A stretch of DNA of 58,673 nt from Alphaproteobacteria bacterium (lineage in GTDB: Bacteria; Pseudomonadota; Alphaproteobacteria; Bin95): positions 1 through 58,673 of the forward strand of contig JAJDVH010000011.1 of NCBI GenBank assembly GCA_022826185.1, in the 5' to 3' direction. This document shows, one piece after another, positions 1-58,673 of the stretch. The notes under the pieces were generated by a model. It had not been told where the DNA came from and did not search any database. It saw only the letters and a list, made by a program, of their open reading frames with translations. Positions within the stretch are counted from its first letter, which is position 1. The number at the start of each line of letters is the position of its first letter. Both the position numbers and the translations under genes were made by a program.

Positions 1-86
1 CACAGAAAGCGCATCGACCGCCTCATCGCACACAACATCCCACCCCCAAAATGCAACAGCCAAACCGCCTTTCAATGGACCCAAAC

Positions 87-248
87 CTAAACCGGACAGC
101 CGTGGACTTGTTCCGGGCATGACGGAGGGGAGCGTTCGGGCGCGACGAAAAGCGAGGGGACAGGAGACGTTGCGCGCGCCCAAAACTCCCGCTCGGCTTC
201 GCCCAATGGCTAAACCGGGCAGCAGTGAATTTGTCCGGGCATGACGGG
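87..248 (+). repeat. Direct repeat pair in leading intergenic DNA
   Basis: Two similar units of about 39 bp lie at 87-125 and 210-248. Both read roughly CTAAACCGG-CAGC-GTG, then TTGT-CCGGGCATGACGG. The 1-275 stretch has no convincing gene. The 3' end of the acyl-CoA ligase starts at 276. The units look like a dispersed intergenic element, but with two copies visible I cannot define its ends or function. Confidence 0.5.
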
Positions 249-275
249 AAGAGGGTCGGGGCGCCGGTTTCCCCC

Positions 276-1907
276 TCACGCGGTCGGCAGGACGTAGTCC
301 TTGAAGTCGTCGCGGAGCTTGGTCTTCAGCAGCTTGCCGGTGGCCGTGTGCGGCAGTTCGTCCACGAACACGACATCGTCCGGCTTCCACCAGCGCGCGA
401 TCTTGCCGTCGTACCAGTCGAGCAGGTCCGACTTTTCCAGCGCCGCGCCTTCTTCCCTGACGGCAATGAGCAGCGGGCGCTCGTCCCAGTGCGGGTGGGC
501 GACGGCGATGACGGCCGCCTCCACGACCGCGGGATGATCGACGGCGATGTTCTCCAGGTCGATGGAGCTGATCCACTCGCCGCCCGACTTGATGACATCC
601 TTGGTCCGGTCGGTGATGCGCATGTAGCCGTCGCCGTCGAGTGTGGCCACATCGCCGGTGGAGAACCAGCCGTCGGCGGTATGGGCATCCGACAGGTCCT
701 GCCGGTGGTAGGCGTTCGCGATCCAGTAGCCGCGCACCTGCAGGTCGCCGAAGGCCACGCCGTCACGGGCAAGCTCCCCGCCATCGTCGCCGACGATGCG
801 CATGTCCACGCCGAAGATCGGCCGGCCCTGCTTCTCGGCCAGGTCCAGCCAGGCGCTCTCATCGAGTTCCTCATGCTTGGCGAGCGGCGTGTTGACCGTG
901 CCGAGCGGCGACATCTCGGTCATGCCCCAGGCATGGCGGACGATGGCGCCGTAATCGCGCTTGAAGGTTTCGATCATCGAGCGGGGCACGGCCGAGCCGC
1001 CGATCACGACATTGGCAAGCGGCCGGATGTCCTTGCCCGAACGCTTGAGATAGTCGAGCAGCATCAGCCAGATCGTCGGCACGGCCGCCGTCATCGTCAC
1101 GCCTTCGCCGGTAATCAGCGCCTGGACGCTCTCGCCGTCGAGATGCGGCCCCGGCAGCACCAGCTTCGCGCCCGCCATGGTCGCCACGTAAGGGATGCCC
1201 CAGGCATTGGCGTGGAACATCGGGACCACCGGCATAACCGTATCGCGCGCCGAGATATTCATGCAGTCCGGCCCGATGGAGGCATAGCTGTGCAGGATGT
1301 TGCCGCGATGGCTGTAGAGCACGCCCTTGGGGTTGCCGGTCGTGCCCGATGTGTAGCAGAGCGAAGAGGCGGTCCGCTCGTCGAAGCTCGGCCAGGAGAA
1401 CACCGGGTCCTGCGCGGCGACCAGCGTGTCGTAGGACAGGAGGTCGAAATGCTCGCTCTCCGGCAGGCTCGCCTCGTCGCAAAGCACGACGACCGTCCGC
1501 ACGGTATCGGCGATCTCCGACGCGAAGCTCTCCAGCAACGGGACGAAGCCCGCCTCGACGAAGAGAACGCGGTCGTTGGCATGGTTGACGATATAGGCGA
1601 GCTGTTCGGCATAAAGGCGCGGGTTGATGGTGTGGCAAATGGCGCCGATCCCCGATACCGCGTAGTAGATCTCGAAATGCCGCCTCGTGTTCCAGGCCAG
1701 GGTGCCGACCGTGTCGCCGAAGCCGATGCCGAGCTCGCCGAGCGCATTGGCGAGCCGCTTCGCTTCGGCCTGGGCGTCGGCGTAGCTGTAGCGGTGCAGG
1801 CCGCCCTCGACATTGTGGGTCACGATCTCCGTCCCGCCGTGATATTCGGCGGCGAAATCGATCAGGGACGAGATCAGCATGGGCCGGTCCATGATCAAGC
1901 CGTGCAT
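276..1907 (-). CDS. Acyl-CoA synthetase (AMP-forming), long-chain type
   Basis: 543 aa. An ANL-superfamily enzyme that adenylates a carboxylic acid and transfers it to CoA. Visible motifs are the P-loop-like YTSGTTGNPKGV, the A8 region STGDVATLDGDGYMRITDR followed by K-SGGEWIS, and the C-terminal lysine motif TATGKLLKTKLR, so the adenylation and thioesterification lobes are both complete. I start it at the ATG at 1907 because GGAGG lies 10 nt upstream; the open frame runs on to 2288, but that extension overlaps the divergent ABC gene and does not look like protein. Substrate is unknown. It resembles the FadD3/'long-chain fatty acid-CoA ligase' branch (GVDMRIVGDDG, SSIDLENIA), which acts on medium-chain, aromatic or long-chain acids. 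It is transcribed away from the neighbouring ABC ATPase, with 73 bp between the starts. Confidence 0.9.
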   Translation of the reverse strand: MHGLIMDRPMLISSLIDFAAEYHGGTEIVTHNVEGGLHRYSYADAQAEAKRLANALGELGIGFGDTVGTLAWNTRRHFEIYYAVSGIGAICHTINPRLYAEQLAYIVNHANDRVLFVEAGFVPLLESFASEIADTVRTVVVLCDEASLPESEHFDLLSYDTLVAAQDPVFSWPSFDERTASSLCYTSGTTGNPKGVLYSHRGNILHSYASIGPDCMNISARDTVMPVVPMFHANAWGIPYVATMAGAKLVLPGPHLDGESVQALITGEGVTMTAAVPTIWLMLLDYLKRSGKDIRPLANVVIGGSAVPRSMIETFKRDYGAIVRHAWGMTEMSPLGTVNTPLAKHEELDESAWLDLAEKQGRPIFGVDMRIVGDDGGELARDGVAFGDLQVRGYWIANAYHRQDLSDAHTADGWFSTGDVATLDGDGYMRITDRTKDVIKSGGEWISSIDLENIAVDHPAVVEAAVIAVAHPHWDERPLLIAVREEGAALEKSDLLDWYDGKIARWWKPDDVVFVDELPHTATGKLLKTKLRDDFKDYVLPTA

Positions 1908-1980
1908 CGGTGCTATTCCTCCAGCAGACATGCGCCGTCCGCATTTATAGCGGCAGCCGGCGGCGAACGGGAGCGATGCA

Positions 1981-2946
1981 ATGCCCCTGCTTGAGGTGGA
2001 GAACCTCCGGGTCGAGTTTCCGACCAGGCGCGGCGTGCTGGTCGCCGTGGACGACATCTCGTTCGCGATAGAGGAGGGCGAGGTGCTGGGCGTGGTCGGC
2101 GAGTCGGGCGCCGGCAAGTCGCTCACCGGCATGTCGATCATCGGCCTGCTGGAGCCGCCGGGACGGATCGCGGCGGGGCGCGTCCGCCTGGCAGGGCAGC
2201 GCATCGACAACCTGGCGCCGGAAGCGATGCGGCGCGTGCGCGGCAAGCAGATCGGCGCCGTCTTCCAGGACCCGCTGACGAGCCTCAACCCGCTCTACAC
2301 CGTCGGCCGCCAGCTGACGGAGACGATTTCGACCCATCTCGACTTGGGCGAGCGGCCGGCGCGGGCCCGCGCGCTCGACTTGCTGTCCGAGGTCGGCATC
2401 CCGGCCCCCGACCGGCGCATCGACAGCTATCCGCACGAGTTTTCCGGCGGCATGCGCCAGCGCGTGGTGATCGCGCTTGCGCTGGCGGCCAATCCGCGCC
2501 TCGTCATCGCCGACGAGCCCACGACCGCTCTCGATGTGTCGATCCAGGCGCAGATCATCGCGCTGCTGAAGCGCCTCTGCCGCGAGCATGGCACGGCGGT
2601 CATGCTGGTGACGCACGATATGGGCGTGATCGCGGAGACCGCCGACCGGGTGGCGGTGATGTATGCCGGACGCATCGCTGAGATCGGCCCGGTGCGCGAC
2701 GTCATCCAGGCGCCGCGGCACCCCTATACCGAGGGCCTGATGGGCTCGATCCCGAGCATGGCCGAGCGCCGGGACCGGCTGGTCCAGATCGAGGGCGCGA
2801 TGCCGCGCCTGACCGAAATCCCGCCCGGCTGCGCCTTCGGCCCCCGCTGCCCGAAGGTCTTTGCGCGCTGCGCCGGCGAACGCCCGGACCTGCTGGCGAC
2901 AAAAGGCCCCAGCCGCGCCGCATGCTGGCTTTACGACGGCGGGTGA
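1981..2946 (+). CDS. ABC transporter ATP-binding protein, DppD/OppD type
   Basis: 321 aa. Cytoplasmic ATPase of a dipeptide/oligopeptide/nickel-type importer. Walker A GESGAGKS (about residues 40-47), Q-loop, signature FSGGMRQR, and Walker B LVIADEPTTALDV are all intact. The C-terminal family extension carries the expected Cys-rich segment PPGCAFGPRCPKVFARC, typical of the OppD/DppD branch that can bind an Fe-S cluster. A family-5 solute-binding protein gene follows at 3287, but there are no permease genes (dppB, dppC) and no second ATPase (dppF) in the window. The protein therefore must borrow membrane subunits encoded elsewhere, or the operon is incomplete. Confidence 0.9.
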   Translation: MPLLEVENLRVEFPTRRGVLVAVDDISFAIEEGEVLGVVGESGAGKSLTGMSIIGLLEPPGRIAAGRVRLAGQRIDNLAPEAMRRVRGKQIGAVFQDPLTSLNPLYTVGRQLTETISTHLDLGERPARARALDLLSEVGIPAPDRRIDSYPHEFSGGMRQRVVIALALAANPRLVIADEPTTALDVSIQAQIIALLKRLCREHGTAVMLVTHDMGVIAETADRVAVMYAGRIAEIGPVRDVIQAPRHPYTEGLMGSIPSMAERRDRLVQIEGAMPRLTEIPPGCAFGPRCPKVFARCAGERPDLLATKGPSRAACWLYDGG

Positions 2947-2998
2947 GGTACCGACCGTCCGGGACGGCCGGCAGGATTGTGGAGAGAGCTGCTTTCTC

Positions 2999-3130
2999 AC
3001 CGTCGGTTTTCTCGATGGCGGGATAGTGATTCTTGTCCGGACACCGCGGCGGACTGCGCAGCGGATAATCAGCATGAGGAAGGCCAATGAACGGGAACGA
3101 CGACTCTACGGCCCGAGACTTCGACCCTGA
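2999..3130 (+). pseudogene. brnT toxin fragment (C-terminal part)
   Basis: In the frame ending at the TGA at 3128-3130, the translation VGFLDGGIVILVR followed by RIISMRKANERERRLYGP matches the C-terminal half of BrnT ribonuclease toxins. The intact BrnT at 53687 has IYTWRGRRRRIISARRAKRNERKEYHF in the same place. The first half of the toxin (the WD/KHG region) is missing, so this is a decayed copy. It overlaps the brnA fragment just as intact brnT/brnA genes overlap. Confidence 0.6.
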
Positions 3131-3227
3131 CACGGCTCCCGACCTGTCGAAAGGCAGGTGGCCGGAGAAGTTCGCCAAAGCAAGGGTCAGGCGCGGAAGT
3201 GATTCGGGAGCGGCGCGGAATCCATGA
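3087..3227 (+). pseudogene. brnA antitoxin fragment (N-terminal part)
   Basis: A 46-codon frame from the ATG at 3087 reads DFDPDTAPDLSKGRWPEKF, then AKARVRRG. This is the N-terminal segment of BrnA antitoxins that precedes their ribbon-helix-helix DNA-binding domain. The DNA-binding half is absent: after RRG the frame runs into GSDSGAARNP and stops. Together with the adjoining toxin fragment it shows that a brnT/brnA module once stood between the ABC ATPase and the solute-binding protein genes. It is too short to bind DNA as a normal BrnA. Confidence 0.55.
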
Positions 3228-3286
3228 CAATGGGCGGAATTCCGGGCTAGGTTCCGCACCGCAAACAATCCCGAGAGGCTCCGAGG

Positions 3287-4861
3287 ATGCGACTCCGAAC
3301 TGCAGCGGCGGCGCTTGCCGCAACCATGGCCCTGGCGATGCCCGCCGGCGCCAAGACCTTCACCTGGTCGTTCCAGGGCGACGCGCAGGCGCTCGACCCC
3401 TATGTGCTGAACGAAACCTTCACGCTCGGCCTGCTCGGCAATGTCTATGAAGGACTGATACGCCGGGGCCCCGACCTCCAGATCGAGCCCGCGCTCGCGG
3501 AACGCTGGGAGATCGTGGAGCCGAACCGGTGGCGCTTCTATCTCAGGCAGGGCGTCGTGTTCCACAACGGCAACCCGTTCAATGCCGACGACGTGGTCTT
3601 TTCCGCCGACCGCGTGCGCGCCGAGGGATCCGACCTGACGACCCGCATCGCCAAGAGCGTCAAGGTCGAGAAGGTCGATGACTACACGGTCGATTTCGTG
3701 ACCGACGGCCCCAACCCGATCCTGCATTCGGAATGGGCGACCTGGTACATCATGGACAAGGAGTGGGCGGAAGCGAACAACGCCGCCTCGCCGACCTCGC
3801 TCGCCGAAGGCACGGACAATTTCGCCGCCTTCAACGCCAATGGCACCGGCCCCTTCAAGGTCGTCAAGCGCGAAACCGACGTGGAGACGGTGCTGGAGCC
3901 GCATGATGGCTGGTGGGACACGCCGAAGCACAACCTGACGCGCGTCGTGTTCAAGCCGATCGGCTCCGATGCGACCCGCGTCGCCGCGCTGCTCTCCGGC
4001 GAGATCGACATGGCCTATCCCGTGCCGGTGCAGGACATCAAGCGCGTGGACGGCAATGACGGCACCTCGGTGCTGATAGGCCCGGAACTGCGCACGATCT
4101 TCCTCGGCCTCGACATCGCCCGCGACGAGCTTCTCTATTCGAGCGTCAAGGGAGCCAACCCGTTCAAGGATGTGCGGGTGCGGCAGGCCTTCTATCACGC
4201 GATCAATATCGACGCGATCCGCAAGAAGGTCATGCGCCGCCTGTCCGATCCTTCGGCGCTGATGATCTCGCCGAAGCTCTTCCCGCATGCGCCCGGCATC
4301 GAGCGCCTCGCCTACGATCCGGACAAGGCGAAATCGCTGCTGGCCGAAGCGGGTTACGCCGAGGGCTTCGAGGTCGGCATGAACTGCCCCAACAACCGCT
4401 ATGTCAATGACGAGCAGATCTGCATCGCCATTACCTCGATGCTCGCCAAGGTCGGCATCGAGGTGAACCTGGTGGCGGAGCCGAAGGCGCTGTTCTTCAA
4501 GAAGATCCTGGGGCCGAATTACGACACCAGCTTCTTCCTGCTCGGCTGGACGCCCGGTTCGTTCGACAGCTGGAACGTGCTCTACAACCTGCTGAATTGC
4601 CGGGAGGATACCGGGCGCGGCAAGTTCAATGTCGGCGGCTACTGCAACAAGGAAGTCGATGCGCTGACCGACAGGATCAAGGTCTCGACCGACGAGGCGG
4701 AGCGCAACGCCATGATCGCGAAGGCCTACGAGATCGCCGCGTCGGAAGTCGGGACGATTCCGCTGCACCAGCAGGGACTTGCGTGGGGCAAGAGCGATGC
4801 CGTCGAGCTCGCCCAGCGGGCCGACAACCAGTTCATGCTCTACTATGTGGTGAAGAACTGA
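3287..4861 (+). CDS. ABC transporter solute-binding protein, family 5 (peptide-type)
   Basis: 524 aa. Periplasmic binding protein of the DppA/OppA family. A Sec signal peptide (MRLRTAAAALAATMALAMP then AGA) is cleaved near residue 22. The family-5 signature is recognisable around GLLGNVYEGLIRRGPDLQIE and LAERWEIVEPNRWRFYLRQG (the usual L-A--W--------F-LR-GV-FH-G block), followed by F-ADDVVFS. Length is normal for the family. It lies 340 bp after the ATPase gene, with brnT/brnA debris in between, so it may have its own promoter. Substrate could be a peptide, opine, nickel chelate or glutathione; the sequence does not decide. Confidence 0.9.
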   Translation: MRLRTAAAALAATMALAMPAGAKTFTWSFQGDAQALDPYVLNETFTLGLLGNVYEGLIRRGPDLQIEPALAERWEIVEPNRWRFYLRQGVVFHNGNPFNADDVVFSADRVRAEGSDLTTRIAKSVKVEKVDDYTVDFVTDGPNPILHSEWATWYIMDKEWAEANNAASPTSLAEGTDNFAAFNANGTGPFKVVKRETDVETVLEPHDGWWDTPKHNLTRVVFKPIGSDATRVAALLSGEIDMAYPVPVQDIKRVDGNDGTSVLIGPELRTIFLGLDIARDELLYSSVKGANPFKDVRVRQAFYHAINIDAIRKKVMRRLSDPSALMISPKLFPHAPGIERLAYDPDKAKSLLAEAGYAEGFEVGMNCPNNRYVNDEQICIAITSMLAKVGIEVNLVAEPKALFFKKILGPNYDTSFFLLGWTPGSFDSWNVLYNLLNCREDTGRGKFNVGGYCNKEVDALTDRIKVSTDEAERNAMIAKAYEIAASEVGTIPLHQQGLAWGKSDAVELAQRADNQFMLYYVVKN

Positions 4862-4923
4862 CGACCGGCGGGGGAGGGCGGGGCCTTGCCGCCGGCCCTC
4901 CCCATGCCCAGATGGGCCCTGCC

Positions 4924-5352
4924 ATGACGGACGCGCTTTTCAGGCTCTATACGCGCGACATCCTCCGCCTTGCCGGGTCGATTTCCCGGGTGGGGACCCT
5001 GGATGACGCGGACGGAGCGGCGACGCGCACCAGCCGGCTCTGCGGCAGCTCGATGACCGTCGAGATTGCGGTCGCGGACGGCCGCATCGCGGACTATGCG
5101 CAGCGCATCCGGGCCTGCGCCTTCGGCCAGGCCTCGGCGGCGCTCTTCGCGGAAGCGGCTCCCGGCCGCAGCGCGGCGGAGGTCGAGGCGGGACGCGCCC
5201 GGATCGAGGCTTTCCTGAAGGGCGGGGCGGCGCCGGAGGGCATCTGGAGCGCGTTCGAGCGCCTTGAACCTGTGCGCGAAGTGACGGCGCGGCACGGCGC
5301 GGTATTGCTGCCTTTCGAAACGACCCTGGCGGCGCTTCAGGCCGCGGCGTAG
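4924..5352 (+). CDS. NifU/IscU-like iron-sulfur scaffold family protein
   Basis: 142 aa. It resembles the NifU N-terminal/IscU scaffold fold on which Fe-S clusters are assembled. Two of the ligand cysteines are visible in LCGSSMTVEIAV and RACAFGQASAALFAEA; the usual third cysteine near the end is not evident, and the protein is a diverged alphaproteobacterial version often annotated only as 'iron-sulfur cluster assembly scaffold protein'. The start at 4924 is favoured; an in-frame ATG at 4912 is an alternative. The end overlaps the convergent Rieske oxygenase by 16 bp, so it may serve that or other Fe-S enzymes, but this is only context. Confidence 0.75.
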   Translation: MTDALFRLYTRDILRLAGSISRVGTLDDADGAATRTSRLCGSSMTVEIAVADGRIADYAQRIRACAFGQASAALFAEAAPGRSAAEVEAGRARIEAFLKGGAAPEGIWSAFERLEPVREVTARHGAVLLPFETTLAALQAAA

Positions 5353-6485
5353 CGGTTCACCGTGGTTTCGAAATGGGCGACGGCCGGTTCGTTGCGGCCG
5401 ATGGTGACATGCGCGTTGACCCCGGCGGCGAACCCCGCCTGGATCGTCTCGCCGGTCGGAAAGTCCTCCTCGATCACGGTACGCACCGCCAGATCGACAT
5501 TCCTGTCCCAGTGGATGCGCGCCTTCTCGCTGCGCGCCGGCTCCGGGATGTAGAAGTCGAAAAACACGGTGGATTCGCCCGCTTCGCCGCCCCTTTTGGG
5601 GAAGCAGCGCCAGACCTCCATATGGTCCTTCTGGACGATGAAGGCGGTGTTCGGGAAAAACACATAGACGAGCGCGGAGTTGTCCACGAGGTCCCAGTCC
5701 TCCGGCGGCTTCTCGCGCATGTCGCGCAGGCCGTGCCGGGGCAGGACCTCGCGAAGGTGGGGGCCGAAGCCGTCATAAAGGCAGAGGTTGCCGATGAAGA
5801 TCGGGCCGACGGTGTTCTTGTGCAGGAACGGAAAGTGGTACGGCTCCAGAAAGGTATCGACGGCGATCTTCCAGTTCATCGCGAAGTCGAAACGCCGGCT
5901 GGAGTAGGGCGTCCAGCCACCCAGCCCGTACGGCGTGAACTCGGCGCTCATGCCTTCGAGCAGACTGTCGACGTCGAACGCCTCGCCCGGCGTCGCCTGA
6001 ACGAAGACCATCCCGCGCTCTTCCGCCACCGGCACTGCCGCCAGGCGATGGTCGGCCCGCTCGACACCGGGAAAATTGCGTTCGTCCGGCAACCCGATCA
6101 GGCGTCCGTCGAGGTCGTAGGTCCAGCCGTGGTAAGGGCAGGTGAACGAGGCGGCGCCGCAGCCGCGGCCCTCGGCCAGTTTCGCTCCCCGGTGGCGGCA
6201 GACATTGGCGAACGCCCTGAGCCGCCCGTCGCGGCCCCGGACAATCAGAACCGGAATGCCGGTCTCGTCGCTCGTGATCCAGTCGCCGGGCTCCGGCAGC
6301 AGGCCCGAAAGGCCGACGAAAAGCGGGCGGCGCTGGAACAGCTCGCGCGACTCCCGCGCGGCGCGTTCGGGGCAGGTATAGGCGTCGACCGGTTGCCGGA
6401 CGACCTCGGGCCACACATCCGTCGTTCCCGCATCGAGATGGGCGAACAGCCGCCGGGACAGTTCCTGTTGAAGCTCAGCCTGCAT
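5337..6485 (-). CDS. Rieske-type aromatic ring-hydroxylating oxygenase, alpha subunit
   Basis: 382 aa. The N-terminal Rieske domain has the [2Fe-2S] ligands C96-x-H98 in NVCRHRGAK and C116-x2-H119 in FTCPYHGW. The C-terminal catalytic domain has the mononuclear iron motif in NWKIAVDTFLEPYHFPFLHK (Asp...Glu, His, His). Enzymes of this family hydroxylate aromatic or quaternary ammonium substrates using O2 and electrons from a separate reductase, which is not in the window. Its start overlaps the stop of the MBL-MazG gene by 11 bp, so it is probably the last gene of the long minus-strand operon. Substrate unknown. Confidence 0.88.
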   Translation of the reverse strand: MQAELQQELSRRLFAHLDAGTTDVWPEVVRQPVDAYTCPERAARESRELFQRRPLFVGLSGLLPEPGDWITSDETGIPVLIVRGRDGRLRAFANVCRHRGAKLAEGRGCGAASFTCPYHGWTYDLDGRLIGLPDERNFPGVERADHRLAAVPVAEERGMVFVQATPGEAFDVDSLLEGMSAEFTPYGLGGWTPYSSRRFDFAMNWKIAVDTFLEPYHFPFLHKNTVGPIFIGNLCLYDGFGPHLREVLPRHGLRDMREKPPEDWDLVDNSALVYVFFPNTAFIVQKDHMEVWRCFPKRGGEAGESTVFFDFYIPEPARSEKARIHWDRNVDLAVRTVIEEDFPTGETIQAGFAAGVNAHVTIGRNEPAVAHFETTVNRYAAA

Positions 6486-8085
6486 CCCGTTCTTCCCGTT
6501 TGGCGCGCTCCCACAGGCGGTCCAGCGCGGATAGCGGCGCGGTCTTCATCGCCAGGCCCTGCTCTTGCGCCAGGGCTTCGACCCGGCGGAAGCGTTTCTC
6601 GAACCGGGCATTCGCGTCCCGCAGTGCCGTTTCCGGCGCGACATCGAGCTTACGCGCGAGATTGACGGCCGAAAAGAGCAAGTCGCCAAGCTCGGCCGGA
6701 ATGTCGGCGTCGGGCGCCGCCAGTTCGGCAAGCTCTTCGCGAACCTTGTCAAAGACGGGCGCGGCCGTCGGCCAGTCGAAGCCGACACGCGCCGCGCGGC
6801 GTTGCAGCTTCTCGGCGCGCAGAAGCGCGGGCAGGGCGGCGGGCACGTCGTCGAGGGCGCTCGCGCGTGCGTTTCCGCGCGCTGCCGCCTTTCGCTGCCG
6901 CTCCCGCTCTTTATGAGCTTCCCAATTGGCGATCTGCTGATTTGCGTCGGCAGCGTTGTCGCCGCCGAAGACATGGGGATGGCGCGCGATCATCTTGGCT
7001 GCGATCGCGTTGACGACATCGGTGAAGGCGAACGCGCCGCGTTCCTCGGCCATGCGGGCATGAAACACGACCTGGAGGAGCAGGTCGCCAAGCTCGTCCC
7101 GCAATGCCTCCAGGTCGCCGGACCGAATTGCATCTTCGACCTCGTAGGCTTCCTCAACCGTGTAGGGCGCAATGGTCTCGAAGCTCTGCTCGATATCCCA
7201 GGGACAGCCGATGCTCGGCGCCCGAAGGGTGGCCATGATTTCGAGAAGGGAATCAACAGGTTGCGATCTCGTAATCGCATAATGTATATTATGGGAAATT
7301 ATGGCCGGTGCATTCGGGGTTATCTGAAGGGTCATGCCGTCGATGCCGGGCTCGACGCCCTCCGGCAGCTCGGCAACCAGCGTCCGGTAATCCATAAAGT
7401 GGTTGAGATGCGTGAGCACCACACGCCTGGGTCCGAGTCGTTCCACCCATTCAAGAACGACCGGCAGGAAAGCATGGTTTCCACTTGGGAAATCCGCATG
7501 GCCTGCCCCGACGATCCAGGTCTCCACGCCCGCCAGCGCCGCGAATGCGGCTTCATCGAGATGTGAAACGTCGGTGCTGTAAGCGAAAGACCCGATTCTG
7601 AGCCCCGTGGACCGGCCCTGCCCGTGTTGCTGCTCGAATGTGCGGAACGAAATGCCGGCGACCTCGAAGCAGTTCTCCACCGGCCGCGCATTCACGCACG
7701 GCCTGAAATATGGCGGCCCGTCAACGGGTTCCCGGAAAGCGTATGGAAACCGCTGCCGGATCCGGTCCAGCACTTCCGCGCGCCCGTACACATCGATGGG
7801 GCCACCGCGCTCGGTGCAGAGCGACTTCAGGTCGTCTATACCGTGAATATGGTCGGCATGCGCATGCGTGTAGATGACAGCATCCAGCCGGCCGCCACCG
7901 ACGGAAAGCCACTGAACGCGGAAATCGGGTCCGGTATCGACGACGATTCGTGCGCCGTTCGCCTCGATCAGGATCGAAGGCCGCAAGCGGCGATTCCGCG
8001 GATCGTCCCGATCGCAAGCGCCCCAGTCACCGCTTGCGATCGGGACGCCGGCCGAGCCGCCGCAGCCGAGGACGGTTACGCGCAA
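6475..8085 (-). CDS. MBL-fold hydrolase fused in frame to MazG pyrophosphohydrolase
   Basis: 536 aa, one uninterrupted frame. Residues 1 to about 255 are a PhnP-like metallo-beta-lactamase-fold hydrolase: GCGGSAGVP at the start, the metal motif THAHADHIHG, then GAGHADFPSGNHA and VVLTHLNHFMDY. Residues about 276-536 are a complete two-domain MazG nucleoside-triphosphate pyrophosphohydrolase: LRAPSIGCPWDIEQSFETI, EEAYEVEDAI, ELGDLLLQVVFHA, and the second metal site EELAELAAPDADIPAELGDL. In most alphaproteobacteria these are two genes. The linker is encoded by a dif-like recombination site (residues 263-271). No ATG/GTG/TTG in frame would restore a full separate mazG; the next Met (MATLRAP) lacks a ribosome-binding site. 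Start at 8085 overlaps tatD by 10 bp. MazG cleans up aberrant dNTPs; the MBL half probably acts on phosphoester or phosphonate-type substrates. Confidence 0.85.
   Translation of the reverse strand: MRVTVLGCGGSAGVPIASGDWGACDRDDPRNRRLRPSILIEANGARIVVDTGPDFRVQWLSVGGGRLDAVIYTHAHADHIHGIDDLKSLCTERGGPIDVYGRAEVLDRIRQRFPYAFREPVDGPPYFRPCVNARPVENCFEVAGISFRTFEQQHGQGRSTGLRIGSFAYSTDVSHLDEAAFAALAGVETWIVGAGHADFPSGNHAFLPVVLEWVERLGPRRVVLTHLNHFMDYRTLVAELPEGVEPGIDGMTLQITPNAPAIISHNIHYAITRSQPVDSLLEIMATLRAPSIGCPWDIEQSFETIAPYTVEEAYEVEDAIRSGDLEALRDELGDLLLQVVFHARMAEERGAFAFTDVVNAIAAKMIARHPHVFGGDNAADANQQIANWEAHKERERQRKAAARGNARASALDDVPAALPALLRAEKLQRRAARVGFDWPTAAPVFDKVREELAELAAPDADIPAELGDLLFSAVNLARKLDVAPETALRDANARFEKRFRRVEALAQEQGLAMKTAPLSALDRLWERAKREERDAG
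7272..7299. other. dif: Candidate chromosomal dif site (XerC/XerD)
   Basis: Left arm TAATCGCATAA, centre TGTATA, right arm TTATGGGAAAT. Compared with the Escherichia coli dif (left arm GGTGCGCATAA, same centre, right arm TTATGTTAAAT), 22 of 28 bases agree, including the whole central region and the inner palindrome CATAAT-GTAT-ATTATG. dif is where XerC/XerD resolve chromosome dimers and normally marks the replication terminus. The AT-rich 28 bp stand out in very GC-rich coding DNA. Genes to the right are mostly on the minus strand, and several to the left are on plus, as expected of convergent replichores. It could instead be a dif-like site used by a mobile element, but I see no integrated element here. 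Confidence 0.75.
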
Positions 8086-8855
8086 GTTTGCGCTTTCTTG
8101 AACAAACGGAAGAAATTATCCGTGCTCTCTGTTGCAAACGCTTCGTCGGAAACGCCCTTCAGCCCCGCCGTAACGGCCGCAGTATGGACAACATAGGCAG
8201 GCTCGTTGCGCTTGCCCCGCATCGGCACCGGAGCCAGGAATGGAGCGTCTGTCTCGACCAGAAGCCGGTCGAGCGGCACGTCCGCCGCGATCTCGCGCAA
8301 GGCTGCGGAATTACGGAAGGTCACAATCCCGGAAAACGAAATATAGAGCCCTAGCTCCAATGCCTTGTCTGCCAGCGCCTGGCCGCTGCTGAAACAGTGC
8401 ATGACGCCGGGAACCTGCCCTGCCGCTTCCTCCTCCAGAATCGACGCCGTGTCGGCGTCGGCATTGCGGCTGTGCACGATAAACGGCAGTTCAGCCTTTG
8501 CGGCGGCGCGGATATGGCGGCGGAAACTCTCCTGCTGGAGGTCACGCGGACTGCGGTCATAGTGGTAGTCGAGACCGGTCTCGCCGAGACCTACCACCTT
8601 CGGATGACTGGCCAGGGCCACGAGATCGCCCTCTTCCGGCATGCCCTCGGCGGCCACATGGTGCGGATGAAGCCCGATTGCGCAGAACACGCCCTCATGG
8701 CGCTCCGCCAAGGCAATCACGGCTTCCGCTTGTCGGGGCCGCGTACAGATCGTGACCATGCAGCCGACGCCGGCTTCCCGCGCGCGCTCCACCAGGGAAT
8801 CCACCTCGCCCTCGAAATCCGGGAAGTCGAGATGGCAATGACTGTCGACGAGCAT
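8076..8855 (-). CDS. tatD: TatD-family metal-dependent hydrolase / DNase
   Basis: 259 aa, full length. The TatD signature begins at residue 3 with VDSHCHLDFPDFEGE (metal-binding HxH); further landmarks are CAIGLHPHHVA, VGLGETGLDYHYDRSPRDLQQESF, PFIVHSRNAD, GVMHCFSSG and LVETDAPFLAPVPMRGKRNEP. Family members are 3'-5' exonucleases or metal-dependent hydrolases in the cytoplasm. It lies between metG (1-bp contact at 8855) and the MBL-MazG gene (10-bp overlap), the usual alphaproteobacterial order metG-tatD-MBL hydrolase. Confidence 0.93.
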   Translation of the reverse strand: MLVDSHCHLDFPDFEGEVDSLVERAREAGVGCMVTICTRPRQAEAVIALAERHEGVFCAIGLHPHHVAAEGMPEEGDLVALASHPKVVGLGETGLDYHYDRSPRDLQQESFRRHIRAAAKAELPFIVHSRNADADTASILEEEAAGQVPGVMHCFSSGQALADKALELGLYISFSGIVTFRNSAALREIAADVPLDRLLVETDAPFLAPVPMRGKRNEPAYVVHTAAVTAGLKGVSDEAFATESTDNFFRLFKKAQTCA

Positions 8856-10402
8856 CAGGCGTCCTCGCCGCTATAGCGCGGAAAGATGCCTTCGGGCTTC
8901 GGCAGCGCGCTGCCGGGCCTGAGCCTTCCGGCTTCTCCGAATGCCGCGAAGTTGCGCGCCCCGGTCTCCACCGCGAGCTGGTCGAGGATACGGTTCGAAG
9001 CATCCGGCATGAACGGCAGGGTCGCCAGCGCGAGCCCCCTGATGGTTTCTGCGGCAATGAACAGCACCGTTTCCATGCGCCCCGGGTCGCTCTTGCGAAG
9101 GGCCCAGGGCTCCTCGCGGGCGATATAGGCGTTCGCGGCCCGGACGACGCGCCAGATATCTTCCAGCGCCTCGTGAAAGGCTTGCCGGTCCATCGCGCTC
9201 CGCAACGGCTCCAGCAAGCCGTCAATCTCGCCCAGCATCGTCTTGTCTGCGGTCGAGAAGGTCCCGGGCCCGGGCAGCTTGCCGCCGCAATTCCTGGCGA
9301 TCATGGACAGCGTCCGCTGCACCAGGTTGCCGTAATCGTTGGCAAGCTCGCCATTCATGCGCTGGACCATCGAACGATGCGAAAAGTCGCCATCGTTTCC
9401 GAACGGAACCTCGCGCAGCAGGAAATAGCGCAGCTGATCGAGACCGTAGCGTTCAATCAGATCGTAAGGGTCAATCACGTTCCCGAGCGACTTGGAGATT
9501 TTCTCGCCCTCGTTGGTCCACCAGCCATGGGCGAAAACCCGTTTCGGCGGCGCCAGCCCGGCAGCCATGAGGAAAGCCGGCCAATAGACAGCGTGGAACC
9601 GCACAATGTCCTTGCCGACCATATGGAAACCAGGCCAGTAGCGCTGGAAAGACGCCGACCCCGTCTCGGGATAGCCGACAGCGGTAATGTAGTTGGTCAG
9701 CGCGTCCAGCCAGACATACATGACATGGGCGTCGTCACCGGGAACCGGGATGCCCCAGTCGAATGTCGTGCGTGAGACCGAGAGGTCCTGAAGGCCGCCA
9801 CGGACGAAGCTGACGACCTCGTTGCGCCGGCTTTGCGGCCCCACAAAATCCGGATTGGCTTCGTAAAAGGCCAGCAGGCGGTCCTGCCAGGCCGAAAGGC
9901 GGAAGAAATAGCTTGGCTCCTCCACCCATTCGCACTCGGCCCCTGTGGGAGCGATCCGGGCGCCGTCGCCGCGCCGTGTGATTTCGGCCTCCGTGAAGAA
10001 CGCCTCGTCGCGCACCGAATACCAGCCGGCATACGTTCCCGGATAGATGTCGCCCGACGCCACAAGCGCTTGCCAGATGGCTTGGCTCGCAAGCGTGTGG
10101 CGATGTTCGGTGGTGCGGATGAAGTCGTCATGCGATGTGCGCAGCGTCTCCGCCAGGTCACGGAAATTCCCGGACATCCGATCGGTGAAGGGTTGCGGCG
10201 CCTCTCCCGCAGCCGAGGCGGCCTTCTCGACCTTCTGCCCATGCTCATCCGTGCCGGTCAGGAACCGGACATCGTAGCCGTCCAGCCGCTTGAAGCGCGC
10301 GAGCGCATCGCAAGCCAGCGTGGTGTACGCATGGCCGATATGCGGCGCATCGTTGACATAGTAAATCGGCGTCGTGATGTAGAACGGCGTGCCGTCACTC
10401 AT
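8855..10402 (-). CDS. metG: Methionyl-tRNA synthetase
   Basis: 515 aa. Class I synthetase charging tRNA-Met. Shows FYITTPIYYVNDAPHIGHAY (the HIGH motif), the cytoplasmic fold segment VRFLTGTDEHGQK, and KISKSLGNVI (the KMSKS motif). It is the short form without the C-terminal dimerisation domain. I start it at the ATG at 10402, where homology begins; an upstream extension to 10447 gives an unrelated MGQPGRVPGPGCPPP. It is the sixth gene of the mltB-to-mazG operon, 60 bp after holB. Confidence 0.96.
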   Translation of the reverse strand: MSDGTPFYITTPIYYVNDAPHIGHAYTTLACDALARFKRLDGYDVRFLTGTDEHGQKVEKAASAAGEAPQPFTDRMSGNFRDLAETLRTSHDDFIRTTEHRHTLASQAIWQALVASGDIYPGTYAGWYSVRDEAFFTEAEITRRGDGARIAPTGAECEWVEEPSYFFRLSAWQDRLLAFYEANPDFVGPQSRRNEVVSFVRGGLQDLSVSRTTFDWGIPVPGDDAHVMYVWLDALTNYITAVGYPETGSASFQRYWPGFHMVGKDIVRFHAVYWPAFLMAAGLAPPKRVFAHGWWTNEGEKISKSLGNVIDPYDLIERYGLDQLRYFLLREVPFGNDGDFSHRSMVQRMNGELANDYGNLVQRTLSMIARNCGGKLPGPGTFSTADKTMLGEIDGLLEPLRSAMDRQAFHEALEDIWRVVRAANAYIAREEPWALRKSDPGRMETVLFIAAETIRGLALATLPFMPDASNRILDQLAVETGARNFAAFGEAGRLRPGSALPKPEGIFPRYSGEDA

Positions 10403-10462
10403 GGGGGGTGGACATCCGGGTCCCGGAACACGACCGGGTTGTCCCACTAATAATTGGGTGAA

Positions 10463-11476
10463 TCAAGCGCCGACGCCCTGCCCTCTGCCGGCGACCGTTC
10501 TGGCGAGCCCGCCAAATATCTCGAACACCACCTGGCGGCGATCGAGAGAAAGGGCGGTGCTGCGTTCCAGCAGGCGGGCAATGCCGGCCTCGGCCTCGAG
10601 CCATGCGGCGTCGGGTCCGGCGGTCCGCAGGCGTTCGGCGAGGCTCGCGGAGAGGATTCGCCCAAACGCCTGAAAATGGGCAGGTTCGCGGCTCTCCGTG
10701 ACTGCGCCGGCAACGCTGTCCAGCACTCCGCGGTCGATAACCGGAAGCGAGTCGAGCAAGGCATCGATTGCCTCCTTGAGCGCACGTCCACCGAGCTGCT
10801 CGAGTTCCAGAGCCGCACCGGGACTGCCGCCGGAAACAGCATAAAGGCGCTCGTACGCCTCCGCATCCAGTTGGGGCGCAAGTCCGCGAATTACCTCGTC
10901 GAATTCTCGCCGGGCAAGGGGCGTCAATCTCAGCATGCGGCAACGGGAACGCACGGTCGCCAGCAACAGGGACGGTCGATGCGCAACCAGCAAAATCAAC
11001 ACGTTGGGAGGTGGTTCCTCCAGCAATTTAAGGGCAGCGTTTTGCGCGTTCGGGTTCATGGAATCCGCCCCGTCGACGATCAGAACGCGCCAGGCTGCTT
11101 CCCCCGGCGTGAGATGCAGGAATCGAAACGCTTCGCGTATCGCATCCACGCGGATCTCGCCGCGTGCACCGGCCGGTTCGACCACCCGCAAGTCCGAGTG
11201 GCCGCCCGACGCAACGCGGCGGAAGACCGGATCGTCCGCTGGCAGATACAGTGGCGCCGTCTCCGTCTCCGGCAACAGAAATCCCGCTTGTCCGGCAAGG
11301 GCATAGCGGGCGAACCTGAATGCGAGGGTCGCCTTTCCGATGCCGCGCGGGCCAGCCAGAATCCAGGCGTGATGCAGCCGGCCGGCGGCAAAACCGGCTG
11401 CAAGCATCCGGCCGGCGGCAGAATGGCCAACCAGCCTTTCCTGCATTCTGGGCTCCGATAGCGCCTCGCCGGTCAT
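10463..11476 (-). CDS. holB: DNA polymerase III delta' subunit
   Basis: 337 aa. AAA+ clamp-loader subunit. The N-terminal region has the P-loop-like AGPRGIGKATLAFRFARY, and the sensor region LIVDGADSMNPNAQNALLK-type block appears as NAQNAALKLLEEPPPN, followed by the arginine-finger segment VRSRCRML. The C-terminal collar domain is helical and poorly conserved, as is normal. The start ATG at 11476 overlaps the tmk stop as ATGA. The cluster tmk-holB-metG is conserved in alphaproteobacteria. Confidence 0.93.
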   Translation of the reverse strand: MTGEALSEPRMQERLVGHSAAGRMLAAGFAAGRLHHAWILAGPRGIGKATLAFRFARYALAGQAGFLLPETETAPLYLPADDPVFRRVASGGHSDLRVVEPAGARGEIRVDAIREAFRFLHLTPGEAAWRVLIVDGADSMNPNAQNAALKLLEEPPPNVLILLVAHRPSLLLATVRSRCRMLRLTPLARREFDEVIRGLAPQLDAEAYERLYAVSGGSPGAALELEQLGGRALKEAIDALLDSLPVIDRGVLDSVAGAVTESREPAHFQAFGRILSASLAERLRTAGPDAAWLEAEAGIARLLERSTALSLDRRQVVFEIFGGLARTVAGRGQGVGA

Positions 11477-12093
11477 GACAGGTCGAAATGTCCCGCCACG
11501 ATGCGCCAGACAGCGGCTGCGACGCTGTCCGTGTCCCGTCCGGCATCGATGATCTTCACGCGCTGCGGTTCACGCCTCGCGATTTCAAGAAATCCTGCGC
11601 GTACACGGAGATGCAGGTCGTCGCTCATGGCTTCGTAACGGCTCTGTTGGCGTATTTGCGCTCTCGCCCGCCCGGTTTCCACCGGAATGTCCAGCAATAG
11701 TGTCAGGTCGGGCTGCAGGTCATCGATGGCGAGCCGGCGCAGCGCAGTCTCGTCATCCAGGGAGACGCCCTGCCCGTAACATTGGTACGCGACCGTGGAG
11801 TCGAAGAATCGATCGCACAGGACCCAAGTCCCGCCAGCCATCGCCGGTCGGATGAATTTCTCGACATGCTCCCGTCGCGCGGCGAAGTGCAGCATCGCTT
11901 CCGCCAGCGGGTCCCAGTCTGCCTCTCCCGAAACGAGCAACGTGCGGATGGCTTCCGCTCCCGCCGTGCCGCCCGGCTCGCGGGTGCAGAGGACCGGAAT
12001 ACCGAGCCCGTCCAGATCATCGGCAAGCCGGGCGATCTGGGTGGATTTGCCGGCCCCGTCGCCGCCCTCGAAGGTTATCAGCCTGCCTGTCAC
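11473..12093 (-). CDS. tmk: Thymidylate kinase
   Basis: 206 aa. Phosphorylates dTMP to dTDP. P-loop FEGGDGAGKST at residues 8-18, the thymidine site REPGGTAGAE, the DRFFDSTVAYQ motif, and the LID segment around RAQIRQQSRYEAM are visible. It starts at a GTG at 12093, which overlaps the stop of the upstream carboxypeptidase as GTGA. Homology begins exactly there (V/M-TGRLITFEGG); longer reading to 12279 adds unrelated sequence. It ends with a 4-bp overlap into holB. Confidence 0.95.
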   Translation of the reverse strand: MTGRLITFEGGDGAGKSTQIARLADDLDGLGIPVLCTREPGGTAGAEAIRTLLVSGEADWDPLAEAMLHFAARREHVEKFIRPAMAGGTWVLCDRFFDSTVAYQCYGQGVSLDDETALRRLAIDDLQPDLTLLLDIPVETGRARAQIRQQSRYEAMSDDLHLRVRAGFLEIARREPQRVKIIDAGRDTDSVAAAVWRIVAGHFDLS

Positions 12094-13220
12094 GCCGCAG
12101 AGTCGAAACCGAAAATCATGGCGCGCATCCTCTCGAAAATGCGGCCGAAGAAGCCGATCCGCTCGACACTCACTCCGGCGTAAAGCGGATGCGCGACCGG
12201 CTGGATACCGGGAGCCTCCAGATGCAGGGTTGCAAGTTCCTGACCCTCCGCAACCGGAGCGACAACCGGTCCCTTCCACCGGACGAAGGCCTTGAGGCCG
12301 CCGCGCGCCTGGCGTTTGATCGACAGCACTACATCACGGTCCGGCACCAGAGGCACATGATCGATGCTGCCGAGCCACACGGCCGCCGTCTCGACCGTCT
12401 CACCCTTCTTAAGCAGGGGGTAAGCTGCGAATTCCCGAAATCCCCACTCGATCAGCCGTTCCGACTCCCTGGCCCGTGCTCCCGAACTCTTCAGCCCGTT
12501 CAGCACCAGGTAGAGCCGCCGTCCGTTCCGTTCTGCGGAAGCCGTCAAGCCGTATCCTGATACATTCGTATGTCCGGTCTTCAATCCGTCAGCGCCAGGA
12601 ACCCTGCTGAGCAACGGGTTTCTGTTTCGTTGCTCGATTCCGTTGAACTTGAACTCCTTCTCCGCAAACATTTCGTAATAGACTGGAAAGTCCGTCACGA
12701 GAATCTGCGCAAGGTGTGCCAGGTCGCGCGCCGAGATCAGATGTTCCGGGTGCGGCCAACCGGTCGCATTTCGGAAGCTGCTGCTGGACAGGCCCAGTTC
12801 CCGCGCGCGCGCCGTCATCGCCTCTGCGAATGCTTCCTCGCTGCCGGAAATTCCCTCGGCAAGGACGATGGAGGCGTCGTTGCCGGACTGCACGATGACG
12901 CCGCGCAGCAGATCGGCAATCGATACGCGCGTGTTGACGCGCACGAACGTCTTGGAGCCACCCATCTTCCAGGCCTTGTGACTGACCGGAAAAGTGTGGT
13001 CCATCGAAAGTACGCCGGCTTTCAATCGCTCGAAAACCATCAGCACGGTCATGAGTTTGCTCATGGACGCCGGCGGCAGCGGCTCGTCCGCATTCTTCTC
13101 GAGCAGCACGGTCCCGGTCGTCCCGTCAATCAATATTGCGTTGGGGGCGATCGTCGTATCGGCCCGGGCGGTTTCGCCGAGGAGCGCGAGCCCCAGCATG
13201 GCGGAAATGAAGAACCGCAT
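12090..13220 (-). CDS. D-alanyl-D-alanine carboxypeptidase (PBP5/DacA family)
   Basis: 376 aa. Signal peptide MRFFISAMLGLALLGETARA. Penicillin-binding motifs are intact: S52-x-x-K55 in PPASMSKLMTVL, SGN in VIVQSGNDASI, and KTG in GADGLKTGHTN. The C-terminal PBP5-associated domain and a last amphipathic segment (RIGFFGRIFERMRAMIF) look suited to membrane anchoring. The enzyme trims the terminal D-Ala from peptidoglycan stem peptides in the periplasm. It sits between rlpA (11-bp gap) and tmk (GTGA overlap). Confidence 0.93.
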   Translation of the reverse strand: MRFFISAMLGLALLGETARADTTIAPNAILIDGTTGTVLLEKNADEPLPPASMSKLMTVLMVFERLKAGVLSMDHTFPVSHKAWKMGGSKTFVRVNTRVSIADLLRGVIVQSGNDASIVLAEGISGSEEAFAEAMTARARELGLSSSSFRNATGWPHPEHLISARDLAHLAQILVTDFPVYYEMFAEKEFKFNGIEQRNRNPLLSRVPGADGLKTGHTNVSGYGLTASAERNGRRLYLVLNGLKSSGARARESERLIEWGFREFAAYPLLKKGETVETAAVWLGSIDHVPLVPDRDVVLSIKRQARGGLKAFVRWKGPVVAPVAEGQELATLHLEAPGIQPVAHPLYAGVSVERIGFFGRIFERMRAMIFGFDSAA

Positions 13221-13231
13221 GAGATTGTCCC

Positions 13232-14092
13232 CTACCCGGTCGAACGGACCACGAAGGCGTCTCGCGGCCCCCGCGCCTGCACACGGGACTGCAACGCATC
13301 CGCCGACCGCCTGGTCGCTTCGGGCCCGATGCGGACACGGTGCAGGACCCTGCCATTCTTTGCCGTGCTGGTGTGAACCATCACCCTGTCGAAGTGCCGT
13401 CTCAGCCTTGTCACCATGGTCTCGGCATTCTTGCGGCTGCGAAACGTACCGGCCTGCACGTAGTACACGCCCGGCCGAGGACTGCCGCCTCCTACGAACT
13501 CCGCGATGAGCTGGTCTTGTTTCCGTGCGCCGCCGCCGTTCCTTGCAATCCGGGCGACCTTGCGGCTGAGTTCGGGCAACAGTTCGACCCTCACCCTGGT
13601 GATGCCCTTGTGGCGGAATCCCACCTTCTCCGCCGCGGCAAGCGAGAGGTCGATGATACGCTCATGCGCGTAGGGGCCGCGGTCGTTTATGCGCACGATC
13701 ACGCTTCGACTGTTTTCCAAATTGGTAACGCGCACGACGCTCGGCATAGGCAGGACCCGATGCGCCGCCGTCATGGCGTACATGTTGAAGACCTCGCCGT
13801 TAGCGGTCTGGCGACTATGGAACTTATGCCCGTACCACGACGCGACTCCGGTCTCGGAAAAGGTCTCGTATTCTTTCGGACGGTACCAGCGTTCGGCGAT
13901 CTTGTACGGCTCGCCGACCTTGTAGCTGCTTACATTGTAGGTCAGCGCACGGTAGGGAGATGCCGAGACGCCAAGGCGTCTGTCCACGACCTTTCCGCTC
14001 CGGTCGCCGGTCTTCGCCGTCCGCTTGACTGTTTCGGGCGAGCTGCAGGCGCAGACAGCAAGCGCCAGAAACAGTGCAAGAGCCCGGATCAT
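13232..14092 (-). CDS. rlpA: RlpA-family septal lytic transglycosylase, lipoprotein with SPOR domain
   Basis: 286 aa. The N-terminus MIRALALFLALAVCACSS is a lipoprotein signal with cysteines at the end of the hydrophobic stretch. The double-psi beta-barrel domain is clear: GVASWYGHKFHSRQTANGE, FNMYAMTAAHRVLPMPS, VRVTNLENSRSVIVRINDR, GPYAHERIIDLS. The C-terminal 75 residues form a SPOR domain (YYVQAGTFRSRKNAETMVTR), which binds denuded septal peptidoglycan. RlpA proteins cleave or bind such glycans. Its ATG overlaps the mltB stop as ATGA, linking two cell-wall lytic genes. Confidence 0.93.
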   Translation of the reverse strand: MIRALALFLALAVCACSSPETVKRTAKTGDRSGKVVDRRLGVSASPYRALTYNVSSYKVGEPYKIAERWYRPKEYETFSETGVASWYGHKFHSRQTANGEVFNMYAMTAAHRVLPMPSVVRVTNLENSRSVIVRINDRGPYAHERIIDLSLAAAEKVGFRHKGITRVRVELLPELSRKVARIARNGGGARKQDQLIAEFVGGGSPRPGVYYVQAGTFRSRKNAETMVTRLRRHFDRVMVHTSTAKNGRVLHRVRIGPEATRRSADALQSRVQARGPRDAFVVRSTG

Positions 14093-15102
14093 CGACGCTC
14101 TCCCACTCCGTCCGATAACAGCCCGACCGTGAGCGCATACAGGTTCGAGCAGTTGTAGCGCAACAGGCTTTCGTAGTTGCGATAGATTAGGAAGGCGTCA
14201 CCGGCGGAACCGTCGGGCATGACCAGCCTGGCGTCGAGCGCCACTGCCGGCAGCGCCGCGCCGGACAAGCGGCGCACTCCGGCGGCCTGCCAGTCGTCGA
14301 GACTGCGGGGCTTCGTGGTCCGCCGCAGGGCGCGGCAACCCTTCGCCTTGCCGGCAAGCATGGATTCGTAGCTCTGCCTTATCGCCTTAGGCACCCGTAC
14401 CCCACGCCCCCAAGTGCGCGCATCCGACCAGCCATGCAGCCGGAGATAGTTGGCAATTGAGGCGAAAACATCACCGAGATTATTCCAGATGTCGCGCCGC
14501 CCGTCGCCGTCGAAATCCTGAGCGAAAGCCAGGTAGCTCGACGGAATGAACTGGGGATGGCCCATCGCGCCGGCCCAGGACCCTTTCATGTCGGCAAGCC
14601 CGATATAGCCCTTGTCCACCATACGCAGCGCATCCAGCAGCTGGCCGCGGAAAAAGCGGGAACGGCGACGATCGAAGGCGAGCGTTGCCAGCGCCGCAAC
14701 TATTTCCGTATTCCCCTTGATCGCGCCGTAGCGGGTCTCAATGCCCCAGATTGCGACGATGAAGCGCGGCTGCACGCCGTACCGGTCCGATACGCGCCGC
14801 AGCAGGCCGGCATGTTCCGCCAACATCGCCCTGCCCCGTTCGATGTTCCGGGGTTTCAGCAGGCGCGCGCTATAGGTCTCGAAGGTCAGCTTGAACTCCG
14901 GCTGCTTGCGATCGCGGTTCAGGACCTTTTCGAGTGGCCGGAGCCCGGCCAGCGCGGCATCCAGCGTGGCCGGTGAAATCCCTTTCCCGGCCGCTTCGGC
15001 CCGGAAGTCCGCCAGCCACCTGGTGAAGTCATCGGCCTGCCCGCTACCTGCGGCGCAGACCATGGCGGTCAGCACCGCAACCGCAACAGCGACACGCCGC
15101 AT
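14089..15102 (-). CDS. mltB: Lytic murein transglycosylase, MltB family
   Basis: 337 aa. Signal peptide MRRVAVAVAVLTAMVCAAG. Catalytic glutamate in FIVAIWGIETRYGAIKGNT; the FAFDRRRSRFF region appears as LATLAFDRRRSRFFRGQLL; DMKGSWAGAMGHPQFIPSSY and FDGDGRRDIW are typical of the soluble MltB branch. It cleaves the beta-1,4 bond between MurNAc and GlcNAc. Start at 15102 is set by the signal peptide and an upstream GGGGAAGG. It is the first gene of the cell-wall/housekeeping operon and is divergent from the SDR gene (207 bp between starts, no clear promoter boxes recognised). Confidence 0.93.
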   Translation of the reverse strand: MRRVAVAVAVLTAMVCAAGSGQADDFTRWLADFRAEAAGKGISPATLDAALAGLRPLEKVLNRDRKQPEFKLTFETYSARLLKPRNIERGRAMLAEHAGLLRRVSDRYGVQPRFIVAIWGIETRYGAIKGNTEIVAALATLAFDRRRSRFFRGQLLDALRMVDKGYIGLADMKGSWAGAMGHPQFIPSSYLAFAQDFDGDGRRDIWNNLGDVFASIANYLRLHGWSDARTWGRGVRVPKAIRQSYESMLAGKAKGCRALRRTTKPRSLDDWQAAGVRRLSGAALPAVALDARLVMPDGSAGDAFLIYRNYESLLRYNCSNLYALTVGLLSDGVGERR

Positions 15103-15309
15103 CGCCTTCCCCTTGCCTGTGGGCGCGGAAACCGGCGCCCGGACGACCTTCCTGCAACCATATCGAACGATTCTGGACCTGTCGCGCCAGTCCGTTCCTG
15201 CATTGGCCGGGTCGGGTCCGCCTCGGGACTCGCCGTGTCTTTCGGGCCGTTTCCGGTTGCGCCATGATGGGTGTTGCCGAGCAAAGGATCTCGGCATGGG
15301 AGAAGAACG

Positions 15310-16050
15310 ATGAAGCTTGCCGGCAAGACGGCGATCGTGACAGGAGGAGCCTGGGGCATGGGGGCGGTCACGGCCGAACTCCTTGCATCAGAAGGCGCGG
15401 ACGTTGTCGTCGCGGATATCCTGGAGGAAGAGGGGCAGGCCCAGGCGGAGAAGATTACCGCGGGCGGGGGCAAGGCATCCTTTCATCGTCTGGATGTGAC
15501 CGAAGATGCGGGATGGGCGGAACTGGCTGCCGCTCGGCCCGAGGCCGATATACTCGTCAACAATGCCGGCATCAGCGGCAGCGGCTACGCCGACCCCTTC
15601 GACCTCGACGCCTGGCACAGTCTGATGGCCATCAACGTCACCGGGGCGTTTCTCGGATGCCGCCATTTCGTGCCGAAGATGGCGGCTGCGGGCGGCGGCG
15701 TCATTGTCAATATTTCGTCGATCTCCGGCGTCGTCGGCCAGGACGTCGTCCATCACGGCTACAATGCTTCCAAGGGGGCGATCCGTGTATTGACGAAATC
15801 GGTGGCCGTGCGCCATGCGCCGGAGGGGATCAGGGCGAATTCGGTCCACCCCGGCCTGATGCCGCCGATGCGGACCTCCGGCGCCACCGCCGATCCCGTG
15901 GTGCGCGAGCGGATGCTGCGCCGGGTGCCAATGGGCCGCAACGGCCGCGCGGACGAGGTCGCAAAGGCGGTGCTCTTCCTCGCGTCTGACGACAGCAGCT
16001 ACTGCACTGGCGTGGAACTCTATGTGGACGGCGGTTTCCTCGCATCGTGA
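15310..16050 (+). CDS. SDR-family NAD(P)-dependent oxidoreductase
   Basis: 246 aa. Classical short-chain dehydrogenase: cofactor motif TGGAWGMG near residue 12, NNAG in ILVNNAGISG, catalytic Ser in VNISSISGVVG, Tyr-x3-Lys in YNASKGA, and ELYVDGGF at the end. Asp in VVVADI after beta-2 favours NAD over NADP. Start at 15310 has GGGAG 8 nt upstream. It precedes a TPP-dependent decarboxylase, with a strong hairpin between the two genes. An alcohol/ketone pair upstream or downstream of a 2-oxoacid decarboxylation step would make sense, but no substrate can be read from the sequence. Confidence 0.9.
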   Translation: MKLAGKTAIVTGGAWGMGAVTAELLASEGADVVVADILEEEGQAQAEKITAGGGKASFHRLDVTEDAGWAELAAARPEADILVNNAGISGSGYADPFDLDAWHSLMAINVTGAFLGCRHFVPKMAAAGGGVIVNISSISGVVGQDVVHHGYNASKGAIRVLTKSVAVRHAPEGIRANSVHPGLMPPMRTSGATADPVVRERMLRRVPMGRNGRADEVAKAVLFLASDDSSYCTGVELYVDGGFLAS

Positions 16051-16060
16051 CGTTCACCTG

Positions 16061-16093
16061 CCGGCACGGGAAGGAGCGCCTTTCCCGTGCCGG
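16061..16093 (+). terminator. Strong hairpin between SDR and decarboxylase genes
   Basis: A perfect 12-bp stem CCGGCACGGGAA (16061-16072) pairs with TTCCCGTGCCGG (16082-16093) across a 9-nt loop. It begins 10 nt after the SDR stop. There is only a weak T-rich tail (CATTTCATT), so it may be a terminator or an mRNA-stabilising structure that sets unequal expression of the two genes. Confidence 0.55.
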
Positions 16094-16151
16094 CGCCTCC
16101 ATTTCATTCCCCGACCGACGGTTCCCCGCCGAACGAAGGAAGCGACCAGCA

Positions 16152-17813
16152 ATGCCCTCCCCCTCCAACACGATCAGCGGCCGCAGCGCCTTTCTTGCCG
16201 TACTCAAGGATGAAGGAGTCACGCACCTCTTCGGCAATCCGGGCACAACGGAATTGCCGATCATGCATGCGCTGACCGAGCAGAGCGATCTCGGTTACGT
16301 GCTGGGCCTCCAGGAGTCAGTGGTCGTTGCGATGGCCGACGGCTTCGCACGCGCTTCCGGCAAGCTGGCGGCCTGCAACGTCCATGTCGCGCCGGGGCTG
16401 GGGAATGCCATCGGCGCGCTCTACACCGCGTCGCAGAGCGGCTCACCGATCATCGTGACCGCCGGACAGCAGGAACAGGGCCACGGGCTTACGGAGCCGC
16501 TTCTCTATGCTCCGCTTACCCCGATGGCGGAGCCTGTGGTCAAGTGGGCCGTGGAGGTCACCAGGATCGAGGATCTGCCGCGCATCCTCCGGCGCGCCGC
16601 CAAGGTGGCGACGACTCCTCCCACGGGACCGGTCTTCATTTCCCTGCCCGGAGACATCCTGAACCGCCATGAGGCCATCGATCTCGGACAGGTCACGCGG
16701 GTCGATTCCCGCATCCGCCCCTCCGACGAGGCGCTGGCGGGCATGGCGGACCGAATCGCCGCGGCGGCCAATCCGGTCGTGCTCGCCGGCCACGAGACGG
16801 CCACCGGCGATGCGCTGGATGCCGCAGCCCGGTTCGCCGAACTGCTGGGAGCGCCCGTCTATCAGCAAAGCGTGCCGCAGGGGGCGCATTTCCGTTCCGA
16901 ACACCCCTGCTTCATGGGCGCGCTCAGCCGAAGCCAGCCGCAGGTCCGGCGCCTGCTGGCGCCCCATGATCTGATAGTCAGCCTCGGAGCCGACTTCCTG
17001 CGGATGTCGGTCTGGAGCGAAACCGACCCGCTGCCGGAGCATATGGCCGTCATCCAGATCGGCCTGAGGGACTGGGAACTCGCCAAGAACTACCCGGCCG
17101 AAATAGCTGCGCTGAGCGATGTGCGCGAAACCCTGGCGGTCCTCAATCCGCTGCTGGAGGAAAGGCTGGGCGCCAGTCGGCAAGACCGGATAGCCGCGCT
17201 CGCCGGACATAATTGGACTGCGAACCGCAGCAAGGCGTTGAGGGCCGTGGCGGAGACGGTCGAGGACGCCGATCCGATTCCGCCGGCCTGGCTCTGCATG
17301 TGCCTGGCCGAGGAGTTGCCCGAAGACGGCATTGTTGTGGATGAAGGCATCACCACCGGAGCGCGCCTCCTGGATTTCCTGCCGTTTCGGGACGCAAACG
17401 GCTATTTCGGCAATGTCTCGGGCGGGATCGGCTGGGGCATCGCCGCCGCCGTCGGCGTGCAGATCGCGCAGCCCGCCCGGCGCACCGTCGCGCTTATCGG
17501 CGACGGCAGCGCCATGTATTCGATTCAGGCGCTCTGGACGGCCGCCAACGCGCTGCTGCCGGTTGTCTTCGTCATCGCCAATAACGGCGGTTACCGTATC
17601 CTGAAGGACCGGATGAAGGCCTTTCACGACAATGATGCGCCCATCGGCATGGATTTCCGCAACCCTTCCATCGACGCCGTGCGGCTTGCGGAAGGATTCG
17701 GCATGGCTGCGACCCGCGCGGAAAGCCCGGCCGCCTTCCGAAAGGCTTACAAGGAGGCCCTCGCCGGCTCCGGCCCTGTTCTGATCGAAGCCGTGGTCAG
17801 CGTCGGCGGCTGA
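16152..17813 (+). CDS. Thiamine-diphosphate 2-oxoacid decarboxylase, benzoylformate-decarboxylase-like
   Basis: 553 aa. TPP-enzyme family with all three domains: N-terminal Pyr domain (FGNPGTTELPIMHAL, catalytic Glu in LQESVVVAMADGFARASG), central domain, and C-terminal PP domain (IGDGSAMYSIQALWTAAN to VIANNGGYRI, the GDG-NN motif that holds Mg-TPP). NVHVAPGLGNAIGALYTA carries a His equivalent to the active-site His of benzoylformate decarboxylase, which favours that branch over acetolactate synthase. Start at 16152 has AAGGAAG 9 nt upstream. It converges with the MFS gene (17-bp overlap). Probable substrate is an aryl or branched 2-oxoacid; oxalyl-CoA or sulfopyruvate decarboxylase activity is less likely. 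Confidence 0.85.
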   Translation: MPSPSNTISGRSAFLAVLKDEGVTHLFGNPGTTELPIMHALTEQSDLGYVLGLQESVVVAMADGFARASGKLAACNVHVAPGLGNAIGALYTASQSGSPIIVTAGQQEQGHGLTEPLLYAPLTPMAEPVVKWAVEVTRIEDLPRILRRAAKVATTPPTGPVFISLPGDILNRHEAIDLGQVTRVDSRIRPSDEALAGMADRIAAAANPVVLAGHETATGDALDAAARFAELLGAPVYQQSVPQGAHFRSEHPCFMGALSRSQPQVRRLLAPHDLIVSLGADFLRMSVWSETDPLPEHMAVIQIGLRDWELAKNYPAEIAALSDVRETLAVLNPLLEERLGASRQDRIAALAGHNWTANRSKALRAVAETVEDADPIPPAWLCMCLAEELPEDGIVVDEGITTGARLLDFLPFRDANGYFGNVSGGIGWGIAAAVGVQIAQPARRTVALIGDGSAMYSIQALWTAANALLPVVFVIANNGGYRILKDRMKAFHDNDAPIGMDFRNPSIDAVRLAEGFGMAATRAESPAAFRKAYKEALAGSGPVLIEAVVSVGG

Positions 17814-19839
17814 ACACCCCGACGGCAAGCAGCACGGCCATCAGCGCGGTCGTGGCCAGTATGCCGTAGCCAACCAGTGTGCCCGCGTGAGCCAACCCGG
17901 CAAACGCGACGATGGCGCCGGCGAGCAGGGGGCCGGCAATGCTTCCGGCGCGTTCCACCACGCGAAACGCCGCCGTGACCGTCCCGGTCCCGTGGGCTTC
18001 CGTCTCGACCCTGAAATAGGTCGGCAGGACGGCGACCTGCGGTGTCATCACGAACGACTGCCCAAGCCCGATCAGCGCGACGCCGCACGCCAGCAACAGG
18101 CTGTCCGCCGTGGCAACGAACAGCATGCAACCGACCCCTGCTGAAACGCCGCCAACCAGAATCAGGATACCGTGGTTCTGGAACCTGTCGGCTATTACCG
18201 CCGCCGCTTGATTCATGACCAGCAATACGAGGAAGTAGACCATCATCGTGCGCCCGATTGCGGCCCCGCCGAATCCAAGCGAATCGAGATAGAGCGGCAC
18301 GAGGAAGAACAGGAAGCCGGTAAGCACGATCCGCGACGGCAGCGCCGAGAGCGCCATGAATGTCATGAATTTCGGACTGCCGTAGATGCCCAGCCGCCTG
18401 CGGCGGGAGGCAGATGTCCCGGCGCTGGCTCCCACGCCCTCGTCCGGCGATAGGAAACCGAAAGCGATCGACATCGCGACGAAGACGAGCGCAGCTCCCA
18501 CGAGGAAGGTATTTTCGTAACCGAGGCGTTCGGCGAGGATTCCGCCGATAGCCGTTGCGCAGATGCTGCCGCCTCCCGTGGCAGTGACGAACACGCCGAT
18601 ATTGAGCGCCCGCCGCCGCTCCGGCGCCGTCATGGCGAGCCGGACCAGGATCGCCGCAGTGACAAGGCCGAACCCGGCTGCCGTCAGGCAACGCAACAGA
18701 ATGAGTTCGATAAAGCCGCCTGCAAACGCGGTCGCAATGAGGCCGACGCTGGTCGGCGCCATGCCGAAGAGCAAGGTGTTGCGCGTGCCGAAACGGCGAA
18801 TGAGGCCGGGAGCGAACGGCGTCGTGAAGAGCATTGCGACGACCCACACCGACATCGGCATGGCGATGGCAATGGACGCATCGATCCCGATTGAAGGGTC
18901 GTACAGGTCCCGCACGAAGAGCGGGAAGAAGGGCCGCGAAAGCTCGACGCCGAAAATGAAGAAGAAGAGGGGATATTGGACATCTCCCGCACGCAGCACC
19001 TGCACGGACCGGTAGGAACCATGTTCGGCGAACACCCGGCCTTCCCTCAATGTCTCCAACGCGGCGCTGCCGCCGGACGCCAACGCTCGGAAGCGCCGGT
19101 TGATCTCGGCGTTAATGCCGTTCATCGCGTCGATCACCCGGCCCAGATCGTCGCGTCCGCGCGTTGCGATGGATGCCGAAAAATCTCCCTCGCTAACGGC
19201 ATGCATCAACCGGCGCATCAACCCGATGGAACGGGCGACTGTCAGCGACAGCACCAGCAGGGTGAGTTCGAGCACGATGAGTACGGCGACGCACAACGAA
19301 ATGCCGATATCGGTGAAAATGCCCCCCATCGTGTTGCGGACAAACCGCCGGTCGATGCCGATCATCGCGTATCCGACCTGCTTGCCGTCATGGACCATCG
19401 GATGCGTGACGTTGTAGTCCGTATCGAAGGAAATGAATGCGCCGGCCTGCGCCTCGCTGGCGTTCGCCGCCAGGGGCTGAAACTCATCGTCCTGACTGTC
19501 TTCCGACTCTGCCAGGAACAGGACGTTGCGCTCCGGATCCGTCACCGCGAGATAGGCGACTTCGGGATGATCTGTCAGCAGATCCTCCAGATAGGTGTCC
19601 ACACCCCTCAGGTCGCCGACCGGTATGTCGAGGCTTACGGCCTTGTAGAGGTCGTTGGCGATAGAGCGGGCAAGGACATTCGCCTTGTCCTTGATGACCG
19701 GTTCCAGCCTCGTCTCGACCGCGCCCAACGCGACCCACGCCAGCACTGCGTTCGCGGCGATCAACGCTGCAACAGCCACGAATCCTATGCGGATTCCGAG
19801 CCCGGCAAGAGTCGGCGCACGGCGGCTTCCCCGAATCAT
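17797..19839 (-). CDS. Sensor-HAMP-MFS fusion: membrane transporter with a periplasmic sensor module
   Basis: 680 aa. Residues about 13-40 are a first membrane helix; 41-175 are a periplasmic Cache-like sensor (LDIPVGDLRGVDTYLEDLL, HPEVAYLAVTDPERNVLF, HDGKQVGYAMIGID); 178-202 are a second helix; 203-255 are a HAMP-like linker (RSIGLMRRLMHAVSEGDFSA, DDLGRVIDAMN). From about 286 a complete 12-helix major facilitator transporter follows (FGVELSRPFFPLFVRD, RRFGTRNTLLFGMAP, LGQSFVMTPQVAVLP). Normal MFS carriers have no sensor or HAMP, so this looks like a transporter gated by a periplasmic ligand. It is the last gene of the operon ATP-grasp A / sensor-only / MFS, joined by 4-bp ATGA overlaps. Cargo unknown; export of the ATP-grasp product is my inference. 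Confidence 0.85.
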   Translation of the reverse strand: MIRGSRRAPTLAGLGIRIGFVAVAALIAANAVLAWVALGAVETRLEPVIKDKANVLARSIANDLYKAVSLDIPVGDLRGVDTYLEDLLTDHPEVAYLAVTDPERNVLFLAESEDSQDDEFQPLAANASEAQAGAFISFDTDYNVTHPMVHDGKQVGYAMIGIDRRFVRNTMGGIFTDIGISLCVAVLIVLELTLLVLSLTVARSIGLMRRLMHAVSEGDFSASIATRGRDDLGRVIDAMNGINAEINRRFRALASGGSAALETLREGRVFAEHGSYRSVQVLRAGDVQYPLFFFIFGVELSRPFFPLFVRDLYDPSIGIDASIAIAMPMSVWVVAMLFTTPFAPGLIRRFGTRNTLLFGMAPTSVGLIATAFAGGFIELILLRCLTAAGFGLVTAAILVRLAMTAPERRRALNIGVFVTATGGGSICATAIGGILAERLGYENTFLVGAALVFVAMSIAFGFLSPDEGVGASAGTSASRRRRLGIYGSPKFMTFMALSALPSRIVLTGFLFFLVPLYLDSLGFGGAAIGRTMMVYFLVLLVMNQAAAVIADRFQNHGILILVGGVSAGVGCMLFVATADSLLLACGVALIGLGQSFVMTPQVAVLPTYFRVETEAHGTGTVTAAFRVVERAGSIAGPLLAGAIVAFAGLAHAGTLVGYGILATTALMAVLLAVGVFSRRR

Positions 19840-20588
19840 CGCCTGCTCGCTTCCGCAGCCGCCAGCTTCGCTGCGGTTTCCCGCACGGAAACGCTGTAGC
19901 CCACAAACTCTGCAAGGTCGGTATCGACCGGCGTTTCCTCCTGATCCGAATTCAACAGGTTTTCAACGCTTTGCCGCAGATAGCGCGCCGTCGTCGTCAG
20001 CTTCCACAATGCCGCGGCGGTTCCCAGCACCGCAAGCAGGCCGCTGGCGAGAAAGATGACCGCAGCCGCCTCCAGGAGCTCCTTCGTCAATCCCCCCACA
20101 ATGCTGGCGTAGCGCGCCTTGCTGTAACGAACCGCCACCCCGCCTTCGAGTTTCCCGAAATTGTTGATGACCGGCGCGCCGACGACAAACGACTCCGGGT
20201 CTTCGATACGCCAGACTTCCCCTTCGGCCTCCCGGTTGCCGTCGGTCCAGTCTGCCGGGGCCTCGGCTTTTCCGCCGTTCAAGGCATTGCCGCCATGCAC
20301 AAGCAACTTGCCGCGGGCATCGAAAATGCTGGCGGACTGGAGTTCCGGATAATCGTCGATCAGCGCGTCCACAATCGACCGGCTTTCCGCAATGTCCTTG
20401 AGCGGCAGCCCGAGGTCCACGGCCTGCCGCAAGCGACGGGAGGTATCGAGTGTCACGACCGATACCCGGGAATCGTCCAGCCCCCGCAGGATGTCACCGA
20501 ATTTCTGCTGGTTGAGCAGGATCATCAGCGCCATGGTCACTGCAAACGCACACAGGAAGGCCAGATTCAATATGACCAGCAGCCTCAT
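19836..20588 (-). CDS. Sensor-only membrane protein (Cache-like) paired with the MFS fusion
   Basis: 250 aa. N-terminal helix (RLLVILNLAFLCAFAVTMAL), periplasmic sensor of about 130 residues with DLGLPLKDIAESRSIVDALI, DDYPELQSASIFDARGKLLV and VGAPVINNFGKLEGGVAVRY, then a second helix (AAVIFLASGLLAVLGTAAAL) and a cytoplasmic tail of about 55 residues that resembles a HAMP helix pair but ends without any output domain. The INNFGK-GGV motif is shared with the sensor-only protein at 26619-27356. Start at 20588 (ATGA overlap with the ATP-grasp stop); stop overlaps the MFS start. It probably pairs with the sensor of the MFS fusion. No enzymatic residues seen. Confidence 0.75.
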   Translation of the reverse strand: MRLLVILNLAFLCAFAVTMALMILLNQQKFGDILRGLDDSRVSVVTLDTSRRLRQAVDLGLPLKDIAESRSIVDALIDDYPELQSASIFDARGKLLVHGGNALNGGKAEAPADWTDGNREAEGEVWRIEDPESFVVGAPVINNFGKLEGGVAVRYSKARYASIVGGLTKELLEAAAVIFLASGLLAVLGTAAALWKLTTTARYLRQSVENLLNSDQEETPVDTDLAEFVGYSVSVRETAAKLAAAEASRR

Positions 20589-21595
20589 GCGGCAGACACT
20601 CCCTGACGCTCCAGACTGTAGCAAAGGAAATGTTCGATCATGGCTTCGTGCGACACACCCGCGGCGTTAGCGCCTATATTCATTGACATGGTCGTCGCCA
20701 GATTGCAGGTCACATTGAATTCGAGCAAGCGAAATGACCCGTCCGGGGCAACACGAAAATCGACACGCAGATAATCGCAGGGCTGCACCAGCCTTGTGAA
20801 CGCAAGCGCCGCCTCCTGCAATTCCTTGCACAGCGCCTTGTCCTGGAAGGGTTCGCCACGCTTTCCGGGGTCCAGGTAGCGTTTCTGACGCTCTGTCTGG
20901 ATTCCTTCCCGCAGCTCGGAGTGGTTGGCGACGGGATGCATCGCCAAAGGTCCGCCAAGCACAGGCACCGTCACGTCCAGACCCGGCGCGAGCGCCTCGA
21001 TCAACGGCTCCTCGCCCGCAGCGAGGAATGTCGAGGCCCGGGCCCGAGCCTCTTGCCAGTCGCCGCAAATGGAGCCTTCGTCGACCCCTTCGGAGTTGGC
21101 CCCGAAACGGGGTTTGACGAAATAGGGCCCTTCGAAGGCCGGCGGATCGTCGAGGTCGGCCTCGCTGACGGCCACTGTCCCCTCCGGAACCGGCAGCCCT
21201 GCGCCGCGCGCCATCAGCTTCGTAATCCACTTGTCCTCAGCCATCGCGCGGATATTCGGCGGGCTGCCGAGATAAGGAATGCCGGAGCGCGCGCACAAGC
21301 ACGAGACCAGAATTTCGGGATTGCGCACAGCCTCGCGGTTGTAGATCTGAAAGATGTAATCCGGCGCCGGGCCGCAGTTCATGCGCTCCTCGAACGCTTC
21401 GAGGCTGCCGCAGGGCTCAACCGACCGGGCCAGGCTGCGAAGGACCGAGAGCACTTCGAATTTGGTATAGAGTTCGCGTCCGTAGCGCGGATGGACCATG
21501 GGCGGCGGTTCGCTCCAGTCCTGCGCGTATTTCGCCAGATAGAGGATATCCAGTTTCCTGCGCTGCTCCTGACCGATCTGCAAAAGCTTAAACAT
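20585..21595 (-). CDS. ATP-grasp ligase A (D-Ala-D-Ala-ligase-like)
   Basis: 336 aa. ATP-grasp fold: preATP-grasp region from LDILYLAKYAQDW; nucleotide lysine K161 in GPYFVKPRFGANSEGV; metal residues D279 (YLRVDFRV), E292 and N294 (LLEFNVTCNL). The order and spacing match D-Ala-D-Ala ligase, but the usual N-T-x-P-G loop is replaced by NVTCN, so the acceptor site differs. It therefore probably ligates other amino acids or carboxylates with ATP. It shares GxPxNIRAMAEDKW, QKRYLDPG and SHEAMIEHFL with ATP-grasp B at 22700-23728. First gene of a three-gene operon. The start at 21595 has a weak Shine-Dalgarno (CAAGA). It is divergent from the binding-protein gene. Confidence 0.8.
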   Translation of the reverse strand: MFKLLQIGQEQRRKLDILYLAKYAQDWSEPPPMVHPRYGRELYTKFEVLSVLRSLARSVEPCGSLEAFEERMNCGPAPDYIFQIYNREAVRNPEILVSCLCARSGIPYLGSPPNIRAMAEDKWITKLMARGAGLPVPEGTVAVSEADLDDPPAFEGPYFVKPRFGANSEGVDEGSICGDWQEARARASTFLAAGEEPLIEALAPGLDVTVPVLGGPLAMHPVANHSELREGIQTERQKRYLDPGKRGEPFQDKALCKELQEAALAFTRLVQPCDYLRVDFRVAPDGSFRLLEFNVTCNLATTMSMNIGANAAGVSHEAMIEHFLCYSLERQGVSAA

Positions 21596-21640
21596 TCTTG
21601 AAATTACCAGATGCCTGTCGCAAACGCGGCGAACCGGCTT

Positions 21641-21669
21641 ATGATAGCCAGCCAGCCATCTTCAAGCAA
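21641..21669 (-). promoter_or_regulatory. Candidate sigma-70-like promoter for the ATP-grasp A operon
   Basis: On the minus strand TTGCTT (21669-21664) and TATCAT (21646-21641) are separated by exactly 17 bp. The expected transcript would start near 21634, leaving a leader of about 40 nt before the ATG at 21595. The 94-bp gap between the two divergent starts probably carries both promoters and any operator. Confidence 0.35.
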
Positions 21670-21689
21670 CGCAACGGTCGCTGATTCCG

Positions 21690-22703
21690 ATGTTCCGAGC
21701 GCTAATTCTGGCCCTCGCCGCCTGGACGGCGAGCGCCGCGGCCTCACAGGCCGACCCCTTCACCATCTACATGATCGTGCATCGCGCCGGATCGGGCGCC
21801 GATGAGGGTTTCCGAGACTACCTGAAGGCGAACGGCGTCGATGCCAGCTTCGTCTTCCGCGACATGGAGAACGACCGGTCCCGCCTGCCCGGCTATGTCG
21901 AGGAGATCAAGGCGCTGAAGCCCGATCTCGTCTATACGCAGACAACCTCGGTGACGCGCGCGGTCGTCGGTCGGCTGGAAGAGGCCGACCCGGCGAAGCA
22001 TATCCTCGACATTCCCGTCGTGTTTTCGATGGTTTCGTTTCCGGTCAGGTCGAAACTGGCGCCCGAGAATCCCGACCCTGCAGGCCCGATGCTCTCGAAA
22101 CGCAACCTGACCGGCGCCAGGCATGTGGTCTCGAATCTCGTGCGTCTCAACGCCATGCGCACCTACATGCCTTTCAAGAAGCTGGGCATGCTTTACGACA
22201 AGAGTTCGGGCGCGCAGCGCCGGTCCGAGGTGTCCATGCGCGCCCTGGCCGAAGAGGCCGGCCTCGAATTCGTTTCGGATAGCCCCACGGAACCCAAGGT
22301 CGAGCGGGACCCTGCCCAGATCGAGCCGACGCTCCGGCGCCTCAAGGCTGAAGGGGTCGACTTTCTGTATATCCCGCCATCCAATTTCTTCGGCGCCCAT
22401 GCCGAACTGGTGACCCGGACCGCAACCGAACTCGGCCTGCCGACCTTTTGCGGCGTCGAGACCCTGATCCGTTACCACTGCATGACCGGGCTGGTCAGCC
22501 CGCTGTACGCCGTCGGACAGTTCGCCGCCTTCAAGGCGGAGCAGATTTTGACGGGCGGCAGGGACCCCGGAGAGATCCCGATAGAAACGCTCTCCCGGTT
22601 CTCCTTCGTGGTCAATATGGAGACAGCTCACAAGCTGAAGGTGTATCCGCCGATGGAAATTTTGCGTTTCGCCCAGTTCATCAAGACCGGAGCCGAGTCT
22701 TGA
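21690..22703 (+). CDS. ABC-type periplasmic substrate-binding protein, TrpX-like, without permease
   Basis: 337 aa. Signal peptide MFRALILALAAWTASAAASQA. Belongs to the ABC_sub_bind (TrpX-like) group: IYMIVHRAGSGADEGFRDYL, IKALKPDLVYTQTTSVTRAV, IPVVFSMVSFPV, FKKLGMLYDKSSGAQ, EGVDFLYIPPSNFFGAHAEL, TRTATELGLPTFCGVE. Relatives bind tryptophan, tyrosine or other small ligands. The usual neighbours, a permease and an ATPase, are missing; instead the stop overlaps an ATP-grasp gene as TTGA. It may present a ligand to the four membrane sensors nearby, as periplasmic proteins do for some histidine kinases. That role is inference. No good Shine-Dalgarno precedes the ATG. Confidence 0.82.
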   Translation: MFRALILALAAWTASAAASQADPFTIYMIVHRAGSGADEGFRDYLKANGVDASFVFRDMENDRSRLPGYVEEIKALKPDLVYTQTTSVTRAVVGRLEEADPAKHILDIPVVFSMVSFPVRSKLAPENPDPAGPMLSKRNLTGARHVVSNLVRLNAMRTYMPFKKLGMLYDKSSGAQRRSEVSMRALAEEAGLEFVSDSPTEPKVERDPAQIEPTLRRLKAEGVDFLYIPPSNFFGAHAELVTRTATELGLPTFCGVETLIRYHCMTGLVSPLYAVGQFAAFKAEQILTGGRDPGEIPIETLSRFSFVVNMETAHKLKVYPPMEILRFAQFIKTGAES

Positions 22704-23728
22704 TCGCCCTGAAACGTTTGGACGACAGACGCCGCGCTACTCTGAGAATTCTGTATCTCGCGCCCCACGCGCCCTCACCCGACACGCCGAAGCCTCCGGC
22801 GATTCATCCCGATTACGGGGTCCAGCCCGCTTATCAGTACGAGATATGCGACGTGCTGACCAACGGGCTCGGTCTGGACGTTGTGAGCAGTTCCGACCTG
22901 AACGCCGTGCCGCAGGCGTTCGAAGGCCGGAATTATGTCTTTTCCCTCTACAACATCGCGCCGTTTCCCAACTCCGAGGTCTATGTTGCCGCATTGGCGG
23001 CCAGAGCGGGCATAGCCTGCATGGGCGCGCCGGCAAACATACGCGCGCTCGCCGAGGACAAATGGCTGAGCAAGCTGGCGGCGCAGGCGCTGGGCATCCC
23101 GACGCCCGCCGGAAAAGTCTATGGCCCGGGCGCTCCGGTTCACGAACCGGGTTTCGATGGTCCCTATGTGGCGAAGCCGCGCTTCGGCGCTGCATCGACA
23201 GGCATAGATGCCGAGAGCGCACAGGCGGACTTCGGCGCGCTCGCGGCGCGCATTGCGCAACTCCGGGCGACTACGGACGAATGCCTCGTCGAACAGGTCT
23301 TCGGCGAGTTCGATGTGACGGTGCCGATCCTGGTCGGCGAAGACGGACCTGTGGCCCTGCCGCCCGCCACCCAGACATGCGACAGCCCCTACGGGCTCTT
23401 TACTCACCGCCAGAAACGAAAGCTCGAACCGGGCCTCACGCGGGAGTTCCCGGGCGACGAACCTTGGCTGGAGCCCATCATCGAAGATGCGCTTCGGTTC
23501 GCGCGGGCGGTTGAGCCTTACGACTATCTGCGCTGCGACTTCCGGTTCGGCCCTGCGGGCCACGCCTTTCTCGAATTCAACCTCGCCTGTTCCATAGGCA
23601 GCGCGATGGCCTTCGCCCAATGTGCCGCGCGTGTCGGAGTCTCTTCGGAAGCTCTGGTGGAGCACATTCTGGTCACCAGCCTCGACCGGCAGTGGGGTCA
23701 GGGGGCGTCCGCACCGTCGCCGAGGTAG
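22700..23728 (+). CDS. ATP-grasp ligase B (D-Ala-D-Ala-ligase-like)
   Basis: 342 aa if started at the TTG at 22700, which forms a TTGA overlap with the stop of the binding protein and has CGGAG upstream; homology starts soon after (LRILYLAPHAP). ATP-binding lysine in GPYVAKPRFGAASTGID; metal residues D280 (YLRCDFRF), E292 and N294 (FLEFNLACSIG). As in ligase A, a cysteine (NLACS) stands where D-Ala ligases have the NTxPG loop. Similarity to ligase A runs the whole length (MGAPANIRALAEDKWLSKL, QKRKLEPG, SSEALVEHIL). It probably performs a second, related ligation. The last 31 bp overlap the convergent phosphatase gene. Confidence 0.8.
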   Translation: MIALKRLDDRRRATLRILYLAPHAPSPDTPKPPAIHPDYGVQPAYQYEICDVLTNGLGLDVVSSSDLNAVPQAFEGRNYVFSLYNIAPFPNSEVYVAALAARAGIACMGAPANIRALAEDKWLSKLAAQALGIPTPAGKVYGPGAPVHEPGFDGPYVAKPRFGAASTGIDAESAQADFGALAARIAQLRATTDECLVEQVFGEFDVTVPILVGEDGPVALPPATQTCDSPYGLFTHRQKRKLEPGLTREFPGDEPWLEPIIEDALRFARAVEPYDYLRCDFRFGPAGHAFLEFNLACSIGSAMAFAQCAARVGVSSEALVEHILVTSLDRQWGQGASAPSPR

Positions 23729-26622
23729 CGCAATGCGACGGTCGTTATATCGTCGCTCTGCTCGACGCCGGTAGAGAACGCCTCGACCGACGCCCGCATC
23801 GCGTCGCAAATGGCGGCAGGCGGCGCTCCGGCAGTGGCTTCCAGTTCGGCTTCCAGACGCGGCTCGCCGAATTGCTCGCCCGCTTCGTTGAAGGCTTCGT
23901 TGACGCCGTCGGTATAGAAGAACAGTGTTTCGCCGGGCGCCAGGAGGGTTTCGCCTTCCTGGAAACTGAAGCCCGGCATGATCGCAAGCGCCAGGCCGGC
24001 ATCCATCGGCAAGGTTGATATCTGCCCTCCGGCGTCGATCCGGTAGGTCGGGTTATGTCCGGCATTGGCGAATGTCACATGGCCGGTCTCGGCATCGACA
24101 ACCGCGTAGAAGGCAGTGACGAACATCATTTGTTCGTTCTCCGCCTCCAGCATGTCGTTCAATGCCGTCAGCACCCTGGACGGAGATTCGCCGATCAGCG
24201 CCGTGGCCTTTAGCAGGGTGCGTGCGATCAGCATGAAGAACGCGGCCGGTATTCCCTTGCCCGAAACATCCGCAATGACGATCCCGATACGGCGCTCGTC
24301 GATCGCGAAATAATCGTAGAAGTCGCCGCCCACTTCCTTGGCCGGCACCATCTGGGCCGCGATCTCAACAGTGCGTTGAGGCGGCGTTTCGCGCGGCAGG
24401 ACGGAGAGCTGCAGATCATGGGCAATGGACAGCTCGCGTTCGATCGCGACAAGGCGCTCCTTGTGCTTGAGGGCCTCGCGAAGTTCCTCGACCAGTTCGG
24501 TCAGGCGGCCGTGCTGTTCGCGGATGCGCTGGGCCATTTGCTCGAACACCAGCGTGAGGGCTTCGAACTCGTCGCTCGCTCCCTCCTGTTCGAGCTGGGC
24601 GAGCTGGTCGGTGACCGCCTGCCGGGCTTCCGCGCCGACCGCCGAAGTGAGGCCGGTCATCTGCTGGCGCAGGAATCGTTCGCGCCGCCTTTGCGCCCTG
24701 CGGCGCTCCGCGGACAGGCGCTCAACCTCGCCCAACGACGTGCGGTAAGCCTCAACCGCCCTGGCGATGCGGGCGATCTCGTCCTTGCCGGCCTCCTGTT
24801 CGAGCCAGACTCCGCGCCGACCGTCGGACAGTGCTTCCAGCACGCCGATCACCCGATCGAGCGGTTGCAGCGAGCCGCGCAGGTTCGCGTAAAGGACCCA
24901 TAGTGCGATGCAGGCGAAAATCGCCACCGCTCCGAAGAAGGCGATACGCAAGGCCTCCTGCCGTGCCGAAAGCTCGCTGACGTCGGTTATGACATGAAGC
25001 GCCGCAAGCCGCCCGCCATTCAGGGCCGGGATATTCGCGGTCGTCCTGGCATAGTCGCCGCTATCGCCATCGAGCCCCTGCCAAAGCGGCGGATCGGTGC
25101 CGAAGATCAGCCCGCCTTCGCTCCCCACCAGGAACGCCTCTCCGCCGAGAACCGCCCCTGCCTCCAGCACCGCCGAGGCAAGGGGGACGCTCGCAGCGAC
25201 GATCAGCACATCGCCTTGTTCCGGGTCTCCCAAGGCTTCCGCAACTGTCCAGACAGGCTTGCCGTCAGCATCGAGGTCGCCGCCGCTTACCCGGCTGCCC
25301 GTGTCCATGATCCGCTTGGCGACACGCGGCGACAAGGGGTTCCGCCCCACGAACAGGCGTCCCCCTCCCTCTTCGGACGGATCGAAGGTCACGAGTTGTT
25401 TGAGACCGCTGCTCGTGGCGATATCTTCGATCAGCCGCGCTGCAAGCAACGCGTCTCCCGCAAGGAGCGCAGACCGGATACCCTCATTGACGCGAAGCGA
25501 AGCCAGTTGGCGCGCGACCAAATCCGTCTCGCGTTGCGACAGGGTTTTCCAGACGGTCCTCAGCGCAGTCTGGCGGTCTTCGTCATAACTCTCGGCCAAC
25601 AGGCGCTCGCGAACGATGCTGCCGTAGCCCAGGCCGATGGCCAGCAACAGCCCCCCGAGGCTTATGATGGCCGTCAGCCGCAGGCGTATCGAGATATTCC
25701 TTCCGAACCGGCCTACCGCGGTGGGGGGCGTCGGAGGAATGTCGCGGAATGTCGGTTCCAGCCGCTGAACCAGTCCCCGCCGAACGCGTTCGAGCGAATC
25801 CCGCACTGTCCGCCCGACCGCGGCATCGCGTGCGTCTTCCGCCTGATCCAGAATCGAATCGTACCGCGCCCGCAGACCGTGCAGCACCGAGTTGAATGCA
25901 CGGGCTGCAAAGCCGATTTCGTCCCGCTGCCCCAAATCCCCGAGCAGCACCGGGCGCCCGCCGGCCGCTTGCGCGATGCCGCTGTCGAGCCGTTGCAGGC
26001 GGCGGCCGACGCGCAACCCCAGGAATAGCGCGCACAGCAACCCGGCGATGACGCCGACGGCGCCCGCTATGGCGAAGCTCGGCCAGTTCCGGCGCAGAAT
26101 ATGCGTCACGAAGTCCTTTTCGACGGCGACATGCAGAAGAGCCAGCGGGTAGTCAGCCGGACCGATCGGGCGGATGTCGACGGAAAGCTCGCCGAAGATG
26201 TGACGGTTGCGGGCTTCCGTCATTCCCCCCGCCATCCGCCGCTCCTCGAAAACGGTATCGGCCGCTTCCAGAACCTCTTCGAGCCGCTCACGCGCAATGC
26301 CGCTGAAATAGACCGGTCTCTTGTCCGGCGACGTCATAGCGATAAAACGGATATCCGGATTGTCGTCGAGAAAGCGCTGGAAGAAGGGCTCGACCCCCCG
26401 AAGCTCCGCAAGCGGGATGCCGACCCGAGCGGCGCGTTCCATCTCGGTCTTCATCGCCTGCCCGACCGCCAGCGCCTTGCGGTCAAGTTCGTCGGTCAGC
26501 GGCTCTTCGGCCCACCAGTGGAAAGCAGCAGCCGTCAAGACCGCCTGCAGGAGTGCGACTATGACGGCGGCTGCGCAGGCTTTCAGCCAAATTGTTCGCG
26601 AGAGTCCGCCCATGCCCATCAT
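23698..26622 (-). CDS. Double-sensor membrane SpoIIE/PP2C-type phosphatase
   Basis: 974 aa. First unit: helix 12-34, periplasmic sensor 35-178 (VGIPLAELRGVEPFFQRFL, DNPDIRFIAMTSPDKRPVYF), helix about 182-203, HAMP 204-255. Second unit: helix about 312-336, second periplasmic domain 337-555, helix about 557-579, HAMP 580-635. Then a coiled coil (640-745) and a SpoIIE-type PP2C domain (750-970) with every metal motif: GGDFYDY at 765, IADVSGKG, ANAGHNP, YTDGVNEAFNEAG, QSDDITTVAL. It should dephosphorylate a Ser/Thr-phosphorylated protein, commonly a STAS-domain regulator, in response to two periplasmic signals. No STAS or anti-sigma partner is in the window. ATGA overlap with the upstream sensor-only gene fixes the start at 26622. 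Confidence 0.87.
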   Translation of the reverse strand: MMGMGGLSRTIWLKACAAAVIVALLQAVLTAAAFHWWAEEPLTDELDRKALAVGQAMKTEMERAARVGIPLAELRGVEPFFQRFLDDNPDIRFIAMTSPDKRPVYFSGIARERLEEVLEAADTVFEERRMAGGMTEARNRHIFGELSVDIRPIGPADYPLALLHVAVEKDFVTHILRRNWPSFAIAGAVGVIAGLLCALFLGLRVGRRLQRLDSGIAQAAGGRPVLLGDLGQRDEIGFAARAFNSVLHGLRARYDSILDQAEDARDAAVGRTVRDSLERVRRGLVQRLEPTFRDIPPTPPTAVGRFGRNISIRLRLTAIISLGGLLLAIGLGYGSIVRERLLAESYDEDRQTALRTVWKTLSQRETDLVARQLASLRVNEGIRSALLAGDALLAARLIEDIATSSGLKQLVTFDPSEEGGGRLFVGRNPLSPRVAKRIMDTGSRVSGGDLDADGKPVWTVAEALGDPEQGDVLIVAASVPLASAVLEAGAVLGGEAFLVGSEGGLIFGTDPPLWQGLDGDSGDYARTTANIPALNGGRLAALHVITDVSELSARQEALRIAFFGAVAIFACIALWVLYANLRGSLQPLDRVIGVLEALSDGRRGVWLEQEAGKDEIARIARAVEAYRTSLGEVERLSAERRRAQRRRERFLRQQMTGLTSAVGAEARQAVTDQLAQLEQEGASDEFEALTLVFEQMAQRIREQHGRLTELVEELREALKHKERLVAIERELSIAHDLQLSVLPRETPPQRTVEIAAQMVPAKEVGGDFYDYFAIDERRIGIVIADVSGKGIPAAFFMLIARTLLKATALIGESPSRVLTALNDMLEAENEQMMFVTAFYAVVDAETGHVTFANAGHNPTYRIDAGGQISTLPMDAGLALAIMPGFSFQEGETLLAPGETLFFYTDGVNEAFNEAGEQFGEPRLEAELEATAGAPPAAICDAMRASVEAFSTGVEQSDDITTVALRYLGDGADAP

Positions 26623-27356
26623 CCGATCCGGTCCAGCCGGTCGATTTCGCGCGCGTCGGTATCCATCGTGGCGAGCATTCCGGTTGCGGCCTCGTGGAAA
26701 CGGGCAAGCGATTCCGGGGCTCCCTTGAGGTCCGCCGCCTGACCTTCGGCCATCGCCAGCAGAGAGGTGTCGCTTTGCCTCAGCATGTCCAGAACGGGGC
26801 GCAACACCCATCGGGCAAACACGGAAACGAGCAGGAGGCAAATCGCGAATACGACAGCGGCGATACCGAGAACCGTGATCGTCGCGCGCTCCAGCAACGG
26901 GGCGCTGTGCCGGACTTCGCTCTCCAGCAGGACGCCGCCGACGACCTTCCCGAAATTATTGATAAGGGGGCTGCCCACGGTCACGGCCCTCTCATCGGCT
27001 TCGATCCAGCGTCCGGTCCGGTCGCTGATTTCCACCGTCGTGCCGAGGTCCGTCTGGTCGGTGGAGAACACGACCCGGCCATTGGCTCCGAAGACCAGCA
27101 GGCGGTCGATATCGGGGTCGGCGGCCTGGGTCCGGTCGAGTATGGCGGCAATCTCCGGAATGGTTTCCAGCCGGAGACCCAGATCCGTCCGGACGGTAAT
27201 TGTGTGGGCGATCTCATCGACGGTGAAGCCGAAATGAGATGTCTTGACCGTCCTGAGTTCGCGGTCGAACGTGTCCAGCGCGGCATAAACGACGAACGCG
27301 AGCGACAGGGCGACGCCAACAAGAAGCGCCAGTCCCAACTTGATCCGCAGTCTCAT
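26619..27356 (-). CDS. Sensor-only membrane protein (Cache-like) paired with the phosphatase
   Basis: 245 aa. N-terminal helix (IKLGLALLVGVALSLAFVVY), periplasmic sensor with RTDLGLRLETIPEIAAIL, DRLLVFGANGRVVFSTDQ and VGSPLINNFGKVVGGVLLES, a second helix (TITVLGIAAVVFAICLLLVS) and a HAMP-like tail (RWVLRPVLDMLRQSDTSLLA) of about 65 residues, with no output domain. The INNFGK-GGV segment is nearly the same as in 19836-20588. Its stop overlaps the phosphatase start as ATGA, so the two are made together and probably form a mixed receptor. First gene of its operon; 84 bp separate it from the AMP-ligase gene behind it. Confidence 0.75.
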   Translation of the reverse strand: MRLRIKLGLALLVGVALSLAFVVYAALDTFDRELRTVKTSHFGFTVDEIAHTITVRTDLGLRLETIPEIAAILDRTQAADPDIDRLLVFGANGRVVFSTDQTDLGTTVEISDRTGRWIEADERAVTVGSPLINNFGKVVGGVLLESEVRHSAPLLERATITVLGIAAVVFAICLLLVSVFARWVLRPVLDMLRQSDTSLLAMAEGQAADLKGAPESLARFHEAATGMLATMDTDAREIDRLDRIG

Positions 27357-27440
27357 GATCGCCGGCCTGCTCCGCCGCCATCGACTCGGTTAATCTTAGC
27401 GCGTGCCGCCATAGCCGCGCCAGCGTCCCGCTTCACGCGC

Positions 27441-29018
27441 CTATAAGTCCCTGTCCGGTTCCGCATCCCAACACTCGCCAATCCCGCGCTCCCGCAATTC
27501 GTGGCGCGCAATCTCGTTCTTGGTCATCGTCCGCGGAAACTCATCCACGAACTCGATATAGCGCGGCGCCTTGAAATAGGCGATTCGTTCGCGGCACCAG
27601 TGGACGAGCGCTTGCGGGTCCACCGAGGCGGAAACCTGCACATAGGCCTTGATGTCCTCTTCTCCGAGATCGGAGGGCACGCCTACACAGGCGCAGTCGA
27701 CGACGGCGTCGTGGGCGGTGATCGCCTTCTCGACCTCGAAGGCCGAAACATTCTCGCCGCGCCGGCGGATCCAGTGGGCCTCGCGGCCGACAAAGTGGAC
27801 ATAGCCGTCCTCGTCGAGCCAGCCGAGGTCGCCCGAGTGGTACCAGAGATTGCGCCAGGCGGAGAGGGTTGCCTCCGGCTTGTTGATGTATTCGATCATG
27901 TAGGTGTTCGGTACTTTGGGCCGCAGCAGGAGCTGCCCGGTCGTGCCCGCCGGCACCGGGTTGTCGTCCGCATCGACGACCAGAAGCTCCGTCCATCCGT
28001 GCGGCCGGCCGCATGTGCCGATCTTGCGGTCGTGCAGCCGTTCGGAGCAGATCAGCACGCCCATCTCCGTCATCGCATACACCTCGAGCATGGGAATTCC
28101 GAACCGGGCCTCGAACTCGTCCCGCAGCTCGCGCCGGACCTGGCCCGAGGCGATGCCCACCCCGACCTTGACCCGGTGCGAGCGGTCGAGCCCGCTCTCC
28201 GGGCGGCGCAGCAGCACCGACATCATTGTCCCCAGCGGGTCGATGATGGTGGCCCCGTGGCGATGCACCGTCTCCCAGTAGCGCGAGGCGCTGAACCATT
28301 TGTGCATCACGCCCGTCATGCCCGTGTAGAGCGGCCCGGTGACGCCGAATTGCTGGCCGCCGATATGGAAGAAGTGCGAGTTGGCGAAATGCACGTCGTC
28401 CGGCCGCGCTTCGGCGATCTCCGCATAACGAATGGCCGCCGCGATGTAATAGAGGTGGGAGACGAGTACGCCTTTCGGCATGGAGGTGCTGCCGCCGGTA
28501 TAGACGATCGCAACAGGATCCGTCGGTCCGACCTGGGCCTCCGGCAACGCCTCGGAACCTGTCAGCAGCTCGTCCCAGGCGGCGTAGCCAGCGCATGGCG
28601 CGCCGTGGACCATCACTTCCGGAGGCGAGGCGAAACGGTCCGCCGCCGCTTCGCAGACATCCATCAGTTCGTCGTCGGCGACCAGCAGTTTCGCGCCGGT
28701 ATCGTTCAGGCTGTAGGCGAGGTCGTCACGGGCCAGCGACACGTTCAGCGCCGCATAGACGGCGCCGATCTTGGCGCAGGCGAACCAGATGATCTCCTGC
28801 GCCAGCGAGTTGTACATGAAGGTCGCGACGACATCGCCCTTGGCCAGGCCGCGCTCCAGGAGCGCGTTGGCGACGCGGTTCGAGAGCCGGTCGGCATCCG
28901 CATAGGTCAGTGTCTCGTCCCGGCAAATTAGCAACGGCTTGTCGCCCAGCGAAGCCCGCATCGTCACCAGGTCGCGCAGGGTGGTCGCATGCGGCGTTTC
29001 GCCCATGATGCGGATCAT
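27441..29018 (-). CDS. AMP-dependent acyl-CoA ligase (CaiC-like)
   Basis: 525 aa. ANL superfamily. VYTGGSTSMPKGVLVSH is the phosphate-binding loop, EVYAMTEMGVLI the A5 region, and HSGDLGWLDEDGYVHFVGR the A7/A8 region with WIRRRGENVSAFEVE. At the C-terminus FPRTMTKNEIARHELRERG replaces the usual TGK(I/V)-K motif; related CaiC-like ligases carry a similar variant (TERVAKHEL), so activity is not excluded. GGAGGCGAGAG precedes the ATG at 29018, which overlaps the CoA-transferase stop as ATGA. It is the last gene of the 32952-27441 operon and would supply a CoA thioester for the transferase or hydratase. Confidence 0.87.
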   Translation of the reverse strand: MIRIMGETPHATTLRDLVTMRASLGDKPLLICRDETLTYADADRLSNRVANALLERGLAKGDVVATFMYNSLAQEIIWFACAKIGAVYAALNVSLARDDLAYSLNDTGAKLLVADDELMDVCEAAADRFASPPEVMVHGAPCAGYAAWDELLTGSEALPEAQVGPTDPVAIVYTGGSTSMPKGVLVSHLYYIAAAIRYAEIAEARPDDVHFANSHFFHIGGQQFGVTGPLYTGMTGVMHKWFSASRYWETVHRHGATIIDPLGTMMSVLLRRPESGLDRSHRVKVGVGIASGQVRRELRDEFEARFGIPMLEVYAMTEMGVLICSERLHDRKIGTCGRPHGWTELLVVDADDNPVPAGTTGQLLLRPKVPNTYMIEYINKPEATLSAWRNLWYHSGDLGWLDEDGYVHFVGREAHWIRRRGENVSAFEVEKAITAHDAVVDCACVGVPSDLGEEDIKAYVQVSASVDPQALVHWCRERIAYFKAPRYIEFVDEFPRTMTKNEIARHELRERGIGECWDAEPDRDL

Positions 29019-30718
29019 CTCTCGCCTCCTCGGTCGAGCATGGGTGCAGGTTTGCGGAAGGGCGCCCGGTGTCCGTTCACGCGCCAGGGAGAAGCGACCA
29101 GAAGCTCCTTGCCGGTCACCGGGTGCTGCGCCTCGATCCAGCCGGAGCAGTCCGCGAAGACAGGCGAGGCATCGCTTTCATCCAGTTCCACGACAGCGGC
29201 GGTCATCGGCAGGGCCGGGCCAGCCGCGGGCGTTGCGGCGAGCGCGGCCGCCGCTTCGATCTGCGAGAGGTCGAGCGCCCGCCCCTGCCCGTCCCGGTCG
29301 CGGGCCACGAGCGCAGCGAGGGCCGCCAATGCCGCGAAACAGGCGGCGTTCGGGTCGCTGATCGAGAAGGTGGGCGAGCCTATGAACGCGCCCGCATCGT
29401 CCCGGATGAGTATTTCGGCGCCGGCGAGCGCACTCAGCACCAGCCCGTAGGAGCGCAGGCGCTCGACTGCCGAACCGTTGCCCGGTCCGCTCATCGACAG
29501 GCTCACCAGCCCCGGATTCGCGCGCGCCAGCACTTCGCGGCCAAGGCCCATGCGGTCCATCGTCCCAACGGTGAAATTCTCGATCAGCAGGTCGGCCCGG
29601 CTCACCAGCTCAAGCAGCCGCGTCCTGCCTTCGTCCGACTTGAGGTTGAGCGACAGCCCGGTCTTGTTTCGGTTCAGGCTGTGGAAGTAGAAAGAGCTCT
29701 CGAGCCGGACATGCTCGTCCATCTGGCCCCGCAGATGTTCCAGGCCCCGTGTGCGGTAGAGGTCGAACCGGCCGGGAGACTCGACCTTGATTACCTCCGC
29801 GCCGAGGTCCGCGAGAAGCTGGCCGACCATAGGCCCCGACCAGATCCAGCAGAGCTCGACGCAGACCAGCCCCTCCAGCGGTCCCGCGCGCCCGCCTCGT
29901 TTCCGGTGGTCCGCAGCGCTTCCGCGACCCGTAGGCTCAGCCAGAAACGGCATCGCCGGTTCCTCGAAGCCGGGCCGGAACACGCCTCGCTCCAGCGCCT
30001 CGCCATAGCTGTAGACGGGGGCGATCACCGCGCCTTCCTCCAGGCCGCGTGCGAGCAGGTCGTCGCGCGCCTTGTCCGCCAGCGTTTCCTCCAGCAGCGC
30101 ATCCGCCTCGGCGCTGTCCCTTGCCAGCGCGAACGGGTTGTCGAAGCCGGGTCTGCGCGCCCATTCCGGGTCGCCGAGCGCCGTCGCGATTCGCCGCCAG
30201 TCCCGCCGCGAACGCCCGAGCAGTGCGACATGGCCGTCCCGGCAAGCGAAAAAACCCATCGGGAAGATGAGGCCGTGCTCGACGCAGATCCGCCCGTTGC
30301 GCTTCCACAGCCGGCGGCGTTCCTCCGGCGTGCCGGAGTTCTGGAGCGCAAAGGCGCGCATGATGTCCGCTGCGGACGCATCGTATTCCGGCGCGCCGCC
30401 GTCCGTTCCGCGCCAGGCTTCGGCGAGCGCCAGCATCGCCCCGACGAGCCCGCACCATTTCTCCGGCATGTCCGCCGGCAGCGGCAGGCCCGGACCACCG
30501 CCATGCCCGATGACAGCGGCAGGCCCGGCGACCGCAGAGGCGTCCGCGCCGCTGCCTTCCATGCCGACCTGGAAATCCCAGAGACGGATCGGCGGACCTC
30601 CCGGCGCCGCTGCGGCTCCGGCCAGTTCAAGCCACATGTACGCATAGGCGGGCGCGCGGCCCTTCCCCTCGAACGAGGCCGGGACAGTCCCTACCGGCAG
30701 CCGGCGCATCGCCTTCAT
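29015..30718 (-). CDS. CaiB/BaiF family III CoA-transferase with rearranged lobes
   Basis: 567 aa. The second half (from about 285) has the normal CaiB N-lobe: LEGLVCVELCWIWSGPMVGQ, LLADLGAEVIKVESPGRFD, NRNKTGLSLNLKSDEGRTRL, ADLLIENFTVGTMDRMGLG and GQGRALDLSQIEAA, ending with the usual PWRVNGHRAPFRKPAPML tail but lacking the small C-lobe. The first half (about 85-270) instead looks like the end of an N-lobe plus a C-lobe: DASAADIMRAFALQ, MGFFACRDGHVALLGRSRR, DWRRIATALGDPEW, GAVIAPVYSYGEALERGVFR. The chain thus appears to hold one CaiB fold in permuted order, or a tandem protein that lost its outer parts. Members move CoA between carboxylates. ATGA overlaps at both ends tie it to the ligase and the MaoC-like gene. 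Confidence 0.8.
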   Translation of the reverse strand: MKAMRRLPVGTVPASFEGKGRAPAYAYMWLELAGAAAAPGGPPIRLWDFQVGMEGSGADASAVAGPAAVIGHGGGPGLPLPADMPEKWCGLVGAMLALAEAWRGTDGGAPEYDASAADIMRAFALQNSGTPEERRRLWKRNGRICVEHGLIFPMGFFACRDGHVALLGRSRRDWRRIATALGDPEWARRPGFDNPFALARDSAEADALLEETLADKARDDLLARGLEEGAVIAPVYSYGEALERGVFRPGFEEPAMPFLAEPTGRGSAADHRKRGGRAGPLEGLVCVELCWIWSGPMVGQLLADLGAEVIKVESPGRFDLYRTRGLEHLRGQMDEHVRLESSFYFHSLNRNKTGLSLNLKSDEGRTRLLELVSRADLLIENFTVGTMDRMGLGREVLARANPGLVSLSMSGPGNGSAVERLRSYGLVLSALAGAEILIRDDAGAFIGSPTFSISDPNAACFAALAALAALVARDRDGQGRALDLSQIEAAAALAATPAAGPALPMTAAVVELDESDASPVFADCSGWIEAQHPVTGKELLVASPWRVNGHRAPFRKPAPMLDRGGER

Positions 30719-31860
30719 GCGAGCGGCAGGGGCACCGGCCCCTTCCGGCGCGAGGGCAACGCCACGGTTGCCGTCCCGAAAGCGGAAACGGCGTCCGCCT
30801 GGTTCCGCGCCTCGACATCAAGGTCGGCAAACATGGCGCCGCCGGCTTCCCGCTTGCCGGTCACCCTGCCCCGCCACCAGATCGTGTCGCCGACGAGGTT
30901 GGGCCGGCGCACCGACACATTCAGCCGGTGCAGGAAGCCATGGTCGCCGACCCAGTCGGTCAGCATGTGCTGCGCCCAGGCGATGCGCTGCGGCCCGACA
31001 TCGTAGGCTCCGCCCATGCCGACATCACGGCCCGTCGCGGCTTCGAGATGGCCTCGCCCCGCCGCGTCCTTGGCGCCCGTCTCCGGGTTGATGTGGTAGT
31101 CGTCATGGCGGCGCCGGTAGCGCACGGCGTCTCCATGCGCGCCGCCATAGGGCATGGCCCCCTGCGTCGCCGAATACCATGCCACGATATCGGTGATGGT
31201 GAGCGGCCCCTTGACGACCGGGGGAACCGCATCGCCGACACTGATATCCTCCCAGAAGAGCGGCTCCGGTCCGCGCCGCTGCTCGGCCAGAATTTCCCGC
31301 TCGATCCCTTCAAGTTCCCCCGCCGTGTAGCGGTGCGCCCCGGCGCCTGCGACTTCACCGCCCCGCTCCGCCTTCAATTGCTCGCCGCGCGGCGTCCGGG
31401 CTACCTGCCCGACCGCCTTGGCGATCTGCCGACCGTTGCTGTCGCGATAGCCTATCTCGCCTGTCTGCAACACCCATCGGGCGAAACGCCGGCCGGATTT
31501 CACTTCCTGGCGCACCAGCCGCGCCTCGACCTCGAAGCGCGTGTCGAGGCGGATGCGGTCGAACCAGGTGAAGTCCGTCCCCGCATAGATCCACTGCACG
31601 CCGGAGAGCTTGGGCGCCACGATGGTCATGTCCACGGCGTAGAGGATGCAGGGCGGCGCCACGATGCCGCCGGCGGGCGACGCCCGGGCATGGTCCTCAT
31701 CCAGCCAGAGCGGATTATCGTCGCCCACGCCCCAGGCGAAATGCCGGATGGCGTCGCGCGTTGCGGTCTCGATCCATTGCAGCCGGGACCGGCGCAGGGG
31801 TTGTCCGATCAGCGCGGCCGCTTCCGCCAGCCGCTCTTCGGTAATCTCCCCCCAGGCCAC
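30715..31860 (-). CDS. MaoC-like hot-dog-fold hydratase/dehydratase, double domain
   Basis: 381 aa. Two hot-dog domains of the MaoC / FAS1-dehydratase type. N-terminal: RHFAWGVGDDNPLWLDEDHA (the hydratase motif D-NPLW), APPCILYAVD. C-terminal: LFWEDISVGDAVPPVVKGPL and AYDVGPQRIAWAQHMLTDW, LNVSVRRPNLVGDTIWWRGR. Such proteins hydrate enoyl-CoAs or mesaconyl-CoA. Start at 31860 lies 6 bp after the monooxygenase stop; the end overlaps the CoA-transferase start. It fits an acyl-CoA turnover pathway with its neighbours, but the substrate is unknown. Confidence 0.8.
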   Translation of the reverse strand: MAWGEITEERLAEAAALIGQPLRRSRLQWIETATRDAIRHFAWGVGDDNPLWLDEDHARASPAGGIVAPPCILYAVDMTIVAPKLSGVQWIYAGTDFTWFDRIRLDTRFEVEARLVRQEVKSGRRFARWVLQTGEIGYRDSNGRQIAKAVGQVARTPRGEQLKAERGGEVAGAGAHRYTAGELEGIEREILAEQRRGPEPLFWEDISVGDAVPPVVKGPLTITDIVAWYSATQGAMPYGGAHGDAVRYRRRHDDYHINPETGAKDAAGRGHLEAATGRDVGMGGAYDVGPQRIAWAQHMLTDWVGDHGFLHRLNVSVRRPNLVGDTIWWRGRVTGKREAGGAMFADLDVEARNQADAVSAFGTATVALPSRRKGPVPLPLA

Positions 31861-31866
31861 CGCGTC

Positions 31867-32952
31867 TTACTCGGCGGCGCGGAGCGGCGCGGCCCCCGTT
31901 TCCATCCGCTTCAGTTCCGGCAGCACCTCGGCGGCGAAGAGCCGCAGCATGTCGAGCGTCCGCTCCACCCCGTAATAAGGCGGATAGTGAATCATCAGCG
32001 AGGTCGTGCCGACATCGCGGAAGGCCTCGATCTTGCGCAGCACCGTGTCCGGCGAGCCGTGCAGGATCGTGTCCTTTACAAGATGCTCGTAGGCGAACTG
32101 GCTCTCGTCCGCCTTCTCGGTCACGTCGCCCAGATAGCGCCCGACCGCGCCGCTCAGGAAGGTCTTCATGTGGTGGGTGATGCCAGCCTCGCTCTCTTCG
32201 CGGGCTTTGGCGTCGGTCGGCGCCACATAGGTCATGCGGACCACGTCCACCTCGCCGAAGGCCGGGTTGGCGTTGAGCGGGGCCGGCGCTTCGCCCATAT
32301 GCTCGCGATAGACTGCGATGTGTTCGCCGATGGTGGCGGCGGAAGGCAGCGAGGACTGCATGAGGCCGAAACCGTTCCGCGCCGCCATGCGGATCGAGCC
32401 CTCCGTGCCGGCCCCCATGTAGAACGGCGGGTGGGGCTGCTGCACCGGCTGCGGGAAGACCTCGTAGATGTCGTCCATCCCGATCCTGAAATACTTGCCG
32501 TCGGCATTCACCCGCTTCTTGTGGAAGCCGTCGAGAATGAGCGGAATCGCTTCCGCCTGGATTTCGCGGCGTTCCTCATAGCTGATGCCGAGGCCCTCGA
32601 ACTCATAGGGCCGGTAGCCCGATCCGAGGCCGAGCTGGAAGCGCCCGTTGCTCAGGATATCGACGAAGGCCGCATTCTCGACGATGCGCATGGGGTGGTG
32701 CAGCGGCACGACCATGACGGCGGCGCCGAGCTGGATTCTCGTCGTCTTCGCAGCCAGATAGGAGAGATAGCTGAACGGATCCGGCAGGATGCCGTATTTG
32801 TTGGAAAAGTGGTGTTCGGCGATCCACACGCTGTCGAAGCCGAGTTCCTCCGCCTCCAGGATTTCGCGGGTGGTGCGCTCATGGATGGCCTGGTGCGGAT
32901 AGGGCTCGGACTTCGGGTCCGGGTGCGAGGTGAAGAGAATGCCGACCTTCAT
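31867..32952 (-). CDS. LLM-class flavin-dependent oxidoreductase (luciferase-like)
   Basis: 361 aa. Bacterial luciferase-like TIM barrel: EAEELGFDSVWIAEHHFSNK and YLAAKTTRIQLGAAVMVVPLHHPMR near the start, FQLGLGSGYRPYEFEGLGI in the middle, GSPDTVLRKIEAFRDVGTTSLMIH near the end. Family members are FMNH2- or F420-dependent monooxygenases. As the first gene of a four-gene operon with MaoC-like, CoA-transferase and ligase genes, it may open a ring or oxidise a side chain before or after CoA activation. The substrate cannot be read from the sequence. Start at 32952 has AAAGGCG upstream. Confidence 0.88.
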   Translation of the reverse strand: MKVGILFTSHPDPKSEPYPHQAIHERTTREILEAEELGFDSVWIAEHHFSNKYGILPDPFSYLSYLAAKTTRIQLGAAVMVVPLHHPMRIVENAAFVDILSNGRFQLGLGSGYRPYEFEGLGISYEERREIQAEAIPLILDGFHKKRVNADGKYFRIGMDDIYEVFPQPVQQPHPPFYMGAGTEGSIRMAARNGFGLMQSSLPSAATIGEHIAVYREHMGEAPAPLNANPAFGEVDVVRMTYVAPTDAKAREESEAGITHHMKTFLSGAVGRYLGDVTEKADESQFAYEHLVKDTILHGSPDTVLRKIEAFRDVGTTSLMIHYPPYYGVERTLDMLRLFAAEVLPELKRMETGAAPLRAAE

Positions 32953-33053
32953 GGAAGACGCGCCTTTCGTGATCCGGCTTGTTCGCGAAGCCCTACCCTA
33001 GCAGGATGGCGCGGCTGCTGCACGGGGCCGGCGCAAGCCCGGCCCGGCCTGCC

Positions 33054-33143
33054 GGATGGGTGGCAGAGCGGTTGAATGCACCGGTCTTGAAAACCGGCGT
33101 GGGCGCAAGTCCACCGTGGGTTCGAATCCCACCCCATCCGCCA
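33054..33143 (+). tRNA. tRNA-Ser (anticodon UGA)
   Basis: Acceptor GGATGGG (33054-33060) pairs with CCCATCC, followed by G and an encoded CCA (33141-33143). The anticodon stem-loop is CCGGT-CTTGAAA-ACCGG, giving UGA. The long variable arm (GTGGGCGCAAGTCCAC) and T-arm GTGGG-TTCGAAT-CCCAC are standard for tRNA-Ser. A nuclease gene fragment begins 6 bp beyond the CCA. Confidence 0.97.
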
Positions 33144-33149
33144 GCAGGG

Positions 33150-33313
33150 GTCGGGAATCCGTCCTGGCGGATCGCCGGCGCAAGCGCCTCCAGCACAAAG
33201 GCCGGGCGCGCGCCGGCAAGCACGGTGGAGCTTTCGAGTTTCACCGGGCCATCCGGCGCTTGCAGGTCCAGCATGACCGTCTCACGCACATTACCCGATA
33301 TGTCGATGCGCCG
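33150..33313 (-). pseudogene. Uma2-family nuclease fragment beside tRNA-Ser
   Basis: On the minus strand RIDISGNVRETVMLDLQAPD, then GPVKLESSTVLAGARPAFVL and EALAPAIRQ match the last 55 or so residues of the intact Uma2 gene at 34118-34789 (RIDISGNVREAVMLNLQAPG). The DNA copies (33150-33313 and 34154-34314) are roughly 85-90% alike by eye. Nothing upstream of RIDIS resembles Uma2, so only the 3' piece remains. The 33144-33547 gap otherwise holds the cold-shock promoter and leader. Confidence 0.7.
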
Positions 33314-33377
33314 GTGATGCAGACGGGTCTGCCGCTCGTGCTGGCGCCCGTAGCGTCGGGGCCGGACGGGAATGCGC

Positions 33378-33405
33378 TTGAGCATTCGCGTTTATCTTGT
33401 ATTGT
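33378..33405 (+). promoter_or_regulatory. Candidate cold-shock gene promoter
   Basis: TTGAGC (33378-33383) and TATTGT (33400-33405) are separated by 16 bp. A transcript from near 33412 would have a leader of about 136 nt before the ATG at 33548, a length typical of cold-shock mRNAs. Confidence 0.4.
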
Positions 33406-33440
33406 CTCCGGGCGTTGCCAAGTCGTGTTTGCTGACTCGT

Positions 33441-33460
33441 TTGTCCGCGGAAGCGGACAA
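33441..33460 (+). promoter_or_regulatory. GNRA-capped hairpin in the cold-shock mRNA leader
   Basis: TTGTCCGC (33441-33448) pairs perfectly with GCGGACAA (33453-33460) around the tetraloop GGAA, a stable GNRA type. It lies about 30 nt into the predicted leader and 88 nt before the start codon, with no T-run after it, so a role in RNA stability or temperature response is more likely than termination. Confidence 0.5.
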
Positions 33461-33547
33461 CCAGACTTCCTTCTCGACATTGTGAACGTCTTCGAGGAGT
33501 GGCGTATGCAGCGCCGCCCCGCCCCAATTTCGCGAAAGGAAGCGAAC

Positions 33548-33757
33548 ATGACTACCGGTACTGTCAAATGGTTCAACCCCGCCAAGGGCTATGGCTTCAT
33601 TGCGCCCGAGGATGGCTCCACGGACGTATTCGTCCATATCAGCGCCGTCGAGAGGGCCGGCCTTTCCACGCTGAACGAGGGGAGCAGGCTGTCTTTCGAA
33701 GTCGTCGCGGGACGGAACGGCAAGATGTCCGCCGAACAGCTCTCGCTCGCCGACTAG
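33548..33757 (+). CDS. Cold-shock (CspA family) RNA/DNA-binding protein
   Basis: 69 aa, a single cold-shock domain. RNP1 is seen in KGYGFIAPEDG and RNP2 in DVFVHISAVERAG; the opening MTTGTVKWFNPAKGYGFI is typical. Csp proteins bind single-stranded RNA and act as chaperones or antiterminators. AAAGGAAG lies 7 nt before the ATG at 33548. A structured leader precedes it, and a perfect palindrome separates it from a small basic protein gene. Confidence 0.95.
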   Translation: MTTGTVKWFNPAKGYGFIAPEDGSTDVFVHISAVERAGLSTLNEGSRLSFEVVAGRNGKMSAEQLSLAD

Positions 33758-33764
33758 CATCCTG

Positions 33765-33788
33765 CCGGGGCGGCCGCGGCCGCCCCGG
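33765..33788 (+). terminator. 24-bp perfect palindrome after the cold-shock gene
   Basis: CCGGGGCGGCCG (33765-33776) is followed directly by its complement CGGCCGCCCCGG. As RNA it would form a very stable GC hairpin 7 nt after the csp stop. No T-run follows, so it could terminate partly, letting some transcription through to the small gene at 33818, or protect the csp mRNA 3' end. Confidence 0.5.
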
Positions 33789-33817
33789 ACCCCGACCCGT
33801 CCAGCAGAAAGAGCCGA

Positions 33818-34003
33818 ATGGCCCGGAGACCGAACTACAGTTTCGAACGGTACCAGCGCGATCTCGCGAAGGCCGAGAAGAAAGCGGCGCGGCGGGAAGC
33901 GCGGTCCCGGAAAAAGGAAAGATCTGTGAACGAAGGCCAGGCAGGCGAGGACGCCGGGCAGGCAGGCGACCGCCCGGATGAAGAGACTCTGCCGCCGGAG
34001 TAG
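33818..34003 (+). CDS. Small highly charged protein downstream of csp
   Basis: 61 aa. It starts MARRPNYSFERYQRDLAKAE and continues with a Lys/Arg/Ala/Glu-rich helix (KKAARREARSRKKERS), then an acidic, Gly-rich tail. Similar short proteins occur next to cold-shock genes in alphaproteobacteria and are annotated as hypothetical. The basic helix suggests RNA or ribosome contact, but I see no known domain. AGAAAGAG precedes the ATG. It probably depends on readthrough from the csp promoter. Confidence 0.7.
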   Translation: MARRPNYSFERYQRDLAKAEKKAARREARSRKKERSVNEGQAGEDAGQAGDRPDEETLPPE

Positions 34004-34117
34004 CCTGCACTGCAGGCAGTCCGCACGCCGATTTCCCATCCGCGCCGTCGCCGATCGATTCCGCTTGCGGCGCGCTCCGGCGCCGGCAGCCTGTGGCTGA
34101 GGCGCCCGTCGACGCCC

Positions 34118-34789
34118 CTAATCGGAAAGCCGCTCGGCAATCAGCGCGTCGAGTTCCGGGAATCGCCTTCGGATCGCCAGCGCAAGCGCCTCCAGCACGA
34201 AGGCCGGGGTCGCGCCGGAAAGCACGGCGGAGCTTTCGAGTTCCGCTGGGCCGCCGGGCGCTTGCAGGTTCAGCATGACGGCCTCGCGGACATTGCCCGA
34301 TATGTCGATGCGCCACATTTCCGGGACACCGAGGCGCCTGTAGGCGAGCGGCTTGTCGTCGTCGCCGCTGCTGCGCTCGACTTCGATGACGAGATCGGGC
34401 GGGTTCTCCAGCGCAAAGGCGTCCTGCGCATCCTCGTCGAGCGGGAATGTTTCGTCCCAGCGTTCGGCCGTCTCACCCAGATAGTAGCAGGCATCGGGTT
34501 CGGCCCCCGTATTGCGCGGGTCCTCCGGCCTGCGCCAGCGCGTGGAGCCCAGCGGCGCGACAGGAACCCCCCTTCTGGCGATAGCATCCATCACCCGGTC
34601 CGCGCCCCTCGAAAAACGCTCATGCGATGAGGATGGGGTCATGAGGTCCACGAAACCCGTCGCCGGATCGATGAATACCCGACGCGCCAGCAGGTTCCAG
34701 TCGAATTTCTCCGTCAGCAGGGGCACCGCTTCCGGGTCGAGGCGGAACCGGACATATTCCGAGCCCATGCTGCCCGTTACCCGTTCCAT
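34118..34789 (-). CDS. Uma2-family PD-(D/E)xK nuclease-fold protein
   Basis: 223 aa. Uma2/DUF820 family with the restriction-endonuclease fold. The active-site residues are recognisable: AEPDACYYLGE, then the core PPDLVIEVERSSGDDDKPLAYRRLGVPEMWRID (Asp, Glu-x-Glu, and Lys/Tyr in the usual order). Start at 34789 has GGAGGAGCGAT directly upstream. Its 3' part is repeated as a fragment beside tRNA-Ser. The cellular role of Uma2 proteins is not established; many sit in mobile or defence-rich DNA. Confidence 0.85.
   Translation of the reverse strand: MERVTGSMGSEYVRFRLDPEAVPLLTEKFDWNLLARRVFIDPATGFVDLMTPSSSHERFSRGADRVMDAIARRGVPVAPLGSTRWRRPEDPRNTGAEPDACYYLGETAERWDETFPLDEDAQDAFALENPPDLVIEVERSSGDDDKPLAYRRLGVPEMWRIDISGNVREAVMLNLQAPGGPAELESSAVLSGATPAFVLEALALAIRRRFPELDALIAERLSD
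34154..34314. repeat. Copy of the Uma2 3' segment, partner of 33150-33313
   Basis: This stretch, inside the intact Uma2 gene, matches 33150-33313 in the same orientation: both begin near CGGGAATC and end at GATATGTCGATGCGCC. The copies are about 1 kb apart and flank the csp gene pair, so recombination between them would delete csp. Confidence 0.7.
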
Positions 34790-34861
34790 ATCGCTCCTCC
34801 TCCACCCGCCCGAGCCGTCATCAGTATAGCCAGAGCCGGCGAAGGCGTCCCGCCCTGCCCT

Positions 34862-35623
34862 TCACGCATTCGACACCGAATGCCCGCCGTCCACGGCGAG
34901 CAGCTGGCCGGTGACATAAGCCGAGGCGTCGGAGAGGAGGAAGAGCAGCGGCGCGGCGAGGTCTTCCGGTCGGCCCAGGCGGCCCATGGGCACGCGGCGC
35001 ATCAGCGCCTGCCCCGGCGGCGACGCGAAGAACTCCGCGTTGAGGTCGGTCAGCACATAGCCGGGCGCCAGCGTGTTCACCCGTACGCGGTCGCGGGCAA
35101 GCTCCGCGGCCAAGACGCGCGTCAGATGATGAAGCCCGGCCTTGGACGCCGCATAGCCAACGGCGCCGCGCCCGGTGCGCAGGCCCAGCAGCGAGCCGAT
35201 ATTGACGATGCTGCCGCCTTCGCCGCGCGCAACCATCCGCTTCGCCGCTTCCTGCGCCACGAACCAGGCGCCCGTAAGGTTGGTGTCGATGACGCGGCGC
35301 CAGTCTTCTTCTTGGGTTTCCAGCAGCCGGCGGGTCACAGCGACGCCGGAGTTGTTCACCACCGCATGGACGGGCCCAAGCGCCTCCTCGGCAGCGTCGA
35401 AGCCGGCGACAACCCGGTCGCGGTCCGTCACGTCCATGGAAATCGTTGCGGCGCCGTCGATCCCGGCAGCCACCTCGGCCAGCGCCTCCATGTCCCGCGC
35501 CGCCAGCGCCACGCGCGCGCCTGCCGCCGCCGCAATCTCGGCGAAACCCCGACCGAGGCCGCGCGACGCGCCGGTAACCAGCACTGTCCTGCCGTCGAGC
35601 CGCAGTATTCCGTCGACAGACAC
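34862..35623 (-). CDS. SDR-family oxidoreductase
   Basis: 253 aa. Classical SDR: GASRGLGRGFAEIAAAAG cofactor loop, Arg/Asp pattern AARDMEAL suggesting NADP(H), NNSG in HAVVNNSGVAV, Ser in NIGSLLGLR, YAASKAG (Tyr-x3-Lys), and YVTGQLLAVDGGHSVSNA at the end. Close in type to gluconate 5-dehydrogenase or 3-oxoacyl-ACP reductase relatives. Only 39 bp separate its start from the divergent DsbA-family gene, so the two share one promoter region. Confidence 0.9.
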   Translation of the reverse strand: MSVDGILRLDGRTVLVTGASRGLGRGFAEIAAAAGARVALAARDMEALAEVAAGIDGAATISMDVTDRDRVVAGFDAAEEALGPVHAVVNNSGVAVTRRLLETQEEDWRRVIDTNLTGAWFVAQEAAKRMVARGEGGSIVNIGSLLGLRTGRGAVGYAASKAGLHHLTRVLAAELARDRVRVNTLAPGYVLTDLNAEFFASPPGQALMRRVPMGRLGRPEDLAAPLLFLLSDASAYVTGQLLAVDGGHSVSNA

Positions 35624-35662
35624 GCTTCCCTCCCTTCAGGGCCGCTCCTATATTGCCCGCCC

Positions 35663-36295
35663 ATGCTGATCGAGATCTTCTCCGACGTCATCTGCCCCTG
35701 GTGCTTCATCGGGCGCAGGCGGCTCGCCCGGGCGCTGGAAGCCCGGCCCGGCCTGGACCCGGTAATCCGCTGGCGGGCCTTCCAGCTGAATCCGGGAATG
35801 CCGCCGGAGGGCATGGCGCGGCAGGACTACCTCGCGCTGAAGTTCGGGGCGCAGGGCGGCGGACCGGTCTATGACCGCATCCGCGATACCGGCCGGTCGG
35901 AAGGCATCGAGTTCCGTTTCGACGCCATCGAACGCACGCCGAGCACGCTCGCCGCGCACAGGCTTATCCGCGAGTCCGGCGAACGGCAGACGAGAGTCGT
36001 CGACGCGCTCTTCGATGCGTACTTCCTGAATGGCGAGGACATCGGCGACAAGGGACAACTGGCGGACATCGCATCCCGCGCGGGCTGGGACCGTGATGAG
36101 GCGGAGACTTTCCTCGCATCGGACACCGCCGTCCAGGAAGTCCGGCAGGAGGACGCGCGGGCGCGCTCAATGGGTATCCAGGGCGTGCCCTGCTTCGTGG
36201 TGGACAGCCGCTATGCGATATCAGGCGCCCAGGAGCCGGAATATTTCACGCCCCTTTTCGACCTCGTGCAGAACGGCGAGGCCGCCGCGGAATAG
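35663..36295 (+). CDS. DsbA-family oxidoreductase, FrnE-like
   Basis: 210 aa, no signal peptide, so cytoplasmic. Thioredoxin-fold with the active-site CPWC at residues 11-14 (SDVICPWCFIGRRRLARAL), the alpha-helical insertion, and the cis-Pro loop GIQGVPCFVVDSRYAISGAQ. It belongs to the FrnE / 2-hydroxychromene-2-carboxylate isomerase-like branch. Such enzymes act as dithiol isomerases in oxidative stress or in polyketide metabolism. Start at 35663 chosen by homology (MLIEIFSDVICPW). Confidence 0.9.
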   Translation: MLIEIFSDVICPWCFIGRRRLARALEARPGLDPVIRWRAFQLNPGMPPEGMARQDYLALKFGAQGGGPVYDRIRDTGRSEGIEFRFDAIERTPSTLAAHRLIRESGERQTRVVDALFDAYFLNGEDIGDKGQLADIASRAGWDRDEAETFLASDTAVQEVRQEDARARSMGIQGVPCFVVDSRYAISGAQEPEYFTPLFDLVQNGEAAAE

Positions 36296-36343
36296 CCAGC
36301 CGCAATCGCAGCACATATCTTTTGCCCAAATGTCGAATGCGTC

Positions 36344-36372
36344 TTGCATTCGCAATTACAATGAATTATAAA
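36344..36372 (+). promoter_or_regulatory. Candidate promoter for the coiled-coil gene
   Basis: TTGCAT (36344-36349) and TATAAA (36367-36372) are 17 bp apart in an AT-rich patch. A perfect 7-bp inverted repeat, CGAATGC (36334-36340) and GCATTCG (36346-36352), covers the -35 box and could be an operator. The coding start is about 180 nt further on. Confidence 0.4.
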
Positions 36373-36559
36373 TCGATGGATGATGTCAGGAGCTCCGGAA
36401 CGAGGGTGGGGACCATGAGGCCGGCGTTTCTGTCTGCCGGGCCGGACGCGCGGCTTGCCGGCAAGTCAGCGTCGGTTGCCGCAGGCCGAGCGAAAACCGT
36501 TCGTCCCATTCCGCATGAACGGCTTACTTCGGCGTCCCGTTGTCGGCGATTTTAGGCTG

Positions 36560-37009
36560 ATGGAGACTTGGATCACACCGGCATTGCTCATTGCGCTGGC
36601 GGCGCTGATGGTCGGTATGATCCGGTCGCTTCGCGGCGACATGGACAAACGCATTGACGGCGTGCGGGACGAACTCGGCAACCGCATCGAAAGTGTACGG
36701 GACGAACTCGGCAACCGCATCGAAAGTGTGCGGGACGAGCTTGGCAACCGTATCGAAAGTGTGCATGGCGAACTCGGCAACCGCATTGACGGCGTGCGGG
36801 ACGAGATCGGCAACCGCGTCGAAAGCGTACGGGGCGATCTTGGCGGACGCATCGACAAGGTCGAACAGCGCATGGACCGGCTCGAGTCCGGTCTGGTCGA
36901 GGTGAAGGAAGGCCTCGCCGAGGTGCGGGGTGAACTCCGGTTCGTCCGCGACTACATTCTGCGCCGTAATTTGCCGTCGCAGGAGCCGCCGGCCGCACCG
37001 GCGGAGTAG
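36560..37009 (+). CDS. Small membrane-anchored coiled-coil protein with 11-residue repeats
   Basis: 149 aa. N-terminal membrane helix (WITPALLIALAALMVGMIRS) followed by six copies of an 11-residue unit close to RIESVRDELGN (residues 31-96), then a heptad-like helix (VEQRMDRLESGLVEVKEGLA) and a Pro/Ala tail. The 11-residue (hendecad) period gives a right-handed or straight coiled coil, as in some filament and hemolysin-XhlA-like proteins. I start it at the ATG at 36560, just before the helix; the frame is open further upstream. Function is unknown; a spacer or oligomerising anchor is plausible. Confidence 0.7.
   Translation: METWITPALLIALAALMVGMIRSLRGDMDKRIDGVRDELGNRIESVRDELGNRIESVRDELGNRIESVHGELGNRIDGVRDEIGNRVESVRGDLGGRIDKVEQRMDRLESGLVEVKEGLAEVRGELRFVRDYILRRNLPSQEPPAAPAE
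36650..36847 (+). repeat. 33-bp tandem repeat, six units
   Basis: Units start at 36650, 36683, 36716, 36749, 36782 and 36815. Each encodes 11 residues; the second and third differ at very few bases, while outer units have diverged more. The period is a multiple of three, so copy number can change without breaking the frame. Confidence 0.85.
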
Positions 37010-37066
37010 TTCGTTCGCCCCGGACCGCGAAGTAGCGGACAATCCCTCCGGGGGACCGTGCTGCGC

Positions 37067-40000
37067 CTACCCGCTTGCGATCGCGGCGAGGTCGCGCAAC
37101 AGGCGTTCCGTGCCGGCGATGCGCGCCGGTTCCTTCTCCCAGCTTCGGCCGATGACGAGCTTGTGGTCGGGCCTGAGCCTGACGGTGCCGGCCTGCCTGC
37201 CGATATAGTCGATCAGACCCGCCGGATTCGCGAAATCGCCTCCCCGGAACGAGACCACGGCGCCTTTAGGCCCGGCATCGACCTTTTCCACGCCCGCTTC
37301 CCGGCACAGGCGCTTGATGGCGACGATCCGCAGCAGGTTCTCCAGCTCGTCCGGCACCGGCCCGAAGCGGTCTATCAGTTCGGCCGCGAAGGCCTCCGTC
37401 TGCTCCCGGTCCTCCAGCGCGGCGATCCGCCGGTAGAGCGACAGCCTCACATTCAACTCCGCAACATAGCTCTCCGGAATCAGCACCGGCGCACCGAGGC
37501 CGATCTGCGGCGTCCAGGAGGTGTCCTCCTCCGTCTCGTCAGAGCCCGAGCGCGCCGCGGCGACGGCTTCCTCCAGCATGTGCTGGTAGAGTTCGATTCC
37601 GACCTCGCGGATATGTCCGGACTGCTCGTCGCCCAGAAGGTTGCCGGCCCCGCGTATGTCGAGATCGTAGCTGGCAAGCTGGAAGCCGGCGCCCAGCGTA
37701 TCCAGCGTCTGCATCACCCCAAGGCGTTTCTCGGCCGCCTTCGTGAGTTTGCGGCGTTCCGGCAACGTCAGATAGGCGTAGGCACGCAGCTTCGCGCGCC
37801 CGATACGGCCCCGCAACTGGTAGAGCTGCGCCAGGCCGAACATGTCCGCCCGATGGACGATCAGCGTGTTGGCCTCGGGGATGTCGAGGCCGGACTCGAC
37901 AATGTTCGTCGAGACCAGCACGTCGACCCGCCCGTCATAGAAAGCGCCGACCGCCTCCTCCAGCACGGCTGCCGCCATGCCGCCATGGGCGACGCCGATG
38001 CGCGCGTCCGGCATCATGGCCTTGAGGCGCTCGGTCACTTCCGGCAGGTCGCGCACCCTGGGACAGACATAGAAGCAGCGCCCTCCCCTCAGGAGCTCGC
38101 GCCGGACCGCCTCGCGGATCACCAGCGCGTCGAACGGTCCGACGAAGGTGCGCACCGCCAGCCGGTCCACCGGCGGCGTGGCGATCAGGCTCATCTCGCG
38201 CACGCCCAAAAGGGCAAGCTGGAGCGTGCGCGGGATCGGCGTCGCCGTCAGCGTCAGCACATGCACATCGCTGCGGTACTGCTTGAGCCGTTCCTTGTGG
38301 ACCACGCCGAAATGCTGCTCCTCGTCCACGACCAGCAGGCCGAGGCGCTTCATGCGGACCGACTTCGCCAGCAGCGCATGGGTGCCGATCACGATGTCCA
38401 GCCTGCCGTCGGCAAGGCGTTCCCTCACCTCGCGCGCTTCCTTGCCTGCGACAAGGCGGGAAAGTTGCCCGATCTCGACCGGCAGGCCCCGGAAGCGCTC
38501 CCGGAAAGTCTTGAAATGCTGGCGTACGAGCAGCGTCGTCGGCGCGACCACCGCAACCTGGAATCCGCTCATCGCCGCGATGAACGCCGCCCGGAGCGCC
38601 ACCTCCGTCTTGCCGAAGCCCACATCGCCGCAAATCAGCCGGTCCATCGGCCGGCCGGCCGACATGTCTTCCAGCACATCCTCGATGGCTTTCAGCTGGT
38701 CGTTCGTTTCCGGAAAGGCGAAACGCGCCGCGAATTCATCGTAGAGCCCGGCGGGAGGCAGCAGCGTTTCCCCGGGCCGGAGCATGCGTTCCGCCGCGAC
38801 CCGGATCAGCTGCTCCGCAAGCTCGCGAATGCGCTGCTTCATCCGGGCCTTGCGCGCCTGCCACTGGACGCCGCCCAGCCGGTCCAGCGCTACCGCACTG
38901 TCGGACGCGCCGTAGCGTGACAGGGTCTCGATATTCTCGACCGGCACGAACAGCCTGCCGTCGCCGGCATACTGGATGCGCAGGCAATCGTGCGGCGCGC
39001 CGGCGGCGGTTACCGTTTCCAGCCCCTCATAGCGCCCGATGCCGTGTTCGACGTGAACGACGATGTCGCCTTCGGCGATTTCGGAAAGCTCCTGCAGGAA
39101 GTCGCGCGCCCGGCGCCGTCCCCGCGCCCGGCTCGAAAGGCGTTCACCCAGAATGTCCTGTTCGGTGACGACCGCGAGGTCCGCGCTCTCGAAGCCGTGT
39201 TCCAGCGGCAGAACGACCGCGGCGAGCCGGTCGGGCGGCAGGCCGCCCAGCTCGCCGGCTGCCTCGACCGGCTGCGCCACCACCCCCTGCTCGCCCAGCA
39301 ATCCGGCAAGCCGGTCCCGTGAACCTTCGCTATAGGCCGCGAGCAGCACCTGCCGGCCCGCCGCCGCATGGGCCGCCAGCCGGTCTGCGACGGCGCCGTA
39401 GAGGTCGATATCGGGGCGCGCCCGCGCTTCGGAGAAATCGACTGCCGGCCTGGCTCCGGCATCGGGACCGTCCGCCGCCGCGGGCAGCAGCAACGCCGTC
39501 GGACGGCCCTGAAGGCACGCTTCCCAGCCTGCAGCGTCGAGATAAAGCCTGTCCGGGGAGAGCGGCCGGTATGGCGCCTCACCCGCCGGCGGGTCGCGCC
39601 GCGCCGCATAATGGTCCGCAATGGCCTCCAGGCGGACGTCCCGCGCCGCGCCCGCCTGCTCGTCCTCGGCCACGGCAGCGTCCGGCAGATAGTCGGCAAG
39701 GGTTTCGAGCGCGTCGCAAAAGAGCGGCAGCCAGTGTTCGATCCCGACAGCCCGCCGCCCTGCGGATACCGCTTCGTAGAGCGGGTCGTCGGCCGTTACG
39801 GCTCCGAAAGCCGCACGGTAGCCTTCGCGGAAGCGGGCAATGCTATCGCCGGTCAGCACGACCTCGCTCGCCGGAACGAGTTCGAAGCGTTCCAGCCGGT
39901 CGGTGCTGCGCTGGTCTATAGGGTCGAACCGGCGGATTTCCTCGATCTCGTCGCCGAACAGGTCGATCCGAAGCGGCGCGGCCTCGCCGGCCGGGAACAG

Positions 40001-40495
40001 GTCGACCAGCCCGCCGCGGACAGCATACTCGCCCGGCTCCATCACCGTCTCGGCGCGCTGATAGCCATGCCGCTCCAGAAAGGCGAGCAGCGCCTCCGTG
40101 TCCACGGCGCCGCCGGTTTCGCCTGCGAAGCGGCCTCCTGCGACTTCGGCGCGCGCCGGCACGCGCTGGAGAAAGGCGTTGGCGGTTGTCAGCAGGATGT
40201 CGGGCCGCGCCCCGTCCGCCAGCGCCGCCAGAGTTGCGAGGCGCTCCGCCACGATGTCGCTGCGGGGCGAATTACGGTCGTAGGGCAGGCAATCCCAGCT
40301 GGGGAACCGCAGCAGTTTCAGGCGCGGCGCGAAAAAGCCGAGCCAGTCGGCCATCCGCGCCATCTGCGCGTCGTCGCGCGAGATATGGATGACCGGCCCG
40401 TCGCGTTCAGCCATCGATGCCAGCACGCGCGCGTCGTGACCGGGCGGCGCACCGCCCAGGCGAGTCCGTCCCGCATGGCGCAGCGGCGGAATCAT
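37067..40495 (-). CDS. mfd: Transcription-repair coupling factor
   Basis: 1142 aa, normal length. Removes RNA polymerase stalled at DNA lesions and recruits UvrA. The N-terminal UvrB-like region shows FPSWDCLPYDRNSPRSDIVA; the RNA polymerase interaction domain contains GDIVVHVEHGIGRYEGLETV; the RecG-like translocase has Walker A in ICGDVGFGKTEVALRAAF, DEEQ in LLVVDEEQHFGV, and TATPIPRTLQ; the TRG motif region is AYLTLPERRKLTKAAEKRL. Start at 40495 forms ATGA with the sdhE stop. Much longer reading upstream is only an open frame. Conserved neighbour of sdhE and recG in alphaproteobacteria. Confidence 0.96.
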   Translation of the reverse strand: MIPPLRHAGRTRLGGAPPGHDARVLASMAERDGPVIHISRDDAQMARMADWLGFFAPRLKLLRFPSWDCLPYDRNSPRSDIVAERLATLAALADGARPDILLTTANAFLQRVPARAEVAGGRFAGETGGAVDTEALLAFLERHGYQRAETVMEPGEYAVRGGLVDLFPAGEAAPLRIDLFGDEIEEIRRFDPIDQRSTDRLERFELVPASEVVLTGDSIARFREGYRAAFGAVTADDPLYEAVSAGRRAVGIEHWLPLFCDALETLADYLPDAAVAEDEQAGAARDVRLEAIADHYAARRDPPAGEAPYRPLSPDRLYLDAAGWEACLQGRPTALLLPAAADGPDAGARPAVDFSEARARPDIDLYGAVADRLAAHAAAGRQVLLAAYSEGSRDRLAGLLGEQGVVAQPVEAAGELGGLPPDRLAAVVLPLEHGFESADLAVVTEQDILGERLSSRARGRRRARDFLQELSEIAEGDIVVHVEHGIGRYEGLETVTAAGAPHDCLRIQYAGDGRLFVPVENIETLSRYGASDSAVALDRLGGVQWQARKARMKQRIRELAEQLIRVAAERMLRPGETLLPPAGLYDEFAARFAFPETNDQLKAIEDVLEDMSAGRPMDRLICGDVGFGKTEVALRAAFIAAMSGFQVAVVAPTTLLVRQHFKTFRERFRGLPVEIGQLSRLVAGKEAREVRERLADGRLDIVIGTHALLAKSVRMKRLGLLVVDEEQHFGVVHKERLKQYRSDVHVLTLTATPIPRTLQLALLGVREMSLIATPPVDRLAVRTFVGPFDALVIREAVRRELLRGGRCFYVCPRVRDLPEVTERLKAMMPDARIGVAHGGMAAAVLEEAVGAFYDGRVDVLVSTNIVESGLDIPEANTLIVHRADMFGLAQLYQLRGRIGRAKLRAYAYLTLPERRKLTKAAEKRLGVMQTLDTLGAGFQLASYDLDIRGAGNLLGDEQSGHIREVGIELYQHMLEEAVAAARSGSDETEEDTSWTPQIGLGAPVLIPESYVAELNVRLSLYRRIAALEDREQTEAFAAELIDRFGPVPDELENLLRIVAIKRLCREAGVEKVDAGPKGAVVSFRGGDFANPAGLIDYIGRQAGTVRLRPDHKLVIGRSWEKEPARIAGTERLLRDLAAIASG

Positions 40496-40749
40496 CCGGG
40501 CCGGGGCACCGAATCTATCAGGCGTGCGACGACAGGATCGTCCGGCGGCTCCGCCGCCCCGGTCATCCAGTCCATGATCTCCGGGTCGGACCGGGCCAGA
40601 AGCGCCTCGAAGCGGGTGAGGTCGTCCGCATCGAGAGCGTCGAGATTGGCGTCGGCAAAGGGGCCGAGCAGCAGGTCGGCCTCCTTCGTGCCCCGGCGCC
40701 AGGCCCGGAACCGCAGCCGTTTCCGTCTTGTTTCGAGCGGGTCCTGCAC
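40492..40749 (-). CDS. sdhE: FAD assembly factor SdhE
   Basis: 85 aa. Flavinator of succinate dehydrogenase subunit A. The start is a GTG at 40749 with GGGAGGAG upstream. The conserved surface RRKRLRFRAWRRGTKEADLL matches the family RxKRLxxRSxRRGxxExDLLLG motif (the usual Ser is Ala here), followed by GPFADANLDALDADDLTRFE, the D-E/D-W region PEIMDWMTG, and a short tail. Stop overlaps the mfd start as ATGA. Confidence 0.93.
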   Translation of the reverse strand: MQDPLETRRKRLRFRAWRRGTKEADLLLGPFADANLDALDADDLTRFEALLARSDPEIMDWMTGAAEPPDDPVVARLIDSVPRPG

Positions 40750-40819
40750 GGCTTCGCTCCTCCCCCGGACGGGGTGTATAAATTGCCGGCCGAGCGATGT
40801 CAGCCACAGAGACGGGGCG

Positions 40820-42904
40820 TTGCGACCCGAAATCCTGTTTCCCCTGTTCCAGCCGGTCACGACGATCCCGGGTGTCGGGCCGCGTATCGCCGGCCTGATC
40901 GCCAGGGTTGCGGGGCCGCGCAAGATCGACCTCTGCTTCAAGCTGCCCACGGGACTCGTGGACCGGCGGTTCTCGCCCTCTGTCGCCGAGGCGCCGGACG
41001 GGCGCATCGCCACTTTCACCCTTGTCGTGGAGGAGCACCGCCCGCCCCCGCCCCGCACCCGCCTGCCCTACAAGGTCCGCTGCCGGGACGAAACCGGCGC
41101 GCTCGACCTCGTCTTCTTCAACGCGCGCCCCGACTATCTGGCTTCGGCGCTTCCGGTCGGCGAAAAGCGGGTCGTGAGCGGGCTGGTCGAGTGGTATCGC
41201 GCCGCTCCGCAAATGGCGCATCCCGATGTGATCGAGCGGCCGGAGCGCTGGACCCCGGCGATGGCGGTCGAGCCCGTCTATCCGTCGACACAGGGGCTCG
41301 GCCCGAGGATTTACCGCCGCGCCGTAACCGCCGCGCTCGATGCGGCCGCCGAACTGCCGGAGTGGCAGTCGCCATCGATGCTGGCCCGCGAGACATGGCC
41401 TGCATGGCGGGAGGCGCTTCTCGGCGCACACCGTCCCGAGGACGCGGGCGGCGTGTCGCCCGGCCACCCCGCCCGGCGACGCCTCGCCTATGACGAATTG
41501 CTGGCCAGCCAGCTCGCCATGGCGCTGGTGCGCCACCATCAACGGCGCAGCGCTGCGCGGCCCCTCTCCCTGGGCGGACCCGCTTTCACGGCTGTCGAGT
41601 CGCATTTGCCGTTCGCCCTGACGGGGGCGCAGCGCCAGGCTCTGGCGGAGATCGGCGGCGACCTGTCCTCCGGGCAGCGCATGATGCGCCTGCTGCAGGG
41701 GGATGTCGGCAGCGGCAAGACGGTCGTTGCCGCGCTCGCCGCTGCAGCCGCACACGATGCCGGCGGCCAGACGGCTATCATGGCGCCGACGGAAATCCTC
41801 GCCCGGCAGCATTTCGAAACCCTGTCAGCGATTCTGGCGCCCGCCGGGATAGAGGTCGGCCTGTTGACGGGCCGGGGCCGGGCGGGGTCCCGTCGAGGCG
41901 TGCTGGCGGCGCTGGCTTCCGGCGCGTTGCCCGTTGCTGTCGGAACCCACGCGCTGTTTCAGGAGAGGGTCGCCTTTGCCGACCTGCGCTTCGCCGTCAT
42001 CGACGAACAGCATCGTTTCGGCGTGGAGCAACGCCTGGCGCTGACCGACAAGGGCCGGGATGTACACACTCTCGCCATGACAGCGACGCCCATTCCGCGG
42101 ACCCTGCTGATGACGGCCTATGGCGACCTCGACACGTCGCGCCTCGACGAAAAGCCGCCCGGTCGCAAGCCCGTCGAGACGCGCGTGCTGCGCATGGGAC
42201 AGATCGACCGCGTCGTGGAGCGCATCGGCGCTGCGATTGCCGCCGGGCGGCGCGCCTATTGGGTCTGCCCGCTCGTGGAAGAAAGCGACACGACCGACGC
42301 TGCGGCTGCCGAAGCGCGCTTTGCGGAACTGGCGCCCGTGTTCGGAGACCGGGTGGCGCTCATTCACGGGCGCATGGCGGCGGACCGGAAAGCGGCCGCC
42401 ATGACGGGGTTTGCGGAAGGAACCGCAAGCCTGCTCGTCGCCACGACGGTAATCGAGGTCGGCGTCGACGTTCCGGCAGCGGACATCATGGTCATCGAAC
42501 AGGCCGAGCGGTTCGGTCTTGCGCAGCTGCACCAGCTCCGCGGACGCATCGGACGCGGGGGCCAGACCGGCGCCTGCCTGCTGCTCTACGGCGAACCGCT
42601 CGGACAGGCGGCGGAAAAACGCCTGAGACTCCTCAGGGAATGCGACGACGGGTTCCGGATCGCAGAGGCCGACCTCGAACTGCGGGGCGCCGGCGAACTG
42701 CTGGGCACGCGGCAGAGCGGGCTGCCGGCTTTCCGCATCGCCGATCTCGACGAACATGGCGACATGCTGCGGATGGCCCGCGACGAGGCGCGCCTGATCG
42801 TGGATCGGGACCCCGACCTTTCCGGACCGCGCGGCGAGGCGCTGCGGACTTTGCTCTATCTCTTCGAGCGCGATGCCGGGGTCAGGCTGCTGCGCTCCGG
42901 CTGA
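40820..42904 (+). CDS. recG: ATP-dependent DNA helicase RecG
   Basis: 694 aa. Branch-migration helicase acting on stalled forks. It starts at TTG 40820 (L/M-RPEILFPLFQPVTTIPGVG), where family homology begins. The wedge/OB domain includes LPTGLVDRR; the helicase has Walker A LLQGDVGSGKTVVAALAA, DEQHRFGVEQR (motif II), TATPIPRTLLMTAYGDLD (motif III), and LRGRIGRGGQTGACLLLY (motif VI). The last 49 bp overlap hflX on the other strand. Divergent from sdhE with 70 bp between starts. Confidence 0.95.
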   Translation: MRPEILFPLFQPVTTIPGVGPRIAGLIARVAGPRKIDLCFKLPTGLVDRRFSPSVAEAPDGRIATFTLVVEEHRPPPPRTRLPYKVRCRDETGALDLVFFNARPDYLASALPVGEKRVVSGLVEWYRAAPQMAHPDVIERPERWTPAMAVEPVYPSTQGLGPRIYRRAVTAALDAAAELPEWQSPSMLARETWPAWREALLGAHRPEDAGGVSPGHPARRRLAYDELLASQLAMALVRHHQRRSAARPLSLGGPAFTAVESHLPFALTGAQRQALAEIGGDLSSGQRMMRLLQGDVGSGKTVVAALAAAAAHDAGGQTAIMAPTEILARQHFETLSAILAPAGIEVGLLTGRGRAGSRRGVLAALASGALPVAVGTHALFQERVAFADLRFAVIDEQHRFGVEQRLALTDKGRDVHTLAMTATPIPRTLLMTAYGDLDTSRLDEKPPGRKPVETRVLRMGQIDRVVERIGAAIAAGRRAYWVCPLVEESDTTDAAAAEARFAELAPVFGDRVALIHGRMAADRKAAAMTGFAEGTASLLVATTVIEVGVDVPAADIMVIEQAERFGLAQLHQLRGRIGRGGQTGACLLLYGEPLGQAAEKRLRLLRECDDGFRIAEADLELRGAGELLGTRQSGLPAFRIADLDEHGDMLRMARDEARLIVDRDPDLSGPRGEALRTLLYLFERDAGVRLLRSG

Positions 42905-44124
42905 AACCGCCGTTCGAACCGCGCCCGGTCCGCCTGGTCGAGCGCGACCGTGAGCGACACCCGGTCGTTGTCGTCCTGGCGGCGTTGCACATCGCCGTGC
43001 CGATAGAGCCAGGCGATCGCGGCCCCGTCGCCGGACGGCAAGACGAACTCGCATACCCTCTGCGAGCGTGCGAGCTCCTCATCCACGGCGCTCAACAGGT
43101 TTTCGATCCCCTCCCCGGTGATCGCCGACACCGGGATGCCGGCGCCGTTCGAAGGCGGCGCATCGAGCAGGTCGATCTTGTTCCACAGTTCGATCCGGGG
43201 CGTGCGATGCGCGTCCAGTTCGTCCATGACGAGATCGACATCGTGCTTCTGCGCGGCGGTGTCGGGGTCGGCGATATCCCGGACATGCACGATCAGGTCC
43301 GCCTCGACCACCTCTTCCAGCGTCGCCCGGAACGCGGCGACAAGCTGTGTCGGCAGGTCCGATATGAACCCCACCGTGTCGGAGAGGATCGCCCGCCGCC
43401 CGGACGGCAGGTCGATGCCGCGCATGGTCGGATCCAGCGTCGCGAAAAGCTGGTCCTGCGCAACAACGCCGCTGCCGGTCAGGCGGTTGAAGAGCGTGGA
43501 CTTGCCGGCATTGGTGTATCCGACCAGCGCGACGACCGGAAACGGCACGCGCCTGCGGGCGCGGCGCTGGATGCCCCGGGTGCGGCGGACGTCCTCCAGC
43601 TGGCGTTTCAGCTTGACGATTTTTTCGTCGATCAGCCTGCGGTCGATCTCTATCTGGGCTTCGCCCGGCCCGCCGAGGAAGCCCGCGCCGCCGCGCTGGC
43701 GCTCTAGATGCGTCCAGGACCGGACGAGGCGGGTGCGCTGATAGCTGAGCGCGGCCAGATCCACCTGCAACACGCCTTCCCGCGTGCGCGCCCGGGCGCC
43801 GAATATCTCCAGAATGAGCCCCGTGCGGTCGATGACCTTGGCGTCCCAGGCCCGCTCCAGATTGCGTTGCTGCACCGGGGTCAGCGCGCCGTCCACGACG
43901 ACCAGTCCGGCTTCCTTCTCGGCCAGCGCATCCTTCACATCGTCTATCGCGCCGTTGCCGAGCAGGGTCGCCGGACGCGGCCGGGCAAGGCGCGCGATGC
44001 GCGTCGCCGCGACCGCGACGCCTATCGACTCCGTCAGCCTGACGGCTTCCGCGAGACGCGCCTCCGGCGCTCTCAGGGCATCCTTGCGGACAACCGGGTG
44101 GACAACGAGCGCTGCTTCGTTCAA
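42856..44124 (-). CDS. hflX: GTPase HflX
   Basis: 422 aa. Ribosome-associated GTPase. The N-terminal domain includes [18 protein letters not shown] and [18 protein letters not shown]; the subdomain [19 protein letters not shown]; the G-domain has G1 [13 protein letters not shown]3 [15 protein letters not shown] and G4 NKIDLL. The start is a TTG at 44124, which overlaps the hfq stop (TTGA). A longer frame to 44394 lies inside hfq. The hfq-hflX pair is conserved across proteobacteria. The 3' end overlaps recG by 49 bp. Confidence 0.94.
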
Positions 44125-44369
44125 GCGGAATCGTCTTCGCGGTCGAAGAGATTGACCGGCGTCGAGGGCATGATGGTCGAGATCGCGTGCTTGTACACCA
44201 GTTGCGAATGCCCGTCGCGGCGCAACAGCACCGAGAAATTGTCGAACGAGACCACCAGGCCCTGCAATTTCACCCCGTTGACGAGGAACACCGTAACCGG
44301 CGATTTCGCTTTCCGGATATGGTTGAGGAAGTGGTCCTGAAGATTCCTGTTCTTCTGGGCAGACGACAT
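44121..44369 (-). CDS. hfq: RNA chaperone Hfq
   Basis: 82 aa. Sm-like ring protein that pairs small RNAs with mRNAs. Sm1 is seen in [19 protein letters not shown] and [15 protein letters not shown]; Sm2 in [13 protein letters not shown] (the YKHA motif). Start at 44369 ([16 protein letters not shown]) is the standard Hfq N-terminus. It lies 73 bp after the HAD phosphatase stop, so it may have its own promoter as well as being in the ntr-trkA operon. Confidence 0.97.
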
Positions 44370-44442
44370 CGGCCTTGACCCCGGTTCCACGCATCGAAAG
44401 CTGCCCGCCGCCACCGGGAGCGCCGCAGCTTCCCTTGTTCTT

Positions 44443-45075
44443 CTAATTGATGCGGTGCGAGAATGCGACAAGGTCCGGGATTGCGGCCAGACTGTCGCAG
44501 CGCGCATCGGCGCTCAGCTCCAATGCAGGCCCGCCGGCGTAAGGCACGATTGCCGAGCGCAGGCCGGCATTGCGCGCCGCGCGTATGTCGGTATCCGAAT
44601 CCCCGACCAGCCACTGTCCCGCCCGGCCGCCCAGAGCCGTCCTGACCGGCGCGGCATCCGGCTTGTCGCGGCAGGCGTCCCCCGCGCCCACCAGGGCCTC
44701 GAACCGGCCGGTCCAGCCGAGACGGTCGGCCTCGCGCCGAAGATAGGCGCCGTTCTTGTTCGACACGACCGCTACGGGAAATCCGGCCGCTTCCAGACGG
44801 TCCAGGCAGGACTCCGCCCCGGGCAGAAGCGTCAGCGCTTCCAGATGGCGCGCTTCGAACGCGGCGTAGAACGTGTCGTTTGCCCTCCGCCAATCCGCCC
44901 CGAACATCTTCGGAAAACTCTCGCGGCCCGAGCGCGAAACATGCTGCATCGTTTCGACGAAGGTCCAGGGCTCCAACCCGAACGACTCGCGCGCGATGCC
45001 GAGCGCCTCATGAATGACCGGCCAGTTGTCTACAAGTGTCCCGTCCCAGTCGAAAAGGACGATGGGCCGCGTCAT
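44443..45075 (-). CDS. HAD-family phosphatase, phosphoglycolate-phosphatase-like
   Basis: 210 aa. HAD subfamily IA: motif [17 protein letters not shown], helical cap, motif [17 protein letters not shown], motif III K in [14 protein letters not shown], motif [18 protein letters not shown]. The nucleophile and acid Asp (DWDGT) are present. Natural substrate is unknown; small sugar phosphates or phosphoglycolate are typical. ATGA overlap with the transaminase stop places it in the ntr operon. Confidence 0.88.
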
Positions 45076-45935
45076 GCAGCGGCGTCCCCCTGCTCCATAT
45101 AGCGCGCATAGACCTCAAACAGGGCGCGGGCGGTCGAGCCGGGCTTGCCGTTGCCGATCACAGCTTCGTCTATCCTTACAACCGGCGTCACGTAGGAGGT
45201 CGCGCTGGTCACGAAGGCTTCGCGGGCCCTTCTGGCCTCCTCGATGGTGAAACGCCGTTCGGCGAAGGAAAGGCCCAGGCTCTCGGCCAGTTTCACGATG
45301 GTCCCGCGCGTGACGCCTGCGAGAATTCCATGGTCGAGTTCGCGGGTGAGCAGTTCTCCGCCGGGTGTCACGATCCAGACATTGGTCGAGCCGCCTTCCG
45401 TGACGAATCCCTGCTCGTCCACGAACACAGCCTCGTAAGCCCCGGCCTCTCGCGCAGTCTGCTTGGCCAGGACATTCGGCAGCAGGGAGACCGACTTGAT
45501 ATCGCAGCGCTTCCAGCGATTGTCCGGCACGGAGACGGTATCGACGCCCGTTTCCAGGATTCCCGGATCAGGCGGCGGTCTGCGGCTTCCCGTCACTACC
45601 AGAGCGGTTTCGGATTCAGCAGGAAACGGATGGTCCCGGCGGGCGACGCCGCGCGTTGCCTGGAGATATATAATTCCATTGTTTATGCGGTTTCGACGCT
45701 TTATTTCACTCAACACATGAGTAAGAGCGGATCGGCCCATCGGCGGCTCGATCCTCAGCTCGCGCAGCGAGCGGTCGAGCCGGTCGAGATGCGGGCCGGC
45801 ATCGACGAACCGGCCGGCGCGCACGGTAATGACCTCGTAAACGCCGTCGGCGAACTGGTAGCCGCGATCCTCCACATGCACCGCCGCCTCCCGGTGCGGC
45901 ACATAGCGGCCATTCACATAGGCTATTCTGGCCAA
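45072..45935 (-). CDS. D-amino-acid transaminase (PLP fold type IV)
   Basis: 287 aa. Interconverts D-Ala/2-oxoglutarate with pyruvate/D-Glu or uses branched amino acids. Fold-type IV motifs: AYVNGRYVPHREAAVHVEDR, GYQFADGVYEV, the PLP lysine in CDIKSVSLLPNVLAKQ, and AVFVDEQGFVTEGGSTNVWIV. Start is a TTG at 45935 with AAAGGGAAC upstream; nothing homologous lies above it. trkA ends 20 bp before. D-amino-acid transaminase next to trkA and hfq is common in alphaproteobacteria. Confidence 0.9.
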   Translation of the reverse strand: MARIAYVNGRYVPHREAAVHVEDRGYQFADGVYEVITVRAGRFVDAGPHLDRLDRSLRELRIEPPMGRSALTHVLSEIKRRNRINNGIIYLQATRGVARRDHPFPAESETALVVTGSRRPPPDPGILETGVDTVSVPDNRWKRCDIKSVSLLPNVLAKQTAREAGAYEAVFVDEQGFVTEGGSTNVWIVTPGGELLTRELDHGILAGVTRGTIVKLAESLGLSFAERRFTIEEARRAREAFVTSATSYVTPVVRIDEAVIGNGKPGSTARALFEVYARYMEQGDAAA

Positions 45936-45955
45936 GACGGTTCCCTTTCCTGCTT

Positions 45956-47332
45956 CTAGAAGAATTCCAGTCGCACGGCGAACATCTGCTCGACGCGCTT
46001 GAGCACGCCGGTCATGCAAAACAGGACGATCCGGTCTCCCGCGCGGATAATGGTGCGGCCGCGCGGAATGACGACGTCATCGCCCCGCAGGATGGCTCCC
46101 ACGATGGACCCTGCAGGCATCTTCAGCACCCTCAGGTCCTTGTCCGCCACGACGGATGTCTCGAGAATTTCGACCTCCAGCGCCTCGCCGAAATCGTCGC
46201 CGATCGAAAATGCCGCCAGAACGCGCCCCCGGCGGACATGCTGCAGGATCTGGGAGACGGTAATTGCCCGCGGGTTGATGACCACGTCGATGTCCAGCGG
46301 ACTTACGAGCGCGCTATAGGCGGACTTGTTGATGAGCGCGACCGTACGCGACGATCCGGCCCGTTTCGCCAGCAGCGAGGCGAGGATGTTGGTCTCGTCG
46401 TCGTCGGTCAGTGCGATCGTCAGGTCGGCATTTTCGAAATTGGCTTCTTCCAGAAGGTCTTCGGAGAGCGCATCGCCCTGCAACACGGTGGTCCGCCGCA
46501 AGGTATCGGTGAGTTCCGCCGCTTTTTCCCGGTCCCGTTCGATCAGGCGCAGGCGCACATGAGGGAGTTCCTCTTCGATCAGGCTCGCCAGCCGGTGTCC
46601 GATATTGCCGCCTCCGATTATGACCGCGCGCTCGGCCTCTTTTTCCTCATGGCCGAAGGCCGCCATCGCGCGGGCCACATGGGCATTGTCCACGATGAAA
46701 TAGACCTCGTCTCCGACCAGCATCTGATCGCGCGCCTTGGGCACGAAGTTGCGCTCCCCGCGCACAATGCCGACGACATTGATGTTCAGGTCCGGGAACA
46801 GCGCCGTCAGCTGGCGCAGCGGCGTGTTCACGATCGGGCATGAATCGTCGAGGCGGACCCCGATCAGCCTGACCCGCCCGTCTGCAAACGGGATCATTTC
46901 GGTCGCGCCAGGTCTCGACAGTCTGCGCATGATCGCGCTCGCGACCTCGCGCTCGGGAGAAATGATCGTGTCGATGGGCATCCCCTCGCGCGCAAACAGG
47001 TCGGCCCAGTGCCCGTCGAGATAGGACGGACGCCGGATACGGGCGATCTTCGTCGGGATATTGAACATCGAATGCGCGACCTGGCACGCAATCATGTTGA
47101 TTTCGTCGACGAGCGTGACAGCAATCAGCATGTCCGCATCTTCCGCTCCGGCCCGCGCCAGAACGTCGGGGCTGGAAGCGTGGCCGGCCACGGCCTGGAT
47201 ATCCAGGGTCTCGGCCAGTTGCTCGATCAGTTCCGAGGACCGGTCGACGACGGTGACGTCGTTGCGCTCGGCCGCCAGGTAGCGGGCGATATTGATGCCG
47301 ACCTGGCCCGCTCCGCAGATGATTACGCGCAT
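45956..47332 (-). CDS. trkA: Trk potassium uptake system peripheral protein TrkA
   Basis: 458 aa. Cytoplasmic gating subunit of a K+ transporter. Two RCK_N/RCK_C repeats: MRVIICGAGQVGINIARYLA and RAVIIGGGNIGHRLASLIEE are the two NAD-binding Rossmann starts; PRAITVSQILQHVRRG, and the C-terminal GSIVGAILRGDDVVIPRGRT. Located directly downstream of ntrX (10-bp gap), as in many alphaproteobacteria. The membrane subunit TrkH/TrkG is not in the window. Confidence 0.95.
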   Translation of the reverse strand: MRVIICGAGQVGINIARYLAAERNDVTVVDRSSELIEQLAETLDIQAVAGHASSPDVLARAGAEDADMLIAVTLVDEINMIACQVAHSMFNIPTKIARIRRPSYLDGHWADLFAREGMPIDTIISPEREVASAIMRRLSRPGATEMIPFADGRVRLIGVRLDDSCPIVNTPLRQLTALFPDLNINVVGIVRGERNFVPKARDQMLVGDEVYFIVDNAHVARAMAAFGHEEKEAERAVIIGGGNIGHRLASLIEEELPHVRLRLIERDREKAAELTDTLRRTTVLQGDALSEDLLEEANFENADLTIALTDDDETNILASLLAKRAGSSRTVALINKSAYSALVSPLDIDVVINPRAITVSQILQHVRRGRVLAAFSIGDDFGEALEVEILETSVVADKDLRVLKMPAGSIVGAILRGDDVVIPRGRTIIRAGDRIVLFCMTGVLKRVEQMFAVRLEFF

Positions 47333-47342
47333 GGCCGCGGCA

Positions 47343-48725
47343 TCACCCGGGCCGGTTCCGATCGCCGGCCGGCGAAGAATTCAGTCCCTTGAGCTTGCGG
47401 TGCAGCGTCGAGCGGTCCATGCCGATGAATTGCGCCGTTTGGGAAATATTGTTGCCGAAACGGCGCATCTGGGCGAGCAGATATTCACGCTCGAACATGT
47501 CTCGCGCTTCGCGAAGCGGCAGGGACATCATCGCCGCGCCCCCTTCGAAATGCGAGATGACGGGCGCCCCCTCCCGAAGTTCCGTGGGCAGTGCGTCGGC
47601 GCGTATGGGTACGGCGTCGTCGACCGGCCCCAGTATCGAAAGCCGCTCCACGATATTGCGCAACTCCCGGACATTTCCCGGCCAGTCATATGCCTGCAGC
47701 GCCGCCATCGCGTCTTCGGCAACGACCGGCGGAGTCACGCCGGCCTGCTTGGCGAAAAGCTCCAGGAAGTGGTTCACCAGGTGGGGAATGTCCTCACGGC
47801 GCCGCCTGAGGGGCGCGATTCCCACCGGCACGACGTTGAGCCGGTAGAACAGGTCCTGGCGCAGCCGCCCCTGCTCCACCTCCGCTGCGAGGTCGCGGTT
47901 GGAAGTCGCAATGACCCGCACGTCGACACTCACCCGCTGCGATCCGCCGACACGCAGGAATTCCTGTTCCTGAAGGACGCGAACGACCTTCCCCTGGGTC
48001 TCGGGCGGCATGTCAGCGATCTCGTCCAGCAGCAGGGTGCCGCCATGGGCGCGCTCCATCAGGCCGGTCTTTCCTGCGCCCTCCTCGCTGCCGAACAACT
48101 CCTCTTCGAGGCGCCCGGGCGCCATGGTGGCGCAATTGGCCACGATGAACGGCCCTTCGCTTCGGCGCGAACAGAGATGGATCATTCGGGCGGCCACTTC
48201 CTTGCCGCTGCCCGGGGGCCCCTGGATAAGGATGCGGCTGCCCGTCGGCGCGACGCGCTCGATCAGGTTCCGCGTTTGCGCGATTTCCGCCGACTTGCCG
48301 ACCAGTTCCGTAGCGGCGCCCGTATGCAGGCGCAGTTCGGCATTCTCGCGCCGCAGCCGGAAAGCCTCCATCGCGCGGGAAAGAGCCAGGAGCAGCCGGT
48401 CGGTCGTGAACGGCTTTTCGACGAAATCGTAGGCCCCGTCCCGGATCGCCGCCACTGCGGTCTCGATGCTGCCGTGGCCGCTTATCATCAGCACCGGCAG
48501 GTCGGAATGCCGCTTGCGCACATGGCGCAGCAGGTCCATGCCGCTCAGACGGCTGCCCTCCAGCCATACGTCGAGCAACAGGACGGTCGGCTCGCGTTTC
48601 TGCAGCTCCTCCAGCGCCTGGTCGCTGTCGCTGGCGCTGCGCGCTTCGAAGCCTTCGTCTTCCAGCACGCCTGTTATGAGCTGTCGAATGTCTTGCTCGT
48701 CATCGACGATCAGGATGTCATGCAT
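47343..48725 (-). CDS. ntrX: NtrX response regulator
   Basis: 460 aa. Receiver domain (DILIVDDEQDIRQLITG, phospho-acceptor in TVLLLDVWLEG, Lys in FVEKPFTTDRLL), AAA+ domain, and Fis-type HTH (NNISQTAQFIGMDRSTLHRK). In the AAA+ domain the L1 sequence after ELFG reads SEEGAGKTGLMERAHGG, so the sigma-54 contact motif GAFTGA is absent, as usual for NtrX, which acts without the NtrC-type sigma-54 step. Start ATG at 48725 overlaps ntrY by 8 bp. Confidence 0.95.
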   Translation of the reverse strand: MHDILIVDDEQDIRQLITGVLEDEGFEARSASDSDQALEELQKREPTVLLLDVWLEGSRLSGMDLLRHVRKRHSDLPVLMISGHGSIETAVAAIRDGAYDFVEKPFTTDRLLLALSRAMEAFRLRRENAELRLHTGAATELVGKSAEIAQTRNLIERVAPTGSRILIQGPPGSGKEVAARMIHLCSRRSEGPFIVANCATMAPGRLEEELFGSEEGAGKTGLMERAHGGTLLLDEIADMPPETQGKVVRVLQEQEFLRVGGSQRVSVDVRVIATSNRDLAAEVEQGRLRQDLFYRLNVVPVGIAPLRRRREDIPHLVNHFLELFAKQAGVTPPVVAEDAMAALQAYDWPGNVRELRNIVERLSILGPVDDAVPIRADALPTELREGAPVISHFEGGAAMMSLPLREARDMFEREYLLAQMRRFGNNISQTAQFIGMDRSTLHRKLKGLNSSPAGDRNRPG

Positions 48726-50904
48726 TGTGAAGTCGGCCCCGTTCCGGCTCCATGACGGTTTCGCCGTGTCCGAAAACGATCCGGACACGAGCGCCGCCAG
48801 CCTCGCCATCCTCCAGATGAAGCGCCGCTCCCTGATCCTCGACGATCTTCTGGACGATGGCAAGTCCGAGGCCGGCGCCGCGCCGGCCCTTACTGGTGAC
48901 ATAGGGTTCGGTCAATCGGTGGCGCAAATCCGGCGGAAAGCCCGGCCCGTTATCCTCTACCGTTATTTCCGCGCTTTCGGGCAGTGCCGCCAGCGCAACC
49001 GTTATCCGGCCGCCCCTGTCCTCCAGCGCCTGCGCCGCGTTGAGCAGGAGGTTGGTGATGGCCTGGCCAAGCAGTTGCGGGTCGCAGACCTGCATGACAG
49101 GGCGTTCCGGCAAGCTCATTTCGATTTCGATGCCCTGGGCTGCACCCGTTTGCAGAAAGACCGCCCGGCGCACGACGTCGCCAAGGTCGGCTTCCGCCAG
49201 CACCGGGGCCGGCATACGGGCAAAGGAGGCGAACTCATTGACCATCCGGCGCATGTCGTCCACCTGGCGCACGATGGTGTCGATGCACATCGAGAAGGTC
49301 TCGGGGTCGTCCTCGATCTGGTGGGCATAGCGCCGGCCGAGACGCTCCGCGGCAAGCTGGATGGGCGTGAGCGGATTCTTGATCTCGTGGGCGATGCGGC
49401 GCGCCACATCGGACCACGCGGCTGTCCGCTGCGCAGCCTGCAAGTCCGTGATGTCCGCAAATGTCAGCACGAATCCGCCAGTGCCGCCCGGGGAGGTCTC
49501 GGCCCTCGCACGGACCTGGAAGGTCCGCAATTCGCGCTCGCGCTCGATTTCCACCTCGGTCTCGACGGTGCGGTCCGGGCGTCTCGACGCATCCTCCAGC
49601 GCTGTCCCGAATTCGGGAACGATCTCCGCCAACGGGCGGTCGAGATGCCCGGTCAGGTCCACGCCCAGCAGGTCGGAAGCCACCCTGTTCGGCAAATGCA
49701 CCCGGCGCTCCGCGTCCAGCCCCACCACGCCGACCGCGACGCCGGCGAGCACGGCCTCGGTAAATCGGCGCCGCTCCTCCAGCTCCCGGTTCGCGTCGAT
49801 AAGCGCGGTGCGCTGATGGTCGAGCTGGCTGGTCATGCGGTTGAAGGCCCGGCCGAGCGCATCGATCTCCCCGCGTTCCCTGTCGTTTACCGGCACGCGC
49901 GCGGTCAGGTCTCCGCCGCGCACCCGGTCGGCTGCCGAGATCAGGTTCATGACCGGCTCCGCCAATTGCGCGGCGAGGTTGAAGCCCACCCAGATGGCGG
50001 CGAAGATGAACAGGGCCGCCACGGTCGCGAACATCATCGCGAAGGTGTATTCGATCTGGGTGCGCCGTCCCTCGAAGGCTGCATATTCGGCCACGGCCGA
50101 CCGCACGCGCGTCACCTGGTTGACGACAATCGGGTCCACATACCGTCCGATATAGAGGAAGGTGTCGTTCACGCCCGCGATGCGCAGCAAGGCCCCCAGG
50201 CGGTCTCCGTCCCGGTCTTCGACGATGGCGACCTCCCCGCGCCGGGCGGCCTTCAGCGCCCACTCGGGGACGGGCGAGAACACCGCCCCGAACGAGAACA
50301 TCGAGCGTGCGAGAACGCGCCCCCCGGCATGCAGCACCTGGGCGTCGGAAAGCGAACGCGCGCTCGCATGCGCCTCCAGCACATTCTCCAGGCGGCGGGT
50401 ATTGGCGAACAATTGCGGCCCGCCCCGACTGAGGTCGTTCGCCATTGCAAACGCATCGGCGACGACCACGCGCCTGTGCTCCTCCACATAGGCCTGGGCG
50501 ACGACCAGGGACCGCTCGAGAGCGGTCTGCACCCTCTGGCTGAACCAGCCCTGCAGCCCGTAGTGGAAGAAGAGCACGGTAAACAGCGCAACGAGCGCCG
50601 TCGGCACGAGCGCAACGACGGTGAACAGCACGGCGAGGCGCACATGGAGCTGGGAGCCGCCCCGCCTGCGCCGCCGCGCGCGCCAGAGCGCCACGACCCG
50701 GTATCCGACCACCGTCGCCAGCAGCACCAGCAGGACGAGATCGACGACGAGCAGGACGACGACATTCTGCACGGTCGGCGGAATGACGGGCACCGTGCCG
50801 GTCATCACCAGATAGGTGAGCACGCCCGAAAACGCCGCGAGACCGGCGAACGCGAAGGCGGCCCATCTCCGCATGACCGGGCGATTCCCGAATCGCCGCA
50901 GCAT
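48718..50904 (-). CDS. ntrY: NtrY sensor histidine kinase
   Basis: 728 aa. Several N-terminal membrane helices (residues about 12-110), a periplasmic loop, a further helix near 290, HAMP (NLISAADRVRGGDLTARVPV), PAS (VLAGVAVGVVGLDAERRVHL), DHp with the phosphorylated His in [20 protein letters not shown], and HATPase (NLLLNAAQALED, VEDNGPGFPPDL, GAGLGLAIVQKIVEDQGA). Partner of NtrX in nitrogen and redox control. Its ATG overlaps the ntrC stop (TGATG). Confidence 0.96.
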   Translation of the reverse strand: MLRRFGNRPVMRRWAAFAFAGLAAFSGVLTYLVMTGTVPVIPPTVQNVVVLLVVDLVLLVLLATVVGYRVVALWRARRRRRGGSQLHVRLAVLFTVVALVPTALVALFTVLFFHYGLQGWFSQRVQTALERSLVVAQAYVEEHRRVVVADAFAMANDLSRGGPQLFANTRRLENVLEAHASARSLSDAQVLHAGGRVLARSMFSFGAVFSPVPEWALKAARRGEVAIVEDRDGDRLGALLRIAGVNDTFLYIGRYVDPIVVNQVTRVRSAVAEYAAFEGRRTQIEYTFAMMFATVAALFIFAAIWVGFNLAAQLAEPVMNLISAADRVRGGDLTARVPVNDRERGEIDALGRAFNRMTSQLDHQRTALIDANRELEERRRFTEAVLAGVAVGVVGLDAERRVHLPNRVASDLLGVDLTGHLDRPLAEIVPEFGTALEDASRRPDRTVETEVEIERERELRTFQVRARAETSPGGTGGFVLTFADITDLQAAQRTAAWSDVARRIAHEIKNPLTPIQLAAERLGRRYAHQIEDDPETFSMCIDTIVRQVDDMRRMVNEFASFARMPAPVLAEADLGDVVRRAVFLQTGAAQGIEIEMSLPERPVMQVCDPQLLGQAITNLLLNAAQALEDRGGRITVALAALPESAEITVEDNGPGFPPDLRHRLTEPYVTSKGRRGAGLGLAIVQKIVEDQGAALHLEDGEAGGARVRIVFGHGETVMEPERGRLHNA

Positions 50905-52352
50905 CAGCGCAGGCCGCGGACCACCGGAATCTCCAGATACCGGATCTTCTTGCGCAGCGTGTTCCGGTTGAGGCCGAGGATTTCGGCGGACCTAATCTGG
51001 TTGCCGTTGGTCGCCGCCAGGCAATGCTGGATCAGCGGCCGCTCCACCTCGCGGAGGATGCGTTCGTAGAGGCCGGGCTCCGGCAGGCCGTCGCTGTCGA
51101 GCGGGAAGTGCCGGCGCAGGTGCACATCCACCGCTTCGCCGAGCGATTCCGCCCGTTCGACGGGCGCCGGCATGTCGTCCGATGCTTCCTCCGCGATCTC
51201 CGCCAGTTCCGCTTCCACGATTTCGTCGCCGACCGTGTCCTGGGGATAAAGGGCGGCGATCCTGCGGATAAGGTTTTCGAGTTCGCGCACATTGCCCGGC
51301 CAGGAATAGGCGCGCAGGCGGCGCATCGCTTCGCTGTCGATCGTCTTGGCGCCGAGGCCCTCGCGGCGCGCGACGGCAAGGAAATGGGCGACGAGTTCCG
51401 GGATGTCCTCGCGGCGCTGGCGCAGGGGCGGCACGCGCAGCGGCACGACGTTCAGCCGGTAGAAGAGGTCTTCGCGAAACAGGCCCTGCCGGATGGAGAG
51501 GCGCAGGTCGCGATGGGTCGCCGCCACGATGCGGACATTGGCGCGGAGCGGCTGCCGGCCGCCGACCCGCGTGTATTCGCCCTCCTGCAGCACGCGCAGC
51601 AGCCGGGTCTGCGCTTCCATCGGCATGTCGCCGATCTCGTCGAGGAAGAGCGTGCCGCCTTCCGCCTGCTCGAAACGCCCGGCCATGCGCTGCGAGGCGC
51701 CGGTGAAGGCCCCGCGCTCATGCCCGAACAGCTCCGCCTCGATGAGGTCCTTCGGGATCGCGGCCATGTTGATGGCGACGAACGGTCCGTTGCGCCGGGC
51801 GCCGTAGTCGTGCAGGGCGCGTGCGATCAGCTCCTTCCCCGTCCCCGACTCGCCGGTGATCGTCACCGTGAGGTCCACGCCGACCAGCCGCGCGACGACC
51901 CGGTAGATTTCCTGCATGGCCGGGGACCGGCCGATCAGGGGCAGGCGGCCGGCTTCGTCCTCCTCCCGCTCGACCGGCGGGTCGGCCAGCGGCGCGCTCA
52001 GCGCGCGCTGCACGATGCCGATCAGCTCGGCAATGTCGAACGGCTTGGGCAGATATTCGAACGCGCCCCGCTCCGCCGCCGTCACGGCCGTCTGTAAGGT
52101 CGATCTGGCGCTCATCACGATCACGCGCAGTTCCGGCCTTCGCCGGCGGATCCGCGGCACCAGGTCCAGGCCGTTCTCGTCCGGCATCACCACATCGGTA
52201 ATCACCAGGTCGCCCTCGCCGTCCTGCACCCAGTGCCAGAGGGTGGCGGCGTTGCTGGTCGCCTTCACCTCGTAGCCAGCCCGTCCGAGCGCATGGCTGA
52301 GCACGGTGCGCACGGCGCGGTCGTCATCGGCGACAAGAACGGTGGCGTTCAC
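50904..52352 (-). CDS. ntrC: NtrC nitrogen regulator, sigma-54 activator
   Basis: 482 aa. Receiver domain ([18 protein letters not shown], phospho-acceptor Asp in [19 protein letters not shown]), AAA+ domain with [30 protein letters not shown] (intact GAFTGA) and [12 protein letters not shown], and a C-terminal Fis HTH ([20 protein letters not shown]). Activates nitrogen-assimilation promoters. Downstream of ntrB with a 4-bp overlap. Confidence 0.97.
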
Positions 52353-53425
52353 CGCACACCTCCTTCCTCGATATCTACAGGCAGCAGCACGCGAAAGACA
52401 GTGCGCCGGGGCTCGCTCTCGAATGCGACCGCGCCGGCATGCTCGTCCACGATCTTGGCGACGAGCGCGAGGCCGAGCCCCTGCCCTCCCTGCCGGCCGG
52501 TCACGAACGGGTCGAACAGCGTCCTGTGCAGCTCCTCGGGAATGCCGCGGCCATTGTCCTGCACGGACACCTCAAGCGGCAGATGCACGCGCCTGCCGCT
52601 TCCCGAAACCGCAAGCCTCTCGCCGTGGCGAAACACTGTGCGGAGCAGAATCTCGCCGCCCTCTCCCGGGCAGGCTTCGGCCGCGTTCTTCACCAGGTTG
52701 AGAAACACCTGCACCAGCCGGTCATGGTCGCCCGGAACCGGGGGCAGGGACGGGTCATACTCCTCCACGAACGCGATTCCGGAAGCGAAACCGGCCTCGG
52801 AAACCCTGCGCACCCGGTTCAGGACCTCGTGGATATTGACGGGCTTGCGGTCCAGCCCCTCGGGCCCGGCGAACGCCTCCATCCGGTTGACCAGCGCCGC
52901 CACCCGGTCCGCCTCGTCGCGGATCAGCGCGGCCAGTTCCCGGTCGCCGGCATCGACATTCGCCTCGATAAGCTGGGCCGCCCCCCGGATTCCGGCGAGC
53001 GGGTTCTTGATCTCGTGGGCGAGCAGGGCCGCCATGCCCCCGACCGACCGCGCCGCGCCGCGGTGCGCGAGATGCCGGTCGATCTCGCGCGCCAGCGTCA
53101 TCGGCACAAGCATGACGGCGACGACGCCCGGATCGTCGCTGACGGGCGACAATTGCGCGACGACCACGGGCAGCTTCACGCGCGGCGTCTCGATGGAGAC
53201 CTCGTATTCGGTGAGGTTGACATCCTGTTCGCGCACGGTCTCGATCATGCCGAACAGGGGGTGGTCCGCCGGCAGGATGCGGCTCAGGGGCCGGCCCAAG
53301 GCCTGGGGCGCACCGGTATTGAGAAGACTCTCGGCCGCCGGGTTGAAAGAGGTGACCCTGCCGGCGCGGTCAACTGTAAGCACCGCCGCGTTGAGGGCGG
53401 AGAGTATGGCCGCCGCGCCTGTCAT
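52349..53425 (-). CDS. ntrB: NtrB nitrogen-regulation histidine kinase
   Basis: 358 aa, soluble. PAS domain ([32 protein letters not shown]), DHp with phosphorylated His in [20 protein letters not shown], HATPase N box [14 protein letters not shown], and [20 protein letters not shown]. It phosphorylates or dephosphorylates NtrC in response to PII. First gene of the ntrB-C-Y-X-trkA run. In most alphaproteobacteria dusB precedes it; here brnT/brnA does, on the other strand. Confidence 0.95.
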
Positions 53426-53686
53426 GAGTCCTCGAATTGCCTACTTTGTCACCAACATAGTGATTGCATAAATGATAATCAGTCAAGGGATGGCACCTTA
53501 GTGTCCGGATGTCGATGTCAAGGGTATCAGGAAAATGCTTGCGGGCTCCCGGCCGATTGTGTATATACAGACTGCTGCTCTAGTGCGGCATCTGCTGCAG
53601 CGGCAGAAACAGATGATAGAATCGAAAGGTATTCATAAGGTGATCGTCATGTCCCTCAACCACCATAATGAAAGGAAACAGGACGG

Positions 53687-53989
53687 ATGTGTATTGGAGA
53701 AGATTTCGAATGGGACGATGTTAAATTAGAAGCGAATATAACCAAGCACGGAATCGATTTCACGGACGCAATCGGGATATTCTCCAGCTTCATACGGGAA
53801 ACACGATCTGTTAAGTCAGATGAAGTTCGATGGAAGGCAACCGGTTACTGTGAAGGCATACCACTCACGGTGATCTATACATGGAGAGGCCGCAGGCGCC
53901 GGATCATTTCGGCCAGGCGGGCGAAGCGAAATGAGCGAAAAGAATATCACTTCGATGAGTCTCAGCGAGGCCCTCCTCCGGAGGGGTGA
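53687..53989 (+). CDS. brnT: BrnT-family ribonuclease toxin
   Basis: 100 aa. BrnT fold (RelE-like RNase): DFEWDDVKLEANITKHGIDF, DAIGIFSSFIRETRSVKSDE, RWKATGYCEGIPLTVIYTWRG and RRRRIISARRAKRNERKEYH, with the usual WD, KHG and RIISAR motifs intact. AAAGGAAACAGGA precedes the ATG at 53687. The region 53426-53686 before it is markedly AT-richer than its surroundings and carries a 10-bp palindrome TGTATATACA at 53560-53569, a possible operator for the antitoxin. brnA starts inside its 3' end. Confidence 0.88.
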   Translation: MCIGEDFEWDDVKLEANITKHGIDFTDAIGIFSSFIRETRSVKSDEVRWKATGYCEGIPLTVIYTWRGRRRRIISARRAKRNERKEYHFDESQRGPPPEG

Positions 53990-54257
53990 CAGCAGGACCG
54001 ACTGGGACCGTCTCCGCCGGGAAGAGGCCGCCGGGGTCGATCCCGAAGCCGATCCCGACGAGGGCGAATTCGACGAGTCCACGGCCAGGTTCGTCGAGCC
54101 TGGCCGGAAACAGGCGATTTCGGTCCGGCTGGACCCTGACATTCTTGAATTCTTCAAGGCGGACGGGCCCGGATACCAGACCCGCATGAATGCGGCCCTG
54201 CGGCTCTACATGAACAGTTGCCGGGAACGCACCCGCGCGAAAGAGGCCGCTTCCTGA
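53931..54257 (+). CDS. brnA: BrnA-family antitoxin
   Basis: 108 aa. N-terminal region that wraps the toxin (SLSEALLRRGDSRTDWDRLR), acidic middle, and C-terminal ribbon-helix-helix type DNA-binding part (KQAISVRLDPDILEFFKADG, PGYQTRMNAALRLYMNSCRE). Overlaps brnT by 59 bp in another frame, a normal arrangement. It should neutralise BrnT and repress the pair. ispDF begins 45 bp later. Confidence 0.88.
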   Translation: MSEKNITSMSLSEALLRRGDSRTDWDRLRREEAAGVDPEADPDEGEFDESTARFVEPGRKQAISVRLDPDILEFFKADGPGYQTRMNAALRLYMNSCRERTRAKEAAS

Positions 54258-54302
54258 GAAACCTGCGAATGCGGCGGCGCGGAAGCTGTATGCTCTCCCG
54301 CC

Positions 54303-55427
54303 ATGCGGGACCGTATCGCCCTTATCGTTGCAGCCGGCCGGGGAACGCGCTTCGGCGGCCCTTTGCCCAAGCAGTATCTGCCCTTCGGGGATACGACCGT
54401 CCTGGGCGCCGCCGCGATGGCGCTCCGCCCGTTCATGCCGGTCGCCTGCGTCATCCACCCCGACGATCTGGAGCGGTACCGCTCGGCAACCGCCGGGCTC
54501 GACCTGCTGCCCCCGGTCTTCGGCGGGCCGGACCGGCAGGCAAGCGTTCGCAACGGCCTGGAGGCGTTTGCTGACAATCCGCCTGAACATGTTCTGGTCC
54601 ACGACGCCGCGCGCCCGGACCTTCCGGCGGCGGTCGTCCGGCGGATACTCGCTGCGCTGGAGGCGCATGATGGAGCCGCTCCGGGCCTGGCGGTCGCCGA
54701 CACGCTGAAGCGGGTCGAAGACGGCCGGTCCGTCGGCACCGTCTCCCGCGACGGCCTCTGGCGAATCCAGACGCCCCAGGCGTTCCGGTTCGCCGCCCTG
54801 CTTGAAGCGCACAGGCAGGCCGCGCCCGCCGCATTTTCCGACGACACGGCGCTTGCCGAGGCCGCCGGCCTCCGCATCGCCGTCGTGCAGGGAGACGCAA
54901 GGCTCGAAAAAGTGACCGGTCCCGACGATGCCGCAAGGCTCTCGGGACCCGACATTCGCACCGGCCACGGCTTCGACGTCCACCGTCTGGTGCCCGGCGA
55001 CAGCGTCACGCTCTGCGGCGTCCGCATCCCGCACGACAAGGCGCTTTCCGGCCATTCCGACGCCGATGTCGGCATGCACGCGCTCACCGACGCGATCCTC
55101 GGCGCGTTGGCCGAGGGCGACATCGGGCAGCACTTTCCGCCAAGCGACCCGGAATGGCGCGGCGCGGCCTCCGGGATTTTCCTCGCCCGCGCGCAGGAGA
55201 TGGCGGCGGCGCGGGGCGCGCGCATCCTGCATTGCGATGTGACGCTGGTCTGCGAGGCGCCGAAAATCAGCCCCCACAGAGCCGCCATGCGCGCCGAGCT
55301 CGCCCGCATCCTGGCGCTTCCGGTCGACCGGGTGTCGGTCAAGGCGACGACTTCGGAGAAGCTGGGCTTCACCGGACGCGGCGAAGGCATAGCCGCCCAG
55401 GCGACGGCAACCCTGGCGCTGCCGTGA
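54303..55427 (+). CDS. ispDF: Bifunctional IspD/IspF isoprenoid enzyme
   Basis: 374 aa. IspD domain (residues 1 to about 215): IALIVAAGRGTRFGGPLPKQYLPFG, VHDAARPDLP, DTLKRVEDGRSVGTVSRDGL and WRIQTPQAFRF. IspF domain (about 216-374): TGHGFDVHRLVPGDSVTLCG with metal ligands D and H, HSDADVGMHALTDAILGALA, GDIGQHFPPSDPEWRGAAS, and VKATTSEKLGFTGRGEGIAA. It makes CDP-ME and then ME-cPP in the MEP pathway. The fusion is typical of alphaproteobacteria. Stop overlaps the pgpA GTG. Confidence 0.96.
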   Translation: MRDRIALIVAAGRGTRFGGPLPKQYLPFGDTTVLGAAAMALRPFMPVACVIHPDDLERYRSATAGLDLLPPVFGGPDRQASVRNGLEAFADNPPEHVLVHDAARPDLPAAVVRRILAALEAHDGAAPGLAVADTLKRVEDGRSVGTVSRDGLWRIQTPQAFRFAALLEAHRQAAPAAFSDDTALAEAAGLRIAVVQGDARLEKVTGPDDAARLSGPDIRTGHGFDVHRLVPGDSVTLCGVRIPHDKALSGHSDADVGMHALTDAILGALAEGDIGQHFPPSDPEWRGAASGIFLARAQEMAAARGARILHCDVTLVCEAPKISPHRAAMRAELARILALPVDRVSVKATTSEKLGFTGRGEGIAAQATATLALP

Positions 55428-55894
55428 AGTGGGAACGCCCCGTCGCCACCGTCTTCGGGCTGGGCCTTCTGCCCGGGGCGCCGGGCAGCTGGGCTTCGCT
55501 GGCCGCCCTGCCGCCTGCATGGGCGATTGTCTGGGCGGGCGGCCCCTGGGCGCTGGCTGGCGCAGCGGCGCTGGTCGGGATCGCGGGCTGCCGCGCGGCC
55601 ACGGCGTATGAACGGGCGACGGGCGAGCGGGACGCCAGCGCGGTTGTCGTCGATGAGGTCGCGGGACAATGGCTGGTGCTGGCGACGTTGCCGCTCGACC
55701 TCCTCGCCTACGCTCTCGGCTTCGCCGCATTCCGCCTCTTCGACATGGCCAAGCCGCCGCCGATAGGATGGATCGAGAGAAAGATATCGGGAGGACCCGG
55801 CGTGATGGCGGACGATATTGCGGCGGCGGTCTGCGCAGCCGCACTGCTCCATCTTGCCGACTGGGGGTTGGGCGATGGCGTTCTTTTCCGCTGA
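55424..55894 (+). CDS. pgpA: Phosphatidylglycerophosphatase A
   Basis: 156 aa. Membrane enzyme that makes phosphatidylglycerol. GTG start at 55424 (GTGA with the ispDF stop). Motifs: FGLGLLPGAPGSWASLAALP, DASAVVVDEVAGQWLVLATL (catalytic DE--G), FRLFDMAKPPPIGWIERKIS, and GGPGVMADDIAAAVCAAALL. Three to four membrane helices. Overlaps the next gene by 20 bp. Confidence 0.94.
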   Translation: MKWERPVATVFGLGLLPGAPGSWASLAALPPAWAIVWAGGPWALAGAAALVGIAGCRAATAYERATGERDASAVVVDEVAGQWLVLATLPLDLLAYALGFAAFRLFDMAKPPPIGWIERKISGGPGVMADDIAAAVCAAALLHLADWGLGDGVLFR

Positions 55895-56384
55895 ACTGCT
55901 TGAAGCGACGGAAGCTCTGCTCGATGCGTGCCGCAGCGAAGGGCTTCGGCTGACGACGGCCGAATCCTGCACCGGGGGCCTCATTGCCTCGCTGCTGACC
56001 GAGATACCCGGTTCCTCCGACGTCGTCGGGCGCGGCTTCGTCACCTATTCCAACGAGGCCAAGCAGGACATGCTCGGCGTGCGGGCCGAAACGCTCGCCG
56101 CCCATGGCGCGGTCAGCGGCGAAACGGCGCGAGAAATGGCATCCGGCGCGCTCGCCCGCGCCGGCCCGGACGCCCATTTCGCCGTCGCCGTTACCGGCGT
56201 GGCCGGCCCGGGCGGCGGTTCGGTCGAGAAGCCCGTCGGCACCGTATGGCTTGCAGTCGCATCCGCCGGGGGCGAAACCGTGGCATCGAAGCACACGCTC
56301 GACGGCGACCGCGCGGAGATTCGCCGCGCCGCGGTCGAATGTGCGGTAACAATGCTCCGCTCGGCTGTAGAGCGGGACGTTTGA
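55875..56384 (+). CDS. pncC: CinA C-terminal domain protein, nicotinamide-nucleotide amidase
   Basis: 169 aa. Stand-alone CinA/PncC amidase domain without the N-terminal COG1058 part. Catalytic motifs LTTAESCTGGLIASLLTEIP (Ser) and the loop VTGVAGPGGGSVEKPVGTVW. It hydrolyses NMN to NaMN and ammonia in NAD recycling. Start ATG at 55875 overlaps pgpA. The short form is common in alphaproteobacteria next to pgpA. Confidence 0.93.
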   Translation: MAFFSAELLEATEALLDACRSEGLRLTTAESCTGGLIASLLTEIPGSSDVVGRGFVTYSNEAKQDMLGVRAETLAAHGAVSGETAREMASGALARAGPDAHFAVAVTGVAGPGGGSVEKPVGTVWLAVASAGGETVASKHTLDGDRAEIRRAAVECAVTMLRSAVERDV

Positions 56385-56412
56385 CGACATTCCAGAACAC
56401 AAGGATGAATCG

Positions 56413-57963
56413 ATGGGCTGGTCCCGCGAGATTGAGGATATTCACGCCAAGCGCCGCGCGGCGCTGGAACAGGGCGGCGCGGAGGCGGTGGCGCGCCAGC
56501 ACGCGCAGGGCCGGCTGACCGTCCGCGAGCGCATCGACGGGCTCGTCGATCCCGGCGCCTTCCGCGAGCACGGACGCGGGGCCGGCGGGGCCGAGCGCGA
56601 TGCCGACGGCGCGCTCAAGAGCTTCACGCCGGCCAATTTCGTGGTCGGACTGGGGCGCATCGACGGCCGGCCGGTGGTTGTCGGCGGCGAGGATTTCACC
56701 GTGCGCGGCGGCTCCCCGAACGCGGCGGGCCTGCGCAAGAGCGTCTATATCGAGGATCTGGCGCTGCAATACCGTGTGCCTCTGATCCGCCTGCACGAGG
56801 GCGGCGGCGGCAGCGTCACCGGGGCCGGCGGCGGCGGCCCGGTCGGCGAGGCGGTCTATGCGCCGCGCCGGTTCGCCTCGGTGGCCGAGTGCATGGGCGT
56901 CGTGCCGGTGGCGACGGCGGCCCTGGGCCCGGTTGCGGGGCTGCCGGCATCCCGGCTTGTCGCCGCGCATTTCTCGGTGATGTCGAAGGAAAACGCGCAA
57001 GTGCTGATCGCGGGTCCGGCGGTCGTCAAGCGGGCGCTCGGCGAAGACGTGACCAAGGAAGAGCTGGGCGGCGTCCAGGTGCATGCGAAGAGCGGCGCCA
57101 TCGACAATATCGCCGAGGACGAGGCCGACGCGCTCGCGCAGATCAGGCGTTTCCTCTCCTATCTCCCGCAGAATGCCTGGCAGGTGCCGGCCCGCGCCGG
57201 GACGGACGACGACCCGGCCCGCGCCGAAGAGGCGCTGCGCAGCATCGTGCCGGAGGACCGCCGCAAGTTCTTTAACATGCGCCGGGCCATCTCGCTGATC
57301 GTGGACCGCGACTCCATGTTCGAGATGTCGCGCCAGTACGGGCCTGGGCAGGTCACCATGCTGGCCCGGCTGAACGGCTATCCGGTCGGCGTGTTTTCCA
57401 ACGATGCGCGCTTCTATGCGGGCGCCATGACGGCGGACGGCGCGCGCAAGGCCAGGCGCTTCATCGAGTTCTGCGAGACCTTCAACCTGCCGATCGTGAG
57501 CTTCGTGGACGAACCCGGTTTCATGATCGGCAGCCAGGCGGAGCAGGAGGGCGCCATCCGCGCCGGCACCGCCGCCGTGCTGGCGGCCGCCACCTGCCGG
57601 TCGCCCTGGGCATCGGTCATCGTGCGCAAGTCCTTTGGCGTCGCCCAGGGCGCGCATTACGGCCCCGGCGCCTATGTCCTCGGCTGGCCCTCGGCGGAGA
57701 TGGGCGCCCTGCCGCTCGAAGGCGGCGTCGCCGTGGCCTTCGGGCGCGAAATCGCGGCCGCGGACGATCCTGAGGCGAAGCGCGCCGAGATCGAGGCGCG
57801 CATGGCTGCGACGCTGTCCCCTGCCCGCCGCGCGGAGAGCTTTTCCATGCACGAGCTTATCGACCCCCGCGAGACCCGCGCCATGCTCTGCGAGTGGATC
57901 GAATGGAGCCAGCCGCGGCTCGAAACCCAATGCGGCCCCTCCCGCTTCGCCATCCGCCCGTGA
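56413..57963 (+). CDS. Acyl-CoA carboxylase carboxyltransferase (beta) subunit
   Basis: 516 aa. Carboxyl transferase that moves CO2 from biotin to an acyl-CoA such as propionyl- or methylcrotonyl-CoA. Conserved blocks: AQGRLTVRERIDGLVDPGAF, VVVGGEDFTVRGGSPN, PLIRLHEGGGGSVTGAGG, LPIVSFVDEPGFMIGSQAEQ, and RKSFGVAQGAHYGPGAY. The biotin-carrying alpha subunit is not in the window. Close in type to the large group of PCC/MCC-like beta subunits without a fixed substrate. Starts 28 bp after pncC. Confidence 0.88.
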   Translation: MGWSREIEDIHAKRRAALEQGGAEAVARQHAQGRLTVRERIDGLVDPGAFREHGRGAGGAERDADGALKSFTPANFVVGLGRIDGRPVVVGGEDFTVRGGSPNAAGLRKSVYIEDLALQYRVPLIRLHEGGGGSVTGAGGGGPVGEAVYAPRRFASVAECMGVVPVATAALGPVAGLPASRLVAAHFSVMSKENAQVLIAGPAVVKRALGEDVTKEELGGVQVHAKSGAIDNIAEDEADALAQIRRFLSYLPQNAWQVPARAGTDDDPARAEEALRSIVPEDRRKFFNMRRAISLIVDRDSMFEMSRQYGPGQVTMLARLNGYPVGVFSNDARFYAGAMTADGARKARRFIEFCETFNLPIVSFVDEPGFMIGSQAEQEGAIRAGTAAVLAAATCRSPWASVIVRKSFGVAQGAHYGPGAYVLGWPSAEMGALPLEGGVAVAFGREIAAADDPEAKRAEIEARMAATLSPARRAESFSMHELIDPRETRAMLCEWIEWSQPRLETQCGPSRFAIRP

Positions 57964-58029
57964 TCGGCCTCCGGTTCGCGTAACGCCTGATCCGTTCGTG
58001 TTGAAACGGCCCCGTTCACATAACCTCAA

Positions 58030-58078
58030 CCGTCACCCCGGACGGAGCGGAGCGAAGATCCGGGGTCCGGGGCGACGG
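58030..58078. repeat. Imperfect inverted repeat, dispersed intergenic type
   Basis: CCGTCACCCCGGAC (58030-58043) pairs with GTCCGGGGCGACGG (58065-58078) with one mismatch, around a loop containing GGAGCGGAGCGAAGATCC. This CCCCGGA...GGGGTCCGGGG form is a common dispersed intergenic repeat in high-GC alphaproteobacteria. It follows the carboxylase gene and might also end its transcript. Confidence 0.55.
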
Positions 58079-58159
58079 TTGGGGGTGGCTCCGCCTGTCC
58101 CTGCTGCCGGCGTTTCAAGAAAAATCTCCGGCAGTTTCATTTTTTGTTCCCGTGCGGGC

Positions 58160-58219
58160 TTGACATTTGGCGGTATGGTGTAGAATGAAAGTAGAGAGAG
58201 GCGGCTTCCGGGGCCGCCT
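58160..58219 (+). promoter_or_regulatory. Promoter-like boxes followed by attenuator-like hairpin
   Basis: TTGACA (58160-58165) and TAGAAT (58181-58186) are 15 bp apart, shorter than ideal. Thirteen bases on, AGGCGGC (58199-58205) pairs with GCCGCCT (58213-58219) around a 7-nt loop, and TTTCGG follows. A transcript would thus form a hairpin almost at once. Beyond it, 58220-58400 is GC-rich with no coding signal that I recognise. Confidence 0.35.
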
Positions 58220-58429
58220 TTCGGCGTTTCTGCAGAAAGCGACCGGCTGGGGACCGAAAAAGCCCCCGGCGTGAGCAAGCGCGAGAGGTGCGTGCGCCGT
58301 CTCGCGCGCGCAATCAGGTGCGCGAACCGCGCCGGCGCCGACACCCGCCCGCGCCCGCACGCGAAACGCGCGCAAAACAGGGACGCCCGTCCCGCCCTTT
58401 GCCCGAAAGGAGATGGCATGAATGGGGAG

Positions 58430-58673
58430 TGAACGGTCGGGCTCCCGTCGCCATGCTGGGCGTTGGGAGAGGCGGATAGGTGACAGGTTGCATTCGTGCG
58501 GTAGGGCTCTCGACCCTGTAAAGGAGATTAATCCGCGCCTGTTTCCGAACGACCCTGGTGAGGCCCGGAGATCGCCGGTGACCTCGTATAGGAGTTTGGC
58601 TCGGCCGTTCACGCCCCGCGCGGGGCTCCGCCTCCCGCCAACAGGAGGATGTTAGCCATGGTCCATATCGGTG
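58430..58673 (+). mobile_element. Probable left end of an IS110-family element, with bridge-RNA-type leader
   Basis: From about 58430 to 58657 the sequence is non-coding but structured (AGGG-CTCTCGA-CCCT at about 58503-58517, and a perfect GCCCCGC-GCGGGGC palindrome at 58613-58626). It ends in AGGAGG, and an ATG at 58658 opens MVHIG before the window ends. IS110-family transposases begin M-x-x-x-G-(I/V)-D, and elements of the IS110 group carry a long non-coding left region that encodes the bridge RNA. Only five codons are visible, and the exact left boundary is my estimate. Confidence 0.45.
58658..58673 (+). CDS. Start of a gene cut by the window edge, possible IS110 transposase
   Basis: AGGAGG (58643-58648) lies 9 nt before the ATG at 58658, an ideal distance. 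The visible residues are M-V-H-I-G, and the sixth codon begins with G, which allows V as in the MxxxGVD start of IS110 transposases. An in-frame ATG at 58649 is too close to the ribosome-binding site. Identity rests on five residues plus the leader, so it is tentative. Confidence 0.4.

Follow-up and report, generated by a model that had tools for sequence, protein, structure and literature searches.

What would two ATP-grasp ligase genes be doing among membrane sensors, a transporter-like protein, a phosphatase and a periplasmic binding protein, and do these genes belong together at all? The question is raised by positions 17797–27356 of the window, i.e., positions 1–58,673 of contig JAJDVH010000011.1 (GCA_022826185.1) of an Alphaproteobacteria bacterium of the Bin95 lineage. 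An earlier note on this DNA had read the region as seven genes in three transcription units, most joined by 4-bp overlaps and with no described counterpart, and had proposed a search for the ATP-grasp pair alongside the sensor-HAMP-MFS protein in other genomes. The seven genes do belong together as a conserved unit, the nature of which we consider here.

Conservation of the seven-gene locus

All seven reading frames are open, and their grouping into agA-sensB-mfs (−), sbp-agB (+) and sensA-spoIIE (−), with four 4-bp overlaps, agrees with the layout first proposed. The features are as follows.

17797..19839, minus strand: mfs, predicted Cache-sensor–HAMP–MFS protein, 680 aa (Pfam)
19836–19839: mfs/sensB overlap, 4 bp
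19836..20588, minus strand: sensB, membrane sensor lacking an output domain, 250 aa (AlphaFold model, Foldseek)
20585–20588: sensB/agA overlap, 4 bp
20585..21595, minus strand: agA, predicted Ddl-fold ATP-grasp ligase, 336 aa (Pfam, structure model)
21596..21689, no strand: agA-sbp divergent intergenic region, 94 bp, presumed promoter region (sequence; alignable in genus mates)
21690..22703, plus strand: sbp, PF04392 (TrpX-like) periplasmic binding protein (Pfam; signal peptide by eye)
22700–22703: sbp/agB overlap, 4 bp, TTGA
22700..23728, plus strand: agB, second ATP-grasp ligase, 342 aa, TTG start (Pfam)
23698..26622, minus strand: spoIIE, SpoIIE/RsbU-type phosphatase with two membrane sensor-HAMP modules, 974 aa (Pfam)
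26619–26622: spoIIE/sensA overlap, 4 bp
26619..27356, minus strand: sensA, membrane sensor lacking an output domain, 245 aa (sensB paralogue)

Start codons were corrected for sensB (ATG, 20588), agB (TTG, 22700) and spoIIE (ATG at 26622, not TTG at 26841), and the convergent genes agB and spoIIE share 31 bp. No consensus promoter is reported in the 94-bp agA-sbp region, and a promoter and terminator scan gave nothing notable above chance. PADLOC had no match to anti-phage genes at E ≤ 0.01, on which basis a role in anti-phage defense was rejected.

The full set of seven genes, in unchanged order, is present in four genus mates (G001, G004, G005, and G006) at 76–92% protein identity—conservation that excludes a chance reading of the frames—and in two more (G007 and G002) whatever part of the locus the contig contains matches as well. 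In G004, sensA and the CoA-ligase gene next to it in the window lie 3.4 kb apart, which marks the unit boundary on that side. Beyond it, 27441–32952 (minus strand) holds AMP-ligase-like, CoA-transferase-like, dehydratase-like and luciferase-like monooxygenase genes (names assigned by eye), which are kept in genus mates. On the other flank, a thiamine-diphosphate-type enzyme (16047–17813) overlaps mfs convergently by 17 bp and is adjacent in three genus mates at 88% identity; it was judged not to be a member of the unit, given only 27% identity to the enzyme of this type neighboring the locus in a more distant alphaproteobacterial MAG (L045).

Outside the genus, five of the seven genes (sbp-agB and agA-sensB-mfs) recur at 67–81% identity in a gammaproteobacterial MAG (L042). 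The ligase pair is absent from 74 genomes picked as relatives of this MAG, so horizontal transfer is the simplest reading of its presence there and a likely one. L045 carries sbp (44%), agB (42%) and agA (45%) together with a sensor-sensor-MFS fusion. As the agA proteins of these three lineages (window genus, L042 and L045) form one clade (support 98), the split between agA and agB probably predates them. No ligases of this kind were found among plasmid records. The search proposed by the earlier note thus returns the ATP-grasp pair with the sensor-HAMP-MFS protein in other genomes, and both the synteny in genus mates and the five-gene recurrence in L042 uphold its treatment of the seven genes as one unit.

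A core cassette of sensor, sensor-HAMP-MFS protein and binding protein

The mfs product matches HAMP (1.1e-5) and MFS_1 (1.3e-30; positions 6–347 of 347 of PF07690, i.e., full profile length, at residues 291–636), in keeping with the sensor-HAMP-MFS fusion first perceived in the reading frames. Neither sensA nor sensB has a confident Pfam match; they are 28–30% identical to each other (tblastn of genus mates). The AlphaFold model of sensB (mean pLDDT 79.6) has a TM-Cache-TM organization (helix, Cache-like sheet, helix), and its Foldseek matches comprise the sensor domains of WalK, sporulation kinase D, CitA and DcuS, and chemoreceptor Cache domains. Their description as sensor-only membrane proteins therefore stands, with sensB predicted to be a membrane-anchored Cache fold, and a counterpart of sensB is fused to MFS in three loci (L045, L095, and L096). 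The sensor is accordingly predicted to be a Cache-type periplasmic domain, a fold that would favor small carboxylate or amino-acid-like ligands.

One reading of these domains is a nutrient-uptake transceptor, in which sbp catches a carboxylate or amino acid for import by the MFS protein and the ligases conjugate the compound as it enters. The proximity of the Cache folds to CitA, DcuS and amino-acid chemoreceptors is consistent with this, as are the matches of the MFS domain to carboxylate and sugar symporter models. However, those matches lie far below curated cut-offs and no catabolic genes are conserved beside the cassette; we consider an uptake role quite unlikely.

Of 385 genomes sampled from the window's class, 30 yielded the sensor-HAMP-MFS protein in a profile search; a narrower profile recovered it in eight genomes of a phylum sample, some of them shared with the class set. 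Neighborhoods were fetched and then scanned with family profiles, leaving out two genomes (G080 and G361) whose contigs stop at or inside the MFS gene. All 28 testable class genomes carry a PF04392-type binding protein within ~3.5 kb of the sensor-HAMP-MFS gene. This pairing is not chance, because the 20 genomes carrying sensor-HAMP-MFS in which PF04392 matches were counted have only 0–2 each: the two proteins travel together across Proteobacteria. A separate sensor gene is present in 19 of the 28 loci, and two sensors are fused to MFS in the four loci of the AG2 ligase type (described below). A SpoIIE phosphatase lies nearby in 15 of 28, an RsbW-like HATPase_c_2 protein in 8 and a STAS protein in 7 (examples of these calls were checked with Pfam).

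The binding protein of the window fits this pattern. It matches ABC_sub_bind (PF04392) at E 8.9e-17 and the TrpX model (NF041285) at E 1.6e-19, and is the sole PF04392 match at E ≤ 1e-5 in its genome. Neither a permease nor an ATPase partner occurs among the seven genes or in the conserved set of the genus mates, so that the earlier picture of a TrpX-like protein lacking both is confirmed.

Type VI secretion genes (VgrG, PAAR, TssA, Hcp, FHA, and ClpV) lie next to the cassette in four genomes (G694, G529, G476, and G619) and on a plasmid of Vibrio (L131); the loci joining the cassette to a type VI operon, in Vibrio and other genomes, are L131 (13069–23030), L092, L093, L095, and L096. Plasmids of Azospirillum brasilense carry the core cassette as well. 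Most copies are without ATP-grasp genes, from which it follows that the ligases are an add-on to the cassette rather than its center, and that its basic function does not need them. The claim of no described counterpart therefore survives for the exact seven-gene set, but not for the core (sensor, sensor-HAMP-MFS, PF04392 protein and often SpoIIE), which is widespread.

In the window's phosphatase, the SpoIIE domain (PF07228, 1.6e-51) retains the metal-binding motifs GGDFYD, DVSGKG, TDGV and DD of a PP2C-type phosphatase domain, and two HAMP stretches accompany it, as its description as a double-sensor SpoIIE phosphatase had it. Residues about 18–283 match the sensor-HAMP part of mfs, with the MFS-fusion profile matching at 25774–26571. 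Related loci are arranged differently: in L042, the opposed unit consists of a sensor, a sensor-HAMP-MFS protein and a HAMP-SpoIIE protein, with an adjacent HATPase_c_2 protein, and in L091 and L098 the second-unit position holds a sensor, then a sensor with a degenerate MFS (no Pfam match), then SpoIIE. Given these arrangements and the mfs-like first part of spoIIE, the simplest inference is that the double-sensor phosphatase arose from a second sensor-HAMP-MFS protein that lost its MFS domain and became fused to SpoIIE. Since the second-copy MFS is degenerate in L091 and L098 and gone in the window, it may be a signaling element rather than a transporter. RsbW-like and STAS proteins adjoin the phosphatase in several homologous loci; there are none within the window's locus, and in its genome such proteins are unlinked to it.

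Two ligase types joined to the cassette

Both ligases are D-Ala-D-Ala-ligase-like ATP-grasp proteins, as first noted, on the strength of Pfam and fold matches: agA matches Dala_Dala_lig_C at E 7.9e-8 and agB, ~40% identical to agA, at E 6.2e-5, just under the cut-off. The agA model (pLDDT 93.8) has a complete Ddl fold, with a TM score of 0.78 to Pseudomonas aeruginosa DdlB at 22% identity. Alignment with the genome's Ddl, together with the fold match, places the ATP-grasp core, the Mg-binding Asp/Glu/Asn and the ATP lysines in the ligases (K122, K161, R277, D279, E292, and N294 are kept). Both are thus predicted to be Ddl-fold ligases with intact nucleotide and Mg residues.

Are they then ordinary D-Ala-D-Ala ligases that happen to sit beside unrelated genes? 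Ddl is the best match of both in Pfam and NCBIfam, yet they score 59 and 38 bits against curated Ddl families with cut-offs of 243–246. Unlike Ddl, they and their relatives lack the N-terminal GGxSxERE and C-terminal NTxPGxT motifs, both of which the genome's separate canonical Ddl possesses (GGVSVERE and NTQPGLT), and they have their own genomic context. In the tree, the agA/agB type (AG1) groups apart from Ddl, and a second type (AG2) groups apart from both. Ordinary Ddl identity, against which the earlier note had set its reading, was therefore rejected and, with the conserved synteny and recurrence already refuting a chance neighborhood, we regard this explanation as vanishingly improbable.

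The AG2 type joins the same cassette in another form. An AG2 ATP-grasp gene, a double-sensor MFS gene, a PF04392-type gene and a histidine kinase gene (kinase domains checked) form an operon-like set in seven genomes of five genera and four families (G008, G010, G105, G160, G661, G442, and G083; loci L157, L159, L161, L162, L169, L170, and L171). A fusion of ATP-grasp and MFS suspected from frame lengths in G083 and G442 proved to be separate genes. With the AG2 set in five genera and the AG1 pair here, at least two distinct ligase forms are tied to one cassette.

AG1 relatives outside the cassette lie mostly in vanadium-nitrogenase clusters. Single AG1 genes occur in vnfDGK neighborhoods (L046, L047, L050, L051, L054, L055, L057, L058, L060, L062, and L064–L069; vnf gene names confirmed for L064 only), which also hold DUF364/DUF4213 heavy-metal-chelation, SBP_bac_6, CobW-like GTPase, ABC ATPase and PhnE-like permease genes and likely represent an unexplored metal-handling or metallophore module. 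In two uncultured Akkermansia MAGs (L053 and L061), an AG1 ATP-grasp gene lies near carA-like and uvrB genes, far from any cassette.

These relatives bring metal handling into consideration for the cassette itself: the ligases would make a chelating amide, sbp and the MFS protein would move the metal complex, and the sensors would report metal status. The closest relatives of agA and agB outside the module do sit with DUF364/DUF4213, CobW-like GTPase and binding-protein genes in the vanadium-nitrogenase clusters. Against this, the window's locus contains no metal gene, the module-linked ligases occupy their own side of the tree (81/83), and the ligands of characterized Cache and TrpX-type relatives are organic. 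A metallophore function is, in our estimation, very unlikely.

Synthase-like enzymes, an exporter-like protein, a periplasmic receptor, sensors and an output in one unit could also be read as a self-contained, autoinducer-like circuit, in which agA and agB make an amide or dipeptide signal, the MFS protein exports it, and sbp and the Cache domains detect it and drive the phosphatase. That two distinct ATP-grasp types have joined the same cassette accords with such a circuit, as does the position of the cassette at the head of type VI operons, a density-relevant trait. However, the type VI copies and most others have no ligase and must sense something else, and no quorum-type regulator lies near the locus; we think this reading unlikely.

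A proposed mechanism and its relation to known systems

We give about even chances to the locus being a conserved cassette for signal transduction and transport to which ATP-grasp genes have been added, i.e., a switch that senses and transports a periplasmic ligand and has a dedicated small-molecule ligase. In such a switch, sbp would capture a small ligand, probably carboxylate or amino-acid-like, and would present it to the Cache sensors of sensA, sensB, mfs and spoIIE. The HAMP segments would relay the sensor state so as to gate the MFS domain and switch the phosphatase; the latter would act on an unlinked STAS/RsbW partner switch for which candidate proteins exist in the genome. The ligases agA and agB would couple cytoplasmic carboxylates or amino acids, thereby making or consuming the compound moved by the MFS protein.

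More tentatively, the cassette could represent an undescribed signaling class—a possibility we would not favor but do entertain. In such a class, an MFS protein would be under the direct control of a permease-less binding protein and Cache-HAMP modules, outputs (SpoIIE, histidine kinase, or type VI operons) would be interchangeable, and ATP-grasps, recruited in at least two forms to make the signal or the cargo, would complete a synthesis-export-sensing circuit. We place the locus with sensor/partner-switch signaling, with a transceptor-like MFS protein, and see a real chance that it merits a separate class. The open-licence literature yielded no account of either the cassette or its ATP-grasp forms, and a survey of Cache domains lists serine phosphatases as one of their outputs but has no mention of MFS proteins (PMC4822843). 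The cassette, apparently undescribed though widespread, offers a function for orphan PF04392 binding proteins, connects MFS proteins directly with Cache/HAMP sensing and heads type VI secretion operons in Vibrio; its ATP-grasp versions point to an unexplored small-molecule ligase family with relatives in vanadium-nitrogenase clusters.

Each part of the locus resembles a known system without matching it. The sbp product shares a fold family with the TrpXYZ binding protein (NF041285) but falls far below that model's cut-off (70 bits vs. 390) and has no permease or ATPase nearby. As in UhpC-type transceptors, the MFS protein is likely used for signaling; unlike them, mfs has its own Cache and HAMP domains and a periplasmic binding protein alongside. 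The phosphatase shares a membrane sensor-HAMP-SpoIIE organization with SiaABCD and RsbU-RsbW-RsbV switches (the SiaA model matches its C-terminal part at 2.7e-24), and loci of its relatives place RsbW-like and STAS proteins beside it as those switches do; the window's version differs in its extra sensor module, its unlinked partners and its coupling to a sensor-MFS protein and a binding protein. Finally, a permease-less periplasmic binding protein adjoins a membrane sensor in LuxP-LuxQ-type pairs as it does here, whereas in the cassette that protein is of the PF04392 type and an MFS protein serves as output alongside a SpoIIE phosphatase or a histidine kinase.

Follow-up and report, generated by a model that had tools for sequence, protein, structure and literature searches.

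Twin ATP-grasp ligase-like proteins with a loop cysteine at an alphaproteobacterial sensor and transporter locus

Gene content of the locus

The window, i.e., the whole stretch of 58,673 nucleotides analysed here, encodes two ATP-grasp ligase-like proteins, AG1 (336 amino acids; positions 20585–21595, minus strand) and AG2 (342 amino acids; positions 22700–23728, plus strand). AG2 is numbered from a TTG start at position 22700, taken in place of the start at 22448 in the ORF listing, which is too early. The two proteins are 41% identical and have in common the motifs NIRA[ML]AEDKW and QKRx-L-x-PG. Their active-site stretches read E292-F-N294-V-T-C297-N in AG1 and E292-F-N294-L-A-C297-S in AG2, with the Cys codons at positions 20707–20705 and 23588–23590, respectively, and the Asp of the D/E/N metal triad is D279 in AG1 and D280 in AG2. 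A recount confirmed the positions and residue numbers given for these twins in an earlier, sequence-only reading, and both motifs that it had listed as shared were found in the two proteins. The triad was likewise present in both, but its Asp is not fixed in the family, being Glu in 36 of 51 relatives. Assignment to the ATP-grasp superfamily rests on K122, K161, E292, and N294, found in 51 of 51 aligned clade members, and on profile matches. PF07478 (Dala_Dala_lig_C) scored 32.5 bits in AG1 and 23.0 bits in AG2 (cut-off, 24), and a profile of the family searched against the PDB retrieved structures of D-Ala-D-Ala ligases (Ddl) and Van enzymes (best E = 9e-23). An AlphaFold2 model of AG1, built from a 13-row alignment, had a mean pLDDT of 57, with values below 50 in the active-site loop, and was left out of the fold search and the placement of the Cys as too poor.

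On the minus strand, AG1 overlaps by ATGA with the gene for a small sensor-like membrane protein (19836–20588), which has two transmembrane segments around an extracytoplasmic stretch and a very weak dCache_1 match. This gene overlaps in the same way with that of a 680-amino-acid sensor–HAMP–MFS fusion (17797–19839, minus strand), in which a sensor part like that of the small protein is joined to a HAMP domain (residues 197–240) and a complete MFS domain (residues 292–637). On the plus strand, the start of AG2 has a 4-base TTGA overlap with the gene for an ABC_sub_bind (PF04392) binding protein with a signal-peptide-like start (21690–22703). The 3' end of AG2 overlaps the 3' end of a HAMP–SpoIIE (PP2C-type) phosphatase gene (23698–26601, minus strand; the ORF as listed extends to 26841, and the start is uncertain), and beyond it lies the gene for a second sensor-like membrane protein (26619–27356, minus strand), a paralogue of the first. 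AG1 and the ABC_sub_bind gene diverge from a region of approximately 94 bp (21596–21689), in which the blocks TGTCG and TATGATA are conserved in close relatives and no promoter or terminator consensus was found. The proposal that both ligases share one divergent promoter thus holds only in part: there is a gap between divergent genes and AG1 borders it, but the gap contains no consensus promoter and AG2 is separated from it by the ABC_sub_bind gene.

The gene order of this locus is kept in five related loci (L004, L005, L006, L008, and L046), and L007 retains a five-gene core, with no SpoIIE match in its available stretch; within the genus, the phosphatase gene is conserved. A TPP enzyme gene (16047–17813) was considered as a core member and rejected, as it was not seen in L007. 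No van-type genes were found among the scanned neighbouring genes in the window, nor any ABC permease or ATPase genes among the adjacent ones.

The loop cysteine and the acceptor side

Relatives were gathered at the levels of order, class, and phylum, and a further family with many matches was sampled as well. The resulting alignment comprised 82 distinct proteins, of which 51 belonged to the clade of AG1 and AG2 (the AG clade) and 31 were ATP-grasps outside it, including 12 Ddl. In this alignment, C297 of AG1 and AG2 coincides with the Pro of the Ddl loop N-T-x-P-G, and the following Asn or Ser with its Gly, which bears out the claim that NVTCN and NLACS stand in place of that loop. Cys occupies the Pro position in 50 of the 51 clade members and in none of the 31 proteins outside (Pro in 12 of 12 Ddl), a distribution that exceeds chance, and the NTxPG loop was found in none of the 51. 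The only exception is L127, with Ala (codon GCG) and the other motif residues intact, so that a check of the Cys among homologues, proposed from the two proteins, returned a residue that is nearly but not strictly invariant. In addition to the loop Cys, AG1 and AG2 have the QKR and P-x-D-Y-x-R motifs of the E-x-N-x-x-C clade, and C297 is the only Cys conserved among all AG1 and AG2 orthologues. One protein without the Cys and with a very long branch (L039), which had been added by hand to the first profile, was counted outside the clade, and the rhizobial plasmid ATP-grasps found by tblastn, which are among the 31 outside proteins, lack a Cys at this position. Judged from the alignment, the Cys is a family-wide feature of the AG clade. 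A separate case is that of L040, L041, and L042, which carry adjacent ATP-grasp pairs whose second protein reads EVNANPCLS, with a Cys one position later, at the Gly of the Ddl loop.

The nucleotide and metal side of the active site is fully kept in the clade, with K122, K161, S168, E200, K238, R277, E292, and N294 present in 51 of 51 members. AG1 and AG2 share with Ddl (PF07478, TIGR01205) the C-terminal ATP-grasp region, the ATP-binding Lys, and the equivalents of Ser150, Arg255, Glu270, and Asn272. The acceptor side, in contrast, differs at several positions besides the loop. Arg239, next to the retained Lys238, occupies the position of DdlB Tyr216 in 51 of 51 clade members, whereas 12 of 12 Ddl have Tyr; all 51 clade members have Pro272 and Asp274, where Ddl carry other residues. 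The Ser–Leu pair present in 12 of 12 Ddl (Ser281–Leu282 of DdlB, which binds the carboxylate of the second D-Ala) is Met303–Ser304 in AG1, Met–Ala in AG2, and mostly Lys–Val in the rest of the clade. According to PMC7691350, Ser150 and Tyr216 of DdlB are shared by those ligases whose sole product is D-Ala-D-Ala.

It is highly improbable that AG1 and AG2 are ordinary D-Ala-D-Ala or Van-type D-Ala-D-X ligases serving cell-wall synthesis or glycopeptide resistance. Their nearest solved structures are indeed Ddl and Van enzymes, and NCBIfam models of both kinds match weakly; however, the Ddl models scored 59 and 50 bits in AG1 and 35 and 38 bits in AG2, against cut-offs of 243 and 245.65. The NTxPG loop, Tyr216, and the Ser–Leu pair are all missing, no Dala_Dala_lig_N domain was matched in either protein, and the genome of the window encodes a separate, ordinary Ddl in which both Ddl domains score above the cut-off (L003). 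Because the acceptor residues are missing, the scores fall far under the cut-offs, and the genome has this Ddl of its own, AG1 and AG2 do not qualify as Ddl enzymes by sequence. The D-Ala-D-Lac and D-Ala-D-Ser ligases VanA, VanB, and VanG also have a Ddl fold with an altered acceptor side, but the VanA, VanB, VanD, and VanG models gave at most approximately 40 bits in AG1 and no match in AG2 (cut-offs, 495–775), NTxPG is absent, and the genes around them in the window encode sensors, an MFS protein, a binding protein, and a phosphatase. A Van-type resistance role was rejected on these scores and the aligned residues. By its sequence, the pair represents an unnamed, Ddl-derived subfamily that keeps the ATP-grasp core and falls outside Ddl. 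Since Cys297 with Asn/Ser298 and Arg239 replace Pro–Gly and Tyr216, and the Ser–Leu pair is gone, the acceptor is probably one other than D-Ala. The suggestion that the Cys hints at a new substrate is upheld to this extent: with a family-wide Cys and several further acceptor-side differences from Ddl, a substrate other than that of D-Ala-D-Ala synthesis is likely.

Phylogeny and genomic settings of the clade

In an IQ-TREE phylogeny, the AG clade, which is alphaproteobacterial, was supported at 98/96, and the AG1 and AG2 orthologues each formed a group at 100/100. Locus L007, whose proteins are 76% and 74% identical to AG1 and AG2 of the window, has a member inside each group, indicating a duplication that preceded the genus. 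The AG1 and AG2 groups pair at 96/72, a value accompanied by long-branch warnings. A second twin pair of the Cys type flanks a PLP-type gene in L138, L139, and L140 (genomes G755, G839, and G845); its copies branch among the proteins of the further family sampled for its many matches, so this pair arose separately, which shows that ligase pairing recurs in the clade.

Single-copy relatives are frequent in that family (53 of 149 genomes). There, the relative is typically divergently oriented to a gene for a PLP-type protein of 475–520 amino acids (20 loci of the neighbour clustering), whose motifs (SASGTDLEY and TGSKFMGGPPF; e.g., L068:5615–7183, L070:8075–9640, and L148:7447–8904) look PLP-dependent, with no match in Pfam and no convincing one in the PDB. 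A MobA/IspD-like nucleotidyltransferase adjoins the relatives in 12 loci, and PF14397 (ATPgrasp_ST), an ATP-grasp of a different family from the AG proteins, in three (L067, L071, and L073), the first of which also has a glycosyltransferase nearby. The PLP-type gene and the AG relative, often with the MobA-like gene, constitute a candidate undescribed biosynthetic pathway. In genome G056, the AG gene (L043:2768–3841) overlaps by ATGA with an SBP_bac_6-like gene, whose product has no evident signal peptide, followed by a gene for a CobW-like GTPase with a CPYC motif. A further observation concerns an accessory plasmid of Sinorhizobium meliloti (L077; NZ_CP021807.1), on which a cluster of pabB, chorismate mutase, prephenate dehydrogenase, aminotransferase, and ATP-grasp genes may specify an aminophenylalanine-derived natural product. 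Taken together, the settings of the AG clade fit a biosynthetic role better than a regulatory one. The single-copy relatives lie apart from the sensor and transporter genes found at the window, among PLP-type, MobA-like, and ATPgrasp_ST neighbours, and could belong to a different pathway.

The genes around AG1 and AG2 form a module that is also found without them. Within the class, a search with the sensor–HAMP–MFS protein gave matches in 19 of 385 genomes (E up to 1e-40), and the fusion of a sensor–HAMP part with a complete MFS domain (17797–19839 in the window; L098–L111) is conserved across many alphaproteobacterial families. Fifteen module loci outside the genus were taken up, 14 of them with enough flanking sequence; in all 14, an ABC_sub_bind homologue adjoins the fusion gene, and the adjacent genes scanned at the window include no permease or ATPase gene that would make the binding protein part of an ABC import system. 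The small sensor is present in nearly all, and SpoIIE lies beside the module in eight (L098, L099, L102, L103, L104, L108, L110, and L111). A guanylate-cyclase-domain protein (L105) and an HATPase_c_2 protein (L099) were also found in this position. Outside the class, two genomes matched the MFS protein, one of which has the full trio (L163). AG-type proteins were found neither in these 15 loci nor in those outside the class; being absent from the 15, they are not essential to the module. Other enzymes stand beside it: alanine racemase in two families (L109:11315–12637 and L111:12271–13473), ATP-grasp_4 (L105 and L106), PanB-like, i.e., ketopantoate-hydroxymethyltransferase-like, proteins (L103 and L104), and weakly matching GNAT-like proteins in some loci. 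Small-molecule enzymes are therefore a recurring theme, and gene neighbourhood suggests a conserved module for sensing and transport that carries various enzymes as cargo, the twin ligases being one example. In the literature searched, mostly without subscription papers, there was no description of HAMP–MFS fusions, of the combination of SpoIIE, HAMP, MFS, and ATP-grasp, or of an ATP-grasp with a conserved Cys.

Proposed role and alternatives

We consider it about evenly balanced that AG1 and AG2 are paralogous carboxylate–amine (amide or peptide) ligases coupled to the sensor, MFS, and binding proteins, and that their product is a small amide or peptide moved or sensed by that module. The Lys residues, Ser168, Arg277, and the acidic/Asn metal site would bind ATP–Mg; an acyl phosphate would form on a carboxylate substrate and be attacked by an amine, in an acceptor site apparently rebuilt by Cys297 and Asn/Ser298 in place of Pro–Gly, by Arg239 in place of Tyr216, and by loss of the Ser–Leu pair. 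From the conserved residues, we infer this ligase chemistry, with acyl-phosphate and amide formation, for both proteins. The stop/start overlaps (AG1–sensor–MFS and ABC_sub_bind–AG2) and the conserved gene order most likely reflect a functional link, in which translational coupling would tie AG1 and AG2 to the membrane sensor, the sensor–HAMP–MFS protein, and the periplasmic binding protein, and the product would most likely be moved or sensed by them. Successive ligations by AG1 and AG2, as the sequence-only reading had proposed, are possible. The bacilysin proteins BacD and BacE, an L-amino acid ligase with an MFS exporter, offer an analogy in how they work, an ATP-grasp peptide ligase gene lying beside an MFS transporter gene; however, BacD is of a different ATP-grasp family, BacE-type transporters have no sensor domain, and the locus in the window has two ligases. 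An extended version, which we regard as distinctly unlikely, is a closed signalling loop in which the ligases make a peptide or amide signal that is exported or gated by the sensor–HAMP–MFS protein and captured by the ABC_sub_bind protein, and HAMP–SpoIIE phosphatases convert it into a transcriptional response. D-amino acids might enter such a signal, given the alanine racemase genes beside the module in other loci.

The same chemistry could be directed at a larger target, with an amino acid or amine being attached to a glycan at the cell surface, to the head group of a lipid, or to a protein instead of being built into a small free peptide. PF14397, described as a sugar-transfer-associated ATP-grasp, the MobA/IspD-like proteins, and the glycosyltransferase beside single-copy relatives all point that way, yet no such partner stands at the locus in the window, and neither PF14397 nor a close NTP-transferase was found in five genomes searched, including that of the window (G056 gave a weak NTP-transferase match only); we therefore consider this rather unlikely. 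For Cys297, a catalytic role (a thioester formed from the acyl phosphate) or a redox-regulatory one (an oxidation switch) could be read from its conservation in every AG1 and AG2 orthologue and in 50 of 51 clade members, and from its place at the loop Pro, which in Ddl lies beside the oxyanion-hole Gly. Both are very unlikely, considering that L127 has Ala in a site otherwise intact by sequence, that ATP-grasp chemistry requires no Cys, and that no conserved partner residue for a disulfide is present. Cys297 would instead belong to the acceptor pocket or the oxyanion loop, where it most likely shapes the loop or pocket, and its role is probably structural or specificity-determining. Finally, the abundance of signalling domains at the locus might suggest that AG1 and AG2 bind nucleotides without catalysing a reaction and act as regulators of the sensor/SpoIIE module, but the retention of the ATP and metal positions in 51 of 51 proteins across unrelated gene contexts makes this extremely improbable. 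The reading of AG1 and AG2 as amide- or peptide-forming ligases of the module is the one that we retain.

These results extend an observation made on two proteins to a clade; the enzymes vary a familiar type, their setting is unusual, and their function is inferred. The AG clade is an ATP-grasp subfamily whose members are likely to be annotated as Ddl-like despite the missing Ddl acceptor site, and it gains a one-residue signature in the loop Cys. Two of its members sit in a widely conserved and seemingly undescribed module of sensor, MFS, binding protein, and phosphatase.
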